Part shown: positions 1 to 64,000 of the stretch, piece after piece
How positions within the stretch are numbered: position 1 is the first letter of the stretch
Layout: every line of letters starts with the position of its first letter
Assembly: GCA_015956445.1 (NCBI GenBank)
Contig: WIUZ02000002.1
Location: forward strand, 682,001 to 746,000
Source: Thelephora terrestris
Lineage: Eukaryota; Basidiomycota; Agaricomycetes; Thelephorales; Thelephoraceae
Direction: 5' to 3'
DNA: 64,000 nt
Translations under genes and position numbers: made by a program
The notes under the pieces: generated by a model
What the model saw: only the letters and a program-made list of their open reading frames with translations
The model's database searches: none
Told to the model about the DNA's origin: nothing

Positions 1-27
1 AGACCGACCCTGTCGACTTACTGAACG

Positions 28-1680
28 ATGCTCAATCGCCTTTTCTCCAGGAAGAAGACTGTCGTACGAAGATCTCCCAAAGTACTAGAAACTGCGCCAG
101 CGGTCGACCCCCCCATCTGTCCTGTAAGTTTGTTGCGATACTAGTTGTTTCACGTGGCTGATTCTATCCTGCAGAACTGTAACATCAGGCCTGTAGCAGC
201 TAAACCTACCGCAGGAGAGTTCTTCGATTTCTGTTCAAAGGGGTGCGCAACGAACGTGAAGAAGGGTAATCTTAATTCTCTGTGTGAGGTATACAACAAA
301 TCTTGCTCAGCGTGTCCTGTGATCGTCATCTAATTTGGTTCTCGTAGTACTGCAAGCAGAGACCAAAGTTCAAGGACGGAACTAGAGTACACCCGTATTG
401 TGGTCGAAGATGCGCGAGGTCTGCAGCGGCTGACTCAGCCAACCTTCCGCCGAATCCTCCAAACCTCGCAGACTCTCTTTCAGTCCTGTCCCAGACGGTT
501 GCCTCAAGTGATTGATAATATTGATTCCCATCGCGATCCAGGGTTGCTGATATTCTGTTGTTGCCAGGTTTGTTTTGCCAGGATCCTGATTGTGTACTCC
601 CTGCATTTATGGATACGAACGGGACCCAGAGCAATTACTGCGTCCTTCACAAAAAGCAGGTTTCTTTCCTCCCAACCTCCGTTCAAATGAATGACCAGTC
701 CGTGAGTAGGTTTAGGGAACAAGGTTGCATCTCTTGTCGTGCTGCTCCAAGTACCGACAAGTCCGTCTTGTGCCAACCTTGCCATGATGATGCGCTCAGT
801 AGGGCGCCAGCACTCGTTCGAGTACCTGAGGACCACAAGAATTACAAGGGCGGTACGTCGACAGCGTTCTGTTGGATTATGATAGGAGCTTATCGGAATT
901 CAGTTCAAAAACAATTTACGCAAACTTGGAGGCATAAAACTACATGTCCTGAAGTCAAGGCAGTTTACAAGATCGTCGTCTCGGAGGCGAGCATGACACA
1001 ATACCAACAGTACCTGTACGAGTCGTTCCCCGTTCTATCGAACCTCACTGAACCTTTTGTCGCAGTGACAGTGTGGAAGTTGCGGGAAATTATGTGGCCA
1101 TGGGCAAGTCACGCGGCAACGAAAACCGTCGATGGCATGGAACGAAACGGAAATGTAGACTCGGAGACTCAGGGAACGAGACGTTCTGCGCCGACGCGGA
1201 GTGCGCGCTGTGTAACATCATTAGAACCTCCTTCGATCTCAAGTTTTTCAAAGCGGCCACCGGTTGGGGAAGGTTCGGGCGTGGGATCTACACTTCCTCG
1301 ACTTCTTCAAAGTTTGTCTCCGCTCGACCGAATGGGTTGAGGAACGCGCGTCTGACATGGGAGTTTTGACTTTCAGGTCCAACGACTATTCGAAGAATCT
1401 GGGTGTTAGTTCTGACTGGAAGGCGCTGCTGCTGAATAAGGTTGTCGTCGGGAACGGCAAGAAGCTTACCCAGGATGACACGACACTTACAGAACCACCT
1501 CCGGGATATAATTCAGTAAGTGTTCCAGTTCTAAGTCCATTTTTCCCAGTGAGTGCGCTAATCAGGAGCTAGGTTCTCGCAGAAGTCGTCCCCGGCGGTG
1601 CTCTAAACTATGATGAGCTCGTCGTTTACAACAACGAGGCGGTCCGACCGTCGTATCTCGTGATGTATAAGAGCCCTTAA
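28..1680 (+). CDS. Zinc-finger/PARP-type ADP-ribosyltransferase, array copy 1
   Basis: Nine exons: 28-123, 175-288, 348-507, 568-655, 707-852, 904-1015, 1066-1311, 1377-1515, 1573-1680. They sum to 1209 nt, about 402 aa, with no internal stop. Exons 1-2 form a Cx2C...YCSxxC-like module (CPNC then FCSKGC), exons 2-3 a second (CEYC then YCGRRC), exon 4 a third (CQDPDC then YC..H) and exon 5 a CISC...CQPC knuckle. Exons 6-9 form a PARP-like catalytic fold: RRWHGT gives His, GRGIYTS gives Tyr, a SKSNDYSKN segment matches the PARP SKSANY region, and NYDELVVYNN gives Glu, so the H-Y-E triad is complete. By family knowledge this should transfer ADP-ribose from NAD+. The target and the role of the Cys modules are unknown. 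The ATG at 28 is the first in frame. The fourth intron starts GC (656), not GT. Confidence 0.8.
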
Positions 1681-2688
1681 GCCCTCTGTCATTATCTATG
1701 TACTTTACTTTACTTTTTCGGACTTCGTTGTAGGCACATATTAGGATTTCCTTCGCATTGTAACTCAGTTGGTTCCCTGGCGGCGGCCAATGATTAATGA
1801 GGCGTGACGAGCAAGCGTGAGAACGATCAAGCCATATACCGTTCCACGAATGTAAGCGGCTCAACTTGTTCCGGTTTTTACAGGTTGCCACCAATTACAT
1901 GCTCGTGTGGTTTCGACTCGGGCGCTCGTTCACGAAATCTTATGCCAGGGTTTGAGCCACCATACGGGTGTAACCTAGATGCAAACTCACAACCTCGTTT
2001 ACGGGCAGAGACGTATCACATGAAATCCACTGTAAAGCCTTTGGATCTTAGGTCAACATCAAGATTCGGAGTGGAGCTGATTCCTGAGTCTTCACGAGCA
2101 TGGCGGTAGTCTCCTCAAGCAGACCACGTAATACCACGGTTATCTCGCAGCTCGGAGCCGACTGACGGTCTACTCAGGGGCCTTTTTGTACAAGAATCCG
2201 AGCGTGACTCTTGCCGCAAGCTTATTCAACCGGCCTTCTCCCAAGATGGGCGTGGTCCGCATGGTGAATGTATTGAACTGGCAGGTGTCGGGTAGGCTTT
2301 GGATGTGCAGCAAGCGATCCGGCAATTTCCTGTCACTCTTGCACGAAATTCCACCGTGGCAACCCCACCTGCCACGCTCGAAGGAAAATATATTGTCCAG
2401 ATCCATCCAACCACACCACTGATTCAAGGGTCAGTTCCTTTTGGACGCGCCTTTCCCTCGCGCTAAACGACCTGATCTTTCATTTAGCAAAATCTCATGT
2501 GCAGATGCGTCAACTCCCATTTCAGGATTGCAACGGGGCCTAGGTATTCTCGCTCGTAACCCTCGTGCACCTGTGTCCCCTCTACTCTCTCCGATCTGGT
2601 CGCCACGGTTTCCGACCGCCAAAGACGAACCCTGCCAGTCTCCTGGGCTACGAAATTGAAAGATCTTTTGAAACCCAAATCCAAACTC
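1681..2688. other. Intergenic spacer upstream of PARP copy 2
   Basis: I see no gene here. From about 2170 onward the sequence is related to the spacers before copies 3, 4 and 5: it shares the segment with CCCTCGCG..GATCTTTCATTTAGC and a run near 2600-2640 resembling CGCCACGRTTTCTGACC. The duplicated unit therefore includes the promoter region. Confidence 0.6.
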
Positions 2689-4491
2689 ATGTTCGCTCGG
2701 CGTGCGCGTTTGCCTGTGGTCAGCCCCCCACTCTGTCCTGTGAGCTCCCCGCGATAACGGCCGCTTTGTGTGGCTGATCACCCCCCGCTCTCGCAGAACT
2801 GCGATGACATGCCTATATTGCCCAACCCCGCTACAGGAGGGTACTTTAACTACTGTTCAAGGACGTGCGCAACGCAGGCAAGACAAAACCGAAGCAATCA
2901 ACAGTCGGGCTCTCTATGCGAGGTATACCGTTACTTTTGCTCGACGCATCCCCTAGGCCGTTTTCTGATTTGAGTCTCGTAGCAATGCAAGCTGAGACCA
3001 AAGTTCAGTAACGGAACCCATGCATACCGGTACTGTGGCCGGACGTGCGCAAGGCTCGCAGCAAATAGTACATCCAATCAAACGAACCTCCCGACGATCC
3101 CTCCGGTCAACCCTCCAGCCAACCCTCCTGTCAACCTTCCAGCCAACCCTACTGTCAACCCTCCAGCCAACCCTCCTCCAGCAAATCCTCCTCCAGCAAA
3201 TCCTCCCCCAGCCAACCCCCCTCCAGCCAACCCTCTGGTCAACCCTCCAGTAAACTCTTCCGTGAACCCTTCAGGTCTTGCTCGCCCGTCCCCGCCCCAA
3301 CCAACCTCTTCAGGTGACTGATAGAATGTAATTTTAAACACGACCCAGGGCGGCTCAAATCATCTTTTTTTTTCAGGCCAAACTTGCCGGACTCCTAGGT
3401 GTAAAAGGCCTGTATTCGTCCATCCGGATGGGACCCCGAGCGATTACTGCATGATGACTCACAAAAAGCAGGTCTTTCTTTCCCCAATATCCGTTCACAT
3501 AATGACAAGCCAATGAGTAGGTGGGGTGAGCACGGTTGTATCTCTTGCCGTGCTGCTCCGAGGAGCAACGCATCTGTCCTATGTCAATCTTGTCACGGCA
3601 ATGAGCTGAAGAAAGCACCGGCGATCGTCCAAGTGCCTGAAGATCACAACAATTACAAGAGCGGTATGTCGACAGTGCTCCACTGGCTGATGGTGAAGAT
3701 TTATCAGGCGATAGTCGAATCACAATTCAAACAATCATGGAGGCATAAGACTGCGTGTCCAGAAGTCAAGGCAATTTACAAGGTCATTTCCACGGAGGCG
3801 AGCCTGAAACAATACGACCAATACCTGTACGAGTGACTCCTCACCGTATCCGACCTCACTTTGATTTGCTGAACATTTGCCCGTAGTGACGATGTGGAGA
3901 CTAGGGGAAATTTTGCAACCGATGGCAAGTCACGCGGCAACGAACACCGACGATGGCATGGAACGACAAGGAAATGTAAACTCGGAGACACTGGAAACAA
4001 TACTTTCTGCGCCGACGCTGGGTGCCCGTTGTGTTGCATCATCAAGTCATCGTTCGACCTCAAGTTTTTCAAGGCGGCGACCGGTTGGGGAAGGTTCGGG
4101 CAAGGGATCTACACCTCTTCGACTTCGTCAAAGTTCGCTTCTACCCGATCGAATCCGTTACTGTTGAATATTCGTCCGACACTGAGGTTCTTACTTCCAG
4201 GTCCAACGACTATTCGAAGAACATGGGCATCAATTCCGATTGGAAGGCGCTGCTGCTGAACAAGGTTGTCGTTGGAAAGGGCAAGAAACTGACCCAAAAC
4301 GATACATCGCTGACTGCGCCGCCTCAAGGATACGACTCTGTGAGAGTTTTTGGGCTGGTATTCTGGTGGAAGCACTAATCAGAAATTAGGTTCTCGCGGA
4401 AGTGGGTGGAGTTCTGAACTACGATGAACTCGTTGTCTACAACAATGACGCCGTCCGCCCGTCGTATCTCATAATGTACAAAAGCCCCTGA
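2689..4491 (+). CDS. Zinc-finger/PARP-type ADP-ribosyltransferase, array copy 2
   Basis: Exons 2689-2739, 2797-2922, 2983-3313, 3377-3467, 3518-3663, 3715-3826, 3887-4132, 4201-4339, 4390-4491. They sum to 1344 nt (about 447 aa) with all phases consistent. It differs from copy 1 by a long linker in exon 3 made of Asn-Pro-Pro-Ala/Val repeats between the second and third Cys modules. The triad is present: RRWHGT, GQGIYTS (Gln replaces Arg of the GRGIYTS motif) and NYDELVVYNN. The ATG used in copy 3 is lost here, so translation probably starts at 2689 (MFARRAR). Intron 4 begins GCAGGT. The gene lies head-to-tail with copies 1 and 3. Confidence 0.8.
3090..3270 (+). repeat. Coding 12-bp repeat: Asn-Pro-Pro linker of copy 2
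   Basis: Imperfect AACCCTCCAGCC-type units lie inside exon 3 and encode NPPA/NPPV. The reverse strand is open across it as a Gly-rich ORF, which is an antisense shadow. Confidence 0.75.
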
Positions 4492-4966
4492 CCGTTTTGC
4501 CACTATATGTATGGCTCCCTGAATTTTGTCATGAGCACCTATTTGTATCTGTTTCACCAGCTCTTTCAACCAGCGGTACGAGCCAGTGGTATATGAAGGG
4601 GCCCTCTGGCTCGGAATCTCATTGGATCATTTTGACCGAACTCCACAGTATACTTACGTGACTGTCTCCGGAAAATGGGCGCCTTGGTCCAGCGCAGGAG
4701 CGCGATAATCTGTTCGGCGGCCGCCACACTACTGGTTCGAGGCTGTCTCCTCTACTAGATACGACTCTCCCTCGCGCTAGAGAATCTAATCCTTCGTCTG
4801 GCAAAATCTCATGCAGGCTTGTCAGCTCCCATCCTAGAATCATCGCGGGCACTCTGATATATTCACTCAAACCTCGTGCGATAATTGTATTCCCACTATT
4901 GCTCCCCCCCGGATTGGCCGCCACGATTTCTAACCACCAAAGACCAACCTGCCGGCTTACTGGACG
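4492..4966. other. Intergenic spacer upstream of PARP copy 3
   Basis: No gene seen. It is homologous to the other array spacers (CCCTCGCGCTAG, GCAAAATCTCATGCAGG, CGCCACGATTTCTAACC) and presumably holds the duplicated promoter. Confidence 0.55.
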
Positions 4967-6639
4967 ATGTCAATGAAGGGACTTTTGAAGGACTTCTTCA
5001 CTCCGCTTCCACGCTCGCTTGCACCCCCGCCTGCAGTCAGCCCCCCAACCTGCCCTGTAAGCACCTCGCCTTAACGGTCATTTGATGTGGCTGATCACCC
5101 TACACTCTCGCAGAACTGCAATGACATGCCTGTATTGCCCAACCCCGCTACAGGAGGGCAATTTGATTACTGTTCAAGGACGTGTGCAACACAGGCAAAG
5201 AACATTAGTTCGAATCAAAGGCAGGGACAGTCAGGCACCCTGTGCGAGGTATCCCGTCGCTCTTGCCCAACGCATCCCTGTGGTCATTCTCTGACTCGAG
5301 TCTGTAGCAATGCAAGCGAAGACAAAAGTTCAAGGCCGGAACCAACGTATACCGGTACTGTGGTAGAACATGCGCAAGGCTCGCAGCAAACAGTCGCCTC
5401 AGTCAAGCGATGACCTCCCCGGTGAACCCTCTGAGCCCCACTTATCCAGCCTCACCCTGGCTGGCGTCTCCAGGTGATCGCTGGAGGTTGATCCAAACCA
5501 CGACCCAAGACGGCTCTGATTCTTTTTTATTTTTTCAGGTCGAACTTGTCGGATTCATTGGTGTACAGGGTCTGTATTCGTCCATCACGATGGAACTCCG
5601 GGCGATTACTGCACAATGACTCACAAAAAGTGAGCCCTTATTTCCTAATTTCCTTTCACGTAGTGATGAACCGGCGAGTAGGTGGGGCGAACACGGTTGT
5701 ATCTCTTGTCGTGCTGCTCCGGGGAGCGGCGCATCCATCCTATGTCAATCTTGTTACGACAATGAGCTGCGTAGGGCACCTGCGATAGTCCAAGTACCCG
5801 TAGACCACAACAGGTACAAGAGCGGTAAGCCGCCAGTGTTACTCGCAACCGATTAGTATTTATGAGAAGACAGTCGAATCACAATTCAAAAAATCGTGGA
5901 GGCAAGGCACTCCGTGTCCCGAAGTCCAGGCCGTTTACAAAGTCGTTGTCACGGAAGAGAGCCAGAAACGATACAAGCTATACCTGTGCGAGTGATTCCT
6001 CTCCGTAGCTGACCTTGCCTCCTTGAACCTCTTATCGTAGTGACGGGGTGGAAGCTAGGAGAAACTTTGCAGCAAAGTCCAAGTCACGCGGCAACGAAAA
6101 CCGACGATGGCACGGAACGGTGAGGAAATGTAAGCTCGGAGACCCCGGAAACACGACGTTCTGTGCCGACGCGGGGTGTTTCTTGTGTTCCATCCTCAAG
6201 ACATCGTTCAATATGGCGGTGTCCACTCAGGGGTGGTTCGGTCGTGGGATCTACACTTCTTCGACTTCATCAAAGTTCGTCCACGCTTGATCGAATGGGT
6301 AGCTGAACGTGCGTCTGACGCTGAAGACTTGACTTTCAGCTCCAACGGCTATTCAAGGAATCAGGGCGTCAGTTCCGATTTGAAGGCGCTGTTGCTGAAC
6401 AAGGTCGTCGTCGGAAACGGCAAGAAGCTGACTCAAATTGACACAACGATTGTCGGACCGCCTGCTGGATACGATTCTGTGAGTGCCGTTGGGCAAGTGT
6501 ATCAGCGGAGGCACCGTTAACCAGGAGCTAGGTTCTCGCGGAAGCGGCCCCTGGTGGATCTTTGATTCATGACGAACTCATCGTCTACAGCAACGACGCC
6601 GCACGACCGTCCTATCTTGTGATGTACAAAAGCCTCTGA
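4967..6639 (+). CDS. Zinc-finger/PARP-type ADP-ribosyltransferase, array copy 3
   Basis: Exons 4967-5056, 5114-5248, 5308-5473, 5539-5629, 5679-5824, 5874-5985, 6041-6274, 6340-6478, 6532-6639. They sum to 1221 nt (about 406 aa). The start MSMKGLLKDF is the best preserved N-terminus in the array. The linker is short (MTSPVNPLSP) and lacks the NPP repeat. Intron 4 starts with a normal GTGAGC, unlike copies 1, 2, 4 and 5. The final exon reads SLIHDELIVYSNDAARPSYL, so the conserved NY before DE has become IH, but the catalytic Glu stays. The triad His (RRWHGT) and Tyr (GRGIYTS) are intact. Confidence 0.8.
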
Positions 6640-7348
6640 TCGCTGTACCATTGTACCACGGCTCCCTGAACTTTGTCATATGCACCGATGTGTATTTGTT
6701 TCAATCAGTTCTTCTCCTTCCCAACGTGAACAAGCAAGCGCGGGACTCATCGCAGAGCAACAGAAAGAATCGACACTTTCCCGGTTTGAGGCCGAAACAT
6801 CGTGAAGGGCTCGAAAGAAGTGTGATGATCTGTAAGGGCCGCGTGATCGCGGGACAACTCAAGCACTCATTCAATCACTCATGCGCATGGGCTGAGGCCT
6901 GATATATGTATATGAGCGTCTACCGGACGGGCGGAAAAAGCCTGTAGCAGTTACTTATCTGGCAGTGACCGACGGTACGCATCCCGAAACCAGCCTTCCC
7001 GTCCACCCTGCCAGCTCATAATCTGCACCCCGTTTTCAGGCCGACCGTTTACCATGCTCTGTACTGTGCAGATCCCCCCAACCCTACCATTGATTCGAGG
7101 GTGGGTTCCGTTGGAAGCGCATGTCCCTCGCGCCGAAGAAACTGATCCTTTGATCATTTGGCAAAACCTCATGCAGGTGCCATGTCAGCTCCCATTACAA
7201 CGGACGGTCTGGTATTCCCGTTCATAACCCTCGCGCATCTGTGGTTCCTCTCCTCCCCCAGAACCGGCCGCCATAGTTTCTGACCGTCGAAGCTTGAAGA
7301 CTAACATCAACGAAATCGAAGGACCTTTTGAAACCCAGATCCAAACCG
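6640..7348. other. Intergenic spacer upstream of PARP copy 4
   Basis: No supported gene. The right half (from about 6940) is a diverged copy of the 2230-2690 spacer. A small open frame on the plus strand at 6651-6902 has no recognisable motif. Confidence 0.5.
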
Positions 7349-9150
7349 ATGTTCGCTCTGTTTTCGCCTTCGCTTGCGATTACTAGCCCCCCGACATGCC
7401 CGGCAAGCCTCTTGGGATGCTGGTCGCTTCCCGTGGCTGATGATTCTTGTAGAACTGCAACCACATACCTGTGTTATCAAACCCCGCTACAGGAGGGTAC
7501 TTTGACTACTGTTCAAGGACGTGCGCAACTCAGGCAAAGAACAGTGCACAAAATCAAAGGAATGGACAGCCGGGCTCTCTATGCGAGGTATGTCGTTACT
7601 TTTGCTCGGCGTGTCATTAAATCTTCTCTGATTTAAGTCTCATAGCAATGCAAGCGGAGGCCAAAGTTCAGTAACGGAATCAATGCATACCGGTATTGTG
7701 GCCGGACGTGCGCAAAGCTCGCAGCAAATAGTCCTTTCAATCAAGCGAACCCTCCGACCAACCCTCCAACCAACCCTCCTCCAACCAGCCCTCCTTCAAC
7801 CAACCCTCCTCCAACCAACCCTCCTCCAACCAACCCTCCTCCAACCAACCCTCCTCCAACCAACCCTCCTCCAACCAACCCTCCTCCAGCCAATCCTCCT
7901 CCGGCCAACCCTCCCCCAGCTAACCCTCCTCCGGCCAATCCTTTAGTAAACGCTCCCGTGAATCCCCCAAGCCTCGCTCGCCCAGCCCCGCCCCAGCCGG
8001 CCGCTTCAGGTGATCGATAGTCTTTAATTTCACCCACAACAAAAGACGGCTCAGACATTTTCTTTAGGTAAAACTTGCCGCAGCCGTTGGTGTACAAGAC
8101 CTGTATTCATCCATAACGATGGAACTCCGGGCGATTACTGCACGATGACTCACAAGAAGCAAGTCTTTATTTCTTCAATTCCGTTCATATTGTGACGAGT
8201 CCACGAATAGGTGGGGTGAATACGGCTGTATCTCTTGTCGCGCTGGTTCGAGGAGCAGCGCATCGGTTCTGTGTCAAACTTGTTACGACAACGAGTTGAA
8301 GAAAGCACCGGCGATCGTCCAAGTGCCTGAGGATCACAACAATTACAAGAGCAGTATGTTCACCGTCCTCTACTGGCTGATGGCGGGCTCTCACAGGAAG
8401 ACAGTCGAATCACAATTCAAACAAACGTGGAAGGGTACTGCGTGTCCTGAAGTCAAGGCAATCTACAAGGTTATAGTGGCGGAGGCGAGCATGAAACAGT
8501 ACAAAAAATACCTGTAGGAGTAATTTCTTATCATAACTGACCTCGACTTGATTTACTGACATTCTTCGTCGCAGCGATGGGGTGGAAGCCAAGGGAAATT
8601 TCGTAGCCATGGGCAAGTCACGCGGCAACGAAAACCGGCGATGGCATGGAACGACAAGGAAATGCCAACTCGGAGACATCGGAAACAAGACGTTTTGCGC
8701 TGATGCAGGGTGCGCGTTGTGTTGCATCATCAAGACGTCGTTCAATATGGCAAAGTCCAACACGGGGCTCTTCGGGCGTGGGATCTACACTTCTGCGACT
8801 TCATCCAAGTTCGTCTCCACTCGACCGAATGGGTTGCTGTCGAACATACATCTGACACACAGGTTTTTAATGCCAGGTCCGATGGCTATTCGAAGAATGT
8901 GGGCATCACTTCCGTTTGGAAGGCGATGCTCCTGAACACTGTTGCGGTTGGAAACGGCAAGAAAGTGACCCTGGTTGACACGTCACTGACCCAACCGCCT
9001 CCGGGATACGATTCTGTGAGTTTTTTTGGGCTGATTTTTCATGCGCTAATCAAGAGGTAGATTCTTGCGGAGAGGAGCAACGACGAACTCATTGTCTACA
9101 ACGATGATGCCGTCCGTCCGTCGTATCTTGTGATGTACAAAAGCCCCTAG
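7349..9150 (+). CDS. Zinc-finger/PARP-type ADP-ribosyltransferase, array copy 4
   Basis: Exons 7349-7402, 7453-7587, 7646-8009, 8068-8158, 8211-8353, 8405-8513, 8575-8808, 8877-9015, 9061-9150. They sum to 1359 nt (about 452 aa). This copy has the longest linker, a near-perfect NPPT/NPPA repeat. Introns 1 and 4 both start with GC (GCAAGC and GCAAGT). The last exon is shortened before the catalytic Glu: AERSNDELIVYN against AEVVPGGALNYDELVVYN in copy 1. The loop leading into the Glu strand has therefore lost about six residues, while H, Y and E are all kept. Activity seems possible but is less certain than for copies 1-3. Confidence 0.77.
7747..7945 (+). repeat. Coding 12-bp minisatellite: NPPT/NPPA linker of copy 4
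   Basis: At least eight near-identical AACCCTCCTCCA units sit in frame inside exon 3. The same place in copies 1, 3 and 5 holds only one or two NP/NPP motifs, so the array expanded after duplication. Confidence 0.85.
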
Positions 9151-9867
9151 ATTTTTTACGATTATCTACGTACCATGGCTCCCTGCTCTTGACCGTAGGC
9201 ATATATTTGCATCTGTTTCGTCAACTTTTTTCAACAGTTACAAAGTGGTTGCGGATTGTACCGGAGGCACGTGAGCTGCGAACATGCAGAGGTTGTTGCC
9301 ACTCCCCTAATATATACCACTGATGACTCCGTCTTCTCAACAGCCTCAACCTGACGAGCATATACCACGGGAATAGCACCTCAGCGAATATAACTCACCA
9401 GGCGCAGCACGATTTGCATTCGCGCGACGCCGAACGTGCGATCGAAGTACAGCTTCTACCAAACAGGCGGAAAAGTCCGTAGCAGTCCGGTTTGGCCGAC
9501 CAGAGGCGTGCACCCAGAAACCAGCCTTCCCAGTTCCCACCCACCCTACCAACCGTCCGTGCACCCGCCCAAGGCCGGGACGCGTACTATGCTAGAGGGA
9601 AAGCGTGCTGCGTGCAGATCCGTCCAATCACTCTACTGGCGGGTTCCATCCGGGCACGCCTTTGCATCGTGTCAAAGATGCTGATTTGGCGGATTCTGAT
9701 GTGCAGGTGAGTCAACGCCATTACGACAGGCGCTTTCCCACTGACACCGCCTCCCCCCAGAACTGGCCGCCACGATTTCTGGCCACCCAAGCTTGAGAGC
9801 CAACCCTCCCTATTTTCCGGACGACGGACTTCGATCGAAGGGTCTCTCGAAACCCAAATCCAACCTC
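9151..9867. other. Intergenic spacer upstream of PARP copy 5
   Basis: No gene seen. It contains the shared array spacer near 9760-9800 (CGCCACGATTTCTGGCC) and a segment at 9470-9560 related to 6930-7020. Confidence 0.5.
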
Positions 9868-11482
9868 ATGTTCGTTCCACCTCGGCTTGCGGTGAGCCCT
9901 CCGAGCTGTCCCGTAAGCTTCTTGCGATAGCGACCGCTTTTCCGTAGCTGATCACCCTGTACGCATACAGAGCTGCAAGAACACGCCTGTGTTGCCCAAC
10001 CCCGCTACAGGAGGGTACTTTGACTACTGTTCAAGGTCGTGCGCAACACAGGCGAGGAACATCACTACAAAGCAATGGAACGGACAGTTAGGCACTTCAT
10101 GCGAGGTATGTCGTTGCTCTTGCTCAACGTATCCTCGCGAGTGTTCGCTAATTCGAGCCTCATAGCAATGCAAACGGAGACCGAAATTTAAGGATGGAAC
10201 CAACGTATACCAGTACTGTGGTCGGACATGCGCAAGGCTCGCAGCAAATGCCAGTCGTTCCAATCAAACGATGAACTCCCCAGTAAACCCCTCGAGCCTC
10301 GCTCATCCAGTCCCGCCCCAGCCGGCCTCCTCAGGTGACCGCTGGGATTCGATTCCAACCGCGACCTACGACGGCTCACATTGTTTCTTTCCCCCAGGTC
10401 GGACTTGCCGGACCCCTGGGTGCACAAGAGCTGCATTCGTCCATCACGATGGGACTCCGAGCGATTACTGCGCGATGAATCACAAAAAGCAAGTCTTTGT
10501 TTATTCGATTTCCGTTCGCGTATTGACGGGCTCACGAGTAGGTGGAGTGAACACGGTTGTATCTCTTGTCGTGCGGCTCCGAGGAGCACCGCATCTGTCC
10601 TATGTCAAACCTGTTACGACAGCGAGCTGAGTAAAGCACCGGCTCTCGTCCAAGTACCTGAAGATCATCAGAATTTCAAGAGCGGTATGTCGAGAGCACT
10701 ACTAGCCAATAATGGAGATTTACCAGAAGACAGTCGAATCACAATTCCAAAAAACGTGGAAGGGTACTGCGTGTCCCGAAGTAAAGGCGATTTACAAGAT
10801 CATAGTCGCGGAGGCGAGCCTGAAACAGTACAAGCAATACCTGTACGGGTTGTTCCCCGTCTTAGCAGACCACGCATGCCGTTACTGAACCTTTTGTCAC
10901 AGTGATGGTGTGGAAGCTAGGGGAAATTTCGTAGCCATGGGCAAGTCACGCGGCAACGAAAACCGACGATGGCATGGGACAACAAGGTCGTGTACCCTAG
11001 GAGACGCTGGAAACAAGACCTTGTGCACCGGCCCGGGGTGTCCGTTGTGTTGCATCATTAGGACGTCGTTTAATCTGGCGGTGGCCAGCCAGGGAAACTT
11101 CGGGCGTGGGATCTACACTTCTGCGACTTCATCCAAGTCTGTCCACACTCGACCGAATGAGTCGTTATCGAACATACATCTGACACAGAGGTCTTCACTT
11201 CCAGGTCCAACGGCTATTCACGCAATGCGGGCATCATTTCCGATTGCAAGGCGATGCTCCTGAACACGGTCGTTGTCGGATACGGCAAGAAAGTGACCCA
11301 AACTGACATGTCGCTGACCCAACCGCCTGCGGGATATGATTCTGTGAGAAAATTTCAGCTAGTTTCCAGGGGAAGTACTAATCAGGAGTTAGATTCTTGG
11401 GGAAGTGGGCGTCGATGAACTCATTGTCTACAACAATGACGCCGTCCGCCCGTCGTATCTTGTAATGTACAAAAGCCCCTAA
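9868..11482 (+). CDS. Zinc-finger/PARP-type ADP-ribosyltransferase, array copy 5
   Basis: Exons 9868-9912, 9971-10105, 10166-10334, 10398-10488, 10542-10684, 10734-10842, 10903-11136, 11205-11343, 11393-11482. They sum to 1155 nt (about 384 aa), the shortest of the array. The linker is short and lacks the repeat. Intron 4 begins GCAAGT, a strong GC-donor consensus. The last exon reads ILGEVGVDELIVYNN, missing the PGG-x-LNY turn much as copy 4 does, so copies 4 and 5 share this trait. RRWHGT and GRGIYTS are intact. This is the last head-to-tail unit; beyond it the array homology stops. Confidence 0.78.
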
Positions 11483-12251
11483 CCGTTGTACCGTTATCTG
11501 TGTGCCATGGCTCCCTGTACTTTATCATCTGATTTGTTTCGTCAGCCTGTCCGACGACAACGAGAAAGTATTAGAATTCAACGCGGGGCGGTGCAGAACT
11601 TCAAATTCAGGTGAAAGTAGCTGTGGTACATTGGAGTGCCACCCTCTGGGCTTCAACGTTAGCATTGCCAACTCTGCCACGATCATCTCCCGATTGCCTC
11701 CTGCACACACCTCAGGCCCTATGTTGTGAAGTTGGCTATAGATTTTGGATAACGAGAGTCCGTCCTATGTTCTCTCCTGCCACTTTTGAGGTGCACACCG
11801 CTATACACGCGATTATGACTGAATTACGCTCAATCTCGGGGTTTTCCGACATTAGCTACTCAACCGACCCTGACACATCGTTGTCCTTTACAGGGCAGCT
11901 TAACCCACGTGCGGAATAGGTTTGACTTACATACGTTTAATTTGGTGATGTTGGTATCTCACGAGGGGCCCGCCGGTCTAGCCGTTGTATCGCGGGCTGC
12001 GAGGCCGTGATCTGCAATCAGCCAGGTTTGCCTTGCAGATCTCTTCGCCGCCCCGCAAATACCTAATCAGGGAAATGCAATTGCCAAGTGCTCGTGGCCT
12101 CGGAGAGTAACTAGTGACGCGGTATGGTTCCATCTCAGCATCAAAGAGCGGTGTCTTGGCCATTTCTAGGAAGACTGGTCGTACTTAAGGTTCCCCATTC
12201 GCTGATGCGGTCCTTCGCCCCCACTCATCTCTCTAGTTTTGAACACCCAGG
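11483..12251. other. Gene-poor stretch between PARP copy 5 and the DUF6533 gene
   Basis: Short open frames occur on both strands (for example plus 11611-11919) but show no motif, no splice logic and ordinary composition. I support no gene. Confidence 0.4.
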
Positions 12252-13900
12252 ATGGATAACGCAGGACTACGGGCTCTCATTGCAGTCGGTGAACATACGT
12301 ACGTGCGGTCCACGTCTGCAATTGTTCCACGATTTTGATGCTGACGACCTCGGTACAAAGCCTAATCACCAAGGTATGGACCCCAATCTGAACCAGGATT
12401 TCGCCGCGTGACGTGGACGATTTCAGTGCATCACGCTCGCAGGGACGGTGGTGGTCATCTGGGATCACTTGCTAACTCTTCCTGATGAGGTGAAATACGT
12501 GTGGAGGAAAGAACGATCATGGGGTGAGTGCTGTTGGATCCCTTCTCGAGGGGAAATTTTGACGACCGCCTAGTCTTCTGGCTCTTCGTCACGGTTAGCC
12601 TCCACCTTAGTTGGCCTCGATCGGTTGTTGATCCCCTTGCAGAGCAGGTACTCCATTCTGCTCTACAAGACTTGGAACACGATATGTGCGTCGCTTATTA
12701 ATTGCAAAACCGGTCAGACCGTGTTCGCTGATGCATTTGCAGCGACTTTCTGGCCAGGCTATACCCAAGAAGTAAGTATTTTTCCCTTGTAGGTTCGGAA
12801 CCTATTTTACACAGCTTTGCGCGCAGGTGTGAGTTTTGTGGTTAGCGCCAATGACTGGGAGTGTTCAAATGTCAAACTTTGACCCAGGTGTAATCGCACT
12901 GTAAAGTTGGAAGGGTATTATTTCGTCTTCATAACGCTCGGTCAGATATTCCTAACGATGAGGTGAGCTATTCGCACTCATCTGAGTGCTCCCCCATTTT
13001 ACTTAGTGGGGTTTACTATAGAGTGTATGCTTTGACGGAAGCGAGCAGATACGTCCTCGTCGTTTTCGGTATCCTCGTCACTTCTTCGTTCGCGACGGGC
13101 GTGTGGCTTGTCAGCGTCCCTTCGGCTACAGGTAGTCCATGCACTCCACATTCGTTGTTCGCATCTGATCTTCCCCAGCCGTGGAATTGCCCAATATCCA
13201 TCTCGATTCGTTTCGAACGTGTATCTTCTCTGCCTCTACGACCGCAGAATGGGCGTACAGGGCACAAGTCGCGGTTGCTGGTACTCATTCATTTTCCTGT
13301 TTCGCGGCAAGAGCCTCACACCTTCACAGACCTAGTTACCGTCGTTTGCATCGTTGTCTTCGTCCTCAAGCTAAAAGCCAACCACGGCCAGTCGCGCATG
13401 ACCCGGTTGATGCGAACGATTCTCCAAGATGGCGTCCTATATTTCTTCGTCATGGCCGCGTTTCACCTCACGATGGTGTTTTGCACTTTCTTCACTGGGG
13501 TAACCTACATCTCTTCCTCTCGTCGAAAGATGCGCCTGACATCGTGGCGTCTTAGTCTTACGCGCAGGACTTCCCGCCGATTACGATCATCGTGCATGTA
13601 CTTTTCCGTTTCAGTTGAGAGTTTGGTGGCTGACTAGGACAACCCTACAGCTTGATACCTGTTATGATCTCGCGCTTGGTTGTATCCCTTCGGAAGGCCG
13701 CAGACGGTTCGCTTGTCATGGCATGGAACGGAGACCACTTCACCGCGGTCGAGGGCCACGTGAACGAGATGATGGATTTCGCGAGTCCACCGCTGCCCTC
13801 GATGTTCTCTTCGCCAGTCACCTTCAAGTTAACGTCCTTCGATCAGCGTTCCGAACGATCATCTCGTTCCTATCCCACGAGTTCTCGTTCGGCCGCGTGA
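12252..13900 (+). CDS. DUF6533-type multi-pass membrane protein
   Basis: Start MDNAGLRALIAVGEHT at 12252. The exon at about 12427-12522 reads WDHLLTLPDEVKYVW, the hallmark of the basidiomycete DUF6533 N-terminus. Small exons follow (VFWLFVT; SRYSILLYKTWNTI), then CNRTVKLEGYYFVF, LTMRVYAL and two hydrophobic helices (YVLVVFGILVTSSFATGVW; LVTVVCIVVFVLKL). Then come a DGVLYFFVM helix and a tail beginning LIPVMISRLVVSLR, ending at 13900. This is the usual order of the family: several transmembrane segments, then a cytoplasmic tail. The function of the family is unknown. About eight introns are needed, and some junctions (12300 and 12840-12890) are uncertain, so a local lesion cannot be excluded. 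The neighbours suggest no pathway. Confidence 0.65.
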
Positions 13901-14129
13901 GGACCAGCAGCCCTGTCCTTCCCATACGTATAGTACTGAAAGCCTCGATTTTTATGTGTGTTATTTATGTGTTATACCTGTTGCTTTAGCCTAAAGAAGC
14001 ATCTCATTTTTCAGCATTGACGACCGGAACATCAACTTGTCGGGCTCAGTCTTACCTCCACAATGCACATTCTGCAAGCTTGATCCGCTACCACCACCAG
14101 GTCGGATTCAGATTTTCCCACGCTGAAAC

Positions 14130-14571
14130 AGCGGGCCAACACAGAACCCACCCCTCCCACACACACCTACTGCGAACGGTGTTGGCCATGGCCATGGACG
14201 GTCGTGGGAACGTTCGAGTTCTTCAGTAAACACTTAGAAAGTAAAACCTCGCAGGATTTCAATGTTCATTATCCCCAAGTACTTTTTCTCCGCCAGCTTG
14301 CGGGGAAGGAGGGAGACAGAAAGCAGCAGTGAAACAAAACCTGATACAAGTTATACTAGTCTGACTCAGAAGGACGCACGCCGGCTGCCAGGGGGGCGGT
14401 TTGGGTCGAAAACTGCACCTTGGACTGAGCCTGGGCGGAAATTGACCACTACCGTCTTCACCTAAAGTTGCCTCGTGTCCCAGTGCAGCGTGGCGTTGTT
14501 CAAATAAAGAAGGATGTCCTCCATGCCAGGCCGCGCACCACGGTCTTCTAGCCAACATCCTTCAAGTATTT
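14130..14571 (-). repeat. Duplicated kinase 3' block, copy A
   Basis: This segment is highly similar to 56815-57240 and to 55225-55570. It covers the 3' flank of the kinase genes (GAACGTTCGAGTT..CAGTAAACACT, TTCATTATCCCCAAG, GGGGGGCGGTTTGGGTCG) and their last codons. Homology ends abruptly near 14571, where sequence linked to PARP copy 6 begins. It is evidence of segmental duplication. Confidence 0.85.
14462..14571 (-). pseudogene. 3'-terminal fragment of a TKL-like kinase gene
   Basis: On the minus strand this encodes only the last kinase helix and tail: CWLEDRGARP, MEDILLYLNNATLHWDTRQL, then stop at 14462. It matches the ends of the kinase genes at 55.4 and 57.1 kb. Nothing of the upstream catalytic domain is present, so it is a truncated duplicate and not a gene. 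Confidence 0.8.
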
Positions 14572-14621
14572 TCCGGCTACAAAGTCCAAACAATTATGAT
14601 ACACAGATAACGGTGAGACCG

Positions 14622-16539
14622 TCAAGGACTTTTGTACATCACAAGGTATGACGGTCGGACCGCCTCGTTGTTGTAGACGACGAGTTCATCGTAGTTTAGA
14701 AACCCACCGGGGACGACTTCCGCGAGAACCTGACTCCCTATTAGCGCACTCACAGGAAGACTGGACAAAGACCACTTACGGAATCATATCCCGGAGGTGG
14801 TTGGGTCAGTGATGTGTTATTTTTGGTTAGTTTCTTGCCCTTTCCAACGATAACTTTGTTCAGCAGCAGCGCCTTCCATTCGGAGTTAATACCTATATTC
14901 TTCGAATAGTCGTTGGACCTGGAAGTCGAAAACCTCGTCATCAGATGTACGTTCAACAACTACGCACTCGGTCGAGGGAAAAACAAACTTTGATGAAGTG
15001 GAAGAAGTGTAAATCCCGTGCCCGAACCTCCCCCAGCCCGTCGCGGCCTTGAAAAACTTGACATCGAACGAGGTCTTGATGATACGACACAGCGAGCACG
15101 CCGAATCGGCGCAGAAGGTTTTGCACCCCTGGTCGCCGAGATTACATTTCCTTTTGGTTCCATGCCATCGACGGTTTTCGTTCCCGCGCGACTTTCCCTT
15201 AGCCACAAAATTTCCCCTGCCTTCCACACTATCTCTGCGACCGGAAAAAGAACAGTGAATAACGAGAGATCAGATACGACGGAGTGTCGCTCGCACTGGT
15301 ATTGTTGGTATTGTCTCAGGCTTGCCTCAGCGACGATGATTTTGTAAATCGCCTGGACTTCAGGACACGTCGTTTTATGCCTCCATGATTGTTTAAATTG
15401 TTTTTCAACTGTCGTCTGATCAGTCCCCATTGTCACTCAGCCAAAAGGACATCATCGACATACCACTCTTGTAGTTTTCGTGATCTTCGGGTACTTCAAC
15501 GATGACCGGCGTTCTGCTCAGCGCATCCTTGTGGCAAGGTCGACAAAGGACAGATACTTTGCTCATCGGAGCAGCGCGACAAGAGATACACCCTCGTTTT
15601 CCCCATCTACTCACGAACTTGTCATCCCGTGGACGGAGATTGGAAGGAAAAAGACTTACCCTTCGTGAGCAACCGTGCAGTAATCACCCAAAGTCCCATT
15701 TAGATAGACGAACACAGGATATGGACATCCGGGAGTCCGACACGTAGGGCCTGGCAAGAATATGATTTCAGCCGCCTTGTGTCGCGATGGAATTTCGGTC
15801 TCGTTGATTACCTGGAGGGATCAGCTGTGGGTCCAGATGAGCGCTCCCAGTGAGGAGAGGAGAGTCCGGTGGAGGGTTCGGTTGACTGGAATGGGTCTTT
15901 GCGCGGTTTGTGCATGTCAGACCGCAGTACGCGTGCACTTTAGTTCCATCCTTGAACTTGGGCCTCTTATTGCAATACTACGGGAGTCAAATCAGATAAA
16001 GACGTCGAAGTTGTGTCCAGTAAGAGTTATCGATTACCTCGCACAGAGAGTGCGCCTGTTCCTCCCATTCACCCGGGCTTCTTGCCTGCTCCGCGCACTC
16101 GTTTGAACAGAAGCCGAAGTACCCCCCTGTAGCTGTATTGAATCTAAAGGCTACAGGCTTGGTCTTGCATATCTGTGAAATTAGGTCACCAAAACGACCA
16201 CCACTAAATGAAACTCACAGGACAAGTTGAGGGGCTGAAAAAAGGTCGACGCTGAGGGCGGGGCGTAGGCCGACGCTGAAGACGAGGCCGTGGCAAAGGC
16301 GGAGGCGGAGTTAAAAGCACAGGAAGAGGCGAAGGTGAAGGAGGTGATAGAGGCGGAGGGGTAGGCGGAGAAGAAGTTGGAGGCAAAGGTTGTGGCAAAG
16401 GTGGGGGCTGGGGCAAAGGCCGAAGCAAGGGCGAGCGTGGAACTAGAAAATTAGAAGGCGGCGGCGTCGGAGGTAAAGGAGAAGGCGCCGGGGGAGGCAC
16501 GGGTTTTGATTTGCGTTTGAAAAAGCCCTTCAAGTTCAT
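14622..16539 (-). CDS. Zinc-finger/PARP-type ADP-ribosyltransferase, copy 6 (inverted)
   Basis: Starts at 16539 with MNLKGFFKRKSKPV and ends with a TGA at 14622-14624. Unlike copies 1-5 its first exon carries the Pro-rich stretch (PPPAP..PPTPPPLSPP) ahead of the first Cys module (STCP/ICK), so the flexible linker has moved to the N-terminus. It keeps YCNKRPKFKDGTKV..YCGLTC, CRTPGCPYPV..YC and CISCRAAP..CRPC. The catalytic part keeps RRWHGT, GHGIYTS and NYDELVVYNN. Intron 4 has a normal GTAAGT donor. It is transcribed opposite to the main array and lies against a kinase fragment, the same neighbour type as copy 7, so it probably came with a duplicated kinase-PARP block. Confidence 0.78.
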
Positions 16540-17032
16540 CGTGCAGTAACTTCAACGGTCAGAATCAGTCTTCGCGTGGCAGATGTGTGGGCAGAAATTG
16601 TCAGGATCGCAGTAGCCGTTACGGTTGGATGATTGGGTAGTTGGCACATCTGCATACGGAACTCTTGCACAGGTTTCTCCATCTTGTGTGAACGTGGTTA
16701 GACGGATTGGCGAGTTTGTAGGCACTGCACTTGTGACCGGAAGCAGAAAGGCATTGACATGGTGACATGTCAGCAAATTCGCAGCTCAGGAACGTCATCG
16801 ATCATCCCCGGACAGAATTTGATCCAGCAGGAGCTAGCGGAAGTGACACGGAGCGAGCCGGATCTATCTCACGTGAGAAGGTCTAGGCCGCGTCAAGTTC
16901 AACATAGATTAACAGAGTAGATAGCATGTACCTTCGTTGTCGTAGCTCGTATGAATCAATGTGAATTTTTTTTAAGTTATTTTCTTTCAAGTCCTCTGAC
17001 GACCTTACGCGTAATCCGGCCTGTTCCCCCGA
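16540..17032. other. Intergenic region with a 45-bp dispersed repeat
   Basis: 16795-16840 is an inverted near-identical copy of 55093-55134 (core GGAGCTAGCGG / ATTTGATCCAGCAGG). A minus-strand open frame at 16552-16776 has six Cys residues (NGYCDPDNFCPHICH) but no recognisable family. No gene is supported. Confidence 0.45.
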
Positions 17033-20000
17033 ATGGATCCTCCCAAATCCGTCCCCCTTTGGGTCACTTGTATGTGTGCAAAGTGCACACAATATTTACC
17101 TGGAGGAAAGGACGTCTCGGAAAGGACGTGGTTTCGGCATAACCCTGGTGGAAAAAAATCCAAATATGCTCCCCTCACGGCTGAACAGACCCTAGCATTT
17201 GATAGGATAGCCGCAATCCAGGACTCTCTCCCTCGTCCTAGAAGCAATGCACGGAAGCGACGTCGTCCGGAAGTCGAAGAAGTCGAAGTTACCTCGCATC
17301 CAGCTAAGCGAGCCGCGGGGTCGGGCTCGGTAAGCACGCCCACACTGCATATATGCGCCTCAAAAGTACGATACTCATAAAACAATTCATGTAGGGTACT
17401 CAGAATCTTATAGAAGTTGTTCCTGAGCGTGAAACGTCCCCAGAAACAGGCCCAGTTTCTCCTCTACCTGAGCCCGAGCCCGAGAGTCTCCCTCCCCCTC
17501 CGATCTCAAGCCGCCTTATCGAAGATACTGGCCAAGATCCTCCTCCACCCTCTCCTCCACTCGAAGAATCCCATGACAGAGTCCTGGATCCTCCTCCTTC
17601 TGGCTTGGATACAGGTCCCAACCCCCCACAGGATGGCGAATCCGGCGAATCTCCTCCCAGTGATGACGAAGATGACTCTCACATCACGCTGGATAGCATG
17701 AAAGAGAACTTCGCATTCCTCCAGATGGTACGGGAGGCAACTCTAGAGGCTCAGTTCACTCCGGCTGAGCTCTATTCCCTCCGGAATCCTCAAGAGTCTA
17801 AGTTCTCCCCTTCTGACGACAGAGATCTCCTGCTATCTATCAAGTTCTTTATGTCAACCCTGGACCACCTCACATCACAAAAGGCGTACACCGAGGCCCG
17901 TGAAGACATACTAGAGCGTTATCCTGATTCTGAGATGCTCTCTTACGACCGGGTTAAGCGACTAGTATCTAATCTATCTGGGGTCCTTACTTGGAAACAT
18001 GACATGTGTGTCGACTCCTGCGCCGCATTCACGGGTCCATTCGCTCCTCTGGAAAACTGTCCTCGATGTGGTAAGCCGCGTTACGACCAAGAAAAACTCA
18101 AGATGTCCGGCGGAAAAGATAAGGTACCCCTCAAATCCTGCACAACGATACCCCTCGGCCCACAGCTCCAGGCTTGCTGGAAAAATCCTGAGATGGCCGA
18201 AAAAATGACCTATCGGCGGAAAAAAACTCAGGATCTACTGGAGAAGCTTGCCCGTGGTGAAGAATTCGACTACGACGATATATTCTGTGGCAAGGATTAT
18301 CTCAAGGCAGCTCAGGAAGGTATTATCGACGAGCACGATATGGTCGTCACGCTTTCTCTGGACGGCACACAATTATTTCGCAACAAAAAATCAGACTGCT
18401 GGATCTACATCTGGATCATCCTAGACCTCGCTCCCGACCACCGTTATAAAATACGGCATATTCTTCCAGGCGGTATCATCCCCGGCCCGAAAAACCCCAA
18501 GCACCTCGACTCTTTCCTCTTCCCGGGTCTGGCACGCGTCTCTGCCCTTCAGAAGGAAGGGTTGCGCATCTGGGACGGCCTCAATAATCTCACTTTTGAC
18601 TCATTTATCTATGTTCTTCTTGTTCTCATGGACGCCGTTGCTGCTGCTGACGTGAGCGGCGCTGTTGGCCACCACGGAAAAAAGGGCTGCCGGGTGTTTT
18701 GTGGGCTCGCCGGACGCAACAAACCCGGCGGTCCTCATTATTACCCCGCCTTACTACGTCCTCTGGATTGCGATAACCCGGCCTCAGATCACGCAGATAT
18801 CGATATCAACAAATTACCCGACGCGAACCCATCAAATTCACTGGGGGCAAGGGGTCAAATACCCAGTGGGTACATGCTGAATACATTGTGATCACAGTCA
18901 ACAAGTGATCACAATGTGCCCAGTGGGGAAAATTTGAATACATTCAAAATGTACCTGGCCATGTGAACCCAATGTGCCCAGTGGGCACATTTTGATTGCG
19001 ATCACAATGTACACATCAATGTGATCTCAATGTGCCTGCTGTGCACATTTTAATTTCTTTCACAATGTCCCCATCAATGTGTTCTCAATGTACCCAGCTC
19101 ATTACATAATAGTTTCTTTCACAATGTTGTCCACAATGTGTCCAGCATGTGGCTGAGCCACTCATTCAAACTTCTTTCACAAAGTATCCAGTGATGTGTC
19201 CATAATGTCCCCAGGGGGTTCTTTTTGAAGTAATCACAATGTAATCACAATATTGTTCAATTTCATCATGAACTTTCAAAGAAATCACTATGTGTATGGC
19301 TGTACACATTCTAGACACATCACTGGATACTTTGTGAAAGAAGTTTGAATGAGTGGCTCAGCCACATGCTGGACACATTGTGGACAACATTGTGAAAGAA
19401 ACTATTATGTAATGAGCTGGGTACATTGAGAACACATTGATGGGGACATTGTAAAAGAAATTAAAATGTGCACAGCAGGCACATTGAGATCACATTGATG
19501 TGTACATTGTGATCGCAATCAAAATGTGCCCACTGGGCACATTGGGTTCACATGGCCAGGTATATTTTGAATGTATTCAAATTTTCCCCACTGGGCACAT
19601 TGTGATCACTTGTTGACTGTGATCACAATGTATTCAGCATGTACCCACTGGGTATTTGACCCCTTGCCCCCAGTGATTACAGAAGAGATCTCCGGAAAGT
19701 GATGGCTTCCTCGACAGAAGCCGATTATAGATCTAACCGACTTGAAACCGGGATCAGGAAGAAAAGTATCTTCGGTGGCCTCCCTCGAATTCTACCTTTG
19801 CTGACCTGCTTCCCTGGGGATCTTATGCACCAGCCTGTGATAAATCTGACTGGCCTAATGCTTGAGTTATGGTGCGAGAAGGGGAACTGCCGGAAAGGCA
19901 ATGATTCTTCTGATGTCTGGGACTGGGCGGTTCTGAAGGGGGACGTCTGGAAGGCTCACGGCAAGGTCGTCGCACTGTGTTCCACATACTTCCCTCGCTC

Positions 20001-20592
20001 TTTCGACCGCACTCCTCAGAATCCCGCCAAGAAACTCTCGAGCGGGTACAAAGCCTGGGAACTTCTCCTGTATTTCTACGGCCTAGGGCCGGGACTTTTC
20101 TACGCGATACTTCCGGAGAAATACTACAAGCACTATTGCAAATTAGTGGTCGGCATCCGGATCATGTACCAACGTGAGTTTACGGCGGAACAGCTCAAAC
20201 TCGCCCACCAACTCCTTCTCGAGTGGGTGTTCGAGTTCGAGCTTCTGTATTACCGCCGGAAGACGGAACGTCTCCATTTCGTCCGACAGTGTGTCCACTC
20301 ACTTGTACACCTCGCCCCCGAGGCCCTTCGTCTTGGACCACCTTCCCTTTCGGCTCAATGGACCATGGAACGGATGATCGGAATATTCGGCTCCCTGATC
20401 AAACAGCCGTCGAATCCCTTCGCCAATCTTGCGGAACAGGTAAAAAAGGTTGCGGAGGTCAACGCCCTCGTCTCTATGTGGCCGTCCCTCGAGCGAGTGA
20501 AGAAGGATCCAAGGGGTGCTCTTGATCTCGGCTCGGGATACATTCTACTTGGGCCCAAAAACACTCGACCCCATCCTCTGTCAGCGTGCTGA
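17033..20592 (+). pseudogene. Tnp2-type (CACTA/EnSpm) transposase, split by a nested element
   Basis: Exon 1 is 17033-17329 (CMCAKCTQYLPGGKDV, a Cys-rich N-terminus typical of fungal Tnp2). Intron 17330-17394. Exon 2 runs 17395-18838 and resumes at 19679. Landmarks are CPRCGKPRY, LSLDGTQLFRNK (probable first catalytic Asp), LPGGIIPGPKNPKHLDSFL, GCRVFCGL and, after the insert, FPGDLMHQPVINLTG and MERMIGIFGSL. Removing the 837-bp insert and one ATT restores the frame exactly (NPSN then YRRDLRK). The frame stops at 20592 before the usual C-terminal PNGQIARS domain; a matching C-terminus lies at 25121-25637. As it stands the gene cannot make a full transposase. Confidence 0.85.
18839..19675. mobile_element. 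Non-autonomous CACTA-like foldback element (837 bp)
   Basis: Starts CACTGGGGGCAAGG and ends with its reverse complement. The arms are 18839-19200 and 19314-19675, each 362 bp and nearly identical, around a 113-bp centre. It is flanked by the 3-bp target duplication ATT (18836-18838, 19676-19678), the size CACTA transposases leave. Arms are dense in short CACAATGT / GTGATCACAATG motifs, like the subterminal transposase-binding repeats of CACTA elements. It has no coding capacity. The few arm differences point to a young insertion. Confidence 0.9.
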
Positions 20593-20828
20593 ATTTTATT
20601 CCCTTTTTGAACCATTTCTACACCCAACTTTCGCCCACTTTCCTTACCTATACCCCTTTTTTATTTTATCATTTCCCTTATCACGACTCACACGTCATCA
20701 AAGAACACAGACAAGGACACTGATGATATTACACACGGCGCGCAGCGAAGACACAAGGCTACCAAACCGACAGAGTTGAATCCGCCCGGACTCTATGAAC
20801 GAGGACTAAGGCGTACCAACCCTAGTCG

Positions 20829-22573
20829 TCAAGACCTAGTCTGCCAGTACTCCTCAGCACTGGCAACCTCCCCCTCCGTCCCCTCCGAGGCATTCTCGTC
20901 GACTTCCTCGACGACCATCTCGACGACCCGAGCTTCCTCCAGACGATGAGCGACGGCCAACTGAACCTCGGCGCGAAGGCGGTTCCTCGCTGAATCGACC
21001 GTAGTCTGATCCAGAGTCCTCTGGACTGACCAACCCTCCACTCTCTCGGTCAGTTGAGCCACCAGGCGAACGGCCTCCGCTGCACGCTGGACCGACAAGA
21101 GCGTAAGGTCGGTTAAGCCGTTCACGTCGACGGACTCCACCGGAATCAGCTCGCCGCGATCCACGCGACACTGTAGCATCGTCGCATCGAAATAAGACGG
21201 TGGATTCAATGTCTCCACCCTGGCGGACGACGTTGGGATTACTGGGACGCATACGGTGCGCTGGACGAAGTGCCCCGCGATAAGGAACCCAACGACGAGC
21301 ACGGATAGAACGTTGACCACGCACCGGCGAGATCGAAGGAGGCGGAATCGGAATGGCCACCTCGTTCTCCCCCGCGTACTCCAACTCGGGAGAACTGCTA
21401 ACCGGATTCACGGCCGTCTCCTCGGACGTCTCGCGAATGACCTCCTCCCCGCCATCGGTATGCGCAGGCGTACGATACGACCCATCGGAAGCTAAAAAGG
21501 GATGTCAGTGGACAAGTCAAATATGTCAACCGACATCCCACCTATGGGAGAAGCCATCCGATCCGGTATCGACTCGTCCTCGGACTCGTCGCGGACCACA
21601 GCCACCGAACGAGTGCGGCAGTGGCACAACCGCTCGCTCATCGATTCGACCCGAGCGCCCAACAATGGCAAAGCGTCGTCCAACGTATCGACCTAGGAGT
21701 GGCATGAGCTCTCTTGGACAAAGACCAGGAGAAGTCGCACCAACCTTGGTGTCGAGCTCATTCAGAGCCCTTCTATGACGGTTGAGCCGTCGGTCGACCT
21801 CGATCAGGTCTCGCTGAATGGTGTCATCCCGTTCCTTCAGGGACTCGACCAACCGGTTGTGTTCTTTGCGCATCGCTAGCATCTCGCTCTCAAACGTAAC
21901 GCGGAGCGTATCGTTCATCAGGAGCAGCGTCTTCTTCGTGTCCAACGCTTCGGAGTACATCCTACGGGCATCATCCTTTGCTTCCTTCACTTCACGTTTC
22001 AGCCGCTCATTCTACAAGCCTGTCAGTGTTATCCCACAAGCGGGATGCACAGACCGACTCACCGCTTTCTGTTCGGTCCTCAAAAGGAACCAAAGGCGGT
22101 GACCAACGGCTGCTGTATAGTGTTGCGAACGAGTTGCCCCCGGCCACCTTCCTTCGCCGTTTCCCAGATCGTAGATTCCCATCTTCAGAAGACCCCACAA
22201 CGATGACGCCACCGGAGTCTCCCATGGCATACGTAACTCGGTGTCAAACGTGACCCCGCGCATAGACTCCTGTAGTTTGTGGTCAATCAAGTTGTGATAC
22301 CACAACTCGTCATCTATGGTCAAATAGTGGGGAGGCCTGGCGATCGTTGCCTCCAGTTGTCGAGCATCCACCTTGTCGGCAACCGCGAAGATCTGTGATG
22401 CAATGTCAGTTGCTGCCAGCAAACGGCGACACGTGACGTTGCACCTCGCGATAACTGGGGTACGCCACGTTGGCGTTCGGAAGAAAGTAGCTCTTGTTCT
22501 GCACGGAGCGCGGATCCGCGATGGTAGCGGTGCTGTTCTCAGCACGGAAGACTCGATCGGAGATCATGGGCAT
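20829..22573 (-). CDS. Coiled-coil protein, paralogue 1
   Basis: Starts MPMISDRVFRAENS at 22573. An intron after PSYRE leads to IFAVADKVDARQLEAT, then DDELWYHNLIDHKLQ and LLKMGIYDLGNGEG. A long helical segment follows (ERLKREVKEAKDDARR, then MRKEHNRLVESLKERDD). The acidic, Ser/Pro-rich C-terminal part is open in more than one frame; the end is either 20829 or 20854. Exon order and motifs match the gene at 43779-45518 (IDRR../DDELW../GIYD../REVKEAK..), so they are paralogues. I do not recognise the family. The gene sits between the main Tnp2 body and its missing C-terminus, so it may have arrived by insertion. Confidence 0.6.
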
Positions 22574-22849
22574 AGTGGATGAGTAGTTGGTTGGTGAGAT
22601 TGTTGGTTTGGGAAGAAGGGAGTTTGATGGATCCAACGACCGGTTCGCGCTACGCTTTATTCGACCATCGACAGCGCTGTCGGACCCCAGGATTATCATT
22701 ATTTATTTTACGATTTTACGCACAATTTATACTCAACAGACTGGTCAATGGGTTATTTAAATGATTTAAATATTGTTTAATCCAGATAAGATTAGATAAC
22801 AGAAATCTAATTATAATCCATTGTAGATAAGATAAGATAAGGATCCTAC

Positions 22850-24212
22850 AGATTAGATCAAGAGATCAGATAGCCATGGAAAGCCCTAGAACATCATGGA
22901 ACTTCCTGGAACATGCTGGAAAGTGCTGGAACATTCTAGAAGGTAACGGAACGTCACAAATGTGATAACTTGTCACACCAAGAATGCTGTGGAAGCAGAT
23001 GGAACATGACGGAATATTATGGAACATTGTGGAAAGTGCTGGAATGTTCTGGAACATTCTTGTGTAAAATAGTATATATAGACCTCAACCCCACTTCTAA
23101 GAGAAAAACAGGTACCTACTGCTCAGGAGAAAAGCACAGTTTGCTCTATCCTCACATCAGCTGAGCATCCTTTTGCTCAGTGTCTCTTTCCCCCCCCACT
23201 TTACATCTACCCCCTCTCTCTCTACATCTACCCTCTAAAGTATCTACCTCAATTCCCTTAGGACTGATTGGTTGAGTGATTTGAGCAATCACATACCATA
23301 TTTTAGCCCTACCCTCTGTGAGAAGAAGTTCTAAGTCAGAAGAACTGAATAAGCTTAGTACACTTGAGACATTGGAATCTTGGTATCTGTAGTACTAAAG
23401 TCTGAAACTTTAGGCAGATAACCCCACCTCAGAGAAGTGACTGACTGAGTGACAGCCAGATTTAGCAGTACCACAAGGACTTACGACATATTTTACGACA
23501 TAGGTTTATTATCTGAAGATTATTGAAGACATATCAGTTAGACGTACTAGACGTCATCTGCAGCAAAGTTTAGGGTATCAGTTATACCCTCCCAGTTTTA
23601 CGACATATCTTGTCACCTTTACAACATATCTAGCACAGCCCCAGGTGTAAGTGTACACCTTCCCTTTTAGGTCTAGTCACACGACACAGCCTCAACACAG
23701 CCTTAGGCATAGCCCTAAGCACAGCATCAATACACAGCCTTAGGCACAGCCCTAAGCACAGCCCTAAGCACAGCATCAAAGCACAGCATCAAAGCACAGC
23801 CTTAGGAATTCAGCCTCAAACACACCCTTTGAGCACCCCCCCTCTTCTCCCCTCCCCTTTGGTCTACCCCAGTAGATCATCCCCTCCACTCTTGATCTCC
23901 CCTTAGATCAGGAACTCCATTCCCATCAAATCACCACCAAACCCCCACACACCAGATAAGCGTCTAATCAAGGAACAGGAACAACTGAGTGATATAGTAC
24001 GTCTGATTCCCTTGGAATAATACTGAAGGACACACTCACAGAGTAGATCCCTCAGCGAACTCATCAGGTCCGAGAGCCGGAAAGAGGAACCCCGCTCACC
24101 CTGTGGAGTTGTTAGTCGCGTTCATAGACTACTCAACCAGCCTGCTTAGCTTCTATACACTTAGTCTCTAAGCGAACCAACTGGGTCTAGTTATCTTCTG
24201 TATAGAACATAA
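22850..24212. mobile_element. Probable solo LTR fossil (Ty3/Gypsy-like), borders approximate
   Basis: A non-coding block with a TATA box near 23076, promoter-like organisation, a repetitive interior and an end in TATAGAACATAACA, which resembles 3' LTR ends of agaricomycete retroelements. No internal coding part or second LTR is seen, so it looks like a solo LTR. The exact 5' border and target duplication could not be fixed. Age cannot be judged without a second LTR. Confidence 0.4.
23680..23830. repeat. Short tandem repeat, CACAGCCYTAAG/CACAGCATCAAAG units
   Basis: Alternating 11-14 bp units based on CACAGCC and CACAGCATCAA repeat about ten times inside the LTR-like block. Confidence 0.7.
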
Positions 24213-25120
24213 CACTACACCACCCACGAGCACGACAGCGCTCGCGCCCTATTCGCCATTGGATCGGTCCATCGTTTCACCGGTCCAGACTCCTCATACA
24301 TTCGCCTGCAACATTCACGCCCCACTCGGTCTTTTGTTGTCCCGATCGGACGAGCTGACGCGTCGCCCTCTCATTGGTTCGTCCTTGCATGTGATATTAT
24401 CCTTTGTCATTCCTTTCCCACACGACGTCATGACCCCTTCCTCGTTCTCTCACGAACCCTGATCCATTAGTCATTCCTTTACCATTTCTATTCTACATCC
24501 CGGGCCGCTTACTGTTCCAGCTTACTCTCGGCCCTTCTTTGCTCCAAGTTATTATTAGATAGGGATATCTATGTCCCGGCCACTCTCCTATATAGGTACC
24601 AGTAGAGTAGCTGAGGACTCCCCATCTTTGATATCTCGGGAAGTCCTCTTCTCCTTGCAGCATCGGTGTATTTGCTGTAGGCCACTGAAGAGCTTATCGA
24701 GTAACTCCTTGAACCGTTCGCTCTCCTCTCTCACTCAGTCTTGATCCTTAACCGGTGTTTGAAGCGAGCTCGAACACGACATCGAGTTCCGCACTGCTCT
24801 TTGGATCAAGTCATAAGTTTGAGGCGCCATCCTCGGGCTCTTGTATCTGCCCTCAGAAGACGATAGGGATTTACCTGATAGAGGCTCGGCACTCCTGCTG
24901 TGAATTCGGACAACCTACCGGAGAACGCTCGTCCATCGCGTTTTGGACCACGTAGACTTTGGGTGGATATAGGGAAGTCGTTCCCCCTTTGCCCCATTGT
25001 TTCTTGTTGGTTGGAGTTGCGACTCACCAACAGCACTGGTACCTGAAGGGCGAAGAGTGGCCCTGACATCCTCTTTCTGCGGCTGAAAAAAAATCAATCG
25101 ATGTTTTTTTCCCTAATCTA
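24213..25120. other. Promoter-like, gene-poor stretch
   Basis: Holds CATTGG boxes near 24257 and 24373 and a CTATATAGG TATA-like motif near 24590, followed by a pyrimidine-rich leader. Short open frames on both strands at 24755-25069 show no known motif. It could be the displaced promoter of a lost gene. Confidence 0.35.
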
Positions 25121-25637
25121 AGCTCTACCTCAAGAGAGACTATCTACCGATGGGCCAGACTCCAAATTCCTAATGGACAAATCGCCCGTTCTTTCTGGAA
25201 GGAGGCTATCCGTACCACAAACGGCGCTCGGACTGATCGCAACGTTAAGGTACGCGATTCGATTCTTACGTCTAACTCTAATTTTACGGCTAACATTGAT
25301 CTAGATCTCATACCAAGGAGCCCTTCGCCTCGCGGAAGTCCAGTTCTACTTCCAAGTCGCTTCCGAGGGAGTCAACGAAACCCTCGCCCTCTGTTCACTA
25401 TATTCCCCAATCGAGGAGAATATCAGAATTTATTCAAACAACGCCCTTAATGTATGTACTTATAACGGACAGTCCGAGCTAGTCGTGGTTCGCGTAAATA
25501 CTTTTCTTTCGGTCGTAGCTATGATACCATTCGGTGAGCAGGGCGAAGGGACTCAAGATTTTTTTTTGGTAGAAAAATTTGCGTTAGGCGTAGTAGACAC
25601 GGGTACGTCGGATACTTTGGATGATGTAGATGCGTGA
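25121..25637 (+). pseudogene. C-terminal domain of a Tnp2 (CACTA) transposase, detached
   Basis: Exons of about 25121-25249 and 25306-25637 encode ARLQIPNGQIARSFWKEA, then ALRLAEVQFYFQV, LALCSLYSPIEENI and LVVVRVNTFLSVVAMIPFGE, ending FFLVEKFALG. This is the conserved C-terminal domain of agaricomycete Tnp2 proteins. No transposase body precedes it directly. The main Tnp2 gene ends at 20592 just where this part should start, so it may be the same gene cut by about 4.5 kb of inserted sequence. It could also be a remnant of another copy. Confidence 0.7.
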
Positions 25638-25789
25638 TCCGAATATATTGATCGGAGTCGATGCACCTCGTTCCGCATAGATTAGATTAATGCAATCGCG
25701 CACACCTTCTTTCCTTGGGGTCCCCCATTAATTTCTCTCTTTCCTCTTTTACCCGACTCCTCTCTTCACCACCACCACCTCTCCATAAA

Positions 25790-27848
25790 ATGTCCTCAAA
25801 TCCCTTCGCCTTGTCTAGCGACTCAGACGGCTCAGACCCGTTCTCATTCGCGTCTCAGTCCCCCCTGGTTCAAAATCAGGATTTTCGTCGACCCCACGCG
25901 GATATGGGGTCGTCCTCACAGTCATACGACCCTGATAGGTTTTTTGGGCCTACTAGCACGCGTCCAGAGGGGTCGTTGGGAATGTACCCCGGTTCCTCTA
26001 TGGTAAGTTCTCAAAAACTTCGAAAAATATCTGACTTGACCGCATCAAAAGCGGTCGGCTCCCTACGCCCACTTCCCCGAAACACAATCCTTTGATCCCT
26101 CCGCAACTTCCCGCGCGCAGAAGATTCACGAGGACTACAATCGGCTCAAGGTCGAAAACGAGCACTTGTTTTCACACGTGCAATCTATGAGGTATGTTTT
26201 TTCTTTTGTGAATATATGCGCCTATATGCGCAATAATTTAGCTGAATTACATATCTAATCTATCATACAGCAAGTTTTTTGCCCAGACAAACCAGCAACT
26301 CGCCGCAATCGTGAATGGGATCGCCGATCTCCCCTCCAGCATCGCCAAATCCCTCGCAGATGTCCTGCCGCCCACTCCGTCGTCCAAGCCTGCCCCCAAG
26401 GCCCGGGTTCCTCTCCTCCCCCAGCTCGAACGGTCAAAATACCCGGGCGTCGCTCACTGGACCCCAGGCGACTACAACGGCTTGCGCAAGGGCAAGCAGA
26501 AGAAGGAGGACGAGGACGACTTAGAAAACAATGATCTCTCGTCATTTTCTGAGTCGTCCAAAGGGAAGACATCTACTCTCTCCTGTTACATGGAGGACGA
26601 GTATGGCCAGGCGATCCCCGAGTCCCAGAGGAAGGCTGCTCGCCACATGGCGAAGCTCTTCTGGAACGGACTCTTGAAGAGGAAGACAGAGTCTGGGGCT
26701 CCCCTGAAGCTCCCCTCCAGTGGGCAGAAGGTCGACCTCGACATCAGGGAAGAGTTCGTCTTCCTGATGGAGGACACTTATCCTTGGCTTCGCTATTGCG
26801 AAAACCACTGGAAGACGGATAAGTTATGGAGTAACCATTACCCCAATTGGTATAAAACTGTTACAGGTGAGGTTATTGACGTCGACATGGACGACGACGG
26901 CGCCCAGGAACCCCCCAAAAGGACTCTCAAACGTCGTGTGGTCCACAGCGACGCGAACGACCCCCAGAAGCGTCCCCGAGTGGAGGAGGACACCTCTAAG
27001 CCTCCTGTCTCTCGTCGTCCTCTCGTACTGCGAACCAAGGTATGTTCTTTTCATTCAATCCCATTGTACACATCACTAAAGGTATCTAGCCCAACATACT
27101 GTGCGAAGCTCCCGGTTATATGTACCTCAAGATCAGCCAACTAACCCTCCCCCTATAGTGCGGGTGTTCGTGTACTTGCGGGAATCATACCGACTCCTGT
27201 AGCTCAGGTGCGTATTTTCTGGGTGGTCTCAATGTATTATTTAATTTCCCACCTTCCCAGGTCAACCCGACGACTTCGGAAGGCGAGAGCCCCGCCTCTG
27301 GTTCTGGTGTTCTGCCCTCCCTCCCTCCGGCTGCTGTCTCTGAAGAAACTATTCCTGTTGCCTCGACTTCTGGCTCCTCTTCTAGTGCTCCAAGCTCTCT
27401 TGACGTCTCTGTGGCTCCCTCTGTCTCTGCCTCTGCTACTATCCTGGAGCTCATCACCCCCTCGACTTCGACTCTGGGCGAAGCGGAACCTCAAGTCATT
27501 CCTCGTGCTCAAAATAATAATCTTGTTCCTCCTACTGGTGCTACAGAGTCTCTAGCTGCTTCCTCTACCACTTTGATCCTTCCCTCGACTGCTCCTGCCC
27601 CTGCGTCCTCTGATCTTGTTGAGCCGCCTACGTCCGGAGAAACCTCGGCTATTGATCTTGGCGACCCATCTGGATCTAGGAACGACGCCGCACCGACCCC
27701 AACAGTTCCCGAAACCCTGGCTCGCAGTAAACGATCCCGCAAAACGGCTCCCAAAAAGGACAAACATATGAAGGGATTCTCTGGACAAAAATCCACCTCA
27801 TTCTTTTGGCACACCGGTTCTGCAATGGAGAAGGATGAGTTGGAGTGA
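25790..27848 (+). CDS. Uncharacterised nuclear-type protein, possible CACTA accessory ORF
   Basis: Exon 1 (25790-26002, MSSNPFALSSDSDGSD), exon 2 (about 26052-26191, a short helix NRLKVENEHLFSHVQS) and a long exon 3 from 26272. Exon 3 has an acidic stretch, a conserved-looking block (KLFWNGLLKRK, FVFLMEDTYPWLRYCENHWK) and basic clusters LKRRVVHSD and QKRPRVEE that look like nuclear signals. A Cys-rich exon follows (CGCSCTCGNHTDSC), then a Ser/Thr/Pro-rich tail with SKRSRKTAPKKDK, ending 27848. The acceptor after the Cys exon is ambiguous. It lies just downstream of Tnp2 sequence in the same direction, so a role like the second protein of CACTA elements is possible. That is inference only. Confidence 0.55.
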
Positions 27849-28804
27849 AGAGCAGTTACCTAAAGTGATAGAAGGTGGATAGCGATTATCCAGAGTGAGT
27901 GAGAGTGAGCGAGAGTGGGAAGGAGTCAGATAGTGGCTAACCCATTCTCAACACCCGGTCGATACCCCTGGGATTGGCTTCTGACAATGCGCCATCAAAT
28001 CCCACTTGTCATCACTCCATCCCATCAAACAACATTCTCCATTGTCAACGGTTATGCTTAAATCTCCTGATCACAAATGAATAATGTATTTATTTATGTC
28101 ATTATAATTAAAATAACGATAGTATAAATTATCCGTACCTGAAAAGATATTATAGTTCCATCTTTTTTCTATGACATATGTCATGTCATGGCGACGGGGT
28201 GGAACAGCTTCTGAGACGTGAACAGCTTCTGAGCCATGTCAAAAAAAGCTTGTTCGCTCCGCTTAGCTTCCACTTGAGCATCAGTGAAACCTCCGTCTCC
28301 AGCGTCAGCGAAACATCTGCGTCTGGCATCGGCAAAACCCTCTGTCTCTGGTGTCAGTAAAACCTCCGTCTCCTGGGGTCGGAAAAACCTCCGTCTCTGG
28401 CGCCAGCGGACCCTCCGTCTCTGGTGCCGGCGAGTAAACCCACGCTCGGCTTGGGGATAATAGCTGATACAAAGAAGTCTAAGCCACCCTCGTTCTTCTT
28501 TGCCCACTTTTCCCTGCCCTGTATTCCCCCCTGCAACCCTCCTGAGCCTTGAAATGATGTCTGGATGGCACCACCCCCCCCCACCTAATCAAGCTCTAAA
28601 TCGGAGGCCATGCGGGGTTCAGACTTGCACCTGCTTGGAATATGTGAGCAATTCCCGTACTCGTATTCATGGCTGGTTTACCGGCCATGAATGCTATGTT
28701 CTCTTTCCCTGTCTCTCACTCTTCATTGCCGGTTTACTGGAATGAACAACAAACCGCCGTTGCTTCCTTTCCCCCATAGGTTACTTGTCATACCTGCTAA
28801 CTGA
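27849..28804. other. Intergenic region with a minisatellite
   Basis: Contains GAGTGAG-rich sequence (27880-27920), an AT-rich stretch (28070-28170) and the minisatellite listed separately. No gene is supported. Confidence 0.4.
28262..28440. repeat. Minisatellite of about 30 bp units (CCTCCGTCTCTGGYGYCRG)
   Basis: Six or so imperfect units with the core ACCTCCGTCTCTGGCG. Both strands stay open by chance of composition; I see no gene. Confidence 0.75.
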
Positions 28805-31800
28805 TTGACACATATCCAGATCCCCAACGGCAACCTCTGCGTTTGCTTTCACGGCGAAACCCTTCATCGATCTCCCCCCCCCCCTTTGCTGGACGCAGCC
28901 AACCAAAATGATCGTTTCTCTCCAGCCCACGCTCCTCCCATGCCTACTACTCACCAAGCACCTGGCCCTCACAGGCCTATTCACCTCTACCAACCGTTCG
29001 CTGGACCTATCCCTCCCGCCTCCATCGATTCACGCCCAGGCCTTCCTTTTGGAATCCCCTTGAATCAATCAGCACCAATACTTCGGCAGTTCCGTCCGCG
29101 TGAAAACCAAGCTTCGTCGACAAGCGAGGAGAACCGAAAGAGGAGCATAGCCAGGAACAGCAACAAGACCAAGAGAAAAACCCAGGTCGCCAGAGCCTAC
29201 GAAGAACCGTCAGCATCGAACCCTGTTGACAGAAATGTTTCCGTCCTGTTTTTCCCTCTCAATGTATTGCTGTTTTGTTTTTCCAATCAACTCCACTCTC
29301 ACATGCGCTCACCTAACCCTCCTGCCAGATTTCCCAGTTCCCCGACAGCATCGAAGAGCTGCAACCCGGCATTCCCAGGTTTGAGATTTCAAACGGAACA
29401 TTTGGACCATTCGCCCAGCGGATGTTCGACATTGGTCTGGTCTTCCACCTCAGATTCACCGACGATGAACTGCTGCAATCCAATTGGAGTCTGTTTGATA
29501 GGAAGATCACGGATGGCATTTCTTCCTTACCAGCCAGGATTCAGCTTCCCCCAAGGCCCGCCAACCAGCCCCCCTCTGCAAATAGCACCTGCTGGACATT
29601 CGTGAAATGTGGGATAAAACCAGCCAGGGGTCGGAGCGATAAAAGGTACATTCTGGTTCACCCAGAACATATCTCTTCATCGCAGTGGACCCTGGATTAT
29701 TTGAGGGGGAGCCTTGCGGTGACAAACCCTATTTCTGGGCCAGACGAAGACCTCATTCCTGATCGGTTAATTGTTATCGGTGAGTAATTTCGATTTCAAG
29801 CGTATTTGGCGGATACCTGTATCTAATCCGGAGAAGCTCCTCGATTCACCGGGTTCGTCGAAGGCTCTCTCACAAGCCTCAGCAGAATGGTGGAGATCCC
29901 CACCAATATCTGTCGGTTTGGTTCTCACGAATGCTTTGCATATCGTGTCCTGGCCAAGGAATTTAGAGACCTAGTTGAGGTCTTCGATTCCGTCACAGAT
30001 CTTTGTGGAACCAAGGACCTACGATGTCCCAGCAGCTTAAGCCCCTCTCTTGGTCCCGACCCAAGCAGCTCGAGCCCCTCTCTCAGTCCCGACCCGGTCT
30101 TTACCCCCTTGCCATCCGGGAGTCTACAAACCGACAAGATGATTAGCATGGGGGACTACGTCGCGGATGACGACCTAGAAGCAGTGCTTGCTGCGCTTCT
30201 TGAACAAACCAATCCAGTAGGGATTTACAACCAATCCCCCGCAATCCACCCGCTGATCACAAAACCCCAGACCCAGCCAAAGGCGAACAAGCGGAGCAGG
30301 GCAGCATCTCATAACACTGGCAGAGAAGTTGTAAGTTTTAGTCCATCTCTCTTGCCATTTGTTGGCTCACCAGGACGTCGGACAGGCAGGGGCAGTGCCC
30401 ATCGAAACTGCCATAGAGGGTGCAAGGCATTCGAAGAAAACTCGCAAGGTAATTTAGAAACTGTGCGATACAATTATCGAACGCGCGCTGATTATTGAAC
30501 TCCATTTGTAGAACCCACCGGTAAGCACTCGGATTGTTTCAGAGCGCATGTCATCCTCTCGTTAAAATGATCTTCCTCAGCCTGTTGGCCTGGAGCCGGT
30601 TGGCAAAGGCAAAGCACGAGAATCTGGGATTGTTGGGTTTACCCAAACCCAACCACTCGAACCCCCCTTCGCCCTCCCACCCTTTGACATTTCGTGTCGG
30701 GATTCTGCTGTACAATGGCCTGATCGGATATCACCAAGTGACCAGCCCAACCCTCGTCGCTACAGTACCTATTCCCCTGTCGAGGTTCGGTTCCAGGCAG
30801 GTACCAGTAGGGAGCTGGGGGAACTTTTGTTCAAATTTGTCGAATGGAGGATTTCGCCCGAGATTGACCTCACACTTGGAGATTCTGATGGAACCTTTGC
30901 TCCTCCAGCGGGCACAACCCTTGAGCCAAGCGCCGATCAAATACCCCTGGACCCCACCGTTGTCATCCATTACAACGTGGAGTATATATGGTGAGTCCAG
31001 TCTGGTGAATCTTTAAGTGAGGGTGCTCAGACGTATACCCACCAGTGGCAATGCTCAAGGAGTGGGACCCCGGAGAAGTGCGTTTCGAGAAGCACTACAC
31101 CTCGTGGCTGAGCGCGAAGGCTGTTGGAAGGTTATCGACAGCACCATGGTCCCCGATGACTCGCCTGTCGCCGACCGTGCTTACTGGAAAGTTTCGGGCG
31201 CATTGATTGCGTTGGCATTGCTCAGTGGGGACGGTGTCCACCCTGTATCCCCAGCAGTCATATACGCACTCCTTTCCAATGTTGAAGAACGGTCCGACCC
31301 AAGGGCTCCAATGGATCTGAGCCTCAGCTTCATCAATCAACTCCAGAAGTCCAAGGCTAGGATCTTGCTTCCTTGGATGATCATCCTTCCAGGTCAAGAC
31401 TGGAGGGACCTTCCAACGGGCCATCGAACTTTGGTCCAGGACCTTATTGTCGACCTTGGCATCGAAGTGAGTGATTGCTACCTGTTGGTGTTTGATTGCA
31501 GATAGTGATAGCTATTCTTCAGCTGCAGAAAGTGACTCAGACCGGACGGAAAACCAACCACGTTCAGTGGACAACAGCCATCGTCACCTCCGCAATGTTT
31601 GGAAATGCCAACTTCCTCTCCACAATACAATTTGTGGAGATGTTGAAGGGCTTCCGAAGGTGCTTCCAAGGCGCTGCTCCTTGGCTCCAGGTAGGTCCAG
31701 CACCATTGTTAATGAGCGATGCTGACGTATCGGGTGCGACACGCAACAAAGGCCTGTAGAAGTCTTGGTAGAACCGCAGCGATAGCCCTAGAGTTATCCG

Positions 31801-32379
31801 TGTCGTCCATCCGCTGCGTTGAAGATTTGTGGACCCGGGAGAAGGCCCGCCTCGTCTTCGATCCCGCGCCGGTGGTGACAGATCCCTCGATGTTGGGGGA
31901 AATTGTCATAAGGTCCTTCGGAGAGTACTTGAATCGCCCTGGACACGTTTTGCTTCCAGACGGTTTCATAGCCGATGAAGAGATGGAAAAGGAGAGAGAG
32001 AACGGCCTCTTGAGGGTGAGAATGCTGTGGGTGTACTGGCATGGAACCCAACAACGAGACACACAGAACACCAGGGCTGTAAGCACATTCTCAAACAGCT
32101 CCCCCATTTCAAAAGAAAACTCACGGTCCCCTCGCTCCCTAGGTCCATGTCGATATCGGAATGATCGAGCAGCCGGACCAAGAACAGGCGGAGTTCCCCC
32201 CCCCTCTGAGGGTTAATACATGCTTCGACAGGCTAGGCATTCAGGTCAACGGTGCACTGCTAAAGTTGATGAGAGATCACCTCACAATTAGGGAGGGCCT
32301 TGAGAATCCTGGAAGAGACACTGACTTTGATCGATGGCTCCACGGACAGATTTACACATGCGATTACAATATGGTCTGA
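28805..32379 (+). CDS. Large multi-exon protein with weak HECT-like C-terminal region
   Basis: A Pro/Ser-rich N-terminal part ends in a basic run (KRKTQ near 29186). A second exon begins at 29331 (FPDSIEELQPGIPRF, MFDIGLVFHLRFTDDELLQ). A disordered middle follows (SPSLGPDPSSSSPSL), then about 31020-31490 a helical block (AYWKVSGALIALALLSGDG then HPVSPAVIYALLSN) that resembles the start of HECT domains. Then come TSAMFGNANFLSTIQFVEML and FGEYLNRPGHVLLPDG, with the end at 32379. About nine exons are needed, not all of which I could fix. The HECT link is a weak motif impression and no catalytic Cys was identified. The first exon start is uncertain. Tone and codon use are those of an expressed gene. 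Confidence 0.5.
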
Positions 32380-32629
32380 CCGGTAGTAATGTATGATGTA
32401 TCATTTCGAGGCCCTTAGATTCCAATACCATATGACTGCTTTTGGGAACAAGTGCTAGTGACGCCGCGAGATATTTTACAAAACAATTGGTAAGTCACAA
32501 TTCACTAGGACCTAAAGCGGTCGACGCAGATGGATGCACTCCTCCGCGAGGGAGAGAAACATCGCGTTATTGACAGGGCAAGAGCCCGTAGTGCTGACGT
32601 TCTTGCACAAGACAGGTTTGCACGCACCT
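32380..32629. other. Short gap before the first minisatellite block
   Basis: No gene seen. Confidence 0.35.
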
Positions 32630-33070
32630 AATGATTAGGGTGAAAACGAGCGAAAAGCGGGAGGTGGAGCTGCGTAACCGAAAGCGGTGAACGCGGATTA
32701 TAGCAAACCTCCGACGAGATAGCAATGTTGTTGATGAGGTGAAAGCCCCAGAACCCACAGTAGCCAGAGCCGCGTAAACCGACAGGCGGTGAACGCGGAC
32801 AGAAGCAAACCTCCGACGAGATAGCAACGTCGTTGATGAGGTGAAAGCCCCAGAACCCACAGTAGCCTGAGCCGCGTAAACCGACAGGCGGTGAACGCGG
32901 ACAGAAGCAAACCTCCGACGAGATAGCAATGTCGTTGACGAGGTGAAACCCCCAGAACCCACAGTAGCCAGAGCCGTGTAAACCGACAGGCGGCGAACAC
33001 GGACAGAAGCAAATCTCCGATGCGATAGCAGTGTTGTTGATGAGGCACAGAGTTCCGGTGCAGTTTGCAC
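32630..33070 (-). repeat. 102/103-bp minisatellite, array 1 (about 4 units, inverted)
   Basis: Reverse-strand units of the form TTGCTATCTCGTCGGAGGTT..GGTTCTGGGGG. They are the same family as 38275-39295 and 46180-46490 but in the opposite direction. Flanked at 33070-33150 by the ACCCGATATATCAG/ACCCGATAAATCAG motif found beside the other arrays. Confidence 0.85.
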
Positions 33071-33571
33071 CCGATATATCAGATGAGAACGAGCGCGACG
33101 GGGAGGCGCAAAGTTCTGGCACGAGACCAGTTCACACCCGATAAATCAGATGAGAACAAGGGCGACACGAGACCTGCAGAACTCTCATAAGACAGATAAC
33201 AATTATTGCCACCCGATGTTGGGGAGGAGGAGGAGGGAGTTGAAGACAAAGCAGGCGAGGGAAGTTAGGCTGTTGCCAAGGTGGACTAGCCGAAAGAAGT
33301 TCCGTTGCGAGCAATCCCGAGAAGCACACACATTGCGCCTTTCTATTTTTGGGCAAGCTGGGAAAGTTGACATGAGAGATGAGATTATGATCTATAAAAT
33401 CAATTTTCCGACCTCACGAGCCCCAAAGACTACTTGGGTTTTTCTGACGGCCCTCGTTCATTTCTCTCTCTAAACCTAGCGTGACACAGACGATCCTTCT
33501 CCACATTCCAGTGTCCTTGGACCGACGACAATTCCCTTCAACTCCTTTCTTCCACTAATTTATCGTCTCTG
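33071..33571. other. Flank of dispersed repeat; no gene
   Basis: Holds repeat-edge motifs (CCCGATAAATCAGATGAGAAC at 33139 and related) and a purine-rich run at 33220-33240. No coding signal. Confidence 0.4.
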
Positions 33572-34445
33572 TCAGTGACTCTCTCTCATTCTCTCGTTCC
33601 TACTCGGGAATACGCACCGACTCAATTGCCTCCTCAATGGCGACTTGGTGAACATCGTGTCGATTGTCGACCTTCGTCTGTGTTGCCTGGGCAAGTTGTC
33701 AAAGTTCAGTGACCCCGAGTTTGAGAAGGTGGATTGTGTCCCGAGCGGCGACCTGTCAAGCCTGCAGAGAAAGAGAGAGTTCAAGTGCCGACTCGAGTTG
33801 ACTGGATAGGGTTTCGATGCGACGGATGATGCCTTCTGGAACATGGGACCTCAGTTTGGACCAGTGGTGATCCTCTTCGTCGAACTCCGCCAAGGAAGGT
33901 CACCCAACCTCGAGGCTGGATCAGCGGTGGTCCTCGTGTTTGGCAGTAGCTTTTTCATCTTTGCCCACTCTCTACAATTCATGCGGAACAACAGTGGCGA
34001 TGCTTCGGGTGTTGTCGTCGTCGGTTGAGAACTCCTTGTCATGGCATTGATCTCTAGCTTCAGCTTTTTGCTTGCGTTCTTCCATGAATTCCTTGATCAA
34101 TTCAATATCGTGCTTGAAGCCGTTGTCCTCGTTGACGAGTGTATCCAGATGGTGGAACTTGACATCGTGGCTGGTGAGGGAGGTCTGGGTCCCCCTCAAC
34201 TGAGACCGGAGCTCTCCCACTGTGGCAGGCAGTACTAAGCGTTTATCCAGCGCGCGTGCTTACTTGAATGGAATTATTTTTTGGTGGTCGGTATCATAAC
34301 CACTGGGCAACGGTACAAACATAAGTAAAAGAGGGCGGTCCTTACCACCACGCACATACCCGGAAATTGTCTTCACCGATACCAGCGCACTCAACCAAGA
34401 CTCGTGCTCCCATAGAGGCAAAGCATCCATTGCCCAAGAGGTCAT
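33572..34445 (-). pseudogene. Decayed coiled-coil gene
   Basis: On the minus strand an exon MTSWAMDALPLWEHESWLSA (34445 down) is followed by a coiled-coil piece (LVNEDNGFKHDIELIKEF, MEERKQKAEARDQ) and then by DEEDHHWSKLRSHVPEGIIR, IETLSSQLESALELSLSL and TKVDNRHDVHQVAIEEA. The last part has two in-frame TGA codons (near 33760 and 33708). Helical heptad composition is clear, but no family is recognised. It could be a relative of the coiled-coil genes at 20.8 and 43.8 kb. Confidence 0.45.
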
Positions 34446-35270
34446 CGGGTGCCTACCAGCATGCCGCCCCTGTCAAATCCAATGCTGTCTACGCTTTCGC
34501 CCGACCTTGTGTGTGGTAAGACCGGTCGCGTTGCTCAACGCTTGTTACATATACTCGTCGCTCGCCCCCCTTCACCAGACCGTCTTGGTCATTATTCTAT
34601 TCTCGTGCCTCGACGGCACGGTATCTTGATTGCCTTGACCGATCGTTTACGATGACGCCGCATTGCTTGGGGATTGTACAGTCTTCCAACACAACCATCT
34701 ACCACACTCGCTTTCACTCATGCCATTCTCGCGACTGCATGGACCAAACAATTACTCACTTGGCTTATTGAGAAACTGAGGGAACTATGCCTCTGGCGCA
34801 CTCCAGTCAAAGGAGGGCTGTTGGAACAATCTATTCCCAGGGTGTGAGGATTCCAGAAGCCGGTCATGGGCCATGCCGCTTGTCGGCGCTGATGATTATA
34901 AATTATTACCGCCCGATAAATCGAGGGGCAATGTTAGGAGCCAGTGCTCAAACTTCTTGGACGCGAGGTGGAGTCTGGTGGAGTTGAAGGAAACAACCGA
35001 GAGAAGTCCCTTTGTTCGGAACGTTAACCGTCTGAGCGCTTGGAGGCAATCGGAAGTCTTTGGAAGTCCTGTCAATTAGTTCCGGCGATCGGCGATGCCA
35101 GCATTTAAATTCCAAATCGGGTTGCCTTTCTTCCGCCCTCGCTCCTCCTTCACTCCTCCTTCCGCCCTCGCTCCTCCTTCCGCCGTTGCTCTTCCTCCTG
35201 TCGTCTTCACCACCATCGTTCGCCACCTCACAAGAAACTGTTTTTTTACCTGATTACATCGGGCATTAAA
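34446..35270. other. Gene-poor region; CT-rich leader before the PHD gene
   Basis: No supported gene. 35125-35215 is a TCCGCCCTCGCTCCTCCTTC-type repeat that probably forms the pyrimidine-rich promoter or 5' leader of the gene starting at 35271. Confidence 0.4.
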
Positions 35271-37021
35271 ATGGCGAGGGTCAAGAAGCATTCTGCGGCC
35301 AGGATGAGCCCAAGCAACCCGCTCGATCTCCTTGTGGAGAAGACGAAGGGTAAGAAGAACACCGCAAAGAAGACGAACGGCGGCAAGCCCAAGACCACCG
35401 GCGGGACGGCAACGCATTGCCCACTTGGAATCCCTGGACCGGTTTCCACGTCTGTGGAACTCTCCCCAGCCGGGGCACCGGCTCTTCCCCAATCCTCTCA
35501 GGATTCGGTACTCCCGGCGGTTGTCCTACCAAAGAAAGTAAGGACTGGACGCCCATCCAGCGTCCAGCCTGGTGACCTGGTACGACCCCTCTCTTTATCT
35601 TGTAAGTGCTTGTCCTAATGATTTGACAGTGGTGTTCGCTGTGCGGGAATGGCCATGCGTCCTCGGTCACATGCAGCAAGTGCGGGCGGTCCAACTGTCC
35701 CGGATGCATTCCCGAGTTAGCAGGGATGGAGAAAGAAGAACTGGACTCCTGCACATACGAGTGTCCCACTTGCTGTGGAAGGAGAAACATCTTCTACGTA
35801 AGTTTCTCGTCTGCCAGTCCTCTCTCTCTCATCCACCCTGACTGTTGCGCAGGGTCTGTGGAAAGGAGATGCGCCGGTTTTCCCACAGGGTATGACCATC
35901 GCCGACACCGCAAAAGGAGATCACGGCGTCCGTTACAAGAGCTCATCCGTCATAGTGCTTGAATTCATCATGGCCTCCGTTGCCGGCAAGGGCACCCCTG
36001 CACTGGCTCTCCACGTGCAGCTCCAGGGTTTCTTCTCGCAAAATCCCCAAGACCTGAAGTACCGTTGTGTCCCTTTCGACGTTGACCCCAGCAACCTCGA
36101 ACCGCACCGTGAGAAGGTTGCCAGAGTGGTGAATCTGTTGAACCGGTGAGCAACTAAGTCGGCTATCCCCGTTTTCAATACAGTAGCTAACCCTGATACA
36201 ACTAGTGAAAACTTTGACCAAGCTATCCTGATCGTCCACACCCATTCGGACAAAGAAAGGGGCGACCTCATGTATTGCGGGGACGGCAATACAACCTCTC
36301 AGAGCACTGGGATATCTGACGTGAGCGTCAGCCATTTTTTCAACTTTACTTTTGACTGACTGCCTCTAGTTTTTCGAGAAAGTCATTGGTCCAGATCTGC
36401 ACGAGTACTTTCAGTCCAGAAAGTACTCGATGATGGTGTTGGCTGCCTGCGGCTCCGTTGTCCGCATTCCCGCTGCCCGCGAAGAGCTCCGTGAGGTCGC
36501 AAACTCGTAAGTAAGGCCCATCGTTATGATGTCAATGTTGACCGCCCTGCCTTTTCTATGGCAGGTTCAAATTTGCCGACACCTTCGCTTTTTCGGAGGC
36601 CGACCTTGATCCTTATAGGATCACTCCATTCATCACCGAGTTTGTGATGAACGTCCTGGTCACCGGTCGCCCGTCCAAAGACACTGTCCCTACCGCCCTC
36701 TCTCTATCGTCCACCCTCCATTACACCGGGGTTGTCCACCTTCAGTGGACCGAAACAGGTGTGGAGATGGAGCGTTTCGAACGAGTCCACCCCACCGCCC
36801 GACCTAACGGAGGAAGATTCCCTTTGCAGTGCAAGATCTGCCACGCCTACCGTCCTTGGGTTGTACCTAAAGCCACAAAGAAAAGGTACAACATCAAGCA
36901 GGTCTTCAAGTGTGGGACCAAGAAGTGTTCAGGGTTCCTTGTGGTTCGACGTTTGAAGGGGTACCGCCCACTGCCTGACCGCCTCGACAAAATTTTCGCT
37001 GCCTTGATATCGCCGCCTTGA
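35271..37021 (+). CDS. PHD-like zinc finger protein with caspase/CHAT-like core
   Basis: Basic N-terminus (MARVKKHSAARMS, KGKKNTAKKTNGGKPK) for a likely nuclear protein. The second exon holds a PHD/RING-like cross-brace: CSLC, then CSKC, CPGC and CPTC. Next comes an alpha/beta core: FDQAILIVHTHSDKERGDLMY (36200-36270) and MMVLAACGSVVRIPAA (36430-36480). A His after a hydrophobic strand plus a Cys in LAACGS is the layout of caspase/CHAT peptidases. A C-terminal zinc ribbon follows (CKIC..CGTKKC), with the end at 37021. Six introns fit well (for example the donor after LLNR). The peptidase reading is inference from two motifs. The family appears multi-copy and lineage-specific. Confidence 0.65.
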
Positions 37022-37289
37022 TATAATCATTTTTACACTGAGCTTCGCGTACATTTGTAGTTACTATCATGGTTTTGGTTTTTGCAAACCAAAACAATAT
37101 CCAGCTCCTTGTTTCGTTTCCTCCACGTGATCCTGAATTGCCGCAAGAGTGTGAAGCTTCAACCTCAGTACGAACTGGTTCCTGTTCAGAGGACTCCTAT
37201 AACCGGGTGAGAGCAAGGGAGGTTGAAGCAAACACGCGAAAGCAAGAACTGTCGTAAAGGGTCCTGGATTCTCCCTATCTAATACAAGC
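37022..37289. other. Gap between PHD gene and septin fragment
   Basis: A plus-strand open frame at 37069-37257 (REVEANTRKQEL) has no recognised family. No gene is supported. Confidence 0.35.
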
Positions 37290-37576
37290 GGGCGTATCGA
37301 CGATGTTCAACCTCAGCCTCACACCATTTCCACGATAACTACAGCAACGAATCAAGCGGACACGAAGTACCCCATCAGTAACCAGCATTCATTTGCCCCA
37401 GCTTGTTTAAGCTCCAACGGCAAAGCGTGCTTGAATGAACGACTTACTATGCGAGACTGGATGAATTTCCGTCGTCTGCCGGACCTCCTCATCTGAAGCG
37501 AAGCGGCCTTTCGAATCAATCAAGTGCGACGCGAAGAGCGTGTTAATCGATGTCGACTTTCCCAAACCAGTCTGAC
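37290..37576 (-). pseudogene. Septin gene fragment (P-loop and DTP exons only)
   Basis: Minus-strand exon 37448-37576 reads GQTGLGKSTSINTLFASHLI and EEVRQTTEIHPVSH, the septin G1 P-loop (GxxxxGKS) and following strand. After an intron the next exon (37290-37338) reads NGVRLRLNIVDTP, the septin G3 region, cut just after DTP. One A is missing in the GGAAATGG run compared with the expected GTGGAAAATGG, which shifts the frame between the two exons. Nothing else of septin is nearby. It is a captured, dead fragment with its intron kept, so it was copied from DNA and not mRNA. Confidence 0.82.
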
Positions 37577-37639
37577 CTGCGCAACCAAACGACGAGAGCG
37601 TCAGAAACCACCCGACGCCTATGGCAGCTGGTTCCAGCG

Positions 37640-38274
37640 CCATTTAGGAGGAGCACGCACCAAAGTGAACAAAACTCTGACAAGATGGCAATATCGTTGA
37701 GTAGGTACTAAGTTCTGGTAAAGTTCACACCCGATAAATCAGATGAGAACAAGCAAGACAGGTGGCGTAAGACCGGTTCATACCCGATAGATCAGGTGAG
37801 AACCAGCACAAGGGGGAACGGATGACGAGCAAGGCGTCTAAAAAAAAGGGGCACAGACAACAGGCAAGGAACCCTCCTAGGAAGGGTAGAAATTGTTGCC
37901 ATCCGATAAATCAGAGGCAACACCAAAGGGGAGGAGAAGGCAGGAGGCGGAGTTGACATCAACAATCGGTGGAATTCGAATTTCGATTACCGAATCAAGC
38001 GAAGCGTCACATGCACCGGCGCGTAGCTCAGAGCCTCGTGGTACCGATCACTGATCGCGATGGCCCGGGAACTTCGCTCGGTTATTCCCTCTTCAACTTC
38101 AACTCCCACCTTCTCTTCCCTGCCCCTCTTTTCTTGGACACCTTGTGCGTCATCCGCTCACCCCTCGTGCTCGTTCTCACCTGAATTATCGGGTGTGAAC
38201 TGGGTCTCACACCTCCCCGTCGCACTCGTTCTCACCTGATATATCGGGTGTGAACTGTGCTGGAACTTTGTACC
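37640..38274. repeat. Dispersed repeat, two inverted copies back to back
   Basis: 37660-37960 (minus sense) and 37975-38270 (plus sense) share the motifs CACCTGATATATCGGGTGTG, GTTGCCTCTGATTTATCGG and CTTGTGCGTCATCCGCTC, so they form a large imperfect palindrome. The same unit returns at 45850-46150. The plus copy begins near GGCGCGTAGCTCAGAGCCTC, which resembles a Pol III A box. Confidence 0.6.
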
Positions 38275-39295
38275 TCGTCAAAGAGACGCTGTTGCGTCGG
38301 AGGTTTGCTTCTGTCTGCGTTCACCGCCTGTCGGTTTGCGTGGCTCTGGCTACCGTGGGTTCTGGTGGCTTTCACCTTTTCAACGACATTGCTATCTCGT
38401 CGGAGGTTTGCTTCTGTCCGCGTTCACCGCCTCTCGGTTTGCGCGGCTCTGGCTGTTGTGGGTTCTGGGGGCTTTCACCTCGTCAACGACGTTGCTATCT
38501 CGTCGGAGGTTTGCTTCTGTCTGCGTTCACCGCCTGTCGGTTTACGCGGCTCTAGCTGTTGTGGGTTCTGGGGGTTTTCACCTCATCAACAACGTTGCTA
38601 TCTCGTCGGAGGTTTGCTTCTGTCTGCGTTCACCGCCTGTCGGTTTGCGCGGCTCTAGCTGTTGTGGGTTCTGGGGGCTTTCACCTCATCAACGACGTTG
38701 CTATCTCGTCGGAGGTTTGCTTCTGTCCGCGTTCACCGCCTCTCGGTTTACGCGGCTCTGGCTACTGTGGGTTCTGGGGGTTTCGCCTCGTCAACGACGT
38801 TGCTATCTCGTCGGAGGTTTGCTTCTGTCCGTGTTCACCGCCTCTCGGTTTACGCGGCTCTAGCCGTTGCGGGTTCTGGGGGTTTCGCCTCGTCAACGAC
38901 GTTGCTATCTCGTCGGAGGTTTGCTTCTGTCCGTGTTCACCGCCTCTCGGTTTACACGGCTCTAGCTGTTGTGGGTTCTGGGGGCTTTCACCTCATCAAC
39001 GACGTTGCTATCTCGTCGGAGGTTTGCTTCTGTCTGCGTTCACCGCCTGTCGGTTTACGCGGCTCTAGCTGTTGCGGGTTCTGGGGGTTTCGCCTTGTCA
39101 ACGACGTTGCTATCTCGTCGGAGGTTTGCTTCTGTCCGTGTTCACCGCCTCTCGGTTTACGCGGCTCTGGCTACTGTGGGTTCTGGGGGTTTCGCCTCGT
39201 CAACGACATTGCTATCTCGTCGGAGGTTTGCTTCTGTCTGCCTTCACTGCCTGTTGGTTTACACGGCTCTGGCTGCTGTGGGTTCTGGGTTGTTG
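38275..39295 (+). repeat. 102/103-bp minisatellite, array 2 (about 10 units)
   Basis: TTGCTATCTCGTCGGAGGTT recurs at 38389, 38492, 38595, 38698, 38800, 38902, 39005, 39107 and 39209, giving unit lengths of 102 or 103 bp. The consensus has no stop in any of the three forward frames, which produces long overlapping open frames of no coding value. Confidence 0.93.
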
Positions 39296-39362
39296 AAGAT
39301 TTTGTATCTTCGGTCTTCGTGGTATTTTTGTATCTACAGTATTAACCCCCCAATCCCACCGT

Positions 39363-39570
39363 ACCTCGTTTCCTCTCCCAACCTGTTCGGTGACTCTGTG
39401 TTTGCCGGATCCCGGACTGGTTGTTTCTTGCCGCACTCTTTGTTTCCCTCTCAACCTGTTCGGTGACTCTGTGTTTGCCGGATCCCAAACAGGTTGTTTC
39501 TTGCCATACTCTGCGTTCTCTCTTTTTACCTGTTCGGTGGCTCTTTTTGTGCCGGATCCTAGATAGGCTT
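39363..39570 (+). repeat. Tandem repeat of about 73 bp, three units
   Basis: Units share CCTGTTCGGTGACTCTGTGT and TTGCCGGATCC, then GGTTGTTTCTTGCC. It directly follows the minisatellite. Confidence 0.85.
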
Positions 39571-40157
39571 ATGCCGCACATTACGTCCCTTTTTTACCAG
39601 CCTAAGTTTGAACCCAAGCGCGACTTCCCTTCCACTTCCTTTTTTAGTCCAACTTGCCAACTCGGCCTTAGTTTCGGCTGCAAAGGGCACTATTACAAAG
39701 TGCCTAGAGCTTTTGGTCCTTCCCTTTCTCCCTGGCAAATGCTGCCTGCGTCGTTCTTGTTCGGCAAACAGTCCTGTAGACGTCGGACATGTCCTCTGCG
39801 GGGGACGTTCTACCTCCCAATGGAAACTTTGCAAAAACCTCCGAGTCGGCTCTCTTCTGCCGAATCTGTCTCAAGTGTTTTAGCCTTCCATGACGTCTCT
39901 GATAGCCGGGTCCTAATTCAATCGCCGTTCCGTAAAGACAATCGTCAGCATCTTCCTCTTCTCTTTGACCCCCTCTGGCTCTCCTCCCTTCAACGCCCCT
40001 TGGGAGACACCCACTGCTTGATTATCGGGATATACCTTGGCCTTGGTCTCCGTCGAATCTTTGCCCCAGCAGCACCCCCCCCTTTTCCGGTTGGTCCTGT
40101 CTTGCCCCTAGTTGAATCGTCAGCCCTCCCTTTCTAATCCAGTGGAATTTCAGCCCC
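39571..40157. other. Region upstream of the oxygenase gene
   Basis: The plus strand is open over 39421-40137 in one frame and 39608-39883 in another, with scattered Cys. Neither shows a family motif. It may be the leader or an unrecognised first exon of the oxygenase gene. Confidence 0.35.
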
Positions 40158-41512
40158 ATGGACTCCCAAGGCCACGAGTACGACGATTGGAGTTGGGAAG
40201 AGATAAACAAGGCATATTTCGATGACCCAGTGTTGACTGATTTAGAGGAGGACGAGCCTTCCGGGCAGGCTCCCAGAATCTCATCTTCTCCAATGGAGCG
40301 CAAATCAAACAAAGAGGGGAATGCATCTACCTCAAAGAAAAAAAGGTAAGCCGGTTTGTCTTTCCCACTTGAAGCTCTCAATTAGGCTTCCTTCCAGCCG
40401 CGCTTCGACCAAGACAAGCAATGCCGAACGCCTCCGTGGGCTTCTCAGACATGATGTCGGATCCTTCCTAAAAGCCAGAGAGGCGCCGGGTAGGGGCTCT
40501 ATGTCACTTTCAGTTTTGCATTGAACACCGATCTGAATCCTCTTCTCAAGTTGTCTTTGACGGTTTCGACCTCCGTCAGACTGTCGAAGCCGCCGGTGGA
40601 AAGGGACCTCCGCCCTGTAATTTGGTACCGGAGCTGGAGACTGCATGGCTTGACGACCAACCCCGTCTTGCTGTGGACAAGAACGGCATTCCCATAGTCC
40701 TCCACATACCTTGCTGGCAACGAACTAAATCACTGGTTGGCGCCCTTCTGCCTTGCTAATTTTCACATGCTGACTTTGAAACAGGACAAGTTCAACGATG
40801 ATTGTGCTAAACTTTGTGAAACGACGAAGCCTACTGTAGGAGAAGATGCCGATGGAAAGTGGAGGAACTCCAAGGCCACTTACCGGCAGGTTGAAGGCGA
40901 ACTTTGCGGCCGGATAAAACTAGTAACTTGTTGGCATGCAATAGGTCACTCGGTGGGTGGTCTCTCCCCTTTGTGTGTGCAAAACTCAAATCCGAGCAGA
41001 AAGAGCCCCCTGTCCCATCGTCAACCATCCTTGGGAGTGGGCAGAAGTTTTCTGCCACCACGGAAGCCCTCTCAGAGTTTCAGTTTGTCGCAAAGAGACT
41101 CAACAATGTACTGGAACATCTCGATCCCGGAGCTGCATCCCAGTACTCAAAACTCAGAGAAACTTCAATGGACAAGCTGCCCTACCTTCGCGCCTTCAAT
41201 GCGGTAGACCCTTCTTATTGGCAGGGCAGGGCACTCCTGTTTAACTCTCAGACACCAAGACATAGGGACAAGAGGAGCCCGCCTCTGGAATGGACCCCCC
41301 TCCATGCAGCTGGAACCTTCACCCAAGGTGGAGATTTCCGCATTGATGAGCTGAACCTTCGCCTCAGATATCTGCCTGGGGACCTTATCTTTTTCAGAGG
41401 TTGGGCCTTTTCACATAGTGTAGAAGGGTGGGAGGGCGGTCAGAGGATCTCGGCTGCATACTTCACTCACCAGACCGTGTGGGATAGTTTTGACTGTTGT
41501 TTACATTTGTGA
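40158..41512 (+). CDS. Tet/JBP-like 2-oxoglutarate Fe(II) dioxygenase
   Basis: Starts MDSQGHEYDDWSWEEINKAY at 40158. After several small exons the long last exon (from about 40940) encodes the double-stranded beta-helix: TPRHRDKRSP gives the metal-binding HxD, AGTFTQGGDFRIDEL and LRYLPGDLIFFRG are core strands, FSHSVEGW gives the distal His and GGQRIS the 2OG-binding Arg. This matches the fungal Tet/JBP-like oxygenases that are expanded in basidiomycetes and thought to oxidise methylcytosine. Substrate here is inference. The iron and cofactor ligands are complete. The junction near 40880-40960 is uncertain because two frames overlap. Ends 41512. Confidence 0.72.
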
Positions 41513-42479
41513 ATGCGACGGTTTTACTCGGCTGTTGCCTCTTGAGGCAGTCGTAAATCAGTCTGTTGTCTGTACAGGGTTGCAAAAACACTCATTGAAT
41601 GAGTGACTGGGTGACTGTCCGTAGGATTTACACGGTGTACACTCGAGTCCAGATGGATATCTAAGGTCGTTTAAGGGAACTGTCAATAAGTGTCAGGACC
41701 CCGACCGTTCCATAGGCTCAGGAACACCGCAAAACTCGGCAACTGGCACCCTTCTACGACGGATATCTATATTCCTTGTCTAATGTACTCCTACGGATAG
41801 TCACCCAATTGACAACTTGCAAGGGCACCTACCTTTTGCAAACCCAAACCTTGTTCGCCATCCCTTCGTCCCAACTATTACAATTGTATTTTGCACACCG
41901 ATCGCTTATATCGGGTGCAGTGCCGCAGCTTGTGACCAACAGGACTTCGGCTTGGCTATTGCATATTCCACTCTTTCTCCCGCTCGAGTACCTTCCCCTT
42001 CCCCTCCCCTCCTCCAAAAACTTGCCTCTGATCTATTGGACAGCAACATCCTTTACTGTCTTGGACAGATTCACTGGTGCAGCCTCTCTCAGGGGACCGC
42101 AAACATCCCAGCGTGGCACCCGCTTCCCTCTGGTTGGCTTCCTGATCTGTGGAGCGCCGAGAACCATGCAGCTCCGGTTATCAAACTTCGCTCGGCTATT
42201 TTCTCCCCAGCTCCGTCTCCCTCTTCAACACAGTCCATTCCGTCCTCCTCCTCGAGGGATAAGGTGCTTAAAATGGCAGTTCTTACATTTTCTCTCCCAG
42301 CCAGCTTGCTACTCTGTATCTGCCGGACCATGGACAAGTACTCATTCCGCCGACAAGTGGCTAAAACGACAACATCATGTGAATCGGCAAACCGGCGCTT
42401 TGTCAGGGCCACTCTACCCCAACAACTACCAGTGCACTGAGCCGACTCCGCAGAGTACTCACTAGTCTAACTAGCTTGT
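41513..42479. other. Gene-poor region with overlapping open frames
   Basis: 41776-42465 and 41817-42440 are open on the plus strand in two frames. Composition is Leu/Pro/Ser-rich without motif or clear splice sites. I do not support a gene. Confidence 0.35.
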
Positions 42480-43560
42480 GAGAGAACGATCACGTCTCTA
42501 TTCTTCCGGTAGGTTGTCCGAGGTCACTACAAGTCAGGTCGAAATCCTAAAGAGAAACCCAACCTAAACCGTACTTCGTTCGGTTTAACAAGCAAGGGTT
42601 GATCCCTACAGCAGGATTGATGACTCCACCAGTTGATCGACTGGACGCTCGAGGTATTCTAATATGACTGCTGGGAGTCTATAGTTACGAGGCGCAGTTG
42701 ACGCGCAGAGCGGGAGGGAGAGCAGATGGGGATGTCTTGGATCAAACAAGAAACTCTGACTTGTCCTTATCTGCAACTGGGCTGAGAAGGGCAGAGGATT
42801 TCCTGAGGTAACAAAACTAAGGTACTACGATACAGCCACAGTTGCTACTTATACTAAAGGAGTGGCCATGACGTCAATACCCTTATATACCCTTATCAAG
42901 TCCAGAACAAAGGGAGATAAGGAGTGTGAGAACGCTAAGTAAGGGAAGCGAACAAAGGTGACGCGTGGGAGAATAAAAGACAAAGGGCCTTACTAGCGTG
43001 TGAAGGATTGCATAAAAGATAAGGAATGTCCGCATGATACATAGGGGTAAAGATAACACTAGTCCAAATGGAAATAGGAGCATGGGGTCATGAAAGTTCG
43101 TACCTGGGGATCTCACCCAAGGGCCAGGTGTCAATCTCCCTTTACATGGCCTCTGCCAGCTGGATTCGGGAGTAGAGACATTCAACATCCCTTGTTGTCT
43201 GTAGGCGGTAACAGCATCACGGACAAGTGGCAACCTCAACGTACGTCCGAACATGAGGAGGTCGGGCCTAGACTCATGGGACATGAGGGATTACAGATTC
43301 GCCGGCGTTTCACGCTAACGGCTACTCCACATGCGCTGGGCTAACCAGAAGTATCCTAAGGCGATGCTTCCGAATAGTGGCGAGTCCTTCCTCCGGTTAG
43401 GAGACTGTGATGTGACTGTCCACGTGTGTGATCAGGGTCCAGGGTTGTTCGTAATCGTAAAGTCATGAGGGGTCGTAAAAAGGGGTTCATGATGTCATAA
43501 AGGGGTCATCAGGGTCTTGAGACCTATTTTTAGTGCGCGCGCGTTCTAGGCGTTCCGGAA
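42480..43560 (-). mobile_element. Probable solo LTR fossil (Gypsy-like), reverse sense
   Basis: Read on the minus strand it has GGGTATATAAGGGTATTGACGT-type promoter sequence (around 42890), upstream TGACATCATGAACCCC-like blocks and no coding capacity. This fits a solo LTR. Ends and target duplication were not fixed, and age is unknown. Confidence 0.35.
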
Positions 43561-43778
43561 CGAAGTTCTTCCAAGGCCGTCCCGCGGGCCGAGGTGTCAG
43601 CTTGATGTAGTAAGCCGACGATGATGGTACAGTGGCGGAAGTTGATGTGACCCGGACCAATGAGGTTCGTCGAGGTAGGTCACGTGAAGGATCACCGATC
43701 TAGGCTATAAGAAGGACGTCTTCTTGGAGCCATCCTTGATCAGCAACACCAGCAACTTCCCCATCATCTTACCAAAAC
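43561..43778. promoter_or_regulatory. Likely promoter of coiled-coil paralogue 2
   Basis: A CTATAAGAAGGACG TATA-like motif at about 43703 sits roughly 75 bp upstream of the ATG at 43779, followed by a C/A-rich leader. Confidence 0.4.
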
Positions 43779-45518
43779 ATGTCCTTCCCCAACAACCATA
43801 CCTACAAGGTCGCCAATGGGATCTCCACTATCTCTCGCATCGACCGTCGTGCCGCCGCCCGCAAGTCCTATGCCTGTGCGGCCGGGACTCCCTATATCAC
43901 GGATGACCAGGTATGGGGGAGACTTAGAGCTTTCTGTGCCAGCACTAACGCCTTCCTCTAGGTAGAGGTTACGTTCTTTTGGGCGTTGATGTCCAGCTAA
44001 CGGCTTCTAGATCTTGGAGGTTGTCACCGAAGTGGACGCCGAACGTCTCAGGGAGACGATGCCTCATTTGATGGGGTTAACCTGGGATGATGAGCTTTGG
44101 GTCCGTACGATCATTGCAGAGAAGGTCGCCTTCCGGATGAGGGGTAGGTTCGGAGAGTTGGAGCATCCGATCAAGAAGGAGCTCTGGTATACCCTGCAAA
44201 GGGGAATCTACGATCAGGACCTGTTGGAACACGGAGCAACCGTTCCTCGGGCCGTCCGCCATGCTACTGCCGCCACGTCGTTGTTGTGGTCGCTCGTTCG
44301 GGAGGGGGAGAGCAAAGTAGGTTCTCCGTTTGAATATTCGAGTATGACTCTCGACTAATCAAACTGCCTAGGTGGAACGTTTGGAACGCGAGGTGAAGGA
44401 AGCGAAGGCAGACGTCCTTCGTTTGTCGGCGGAGGGTCTTCAGATGAAGGAGACCTTGGCCGCCTTCCAGCAGGGAACGAACGAGGCGTTGGAGGCAATG
44501 GTCGCCAACCATCAGGAGTTGATCGCTGGGTTGAAGGTTCGGGACAACAACATCAAGGGGGCATTGGCCAGGAGGGATGAAAAGGTAATGCTGCTTTCAT
44601 CATTGCTTAAAATGATGAAAGCTGACATTTCCTAGACCGAAGAACTCGAGAACGTGGTGGCTGTGTTGACAGCGCAGGTCGAGTCCTTGCAGGACAAAAC
44701 CTGCAACTGCAAGGAGGGTCCCAAATTGGTTGGCCAGGGGACCGCCGATGTTCCGTTCGAGCTGGAGTACGCCGACGAGGTGGTACTTCAATCGCCTAAC
44801 CCGTCGTCCTATGCGACGCCTCCGATCGAGAACTCGGTTCCCGTTCCGACTCCGGGTCCGGCTTCCACCTTGGCCGCTTCCGACAAGGAGAACTGTGGGC
44901 GCTGCGTCCTGCAGCCGATCCATCTGTTGGTGAAGGAAGAGGATGAGGTCATGGAGGTTGACCGAGCCGAAGATGCTCCGAGGGTCGCCGAGGTACGTCC
45001 GGTGACTAAGGGGCAACGTTGCAAGCGCTCTCGACGCCGTCCTGCTCATCGCATGGCTCCATCGGCTAACCCTTATCCTCGACCAGTTGAGTCGGATGGT
45101 GACCTCTCTGGTCGAGGTGAGGAGCGAGGATTCCGATATCGGGTCCACCGTCCTTACCGACAGGTCGAGTCCGAGATCCAACTCCGACACCAGCTTCGCC
45201 TCGCAAGACAGGATCCCACCCAGGGGTCCAATGAGGGAGACGGAGGGTCGCTTGCCGACTACGTCGACAGTGCTGTCGAGCAGTCACCCGGTGATGGAGA
45301 TGTGGGACCAGGTGTTCAGCAGTTCGGTGACATCTGGGAGGCTGATCGGTCCGCTCGAAGGTATCTCTTCCTATCGGCTTGAACTAGTCGTTCAGCTGAG
45401 TGCCGAAGATGGTGACGCCATGTTCGGAGAGGTCCTAGCGAGGAGGGGCCAGCACTTCGATCTCCGGGATGGAAGGGTGATGACCATGAGGCCTGCCGTA
45501 GATAGAGTCGACTTTTGA
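43779..45518 (+). CDS. Coiled-coil protein, paralogue 2
   Basis: Starts MSFPNNHTYKVANGISTIS. After an intron following ITDDQ it continues ILEVVTEVDAERLRE, LTWDDELWVRTIIAEK and LQRGIYDQDLLEHG. The next exon is a long coiled coil (VERLEREVKEAKADVLRLS, MKETLAAFQQGTNEALEAM). A further exon has a CNCKEG element and a Pro/Ser-rich acidic stretch. The C-terminal part is open in two frames; the one ending at 45518 (LVVQLSAEDGDAMFGE) has the more natural composition. It parallels 20829-22573 exon by exon, including the switch of frame near PAHRM. Function unknown. Confidence 0.62.
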
Positions 45519-45849
45519 TGGGACGTTGATAGCACTTGTATAGCCAGTTGTTCCGTATTGCCGTGAATGTATGCGCGTTTGTGTGTTTTGAATGAATGGT
45601 GTGAAGGATAAGGAATGTGAAGCATTCAAACATAAGAATTGGTAAGAAGAGTTCAAAGAAAGAGCGTGTTATAAAAAGTTTAAAAATACCATGTTCCTGA
45701 CACGCTTCCGATTACCTAAATCAAGAATGGCACCATGGCCACCGATCAACGGGACTTCGGCTCGGCTATTTCTTACGTTGACGGGCAACCGGTGAAGCTT
45801 GAAGTCCCACCCGAGTCCCGCCCCTCCTGAGGCTTCTCCCCTCTCAGTG

Positions 45850-46150
45850 TTTAACCTCTGGCATGGCTCAGAGCCTCGTGGCACCGATCGCCAATCGAAA
45901 CTCGGCAATTCCCTCTTCAAATCCATATCCCGCCTTCTCCTCCCCTTTGGTGTTGCCTCTGGTTTGTCGGATGGCAACAACTTCTACCCCTCCTCAAGAG
46001 GGTTCCTGCCCGTCGTCTGTGCCCCCTTTTCTTGAACGCTTTGTGCGTCATCCGCTCCCCATTGTGCTCGTTCTCACCTGAATTATCGGGTGTGAACTGG
46101 ATCTCGCACCTCCCCGTTGCACTCGTTCTCACCTGATATATCAGGTGTGA
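45850..46150 (+). repeat. Dispersed repeat, third flank copy
   Basis: Shares GGCTCAGAGCCTCGTGG, TCGGATGGCAACAA, CGTCATCCGCTC and CACCTGATATATCAGGTGTG with 37975-38270. It leads directly into a minisatellite array, as that copy does. Confidence 0.75.
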
Positions 46151-46179
46151 ACTGTGCTGGAACTTTGTACCTCGTCAAA

Positions 46180-46490
46180 GAGACGCTGTTGCGTCGGAGG
46201 TTTGCTTCTGTCTGCGTTCACCGCCTGTCGGTTTACGCGGCTCCGGCTACTGTGGGTTCTGGGGGCTTTCACCTCGTCAACGACGTTGCTATCTCGTCGG
46301 AGGTTTGCTTCTGTCCGCGTTCACCGCCTCTCGGTTTACGCGGCTCTAGCTGTTGTGGGTTCTGGGGGTTTCGCCTCGTCAACGACGTTGCTATCTCGTC
46401 GGAGGTTTGCTTCTGTCCGTGTTCACCGCCTGTCGGTTTGCGCGGCTCTGGCTGCTGTGGGTTCTGGGGGCTTTCAGCTTGTCAACAATG
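46180..46490 (+). repeat. 102/103-bp minisatellite, array 3 (about 3 units)
   Basis: Same unit as the arrays at 32630 and 38275, starting from an identical junction (GAGACGCTGTTGCGTCGGAG). Confidence 0.9.
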
Positions 46491-47011
46491 CGATATCTTG
46501 TCAGAGGGTTTCTCTCATCCTTGCCAACTGCTCTAGGTCCTCTTGGGTGGTTTTTCCACTTTGGGGTCTACCTAGCCGACGACATGGCTTTATTGTCAGC
46601 AAGTATTGTCCATTCGTGTCCGTTGAATGGTATTTCTCGGTTGTTTCCCGATCGTCACTTAGGCAGCCTACCAGTCCTCCCTGAACTCCTCACGAGCTCG
46701 TTTTATGTCGTCTTCTAGAATGGCATTTTCTGTATTCACAAAACCGACCTCCCCTCGTATCGTTATGTAATGAGTAATATTTACGGACTCGGACTCTGAA
46801 GCAATTTGCCTACGGTTCACGTGACGACCGTGCCCTCCTCCCGATTTAAGCTCGCTGCTTCCTGCTTGGCCCGACATCTCCTTTCCGCCCTCCCCGTGCC
46901 TCTGATTCGTAGGACGCGAAAAACTTTGACCGAAACCAGCCCCACAGAATTTCAAACCCCAAATAAAGGTTCGTCTTTGATCCTTGCATCGGCAGGGGTT
47001 GTACGTGGCTG
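46491..47011. other. Region upstream of the 47-49 kb gene
   Basis: No gene seen. CCCCAAATAAAGG near 46960 may be a TATA-like element for the gene starting at 47012. Confidence 0.35.
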
Positions 47012-49606
47012 ATGACGCTTGAATGGCAGATTCTTGTCATGCCTAATCAATTGACCCTCTTCCCCTCAGGAGAAAAGTCATCCCTCCGGGTCTTTTGCCC
47101 AAACATGAAAGATGTTGTGACATCGTTCGAAAGCTATCTGCCTGCCTCTGTTGCCGAGGCCCCTGGAGTAAGCCCCAACTTGCCGGCTAGACTTAGTTGG
47201 ATCAAGGAGGGCATGGACTACCACGCATACCTCCCAAAGGAACGTCCGTTCCAAAGTCACCTTCTGGAGCCCCTCAAGCGCCAAACCCGGGACTACGTTC
47301 AAAAAGACGGGCGGTGGTTCTTGGACGAGGACACTCGTATACTCTGGGCATCTCTGGACGACAAGCTAACCGCTTCCATCGAAGTAGTCAGCGGGGGAAT
47401 GCTAGTGGAGCTCGGCCACGTAGAACCTGAATCGCCCGTTCGCTTCGGGTTCACTCGAGGCCATAAAACCCAGCGCGGAGCAAGTATATCCTCGGAGAAG
47501 AGCAGAAAGGGATTTGTCCACAGGCTTGCGTACCTTGTGTACTTGGTCTCTATGCGGTACAAATGGGGCGAAAACTTGGTCGATCAGCTTTGGTGGAAGG
47601 CCCTTTTGGCCCGATGTGGGCCAGTTTGGGTAGACAGTGTCTGGGATGCGGTTTATAGGCAATGGAAGGAAAGGAATTTCGTCGGCGTGAGGGTCCGTCC
47701 CCGTACGACCTCGGTCAGATGGCTTTCAAATGCGTTGAACTTCGGCGTTCCAATCTGGGTTTTATTCCCCGAACACAATTCCTACGAAAGATTGGACGGG
47801 GGCTTTGTTGTGGCAAACAGTTGGTTGCCGACTGGGCAGCAGGTTTACGACGCCCAACGCAAAGCGGCAGCTGAGCACAACGAAGCCCTGATCGCCAAAC
47901 CTGCCGCCGCTCCCTCCCTTCCAGCCAACCCAACAGATTCTTTGCCGGTTCCTTGCAACAACCCACCCTCAGAGCTGTCGACCGACGATGTCAACCTCAA
48001 CACCCCTGTCCGTCCCGAATCGCCGACCCCCCCCACTCGCATTCCAACTGGCGGTCGATGGTACAGGAGTTGGGAATCCTTCTTCCGAGAACGAGAGGAA
48101 GCTGATAAGAATCATTTTGAGACTGCGTCCGATGACGAGAAGAAGGCCTGGCTGTCTCGGGAACGGAACGCCCTAAAGTTTCATGCTCCCGGAAAGTCTG
48201 GAGCAAGGGTCTACGTCTGGGAGGCCTGCGATTCTGGTGGGTTTTTTAGAATTCTACAGGACCGGTCCGTAGTTGCAGAGAGCTGGGAACTTTGGTACGA
48301 AGAGGCGATGGTCTTCGATCCACGACGTAACTTTTGGGACTACTGTCCTTTCAAGTGGGCACCCGCAGTTGAGACTGGACCACCGGATGACCTGGACGAA
48401 GGAGTAAACAACAACGACCCCCTTATTCTGGGGCGCTGGTACGCAGAACCCGGCCCGCCCGCCACCCTCCCTGACCAAAACCCTTCGCCGCTCGAGTTCT
48501 TATACCGCCGATACGGTTATCTAACTTGCGATCCCACCTCGACCCACCCCGTCATCTTTCCATTCGATAAGGCACAATCACACCGAATCCTCGGTTTGGA
48601 GCCGTCCGAAGAAAAGGCAGAACACCTCAATAATTTCATCACCTGCATCCTCTCTGGCCAGCTCCCCGATGGACATTCTGACCTCAGCAAAAATTCTCCC
48701 CACGATGAGAGGTTTCAACAGACCTGGAAGAATGGAATCAGAAACACGATGATTGTCTCAAGTTCAGTCGAGCTTTCCACCCAGGGCGAAGTTTTCACTT
48801 TCATCGATGCGGGCGACTCGAGGCAGTTGGTGTTCCACCATCCCTTGTCCGTTCTTGAGGTATGGAGAGCAGGGACTGCGGCGAAGCTCGAAAGCCACTT
48901 GAACTACCTTTTGCTCAACGGTTCAAAGTTCACCCTCTTGTACCCAGCTGCCGGACCTTCTGTTCCCCCAAACTTCAACATCCTCACATTTCCTGTCCGG
49001 GAAGAAAATTGGCAGCTCAACCCAGAGGATTTCGGGGCCTACATGTCGAGGGTCCGGACCCTCTTCCATGAACGTCCTTACGTTGCAGCAGCGGCCTTTT
49101 CTTGGGGGGGGATTGCCTGGCGAATTGCTATAGAGGTGCTCGGGATAGAAGGGTCCTTCGACATCATACTCGACACCTATCCCGACTCAGGGTCCTCTTT
49201 GAAGGTGGAGAAGAAGGAGTACTGGCGTCACGAGCTTACCGAGGGCGAGTGGTTTTACCTTGTCGGAGGTTACGAGATCCTAACCGGTTGGTGATTTCAC
49301 TTCAACCAACTTCGTCGAGCTCACCCTGGAGCAGGGAAGGGGAATCAGACGAAGGACTTGTCTTGGTGGCCCAAGGTTAACACCTGGGAAGGATCCGGTC
49401 TTGATTTTGGGTGCTGGACGCCGTTGTGTGAAAGATGGTTCCAGGGGCATCTCAAGAAAATCCAAGAGGGCAGAACCCAACCATATGCTACGAGACAATG
49501 GGCAAAAAACCTGAGATACCAGTCCCAAACAAAGCAGTTTTTCGATAAGTGGAGGATCATCGGGAGGGAATTTTTGACAAAGGAGTGTTCAATAGCAACC
49601 TTGTAA
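47012..49606 (+). CDS. Large uncharacterised protein, almost intronless
   Basis: A single long exon from 47012 (MTLEWQILVMPNQ) gives about 760 codons. An intron from 49289 to an acceptor near 49334 adds a conserved-looking tail (KDLSWWPKVNTWEGSGLDF, CWTPLCERWFQGHLKK), ending 49606. Trp and aromatic residues are frequent (WYRSWESFFRERE, FWDYCPFKWAP). A Pro/Ser-rich spacer near residues 295-350 separates two globular halves. I recognise no catalytic motif, signal peptide or membrane segment. One long intact frame in a repeat-rich region suggests purifying selection. The gene is in a row with other lineage-specific genes on the plus strand. Confidence 0.72.
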
Positions 49607-49902
49607 CTTTCCTGCGATTGTCTAGAATATCTTCCACCTCGCCCCTGGTTTCCCCCCCCCCCCCCTCAATTTTCAAGTACATACGCATTGCCAGTCCCCT
49701 AATTTTTTCAGCCAGCAGATACGACGGATCTCCTCTTCACTTAGACTGCATTTTTGAAACGGCCTTCCGACTTCCTCTGTGACCTACAAAGGCTCCTGGC
49801 GGCCAAAAACTTCACAGGCTCACGTGACTTCATTTTGGGCTGTCAGGGAATAGTGCCATTTTCTGCGTATCTCCCATCCCCGGCACCCCACCAAAAGTCA
49901 AA

Positions 49903-51180
49903 ATGCAAGGTGGAGAACAATCCGATGAGCCTCTCCTAAGAAGATCTAGTCGCCGCCGAAGGCAAAACATCAACCGTCGGGAGGCTTTTACGCTGACAGA
50001 AGCGCAGGTAGAACGCGCCCGGGCGGATGGTATGGAAGCACAGTTCTCGACTACCCCGGAGCTTTTCAGGATAACATCTCGCTCCTATGAACTCCATTGA
50101 ATCCTGAAGAAACAGCTTCAGATCCCGATGAAACAGCTTCGCATCCCGATGAAACAGCTTCGCAGCCCGAGGAAGCCTCTTCAAATCCCAACCAAGTTTC
50201 TCCGAATCCCCAGGAACCCCCTTCCGAGATACTGGAGTCTCACACTCACGAAGGCGCCGTCCCAACCTCAATGACCGCTTCCTCTCTGTTTGAGAATCTT
50301 TTTACCTACGGCACAGACTGGCCAGGGCCAATGGAATCCTCCGCTGAAGGTGACTCTCAGGTCCTCGTTGAAGGAATGAAAGTTGATCTTGTTTCCAGAC
50401 CCGCCGGCTGGAGAACAAAGATCCAGCTGTTCACCTCTTCCTTTGTTCTTGGAAGGCAGCTCTGTTTTGGATAGAAGGTCTCCCTCTCCGGCCCCTGATC
50501 TATTTCCAGAACACTCGTCAATTACAGGTTGGGGTCCACCTTCTCCTGTTGTGTCTCTTCCTGTCAACGAAGAGGAGGAGGAGGAGGAACGTCAGACAGT
50601 GGCAGAGATGCGAGCCCAGTTTGGATGGCTGGTTCAAATGATCCGGGACAACCAAGATACCGGGTGGGGCACTGCTTACAGGGACTTTGTCGATTCTGTA
50701 CTCCTACTTCACGCAGTGGAAGCACTAGGAATCAAGGTCCGGAGCAATAACAGAATCAGCAAGGGAGAGTTTTGCACCAGCGCAGGGGGTCGATACCCTC
50801 TTACTCTGGATTATTTCATAGACAGCATGGGTCTAACTTACTCGTCGACCACCTGGAGAAATAAGTTGACTATGTACAACAGGATCATGTCCCTCCAATC
50901 TTATGTTGAGCACAGGGGTGGGGCAAGTTTTGGGCTTGATGCACACCGAGCTGCTTGGAGTGTAGTGGGTTTGTGGGTGGGGGACAGAGACAAGCTGCTT
51001 CCTGTAGATTGGACCACAACGAGGTACGGGAATACAGAGCTTAAGCCGTTGCTTTCAGCAATGGTGCAGGAAGCCAACCAAGGTAAGTGCACCGAGTTCT
51101 CTCAATCAGGTCGTCAGTTGTCGAGTGCTGAGCTCAGACCTGTTTTACAAGGTGGTCTGGAGTATGCAGAGGAGTCTTAG
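49903..51180 (+). CDS. Uncharacterised protein with acidic and repeat-rich N-terminus
   Basis: Starts MQGGEQSDEPLLRRSSRRRRQ at 49903. After an intron near 50097 there is a small repeat (DPDETASHPDETASQPEE), then a Ser/Pro-rich spacer. A globular region follows: EEEEEEERQTVAEMRAQFG, MIRDNQDTGWGTAYRDFVD, ALGIKVRSNNRISKGEF and DYFIDSMGLTYSSTTWRNK. The frame passes from one exon to the next around 50400-50480. The end is about 51180. No known domain was found. It is convergent with the integrase-core gene, whose stop lies only about 75 bp away. Confidence 0.55.
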
Positions 51181-51253
51181 GTCGAAGATTTGTACATCGG
51201 TAAACATATGTTGGATTATATTATCGACCAACCCCCAGGGCGGCAGAAACCTA

Positions 51254-53030
51254 TTAAATCTGACTACAAGCGCGGAGGGCTTGAATCCAGATAGTTCTTC
51301 GGACGAGCATGCTTCGTGAGTCAACGTCTGCGACTTGGGAGAGGTAACGATCCAGCTGACTAACACCCTCGGCAGAGAGAGGACAGTTTGGGGGGGTGCA
51401 TTCTACCTCGGATAGGGAAGAGGGAGCGGTGCTGAATGGATTGTCGGGCGGGGTGGGATTGTAATAACGGTGATTGGTCATGAGCTCATCGTCTTCCATA
51501 ACCTCCCAATCGACCCCGTACAAATACAGGTCCCCACCTTCTAAACCATCCTGGTCCCCCTGACGCGGGCCGTTGAGACCTCGAGGGCCGTCCTCAATCA
51601 TACTGAAAAAGAACATTTCATGCGGGGTCTGTTGCGGTTCACCTCTAATCTGGAGCTTATGGTTATTCCAAGCTTCCGCCCACGAAAGAGAGTCCTGGTT
51701 GATTTGGTTCAGGAAAAGGTGTTGGAGGAGCCAAATGTGAGCTGGGTTGTCGACATCTAGCCCTTCGTTGGCCTCTAGGTCGGTGAAAAGGTTCTTCCAC
51801 TTTCCACCAAACCCCTCAGTGACGTCGTACCAGATCCTTTCAATCCGACTGTTGTGGACGCTTCTATCAAGGAAGGGTTGTGAGAACTGCAATCTCAAAA
51901 GGCAGAAAACGGGCTAATTAACCTCCCCCAGATATAAGACCCCCTCCCTGTGCCCTGGTTCTCCTCCATCCACTCTGCCACTCTCACATTCTCTGTACCA
52001 TGGTCTCCCCTTACACGGCTGGGTATCCCGTGGACGGAGGCGGCATCGAGGAAGAGCCCAAGCACTGTATCTGCGCGGTTGTTATTATTGGCTCGGATGC
52101 CAACCACCAGTCGACTCTTGCCGTCAACAAATGCGTGGATCACAATCTTCCATCGAATTAAGCCTAGGGCTAGTTAAGTCTTTCAAATGCTGGCGTCTGG
52201 GCACGACAAATACCGTGTTGACCGTCATGATGCCAGAGCGAGTTAGCGCCAGCTACCTGATACCTGCGGCGGTGGACCCTTCGACCGCCAAATGTGCCAG
52301 GAACTCCACTGGTTCGGAGAAACGACTCCCTCACACGTGCCTCCGAAACCATAACACCGTTTTCTCGAAGACATGATGTCGCCATCCGTCGTCCAAAAGA
52401 GGGAAAATCTTGTATGACGATGGCCAAACACCGGTCAAGTTCCTCGTCGCTGATTTCTTCTGAGTGGGGGAGAGAGTTGGTGTTATCTCTGCCAACCTGT
52501 TGGGGATGGGGATGGCTTGCTCCGGGCATCTCAATCCCATAGTCCAGCTGTCTTCTACGGATGGTTCGAGCTGAACAACTTGCAGTCTTTGCAACCTTTG
52601 TCTTCGGTCGCAACGAAAGAGCAGTTGAGAGCAGATTTGGCTCTATCTCAACCCTTGGACGTCCGCGTTTACCAGTTCTAACGATGCTTACGAACGGAAT
52701 AGCTGCGTCTTCCAGTGGGTCGCTGGAGGCATGCCGTGCTCGGTCCAAGTAATTTGTCATCGATTCTGTGTTTTGCCGGCAATGTGAGAGTTCTTCGGGC
52801 AAGAAGAGGTGGGAGTGCTACAACATATGTTCAAATTTATGTTATTACACCTTTTTTAGCCAGAGGAGTATTTTACAGACCCGCTCGACAGCTTGGCTAT
52901 ACGACAAGACCTCATTCTGAGCCTCAGTCAAACAAACGCTGTCGCCCACTTGCGTGTTGAGAGCCCGTTGAACGCGCCTCTCCAGCTCTTCGTATGCTCG
53001 ACGAAGATTGCCCAGCCGGTCAATATCCAT
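51254..53030 (-). CDS. Integrase-core (DDE) protein, stand-alone
   Basis: Starts MDIDRLGNLRRAYEELERRV at 53030. Two to three introns follow (for example after SQAVER). The second exon has a helix-turn-helix-like part (LRPKTKVAKTASCSARTIRR). The catalytic core is spread over three exons: WHHDGQHG gives the first Asp, VRGDHGTENV the second Asp and NSRIERIWYDVTE the Glu. A tail with HKLQIRGEPQQTPHEMFFF and an acidic end follows. Such solo integrase-core genes are common in basidiomycetes. There is no reverse transcriptase, protease or capsid gene beside it, so it is more like a DNA-transposon or domesticated integrase than part of a retroelement. The gene looks whole. Confidence 0.75.
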
Positions 53031-54372
53031 GATAGCAACCTGAAGGGAAAGGGGGGATCATCAGAACATTGGGGCGTAAACTTTGCTTTTGGGTTCTCAG
53101 CACTGTCGGCAATGATGAGTTATTAGGTACTATTTGAAAACACTTATTTGACATTACTACCAGCTAAAGATACCATGTTTGCAGAGATCCGAAACTCGCT
53201 TCTCTGATTCCTCGCTTCCCTCATTCCTCACTCCGCCCATCTTCAAGGTATCCATCCCCACTTGAATTCCACCAGCTTCCCTCATTGTCGGAACCCGCCC
53301 TCCCTGCCGCTCTGACCCTGCAACATTGGGCCCATATCTAGATTACTTGGTTAGCGGATGGCTGGGTGTGATGTCAAAGTAATCCCGTTGTCCGCACTCC
53401 CTCCCACAGTCAACCTGAAACTCAGAATCATATGTGCTTAGCGACGTCTTACAATTACGTGAATGTCCTCGTCAGTGTGGGTAGCTAAAGCCGCTTCCAT
53501 CTCTCAACCTCTGCCGATTCAAGTGCAAGAAAAGCTGAGAAATAGAGGGAGGTGGTGTGGATACAGCTGTCCTATGTACGTTCTATAGGTAGGGGACATC
53601 GAAGGTTATGATATAGAGTGCAATATTTGGCCATGAGAACCGGCAATCTGTCAGCGTCAACTCCAATTTCTCAAAGGCCGTTCCGCAGCCTTCTAATTTG
53701 ACTCAATGACTTGCTTTTTGGGACGAACTTCCCTCTCAAAAGCCGCCAATTTGAAAAGATAAGTGTCTATTTGCAATGATAAGTGGTCTATTTGCAATGA
53801 TAAGTACCTACCAGGCACCGGCTATCTACTGTCGATCTGCCATTTATCCAATGAATAAGCCTATATATGGTACCACTCATGACATCAGAAGGGGAAATTG
53901 GGGGTGCCTGAGGGTTGGGATAAAGTCGAGAGTGACTTCCAGTGGTACGAAGTGATGGGGGATGGACTGACATACCGTCGGCAATCAATATCCACTCTCC
54001 CTCGCTCTAGGGATGGGGTTGACATGCAATCGGCAATCAATCCCCATTCTATTTCACTGGTCAGACATCGACTGATACACGAAATGGAGATTGATTGCAA
54101 AGTCACAATCAATCTCCACTCTACCTCATCCCCAGTCACTGCGGCTCACTGGAACCATCTAGGTCGACATACCTCTGGTTTCTGTAGTGCTTCACCCCAT
54201 TCCATGTGCAACAACTGTCTCTCATCCTCTCTCATCCCATTCCACTTCACTGCCACAGTGATAAACAGTGGCGAAGAGTGGCCATCGATGACCATCGATG
54301 ATCCCCGATGGAAGCGCCTAAATTGACATGCCGTTGTGTAATCTCCGGATTTTTGTCCAGGAATTCCCTTCA
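53031..54372. other. Gene-poor stretch with short repeated motifs
   Basis: No gene supported. 53985-54120 holds three variants of GCAATCAATMYCCAYTCT, one of which forms the hairpin listed separately. 53765-53800 has a repeated TGCAATGATAAGTG. Confidence 0.4.
54085..54118. repeat. Perfect 13-bp hairpin
   Basis: TGGAGATTGATTG, an 8-base loop, then CAATCAATCTCCA. The arms are perfect. Confidence 0.85.
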
Positions 54373-54723
54373 AACAAACAGCCCAAGGAGTAGACCGCGT
54401 CACAGTAAGTTTTTATTCGTTCGCTCTGCTCTACGGCTATGCTAACATACGATCTAGGCTACTGTGCTACGGAGAATGGAAGAAAACAAACACCAGTGCC
54501 CCCGAAAACGCCTTCGAAGAGTACTGGAAAACCGTTCCTGCTGCAACCAAGAGGGTAAGTCTCTTATCTCCTCCTCCCTTCATCTTATCTCACTTCGTGA
54601 TCCTGTCAGAAATACACAAACGAAGCCAAGAAGCTCGTACGTCACGGTTACGACGGCTTCTATTTACATACTAACTTTTTCTTCTACAGGCCGCTTTGGC
54701 TTCTAAGGAGAATCCGTCTACCT
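54373..54723 (+). other. Short spliced open frame, unrecognised
   Basis: Exons after the acceptors near 54457, 54609 and 54690 read GEWKKTNTSAPENAFEEYWK, KYTNEAKKL and LASKENPST, then TGA near 54723. Splice sites are good and phases agree. The Trp-Lys-Lys/Trp-Lys spacing faintly recalls an HMG box, which I do not claim. The upstream exon meets a stop in the frame needed unless a weak GTAGAC donor is used. It is either a small gene or a fragment. Confidence 0.35.
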
Positions 54724-55224
54724 GAGATCTTGGAGGTGTGCTCGCGCGGGCCTGCGACCCACCAAAGAGGGCACCAATGTACCGGGACGGCTGTGGTGCG
54801 GGTGGGAATAAGCGAGGGGATGACCCCATTTTAAAAATAGATCAGTGTTGCTGTCCGTCGACTAGAATCGATACGAATAGATTTTTTGTTGCTCCCGCTC
54901 GATACGCATAGAACCGCAATTATATTAAGATCTATCGAAATCTACCCTGCGCTACAGTCGGACGTCGAGTTACCAATCCAGGCTCCCTCTCGCTCCTTGT
55001 CGATCTGCATGGGGCGTGTGCGACTTTCCTGCCATTTGTACAACCCGCATCAACCCGGATCGACCCTGGTCTAAGGATCGCTCCGGTTTGAACCCGCTAG
55101 CTCCTGCTGGATCAAATTCTGTCCGGGGATCATCGATCACTATCATAAGCGCCGAGATCCTCGTAATCCACCCAATGTTACAAGCGCTCAAACAGGCTCA
55201 AACGCGGTACTACGGGCGCGTATA
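54724..55224. other. Intergenic region with copy of the 45-bp dispersed repeat
   Basis: 55093-55134 matches 16795-16840 in inverted orientation. Otherwise nothing is seen. Confidence 0.45.
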
Positions 55225-55467
55225 TACGTTCGAGTTTTCCAGCAAACACTCAGAAAGTAACACCTCGCAGAATTTCAATGTTCATTATCCACAAGCACCT
55301 TTTCTCCGACAGCTAAGGAGGGAGACAGAAAGCAGTGAATCAAACCCTGATACAAGTTATACTAGTCCGACTCAGAAGGACGTACGCGGGCTGCCAGGGG
55401 GGCGGTTTGGGTCGAAAACTGCGCCTGGGACTGACCCTGGGCGGACATTGACCACTACCGTCTTCAC
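55225..55467 (-). repeat. Duplicated kinase 3' block, copy B
   Basis: Downstream flank of the first kinase, matching 14236-14461 in the same internal order (GAAAGTAACACCTCGCAG, then TTCAATGTTCATTATCC). Confidence 0.8.
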
Positions 55468-56760
55468 CTAGTAGAGTTGCCTCGTATCCCAGTGCAGCGT
55501 GGCGTCGTTCAAATAAGGAAGGATATCCTCCACGCTTGGCTGCCCACCACGATCTTCCAGCCAACATTGTTCAACTGTTTTCCACAGGTCCTCAGTGAAC
55601 CCGAGGCGTGCTGCCTCCTCCGGTTTTTTCGGTCGAACTCCGCTTGTGATGGCATGGCGAAGGAGAATGTCCGACACGATCTCAAGATAAGGATGGTGTC
55701 CACATAAGACCTGGGATATATCATTTACCAACTGCAACAAACAGTTCGTTTACGCGAGTGCTTGCCTCGTAGATGACCATCCCGAACGCGTAACAATCGG
55801 ACTGCGTTGTCGGTCGATCGATTTCATCCGACTGCGGATCCAAAAACCTTTCCGGATCCAGAAGCTCGGGCTCATCCAACGAAATGTCCCATCGGAAGTG
55901 AACGACATCAGGGAGTCGATTGTGAGCAACGATACTTTGGAGCTCCGAGCGGCGGCACGTTCCGCAACGCCGTTGATCGTTGAAAGGCCGAAGTCTGCGA
56001 TACAGGCTCGCTTGTCTTTGTTAATGAGGATATTTGCCTTCGAAAATGAGTGAGCAGTGTAGGAAGTTAATTTGAGAGAAACAGGTACCCCTTTCAAATC
56101 TGCATGGACAATCCGGTGGTCATGCAGATACTTCAATCCATTCGCAACGTCAACCAACTACACAGCATCAGTCAACTTACTGCAGGAATTGGACGGGTGA
56201 CGCACAAGTGTTGGACGGTTAGCGCGTTGGTCCCCCTGGATAAATTGGTTGATGTTTCCATTATCCATCCACTCAGAAACCATCGCAAGCCGTCGGTCAC
56301 TTATCGTGACCCCGAGGAGCGGTAAGATGTTCGGATGCCGAAGGTGCTTCCAGGCAACTCCCTCTCGGCAGAATCCCTGCAATGCATTCATACGCACGAG
56401 CGCAACGGTACAAGCAGAACACTCACGCTGAGGAGTTTGTCCAGGTCACTGGTGAGATACACGCAGAAAACCTTGACTGCCACACAAACACCTTCGTGCA
56501 TACTCCGACATACAGTAGCAGAACCTCCATACGCAACTTCCTCGGACCCTTGCGAGCAATCTGGGATATACATTGACGCCGGGATCGCGCGATACCGGCT
56601 GCATGTTTTGCGAAGTTCATTGAACAGCCTCTGTCGTTCTCGATCCGGGATATTGTGATTTCCTAGTTGCTAAAACTCGTTTTAGTCCTGAAAGTCGGGG
56701 AATGAAAAGCAGCCTGACGTTATCCATCTCCTCAATATACCTCTGGATTTGAAGTGGACT
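55468..56760 (-). pseudogene. TKL-like protein kinase K1, frameshifted
   Basis: Minus-strand exons give ERQRLFNELRKTCSRYRA, a Gly loop (GGSATVCRS), VAVKVF (ATP-binding Lys), HPNILPLLG, IVHADLKG..NILIN (catalytic loop) and ADFGLST, then MSP. Compared with the neighbour K2, one base is missing at about 55867 (AGCCCGAGC instead of AGCCCTGAGC). This breaks the frame inside the MSPELLDPE (APE) motif. The 3' part (CGHHPYLEIVSDILLRHA, CWLEDRGGQP) is intact in another frame up to the stop at 55468. No start Met was found upstream, so the 5' end is also incomplete. This is a host gene that has lost function recently. Confidence 0.75.
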
Positions 56761-56814
56761 TAGATGGCACTCAGAGGTACAAATGTCTCTCGGGCTCAGT
56801 AGGCTGTACTACCC

Positions 56815-57128
56815 TCCCACGGACACACCTACTGCGAACAGTGTTGGCCATGGCCATGGACGGTCGTGGGAACGTTCGAGTTCTTCAGTAAACACTTTGA
56901 AATCCTACGAGGTTTTACTTTTTATGTTCATTATCCCCAAGTACTTTTTCTCCGCCAGCTTGCGGGAAAGGAGGGAGACAGAAAGCAGCAGTGAAACAAA
57001 ACCTGATACAAGTTATGCTAGTCAGACTCAGAAGGACGCACGCCGGCTGCCAGGGCGGCGGTTTGGGTCGAAAGCTGCATCTTGGACTGAGCCTGGGGGG
57101 ACATTGACCACTACCATCTTGCGGCCAC
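56815..57128 (-). repeat. Duplicated kinase 3' block, copy C (with micro-inversion)
   Basis: Flank of kinase K2. It is nearly identical to 14150-14461 except that about 26 bp at 56897-56923 is the reverse complement of 14236-14261. Confidence 0.85.
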
Positions 57129-58340
57129 CTAGAGTTGCCTCGTATCCCAGTGCAGCGTGGCGTCGTTCAAATAAGGAAGGATGTCCTCCACGCTAGGCCG
57201 CGCACCACGGTCTTCTAGCCAACATCGTTCAACTATTCTCCAAAGGTCTTTAGTGAACCCAAGGCGTGCTGCCCCCTCCGGTTTTTTCGGTCGAACTCCG
57301 CTTGTGATCGCATCGAGAACGAGAATGTTCGACGTGATCTCAACATAAGGATGGTGTCCACATAAGACCTGGGATATATCCTTTTATCATCTGCAACAAG
57401 CAGTTCGTTTACACGAGTGCTTACCTCGTAGATGACCATCCCGAACGCGTAACAATCGGACTGCGTTGTCGGTCGATCGCTTTCATCCGACTGCGGAATC
57501 AAAAACCTTTCCGGATCCAGAAGCTCAGGGCTCATCCAACGAAATGTCCCACCGGGAGTGAACGACATCAGGGAGTCGATTGTGGACAACGATAGTTGGG
57601 AGCTCCGAGCGGCGGCACGTGCCGCAACGCCGTTGATCGTTGCAAGGCCGAAGTCAGCGATACAGGCCCGCTTGTGCTTGTTGATGAGGATATTTGCCTG
57701 CGAAAATGAGTGAGCGGTATAGGAAGTTGGTTTGAGAGAGGCAAGTACCCCTTTCAAATCTGCATGGACAATCCGGAGGTCATGCAGATACTTCAAGCCA
57801 TACGCAACGTCAACTAACTACGCAACATCAGACAACTTCCTGTAGAGATTGGGTGGGTGACCCACAAGCATGGGGCGGTTTGCGTGTTGATCCTTTTCAA
57901 TGAATTGATTGATGTTTCCATTATCCATCCACTCAGAAACCATCGCAAGCCGCTGTTCGCTTATCGTCACCCCAAGGAGCGGTAAGATGTTCGGATGTCG
58001 AAGGTGCTTCCAGGCAACTCCCTCTCGGCAGAATCCCTGCAATGCATTCATACGCACGAGTGTAACGATACAAGCAGAACACTCACGCTAAGGAGGTTGC
58101 CCAGGTCGCTGGTGAGGAACACGCGGAAAACCTTGACTGCCACACAAACCCCTTTGTGCATACTCTTCCATACAATGGCAGAATTTCCCTCCGCAACTTC
58201 CACGGACCCTTGCGAACAATCTGGGATATGCATTGACGCCGGTATCGCGCGATACCGGCTGCATGTTTTGCAAAGTTTATTCAACAGTTTCTGTCGTTCT
58301 CTATCTGGGATGATGTGATTTCCTAGTCGCTAAAACTTTT
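57129..58340 (-). CDS. TKL-like protein kinase K2
   Basis: Complete catalytic set on the minus strand: loop EGNSAIVWKS, VAVKVF, GFCREGVAWKHLRHPNILPL, MVSEWMDNGNINQF, IVHADLKG then NILINKHKRACIADFGLAT, FRWMSPELLDPERF, TQSDCYAFGMVIYE, and the tail CWLEDRGARPSVEDI..LHWDTRQL with stop at 57129. Introns fall at the same places as in K1 (after LLS, after the HADLKG loop, after VIYE). HRD is HAD, as is frequent in this fungal group. A phase-1 intron with GTATAT donor precedes NHIIPDRERQKL; the first exon and start codon upstream of 58400 are uncertain. Likely cytosolic Ser/Thr or dual-specificity signalling kinase. Confidence 0.7.
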
Positions 58341-58568
58341 TTTAGTCCTGAAAAACGGGGAATGCAAAGGAACCTGACGTTATCCATCCTCTCAATATAC
58401 CCCTGAATTCCAAACCCCGAGTTCTGCAGAACCGAGAAAGAAGGGGTCTGTGGAGAGATTGCCTCGTGTTTTTGTTGCTGCGTTCCAATGCTCGTGACCG
58501 TTGCAGAACCTTCGGTCTGAAGCGAAAACTCCTCGTCTGGATCCCTTCGATCAACTGGCAGTAAATGC

Positions 58569-60184
58569 TTAAGTGGCGATCCGGCTTGCTGTAACGTTGG
58601 AACTCCAATCACCTTCAACGGAAACCCAGGCCTCTGCAGTAGGCCGTTGCAAGTTCTGATCCTTGATGGTTCTGCGCTCAGTGGGCCTGCTCTTGCCAGA
58701 ACCTTCCAGCAACTTTGGGGACGAAGGTGGGTCTGACACGATCCTCGCTATTTTTCCTGTATCATCAGCAGAGTCGCTACCGAGCAAGTGGGTAACGACG
58801 TACCCTCGAGGTGGGCAAGGATCGCAGAGGTGTCAGGGCGCTTTGCAGGATTCCGGGCCCAGCACTTCTTCGTCAGTGCCCAGAGGGCCGGGGTTAATCC
58901 AAGCACTTCGGCTGACTCTGGTTTTGGTGGCCTTGTACCCTTCAACAACATGCCCTTTATAGCTGGAGACAATAGCCCGGAGAAAGGAACGTCCCCACTG
59001 TACAGCTAATAATACATGAGCCTGAACACTCAGATTGATGAGATACAAGATAACGAACCCCCACGATGACCATTGAGAGTGAGTAGACGTCAGACTTCGT
59101 AGTAGGAATTCCTATCTCATCATTGACGAGCTCCGGAGCGGACCAGCGGATTAAGATGCCGGGACGCTCTAACGTAGCGACGGGAATGGACTCCTTCGTG
59201 AATGACAACCCACTGAAGCCGGAAAGGAGGGGATTGCCCCCTCGATCAATGAGGATATTAAACTAAGAAGTCCGACGAGTCAGTCTTGAGATGGTAATGA
59301 GAGTTGTTCAGCGCTTTGCTTACGCCATTCAGGTTCCCATGGATCAGCTTATTTGAGTGAAGATGACGAAGGCCACGCGTGATGCCAGTCAACTGAGCGT
59401 CCGTAATTATAACCACTCAGTAGATCAACGCATAGCAGGCAAACTCACGAGGCGCATGCGGTCGACTTCCGGATTACCCCTCACGTAGTGTAAGATGGTC
59501 CCGTTATCCATCCACTTGGTAACCGTACAAAACTCGAATAGTCCTGGGGTAACACCCTCGATTACCAGAACGTTTTCGTGCCTGATTCGCCTACAGGTGA
59601 TAACCATTTTGCACAATCTCTGGGAAAGGGGCTTCAGTGGGGAGGAACGAGAGGGCGAGTGGCCGATCCGTAGTACCTTTTTCACTAGTTCCGGCCTGTG
59701 GGACTTGGAGTAACTCCAATGGGGTTCTTTTATGGCAAAGAGACATCCGTCGGAATCCCTTACCTTCCGCACATTAGCCAACCCTCCGACTTCGAGCTGG
59801 CTTCCCGAGGATACCGGGGTAAATGGTTCCAGTTTGATGTACGAGGACGGGAGGAGTCCGTAGACTACACAAACTTCTTGCAATGCCAGGATACCGCTGT
59901 GGTAGCTTTTCAACCTCGGCGATAGGGTGTTAATCATCTAATGCGGGATAAACGTTAGTGTGCTGCTTGTAAACCATGAGCGTGCGGGAACCTACTAGAT
60001 CCAAGTTGTCGATGTACGCCTGCGGGTCGATTTCATGCTCTTTGAGGGCTTTGATGCAGTCACTGTAGTCCTCTGCTGCAAACGCAGCCTTCAACACATG
60101 TTCAGCATCCTGAGGAGGAACTTCGCCCTGGGAGATGAGAGTCAAGTGGACAACAGCGGATCTGCGGGGGGTTTTTCGGGTCAT
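58569..60184 (-). CDS. Kinase-fold protein K3, predicted pseudokinase
   Basis: Starts MTRKTPRRSAVVHL at 60184. Exon 1 carries the agaricomycete kinase N-terminal module (ISQGEVPPQDAEHVLKAAF, EDYSDCIKALKEHEIDPQ). A 57-bp intron leads to MINTLSPRLKSYHSG. The kinase lobe has GLANVRKV, FAIKEPHW (Lys kept), HENVLVIEG and TKWMDNGTIL. The catalytic loop reads LIHGNLNG where HRD/HAD is expected, so the Asp is Asn. The DFG position reads SGFSGLS, so that Asp is Gly. Then come IRWSAPELVNDE, KSDVYSLSMVI and KCWARNPAKRPDTSAIL. The tail is Ser-rich (SDPPSSPKLLEGSGKSRP), ending 58569. The fold is complete but phosphotransfer is unlikely. Confidence 0.72.
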
Positions 60185-60926
60185 GGCACAGAGTCGTTGT
60201 TGGGAGACTGTTTGGAGGATGAAGACGCCGGGCTCCTTGTTGAAAGATGGGCGGTGATGTGGCTCGAGGTAAGCGAGCGTGGCGATGAATCATCATGCAT
60301 CATGCATCATGTCTCGGCGAAGAGACTGAGTACAGAGTATGATCGACTCGTGCAAGAGACTCATGTCTCTGCCGTGCGGAAGTGATGTCCCTCTTCCGAG
60401 CGCACGACCACATACTCGCGCGAGTCCTGTCTCCGCATTCGCCCTCCTCTCTTTCTTTTCCCCACCCACCACTCCACTTCGTGAATACGATCAAAGAGGT
60501 GCTCGTCTTCACACTCGCTGGCTCACACTCTGCTGACCGCAGGAAAGGACATCAGAGCCAGCTTCGTGTACCCTCCCACGCAGCTGGTCCCTAACGCCCA
60601 ATTTCCTTGGCCTGGAAGCTCTGCAGGCTTTCGCCCAGTATGCTCACTCGAATCTTCTCCCACGTGTACTCAGCAAGCTCTCATACATATCTGATTCTTT
60701 GAACATGATCACGAGAGCGACAGCAAAGAGTTGGTTATCGTTCTCGTTATCGCGTCTGGTGTCCGGATCCGTATTCCACATTTGGAACGATTCATCGAAT
60801 AAACGTACTTGCCGTTGAAACGTTGATAGATTGTTTATCGGTTTCGACATTTGCCAACGCCATTTTGTCGAACGGTATGGGAAAACAAACATCCGGCATC
60901 TAATCTCTCTCGCAGTGCCCGACCTG
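60185..60926. other. Region between kinase K3 and PARP copy 7
   Basis: A minus-strand open frame at about 60644-60850 (MSKPINNLSTFQRQ, TDPDTRRDNENDN) looks weakly protein-like but has no family. It could be an exon of an unrecognised small gene. A CATCATGCATCATGCATCATG microsatellite lies at 60290-60311. Confidence 0.4.
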
Positions 60927-62817
60927 TCACTTTGGGGTATCATACATCACAAGATACGATGGCCGAATAGCGTCGTTGTTGTACACGACGAGTTCGTCGT
61001 AGTTCAAACGAGCCCCGACCTCTGCTATGACCTGGTTCCCCCATCAGTTCGCAATCGGACATTCATCGGACACCAGCGCTCACAGAATCATAACCAGCAG
61101 GGGGTGCAGTCAACGCAGTATTGTCGACCTTCAGCTTGTATCCCTTCCCGACGACCACTCTATTCAGCAACATCGCCTTCCACTGGGAAATACAGCTGTT
61201 CTGAGAATAAGCGTCCGACCTGACGAATTCAAAGCCGTTAGCAAGCAGCTTTGATACACTTGATGGGCGCGAGAACGAACTTTGACGAAGTCGCAGAAGT
61301 GTAAATCCCCGATCCAAACCTCCCAAAGCTCGTCTTCTTGGCAAAAAACGAGAGGTCGAAGGAGGTCCTCATGATACAACAGAGGGAGCACGAAGGGTTT
61401 GAGCAGAACCTCGTCACCCCTTTATCTCCGATGTTACACACCCTCGTCGTTCCGTGCCACCTACGGTTCTCGTTTCCGCGAGATTTTCCCTTGGAGGTAA
61501 ACTTGCCTTTGGCTTCAATCAGATTGCTGTAACAGCGTGCGTCAATCATAGCAAGGGAATCGGCGATGATAAACAAGACGGACAGGTAGCGCTCGTATTT
61601 CGTGACGTTTGTCCTCGTACTTACGATCTTGTAGATCGCGCGGACTTGAGGACATTTCTTGCTGTGCAACCATTTCTGTTTAAACTGTGACTCAACTTCA
61701 GGGAGTTGTCAGTCACTTTATTTGGTACTGGTACCGGCAGATATTCTACAACCCACTCACCGCTCTTGTACCTTTCGTGGTCTCGAGGAACTTCGACGAT
61801 CGTCGGCGCAGTATATAGGAGTCCGTCATAACAAGGTCGACAGAAGACGATCGAACCGTCTGTTTGGGCTCCACGACAGGATATACAACCGCTTTCCCCC
61901 AACCTACGCATTATTCAATACGCGTTCGTGGGATAGAATAGCGGGGCGAGACACGCACTGTTTGTGTGTCCTGCCACAGTATTTGCTGGCGAATCCGTTC
62001 GAACCGACGTACACAGGGGCTTCGCATCCGGCAATCAGGCAGGTCTGGCCAGCAGAAGACCCCCAATATACGGTAGATCTGTTGTTTCTCGTGGTAGTAG
62101 AACTTGTGTGAAAGTCGATCGGCGTGAGCACACTTGGCATGCGCACACTTTTACGGCGGTTAACGGATCCAATAACGTTCCTGGAGTTGGTGGGTGGAGT
62201 GATGCCTAAAGCTCCCGTGGTGTCTGCGAGAGTGGTGCCTCTAGTCGGACTTGCGAAAGCGAACGGGTTTGCGGTATTTACATAGCTGGTAGGAGCGGGC
62301 GCGTTTACATTTGCTGGACCCTTGCCTTTCGCAAGTCTTGCACACGTCCTACCGCAATACGGGTGCACGGTGGTACCGTCAGTGTACCTCGGTCTTTGCA
62401 TGCAATGCTTTTGTGGTTAAAATAGTCAGAAATTTCCCAACTACACTCAAAACGCGCGCGCTCACGTTGCACACATCGAGGACGGAGCTCGCGTTCGCGT
62501 TCGCATTCACGCCCGTGCTCGCTTTCTGATGGCCAGCGAGATTGGAATCAAGTTGCAAGACACGAAGGATGCTCCCGATAGCGCATGAATCGGAACAATA
62601 GTTGCTGTACTGTCCTTTGAGCGGATCCCATCTTTGCGGCTGCGAATTACAATTCTACGCGAATGTGGATGAGAAGAGTCAATGAACCGTGGTTGCAACC
62701 CTAAGGTAAGGATGACCATGCACGTACGTCGCACAGTCCCTGGTGCAGATTAGGGAAGATAGGCGAAACTGAGGTCTGGTTTTGACTTGAGGATGGATCG
62801 CCCAGCGTTGAGGACAT
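60927..62817 (-). CDS. Zinc-finger/PARP-type ADP-ribosyltransferase, copy 7 (most diverged)
   Basis: Starts MSSTLGDPSSSQNQTS at 62817 and ends DTPK with stop at 60927-60929. Cys modules: LCDNCNSQPQ..YCSDSC, HCMQRPRYTDGTTV..YCGRTC, CLIAGCEAPVYV..YCGRTH and CISCRGAQ..CRPC. The linker is Gly/Thr/Asn-rich (SPTRGTTLADTTGALG) without NPP repeats. The catalytic part has NENRRWHGTTRVCN, GSGIYTSATSSK and LNYDELVVYNNDAIRPSYL, so the triad is complete. Introns lie at the same nine-exon positions, with GT donors throughout; intron 4 starts GTGCGT. Its divergence and intact state make it the best guess for the ancestral-type member. It lies upstream of the kinases on the same strand. Confidence 0.8.
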
Positions 62818-64000
62818 CGTTGAAGTGCCCGTCCCTAGTCCCCAACCGAGTGACAAGTGTGGCAGGCGGAGGAGAGTTGACGGTGCCTCGTGTGCAGTGC
62901 ATGATAATTGATATCGGCAGAGCGCGCGTCAGCCTCACTTTGGATTTTTTACGACATTCCTACCAATCAACGACAAACATTTCTCGGACCACCAGTGTTC
63001 GAACACTGCATGTCCTAATCTACGAAAGCTAGGTTTTACTAAGCAATAGGCCGTCCAGGTACTGGCAGGTAGGACCCTTCATCAATAGTGCTAGCGGGAA
63101 GAGGGGATACTTTCCAAAAATAGAAGCGAGCGGGCGTGGAGACCAGGCAACGGGAACTTTCCACAAAGATTGGATACTCACAAACTCCTGACTTATACCT
63201 ATACATAATGGAAACCGACGGGGGGTTTGGTTGGAGGAAAATGATTCTCGCACTCATTCTAATGCAAATCGAGGAGCCCCAGATTTGCTCTTGCGCAATA
63301 GATGCTTTCTCTCTTTCGAAAGCTCTGACGGCCGCTTGCCTTCTCCTAGGGGTGAAGGGGTATGCTCGACAGTAGCAGGGGCTGCCGTGGATACTTCGGG
63401 CTCTCGGGTCACATTTTTGACATCTTGAACAGCAGCTTCAGATGAAGACACCGTTGCGCATCGGTCACAAGAAGGATTAAACGTAAACGAAGGTCTCGTT
63501 TGCCGAGAAGCGGGAATAATGGTCGCTTTCCCGACTCGTGGTAGCGGCTGGCTGCAAGAGCATAATGTCGTTGTCTGCATCTCCAACGAGCACCTGGGCA
63601 TCGTTGAGATGTGGGAACGGTAGACCTCGTCACTCTGATTCTAGACGTACCTGCAGGCACCGACATCAGCATCCAGCTTCCGGAAGAACTGTTTGGCTCC
63701 AGAGGTAGAACGTTCCCGATGGATTGACCGTCGACCCATCCCAAAGAAGACCCGCCCCACGCACCTCCATCGTCTCGATCCTCGTTGGGGTCTACTTCCA
63801 GGATTCATCACATCCAGATTTCCGCCGTTACTCTCGAGCTCGTAGGCAAGGCTTTCCGCAGCGTTTAGTTTTGTGGCCGGGGTCATGTTCACACCAGTGC
63901 CGCTCAGATTCTTGCTCCGGGGCGAGGCGGAAAGGTCAAGAGAAAAGGGGTAGGACGCCCATCAAACGAATCAGGTTAATGTCAGGCTTGGCGAAGCGGC
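62818..64000. other. Right end, partly coding-like on the minus strand
   Basis: Minus-strand frames at 63641-63892 (MTPATKLNAAESLAYELESN), 63409-63744 (GWVDGQSIGNVLPLEP) and 63254-63601 (RCSLEMQTTTLCSCSQP) may be exons of one gene, with a GTACGT donor near 63650 and an acceptor near 63598. Phases could not be settled and no family is recognised. Confidence 0.35.

What the first reader, a model, noticed from the sequence alone, without database searches (positions are those of the whole stretch)
28..11482. Five intact head-to-tail zinc-module/PARP genes, with two more inverted paralogues
Each of five genes has nine exons whose lengths sum to a multiple of three, a complete H-Y-E ADP-ribosyltransferase triad and four Cys-rich modules of the form Cx2C..YCxxxC. 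Copies 6 and 7 keep the same plan. A lineage-specific expansion of intact PARP-like enzymes with uncharacterised Cys modules suggests a role under diversifying pressure, such as nucleic-acid or antiviral/competitor response. That role is inference.
Basis: partly seen in the sequence, partly recalled or inferred. Interest (0 to 1): 0.72.

Follow-up and report, generated by a model that had tools for sequence, protein, structure and literature searches.

The report
Fungal zinc-module PARP gene family expansion
A fungal chromosome carries a cluster of intact, duplicated genes for PARP-type enzymes that join cysteine-rich (probably zinc-binding) modules to an ADP-ribose-transferring domain, a gene family whose job in fungi is unknown.

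Summary
Five head-to-tail genes (28-11482, +) and two inverted ones (14622-16539 and 60927-62817, -) each have an open nine-exon model; six of seven share one intron-phase pattern. All seven match Pfam PARP above threshold (E 3.4e-10 to 1.6e-14) and keep the H-Y-E triad and all 16 module Cys/His. Only modules 1-2 follow Cx2C..YCxxxC; module 3 is C-C-C-H, module 4 C2-C2. A fifth Cys4 cluster follows the catalytic His (28 of 29 modelled copies).

Catalytic matches fall at 30 loci, apart from one PARP1/2-like locus. Whole-gene omega is 0.33-0.48 among w2-w5: purifying selection, so diversifying selection is not supported. N-terminal and catalytic halves of w2-w5 give conflicting signals (p 0.0015). 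Three copies outside the window share an exon with a kinase end; some lost catalytic His or Glu.

Best reading: target-guided ADP-ribosyltransferases evolving by birth-and-death and domain shuffling. An immune or conflict role remains a guess; other fungal genomes, expression and activity could not be examined.

The parts
28..1680 (+). w1: zinc-module/PARP gene, 9 exons, 401 aa
   Evidence: Model; PF00644 E 1.6e-14; locus on contig C58 about 93-94% identical in DNA
2689..4491 (+). w2: zinc-module/PARP gene, 9 exons, 446 aa, with NPPxx-repeat linker
   Evidence: Model; PF00644 E 3.4e-14 (scanned with an earlier, wrong linker)
4967..6639 (+). w3: zinc-module/PARP gene, 9 exons, 405 aa; SKS Lys replaced by Asn
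   Evidence: Model; PF00644 E 3.4e-10
7349..9150 (+). w4: zinc-module/PARP gene, 9 exons, 452 aa, longest NPPPT/NPPPA linker; GC donors at introns 1 and 4
   Evidence: Model; PF00644 E 1.9e-11
9868..11482 (+). w5: zinc-module/PARP gene, 9 exons, 384 aa
   Evidence: Model; PF00644 E 2.5e-11
14622..16539 (-). w6: inverted copy, 9 exons, 486 aa, long Pro-rich N-terminus; sister of a copy at C12:661-663 kb
   Evidence: Model; PF00644 E 1.1e-13 (scanned with a shorter N-terminus); tree
60927..62817 (-). w7: inverted copy, 9 exons, 427 aa; first exons and linker less certain
   Evidence: Model; PF00644 E 6.6e-14
118..246 (+). w1 module 1 (C31, C34, C52, C56), split by intron 1
   Evidence: Ligands kept in all 17 rows
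283..413 (+). w1 module 2 (C69, C72, C88, C92), split by intron 2; the kinase junction of three relatives lies here
576..650 (+). w1 module 3 (C127, C132, C148, H151), within exon 4
726..782 (+). w1 module 4 (C159, C162, C174, C177), within exon 5
1136..1213 (+). w1 catalytic His (H262) and the Cys4 insert C268, C279, C284, C287 directly after it
   Evidence: Cys4 in 28 of 29 modelled copies; not seen in the tankyrase sequence printed
1289..1291 (+). w1 catalytic Tyr (Y313, GIYT)
   Evidence: alignment to tankyrase GIYF
1615..1617 (+). w1 catalytic Glu (E381, YDELVVY)
   Evidence: alignment to tankyrase AEYVIY and PARP4 DEFVVY
7748..7942 (+). coding 15-bp minisatellite in exon 3 of w4 (a shorter one in w2 near 3130-3264)

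Best explanation
These are functional ADP-ribosyltransferases of the PARP (ARTD) superfamily, probably intracellular (their N-termini look basic; no signal-peptide test was run). Four small Cys-rich modules, most likely each holding a zinc ion, sit at the N-terminus and choose the target (nucleic acid or protein). The C-terminal ART domain binds NAD+, uses His-Tyr-Glu, and transfers ADP-ribose to that target; an additional Cys4 insert beside the catalytic His probably braces the NAD site. The family grows by local tandem duplication, inversion and occasional dispersal, and exchanges its N-terminal and catalytic halves between copies. Some relatives outside the window have a TKL-like protein kinase in place of module 1; others lost the His or Glu and may act as non-catalytic partners. 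Shown: gene structures, homology, triad, ligand conservation, purifying selection, copy number, half-swapping signal, single-exon kinase junctions. Inferred: zinc, target choice, activity, and that the turnover reflects stress or conflict signalling.
For: PF00644 over the curated cut-off in 7 of 7 window copies and matched by 11 of 11 rows of A1; profile-to-PDB best hits PARP4 8.5e-13 and tankyrase-1 3.5e-12, Tyr and Glu aligned strongly, His weakly; 7 of 7 open models, 6 of 7 with one phase pattern; module ligands 97% conserved against 49% for other N-terminal positions in 17 selected rows; catalytic-domain omega 0.14-0.47 in the ten pairs; 30 loci; tree with w2-w5 as one group and w6 with u662; N-half/C-half conflict 19:7 against 10:24 informative sites, Fisher p 0.0015; kinase E 5.5e-40 for joined pieces and one exon spanning kinase end and module 2 in 3 copies.
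Against: No expression, activity, zinc or target data. The Cys modules match no Pfam family above threshold and the two small fold predictions were poor (pLDDT 44 and 65), so zinc binding rests on the motif alone. Some copies lost catalytic residues or exons, which is what drift after duplication would also give; c58a/c58b show omega about 1 in the catalytic part. A genome search found matches to the macrodomain at one locus only and none to ADP_ribosyl_GH; the search for PARG was uninformative.
Confidence: 0.62

Rival explanations
1. Conflict/immunity family: the modules recognise foreign nucleic acid or proteins (virus, mobile element, competitor, non-self hypha) and the ART domain modifies host or invader targets, like the fast-evolving antiviral PARPs of vertebrates.
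For: Large, dispersed, partly decayed family with half-swapping and changing repeat linkers; kinase fusions; dead-site paralogues. Analogy: Daugherty et al. 2014 PMC4038475, seen only as title and start of abstract.
Against: Whole-gene omega below 1 in 15 of 15 pairs; modules 1-3 at 0.16-0.78 in 10 of 10 pairs. A partial Pfam scan of the window (20 open stretches) gave no immune family above cut-off; the bacterial Imm5 model matched 32570-33145 (-) below its cut-off (19.8 against 25 bits). No induction data.
Confidence: 0.2
2. Ordinary regulatory family (development, DNA or stress response) in which tandem copies give dosage or stage-specific expression.
For: Purifying selection on catalytic domain and modules; conserved intron plan. 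Citarelli et al. report that PARPs are mostly retained in fungi with multicellular hyphae or elaborate development (PMC2964712, passage).
Against: Copy number, kinase fusions and lost catalytic residues are more than simple dosage needs.
Confidence: 0.3
3. Mostly neutral birth-and-death: a gene family kept alive by duplication, with little selected function per copy.
For: Broken or truncated copies such as u665, c58b, c60b, c60c, c2a and c2b; transposase and repeated elements in the window; omega about 1 between c58a and c58b in the catalytic part.
Against: 7 of 7 window copies intact; at dS about 0.4-0.6 in the catalytic part, neutral copies would be expected to hold stops and omega near 1, but omega there is 0.32-0.47 among w2-w5.
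Confidence: 0.12
4. Not enzymes but ADP-ribose or NAD+ sensing scaffolds that keep the ART fold.
For: His to Tyr in c58a/c58b; Glu to Arg in u668 and d771.
Against: 25 of 29 modelled copies keep His and 26 of 29 keep Glu; 7 of 7 window copies keep the triad.
Confidence: 0.08

Closest known systems
Tankyrase and PARP4 (ARTD) catalytic domains
   Same: Best solved-structure matches by profile; Tyr and Glu align strongly, His weakly with tankyrase
   Different: No ankyrin, SAM, BRCT, VIT or vWA match in the Pfam scans. The Cys4 cluster follows the His; in the tankyrase sequence printed the Cys/His cluster follows GIYF (that it binds zinc is recalled).
Clade 1 fungal PARPs (PARP1/2-like)
   Same: Same catalytic family PF00644
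   Different: No WGR or PARP_reg match; this genome's only PARP_reg and WGR matches (E up to 1) are at contig C56:508-509 kb beside a PARP match
Vertebrate antiviral PARPs, PARP13/ZAP (recalled comparison)
   Same: N-terminal Cys modules plus C-terminal ART domain; some paralogues here have Tyr in place of the catalytic His, as ZAP does (recalled)
   Different: No CCCH finger or WWE match in Pfam; scores below tankyrase and PARP4 (E 4e-7)
zf-FCS (MYM) and YacG zinc modules
   Same: Similar Cx2C..FCSxxC layout; weak matches in the Cys region of w1
   Different: All weak: YacG best E 0.02 in 2 of 11 rows, zf-FCS best E 1.8 in 2 of 11

Membership tests
PARP/ARTD catalytic family (PF00644) | Sequence match above the curated cut-off | tested here: met
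   7 of 7 window copies, 40.2-54.3 bits against cut-off 26.7
PARP/ARTD catalytic family (PF00644) | H-Y-E triad at the positions of solved PARPs | tested here: met
   7 of 7 window copies carry all three; Tyr and Glu aligned strongly to PARP4 and tankyrase-1, His to tankyrase HGS in a stretch of only 4.4 bits
PARP/ARTD catalytic family (PF00644) | NAD+-dependent ADP-ribose transfer | not testable with these tools
   Needs purified protein
Clade 1 (PARP1/2-like) PARPs | WGR and PARP regulatory domain | tested here: not met
   No PF05406 or PF02877 in the scans of w1-w7; genome-wide only at C56
PARP1-type DNA-nick zinc fingers | PF00645 zinc fingers | tested here: not met
   Not among Pfam matches at E up to 10 for 11 rows or up to 1 for w4 and w7; HMMER filters drop most weak matches
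Tankyrases | Ankyrin repeats and SAM domain | tested here: not met
   No such Pfam match
Clade 6 fungal PARPs | E2-like (UBCc) domain and PARP6/8/16-like catalytic domain | tested here: inconclusive
   No UBCc Pfam match; PARP16 not among the 60 PDB rows shown of 80; no tree with named clades was made
zf-FCS / YacG zinc modules | Match above curated cut-off | tested here: not met
   w1: YacG 12 bits against 25.5, zf-FCS 8.1 against 22.4; for the other rows only the best E-values are shown (0.02 and 1.8)
TKL-type protein kinase (three relatives outside the window) | Kinase domain with Lys, HGD.K, DFG in frame with module 2 | tested here: met
   PK_Tyr_Ser-Thr E 5.5e-40 for pieces of u668 joined by eye, 2e-18 for the single-exon piece of u649; d771 not scanned; one exon spans the junction in u649, u668, d771. 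Motifs read by eye; the label TKL is recalled.

The most novel reading that the evidence does not exclude
A fungal conflict-sensing system built from exchangeable parts: zinc modules as recognisers, an ADP-ribosyltransferase as effector, TKL kinases as fused signal inputs and dead-site paralogues as partners, kept in a mixed gene cluster where the parts are reshuffled, a fungal counterpart of vertebrate antiviral PARPs.
Probability: 0.15. Interest if true: 0.82.

Novelty: new variant of a known kind. Interest (0 to 1): 0.5.

Why it matters
The one broad survey whose passages I read says fungi encode only Clade 1 and Clade 6 PARPs (PMC2964712). Here one genome holds 30 or more loci of a different layout, with unclaimed Cys modules, a Cys4 insert at the NAD site, kinase fusions and probable pseudoenzymes. 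If active, this is a large uncharted ADP-ribosylation system in fungi, and the tandem copies give a natural series for testing what the modules recognise.

Tried and rejected
Diversifying selection: rejected at gene level. w6/u662 shows relatively more amino-acid change in the Cys region, linkers included, than in the catalytic domain (p 0.0002), but u646/u659 (p 0.054) and w1/c58a (p 0.24) do not reach significance (counts, tests), so I treat it as looser constraint.

Pseudogene array: rejected for the seven window copies; true for some relatives.

Relatives in prokaryotes and viral contigs: none found by pattern scan plus tblastn; one scan each, with two short patterns each.

Erasers: macrodomain matches at one locus, none for ADP_ribosyl_GH, PARG search uninformative because no control genome rang.

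Literature: ten searches were answered. Among the papers listed (lists were capped) I saw none on this layout in fungi, judging by title and start of abstract; passages were read only in PMC2964712 and PMC11856363. The library is open-licence PMC only.

Model errors corrected on the way: the first aligner read the NPPxx linkers of w2 and w4 partly as introns and split w6's first exon; one junction of w4 was one base off; fixed. The omega values used the earlier models; those use corrected w2, w4 and w7, and w6 still with the split first exon.
Full report
What was checked. The window is C12:682001-746000 of a 40.6 Mb assembly in 60 contigs. It looks like a mushroom-forming basidiomycete: introns mostly of 45-73 bases and a DUF6533 membrane-protein gene next to the array (E 1.2e-12); that DUF6533 is typical of such fungi is recalled. 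The species was not identified.

The genes. I modelled w1 by hand, aligned it to the others with a splice-aware script and fixed the errors. w1 28-1680, w2 2689-4491, w3 4967-6639, w4 7349-9150 and w5 9868-11482 lie head to tail on +; w6 14622-16539 and w7 60927-62817 are on -. All seven have nine exons, a length divisible by three, ATG to stop and no inner stop. The phases 0,0,1,2,1,2,2,0 are shared by w1-w6; w7 differs at intron 3. Scores against w1 are 1066-1254 for w2-w5 and 30-66 for 12 shuffles.

What they encode. Pfam PARP (PF00644) is matched by 7 of 7: w1 1.6e-14, w2 3.4e-14, w3 3.4e-10, w5 2.5e-11, w6 1.1e-13; w4 1.9e-11, w7 6.6e-14. A profile of 11 copies (A1; six from the window, w4 not included) finds PARP4 (8.5e-13) and tankyrase-1 (3.5e-12) first among solved structures. 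Tyr and Glu align in one strong stretch; His aligns with tankyrase only in a second stretch of 4.4 bits. In these scans no other family reaches E 0.01.

The Cys modules. In w1: C31-C34-C52-C56; C69-C72-C88-C92; C127-C132-C148-H151; C159-C162-C174-C177. All 16 positions are kept in 7 of 7 window copies. Over 29 modelled copies, 12 keep all 16 plus H-Y-E, and w7 joins them after correction: 13 of 29. One further catalytic match, c60c, gave no usable model and was dropped. Ligand positions are 97% conserved against 49% for other positions of residues 31-180, in 17 rows chosen for being fairly complete, so that contrast is biased in favour of the modules. Module 2 was found at 18 places in the genome. 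By position 17 fall at loci modelled; the other (C12:681 kb) belongs to a diverged PARP copy that I had not listed.

A fifth cluster. Between the catalytic His and GIYT lie C268, C279, C284 and C287. They are present in 28 of 29 copies, including very diverged ones; the exception lacks this stretch in its model. The tankyrase sequence printed shows no such insert. This is the feature that I would most like to see in a structure.

Copy number and neighbourhood. The catalytic domain is matched at 30 loci: 22 on C12 between 539 and 791 kb, 3 on C58, 2 on C2, 3 on C60 (my grouping of the 83 matches, broken copies included; the tool calls its counts lower bounds). The diverged copy at C12:680-681 kb makes 31. 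The canonical PARP, with PARP_reg and WGR matches, is alone at C56:507-509 kb.

Evolution. In a tree of 27 catalytic domains (of 29; u665 and c18b left out) w2-w5 group together (89/91), w3-w5 at 100/97, w6 pairs with u662, and w1 with the two C58 copies. Nei-Gojobori omega for whole genes is 0.33-0.48 among w2-w5, 0.37 for w1/c58a and 0.38 for w6/u662. Over the ten pairs it is 0.14-0.47 in the catalytic part and 0.16-0.78 in modules 1-3. This is purifying selection. In w2-w5, informative sites before module 4 favour w2+w4 (19, against 7 and 8), and sites from module 4 on favour w4+w5 (24, against 10 and 6); the two main classes differ with Fisher p 0.0015. The split point was chosen by me before counting but after seeing the repeat families, so the p value is optimistic. 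Gene conversion or unequal crossing-over is the simplest cause.

Kinase fusions. Upstream of three copies outside the window (u649, u668, d771) the open stretch that ends at module 2's first half also holds the end of a protein kinase, in one frame. The u668 kinase, joined by eye, scores 5.5e-40. In d771 the donor after this exon reads AT instead of GT, so that copy may be damaged. u668 and d771 have Arg for the catalytic Glu. In the rows listed (a capped list; 146 of 859 candidates scored) every match to the u668 kinase of 70% identity or more lies on C12 between 670 and 771 kb. Kinase sequences 67-84% identical lie in this window at 55501-56370 and 57159-58030 (-). Kinase and PARP genes are thus intermingled, which suggests how they could join.

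A modules-only neighbour. At about C12:677.9-679.5 kb (+) I read a stretch with four Cys motifs in the same order and no PARP catalytic match on that strand. Its exons were read by eye and not modelled.

Interpretation. The anatomy says: recognition modules plus an ART enzyme. Selection says: functional. The family history says: turnover and reshuffling. That combination is common in stress and conflict systems (general knowledge), but it is not proof. I put 0.62 on the enzyme-with-target-modules reading, and about 0.2 on a conflict role.

Known or new. Citarelli et al. (PMC2964712; passages only) state that fungi encode only Clade 1 and 6 PARPs. The genes here fail the Clade 1 domain test. 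Clade 6 could not be excluded by tree. No paper on this layout appeared in the listings of the ten searches answered. Databases of fungal proteins, which I could not search, may well hold unannotated relatives, so I file it as a new variant of a known kind.

Noticed in passing
C12:651240-651884, 670007-670354 (-), 770740-771126 (+) (loci L010, L012, L015): Open stretches that hold a kinase C-terminal end and the start of PARP module 2: kinase-PARP fusions. The d771 donor site is altered.
   Followed up: partly
C12:677.9-679.5 kb (+) (locus L012): Stretch with four Cys motifs in the same order as the PARP genes but no PARP catalytic match on that strand: possible modules-only gene.
   Followed up: partly
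C12:680-681.2 kb (-) (loci L012, L056): A diverged further PARP-like copy, head-to-head with w1.
   Followed up: partly
L052 and L053 (C58:1.096 and 1.181 Mb): Two copies of w1 with catalytic His changed to Tyr; the two loci are 96-99% identical over about 3.5 kb; c58a has an open model, c58b is broken.
   Followed up: partly
window 17395-18888 (+) and 18838-19676: Transposase_21 (tnp2) match (E 2.1e-8) beside 371-base inverted repeats, 99% complementary.
   Followed up: no
window 46967-49291 (+): 775-residue open frame with no Pfam match and two full-length ~99% identical copies elsewhere in the genome, plus partial ones: probably a recent mobile element.
   Followed up: partly
window 51257-51913 (-): Integrase core domain (rva_4) match, E 7.4e-21.
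   Followed up: no
window 55501-56370 and 57159-58030 (-): Kinase sequences 67-84% identical to the kinase fused to PARP copy u668, next to w7 but not fused to it.
   Followed up: partly
window 32570-33145 (-): Open stretch with a sub-threshold match to the bacterial immunity protein model Imm5 (19.8 against 25 bits).
   Followed up: no
window about 12250-13950 (+): DUF6533-type membrane-protein gene between w5 and w6.
   Followed up: no
window 7748-7942 and about 3130-3264 (+): Coding 15-bp minisatellite (NPPPT/NPPPA) of different length in w4 and w2: a likely length polymorphism between isolates.
   Followed up: partly
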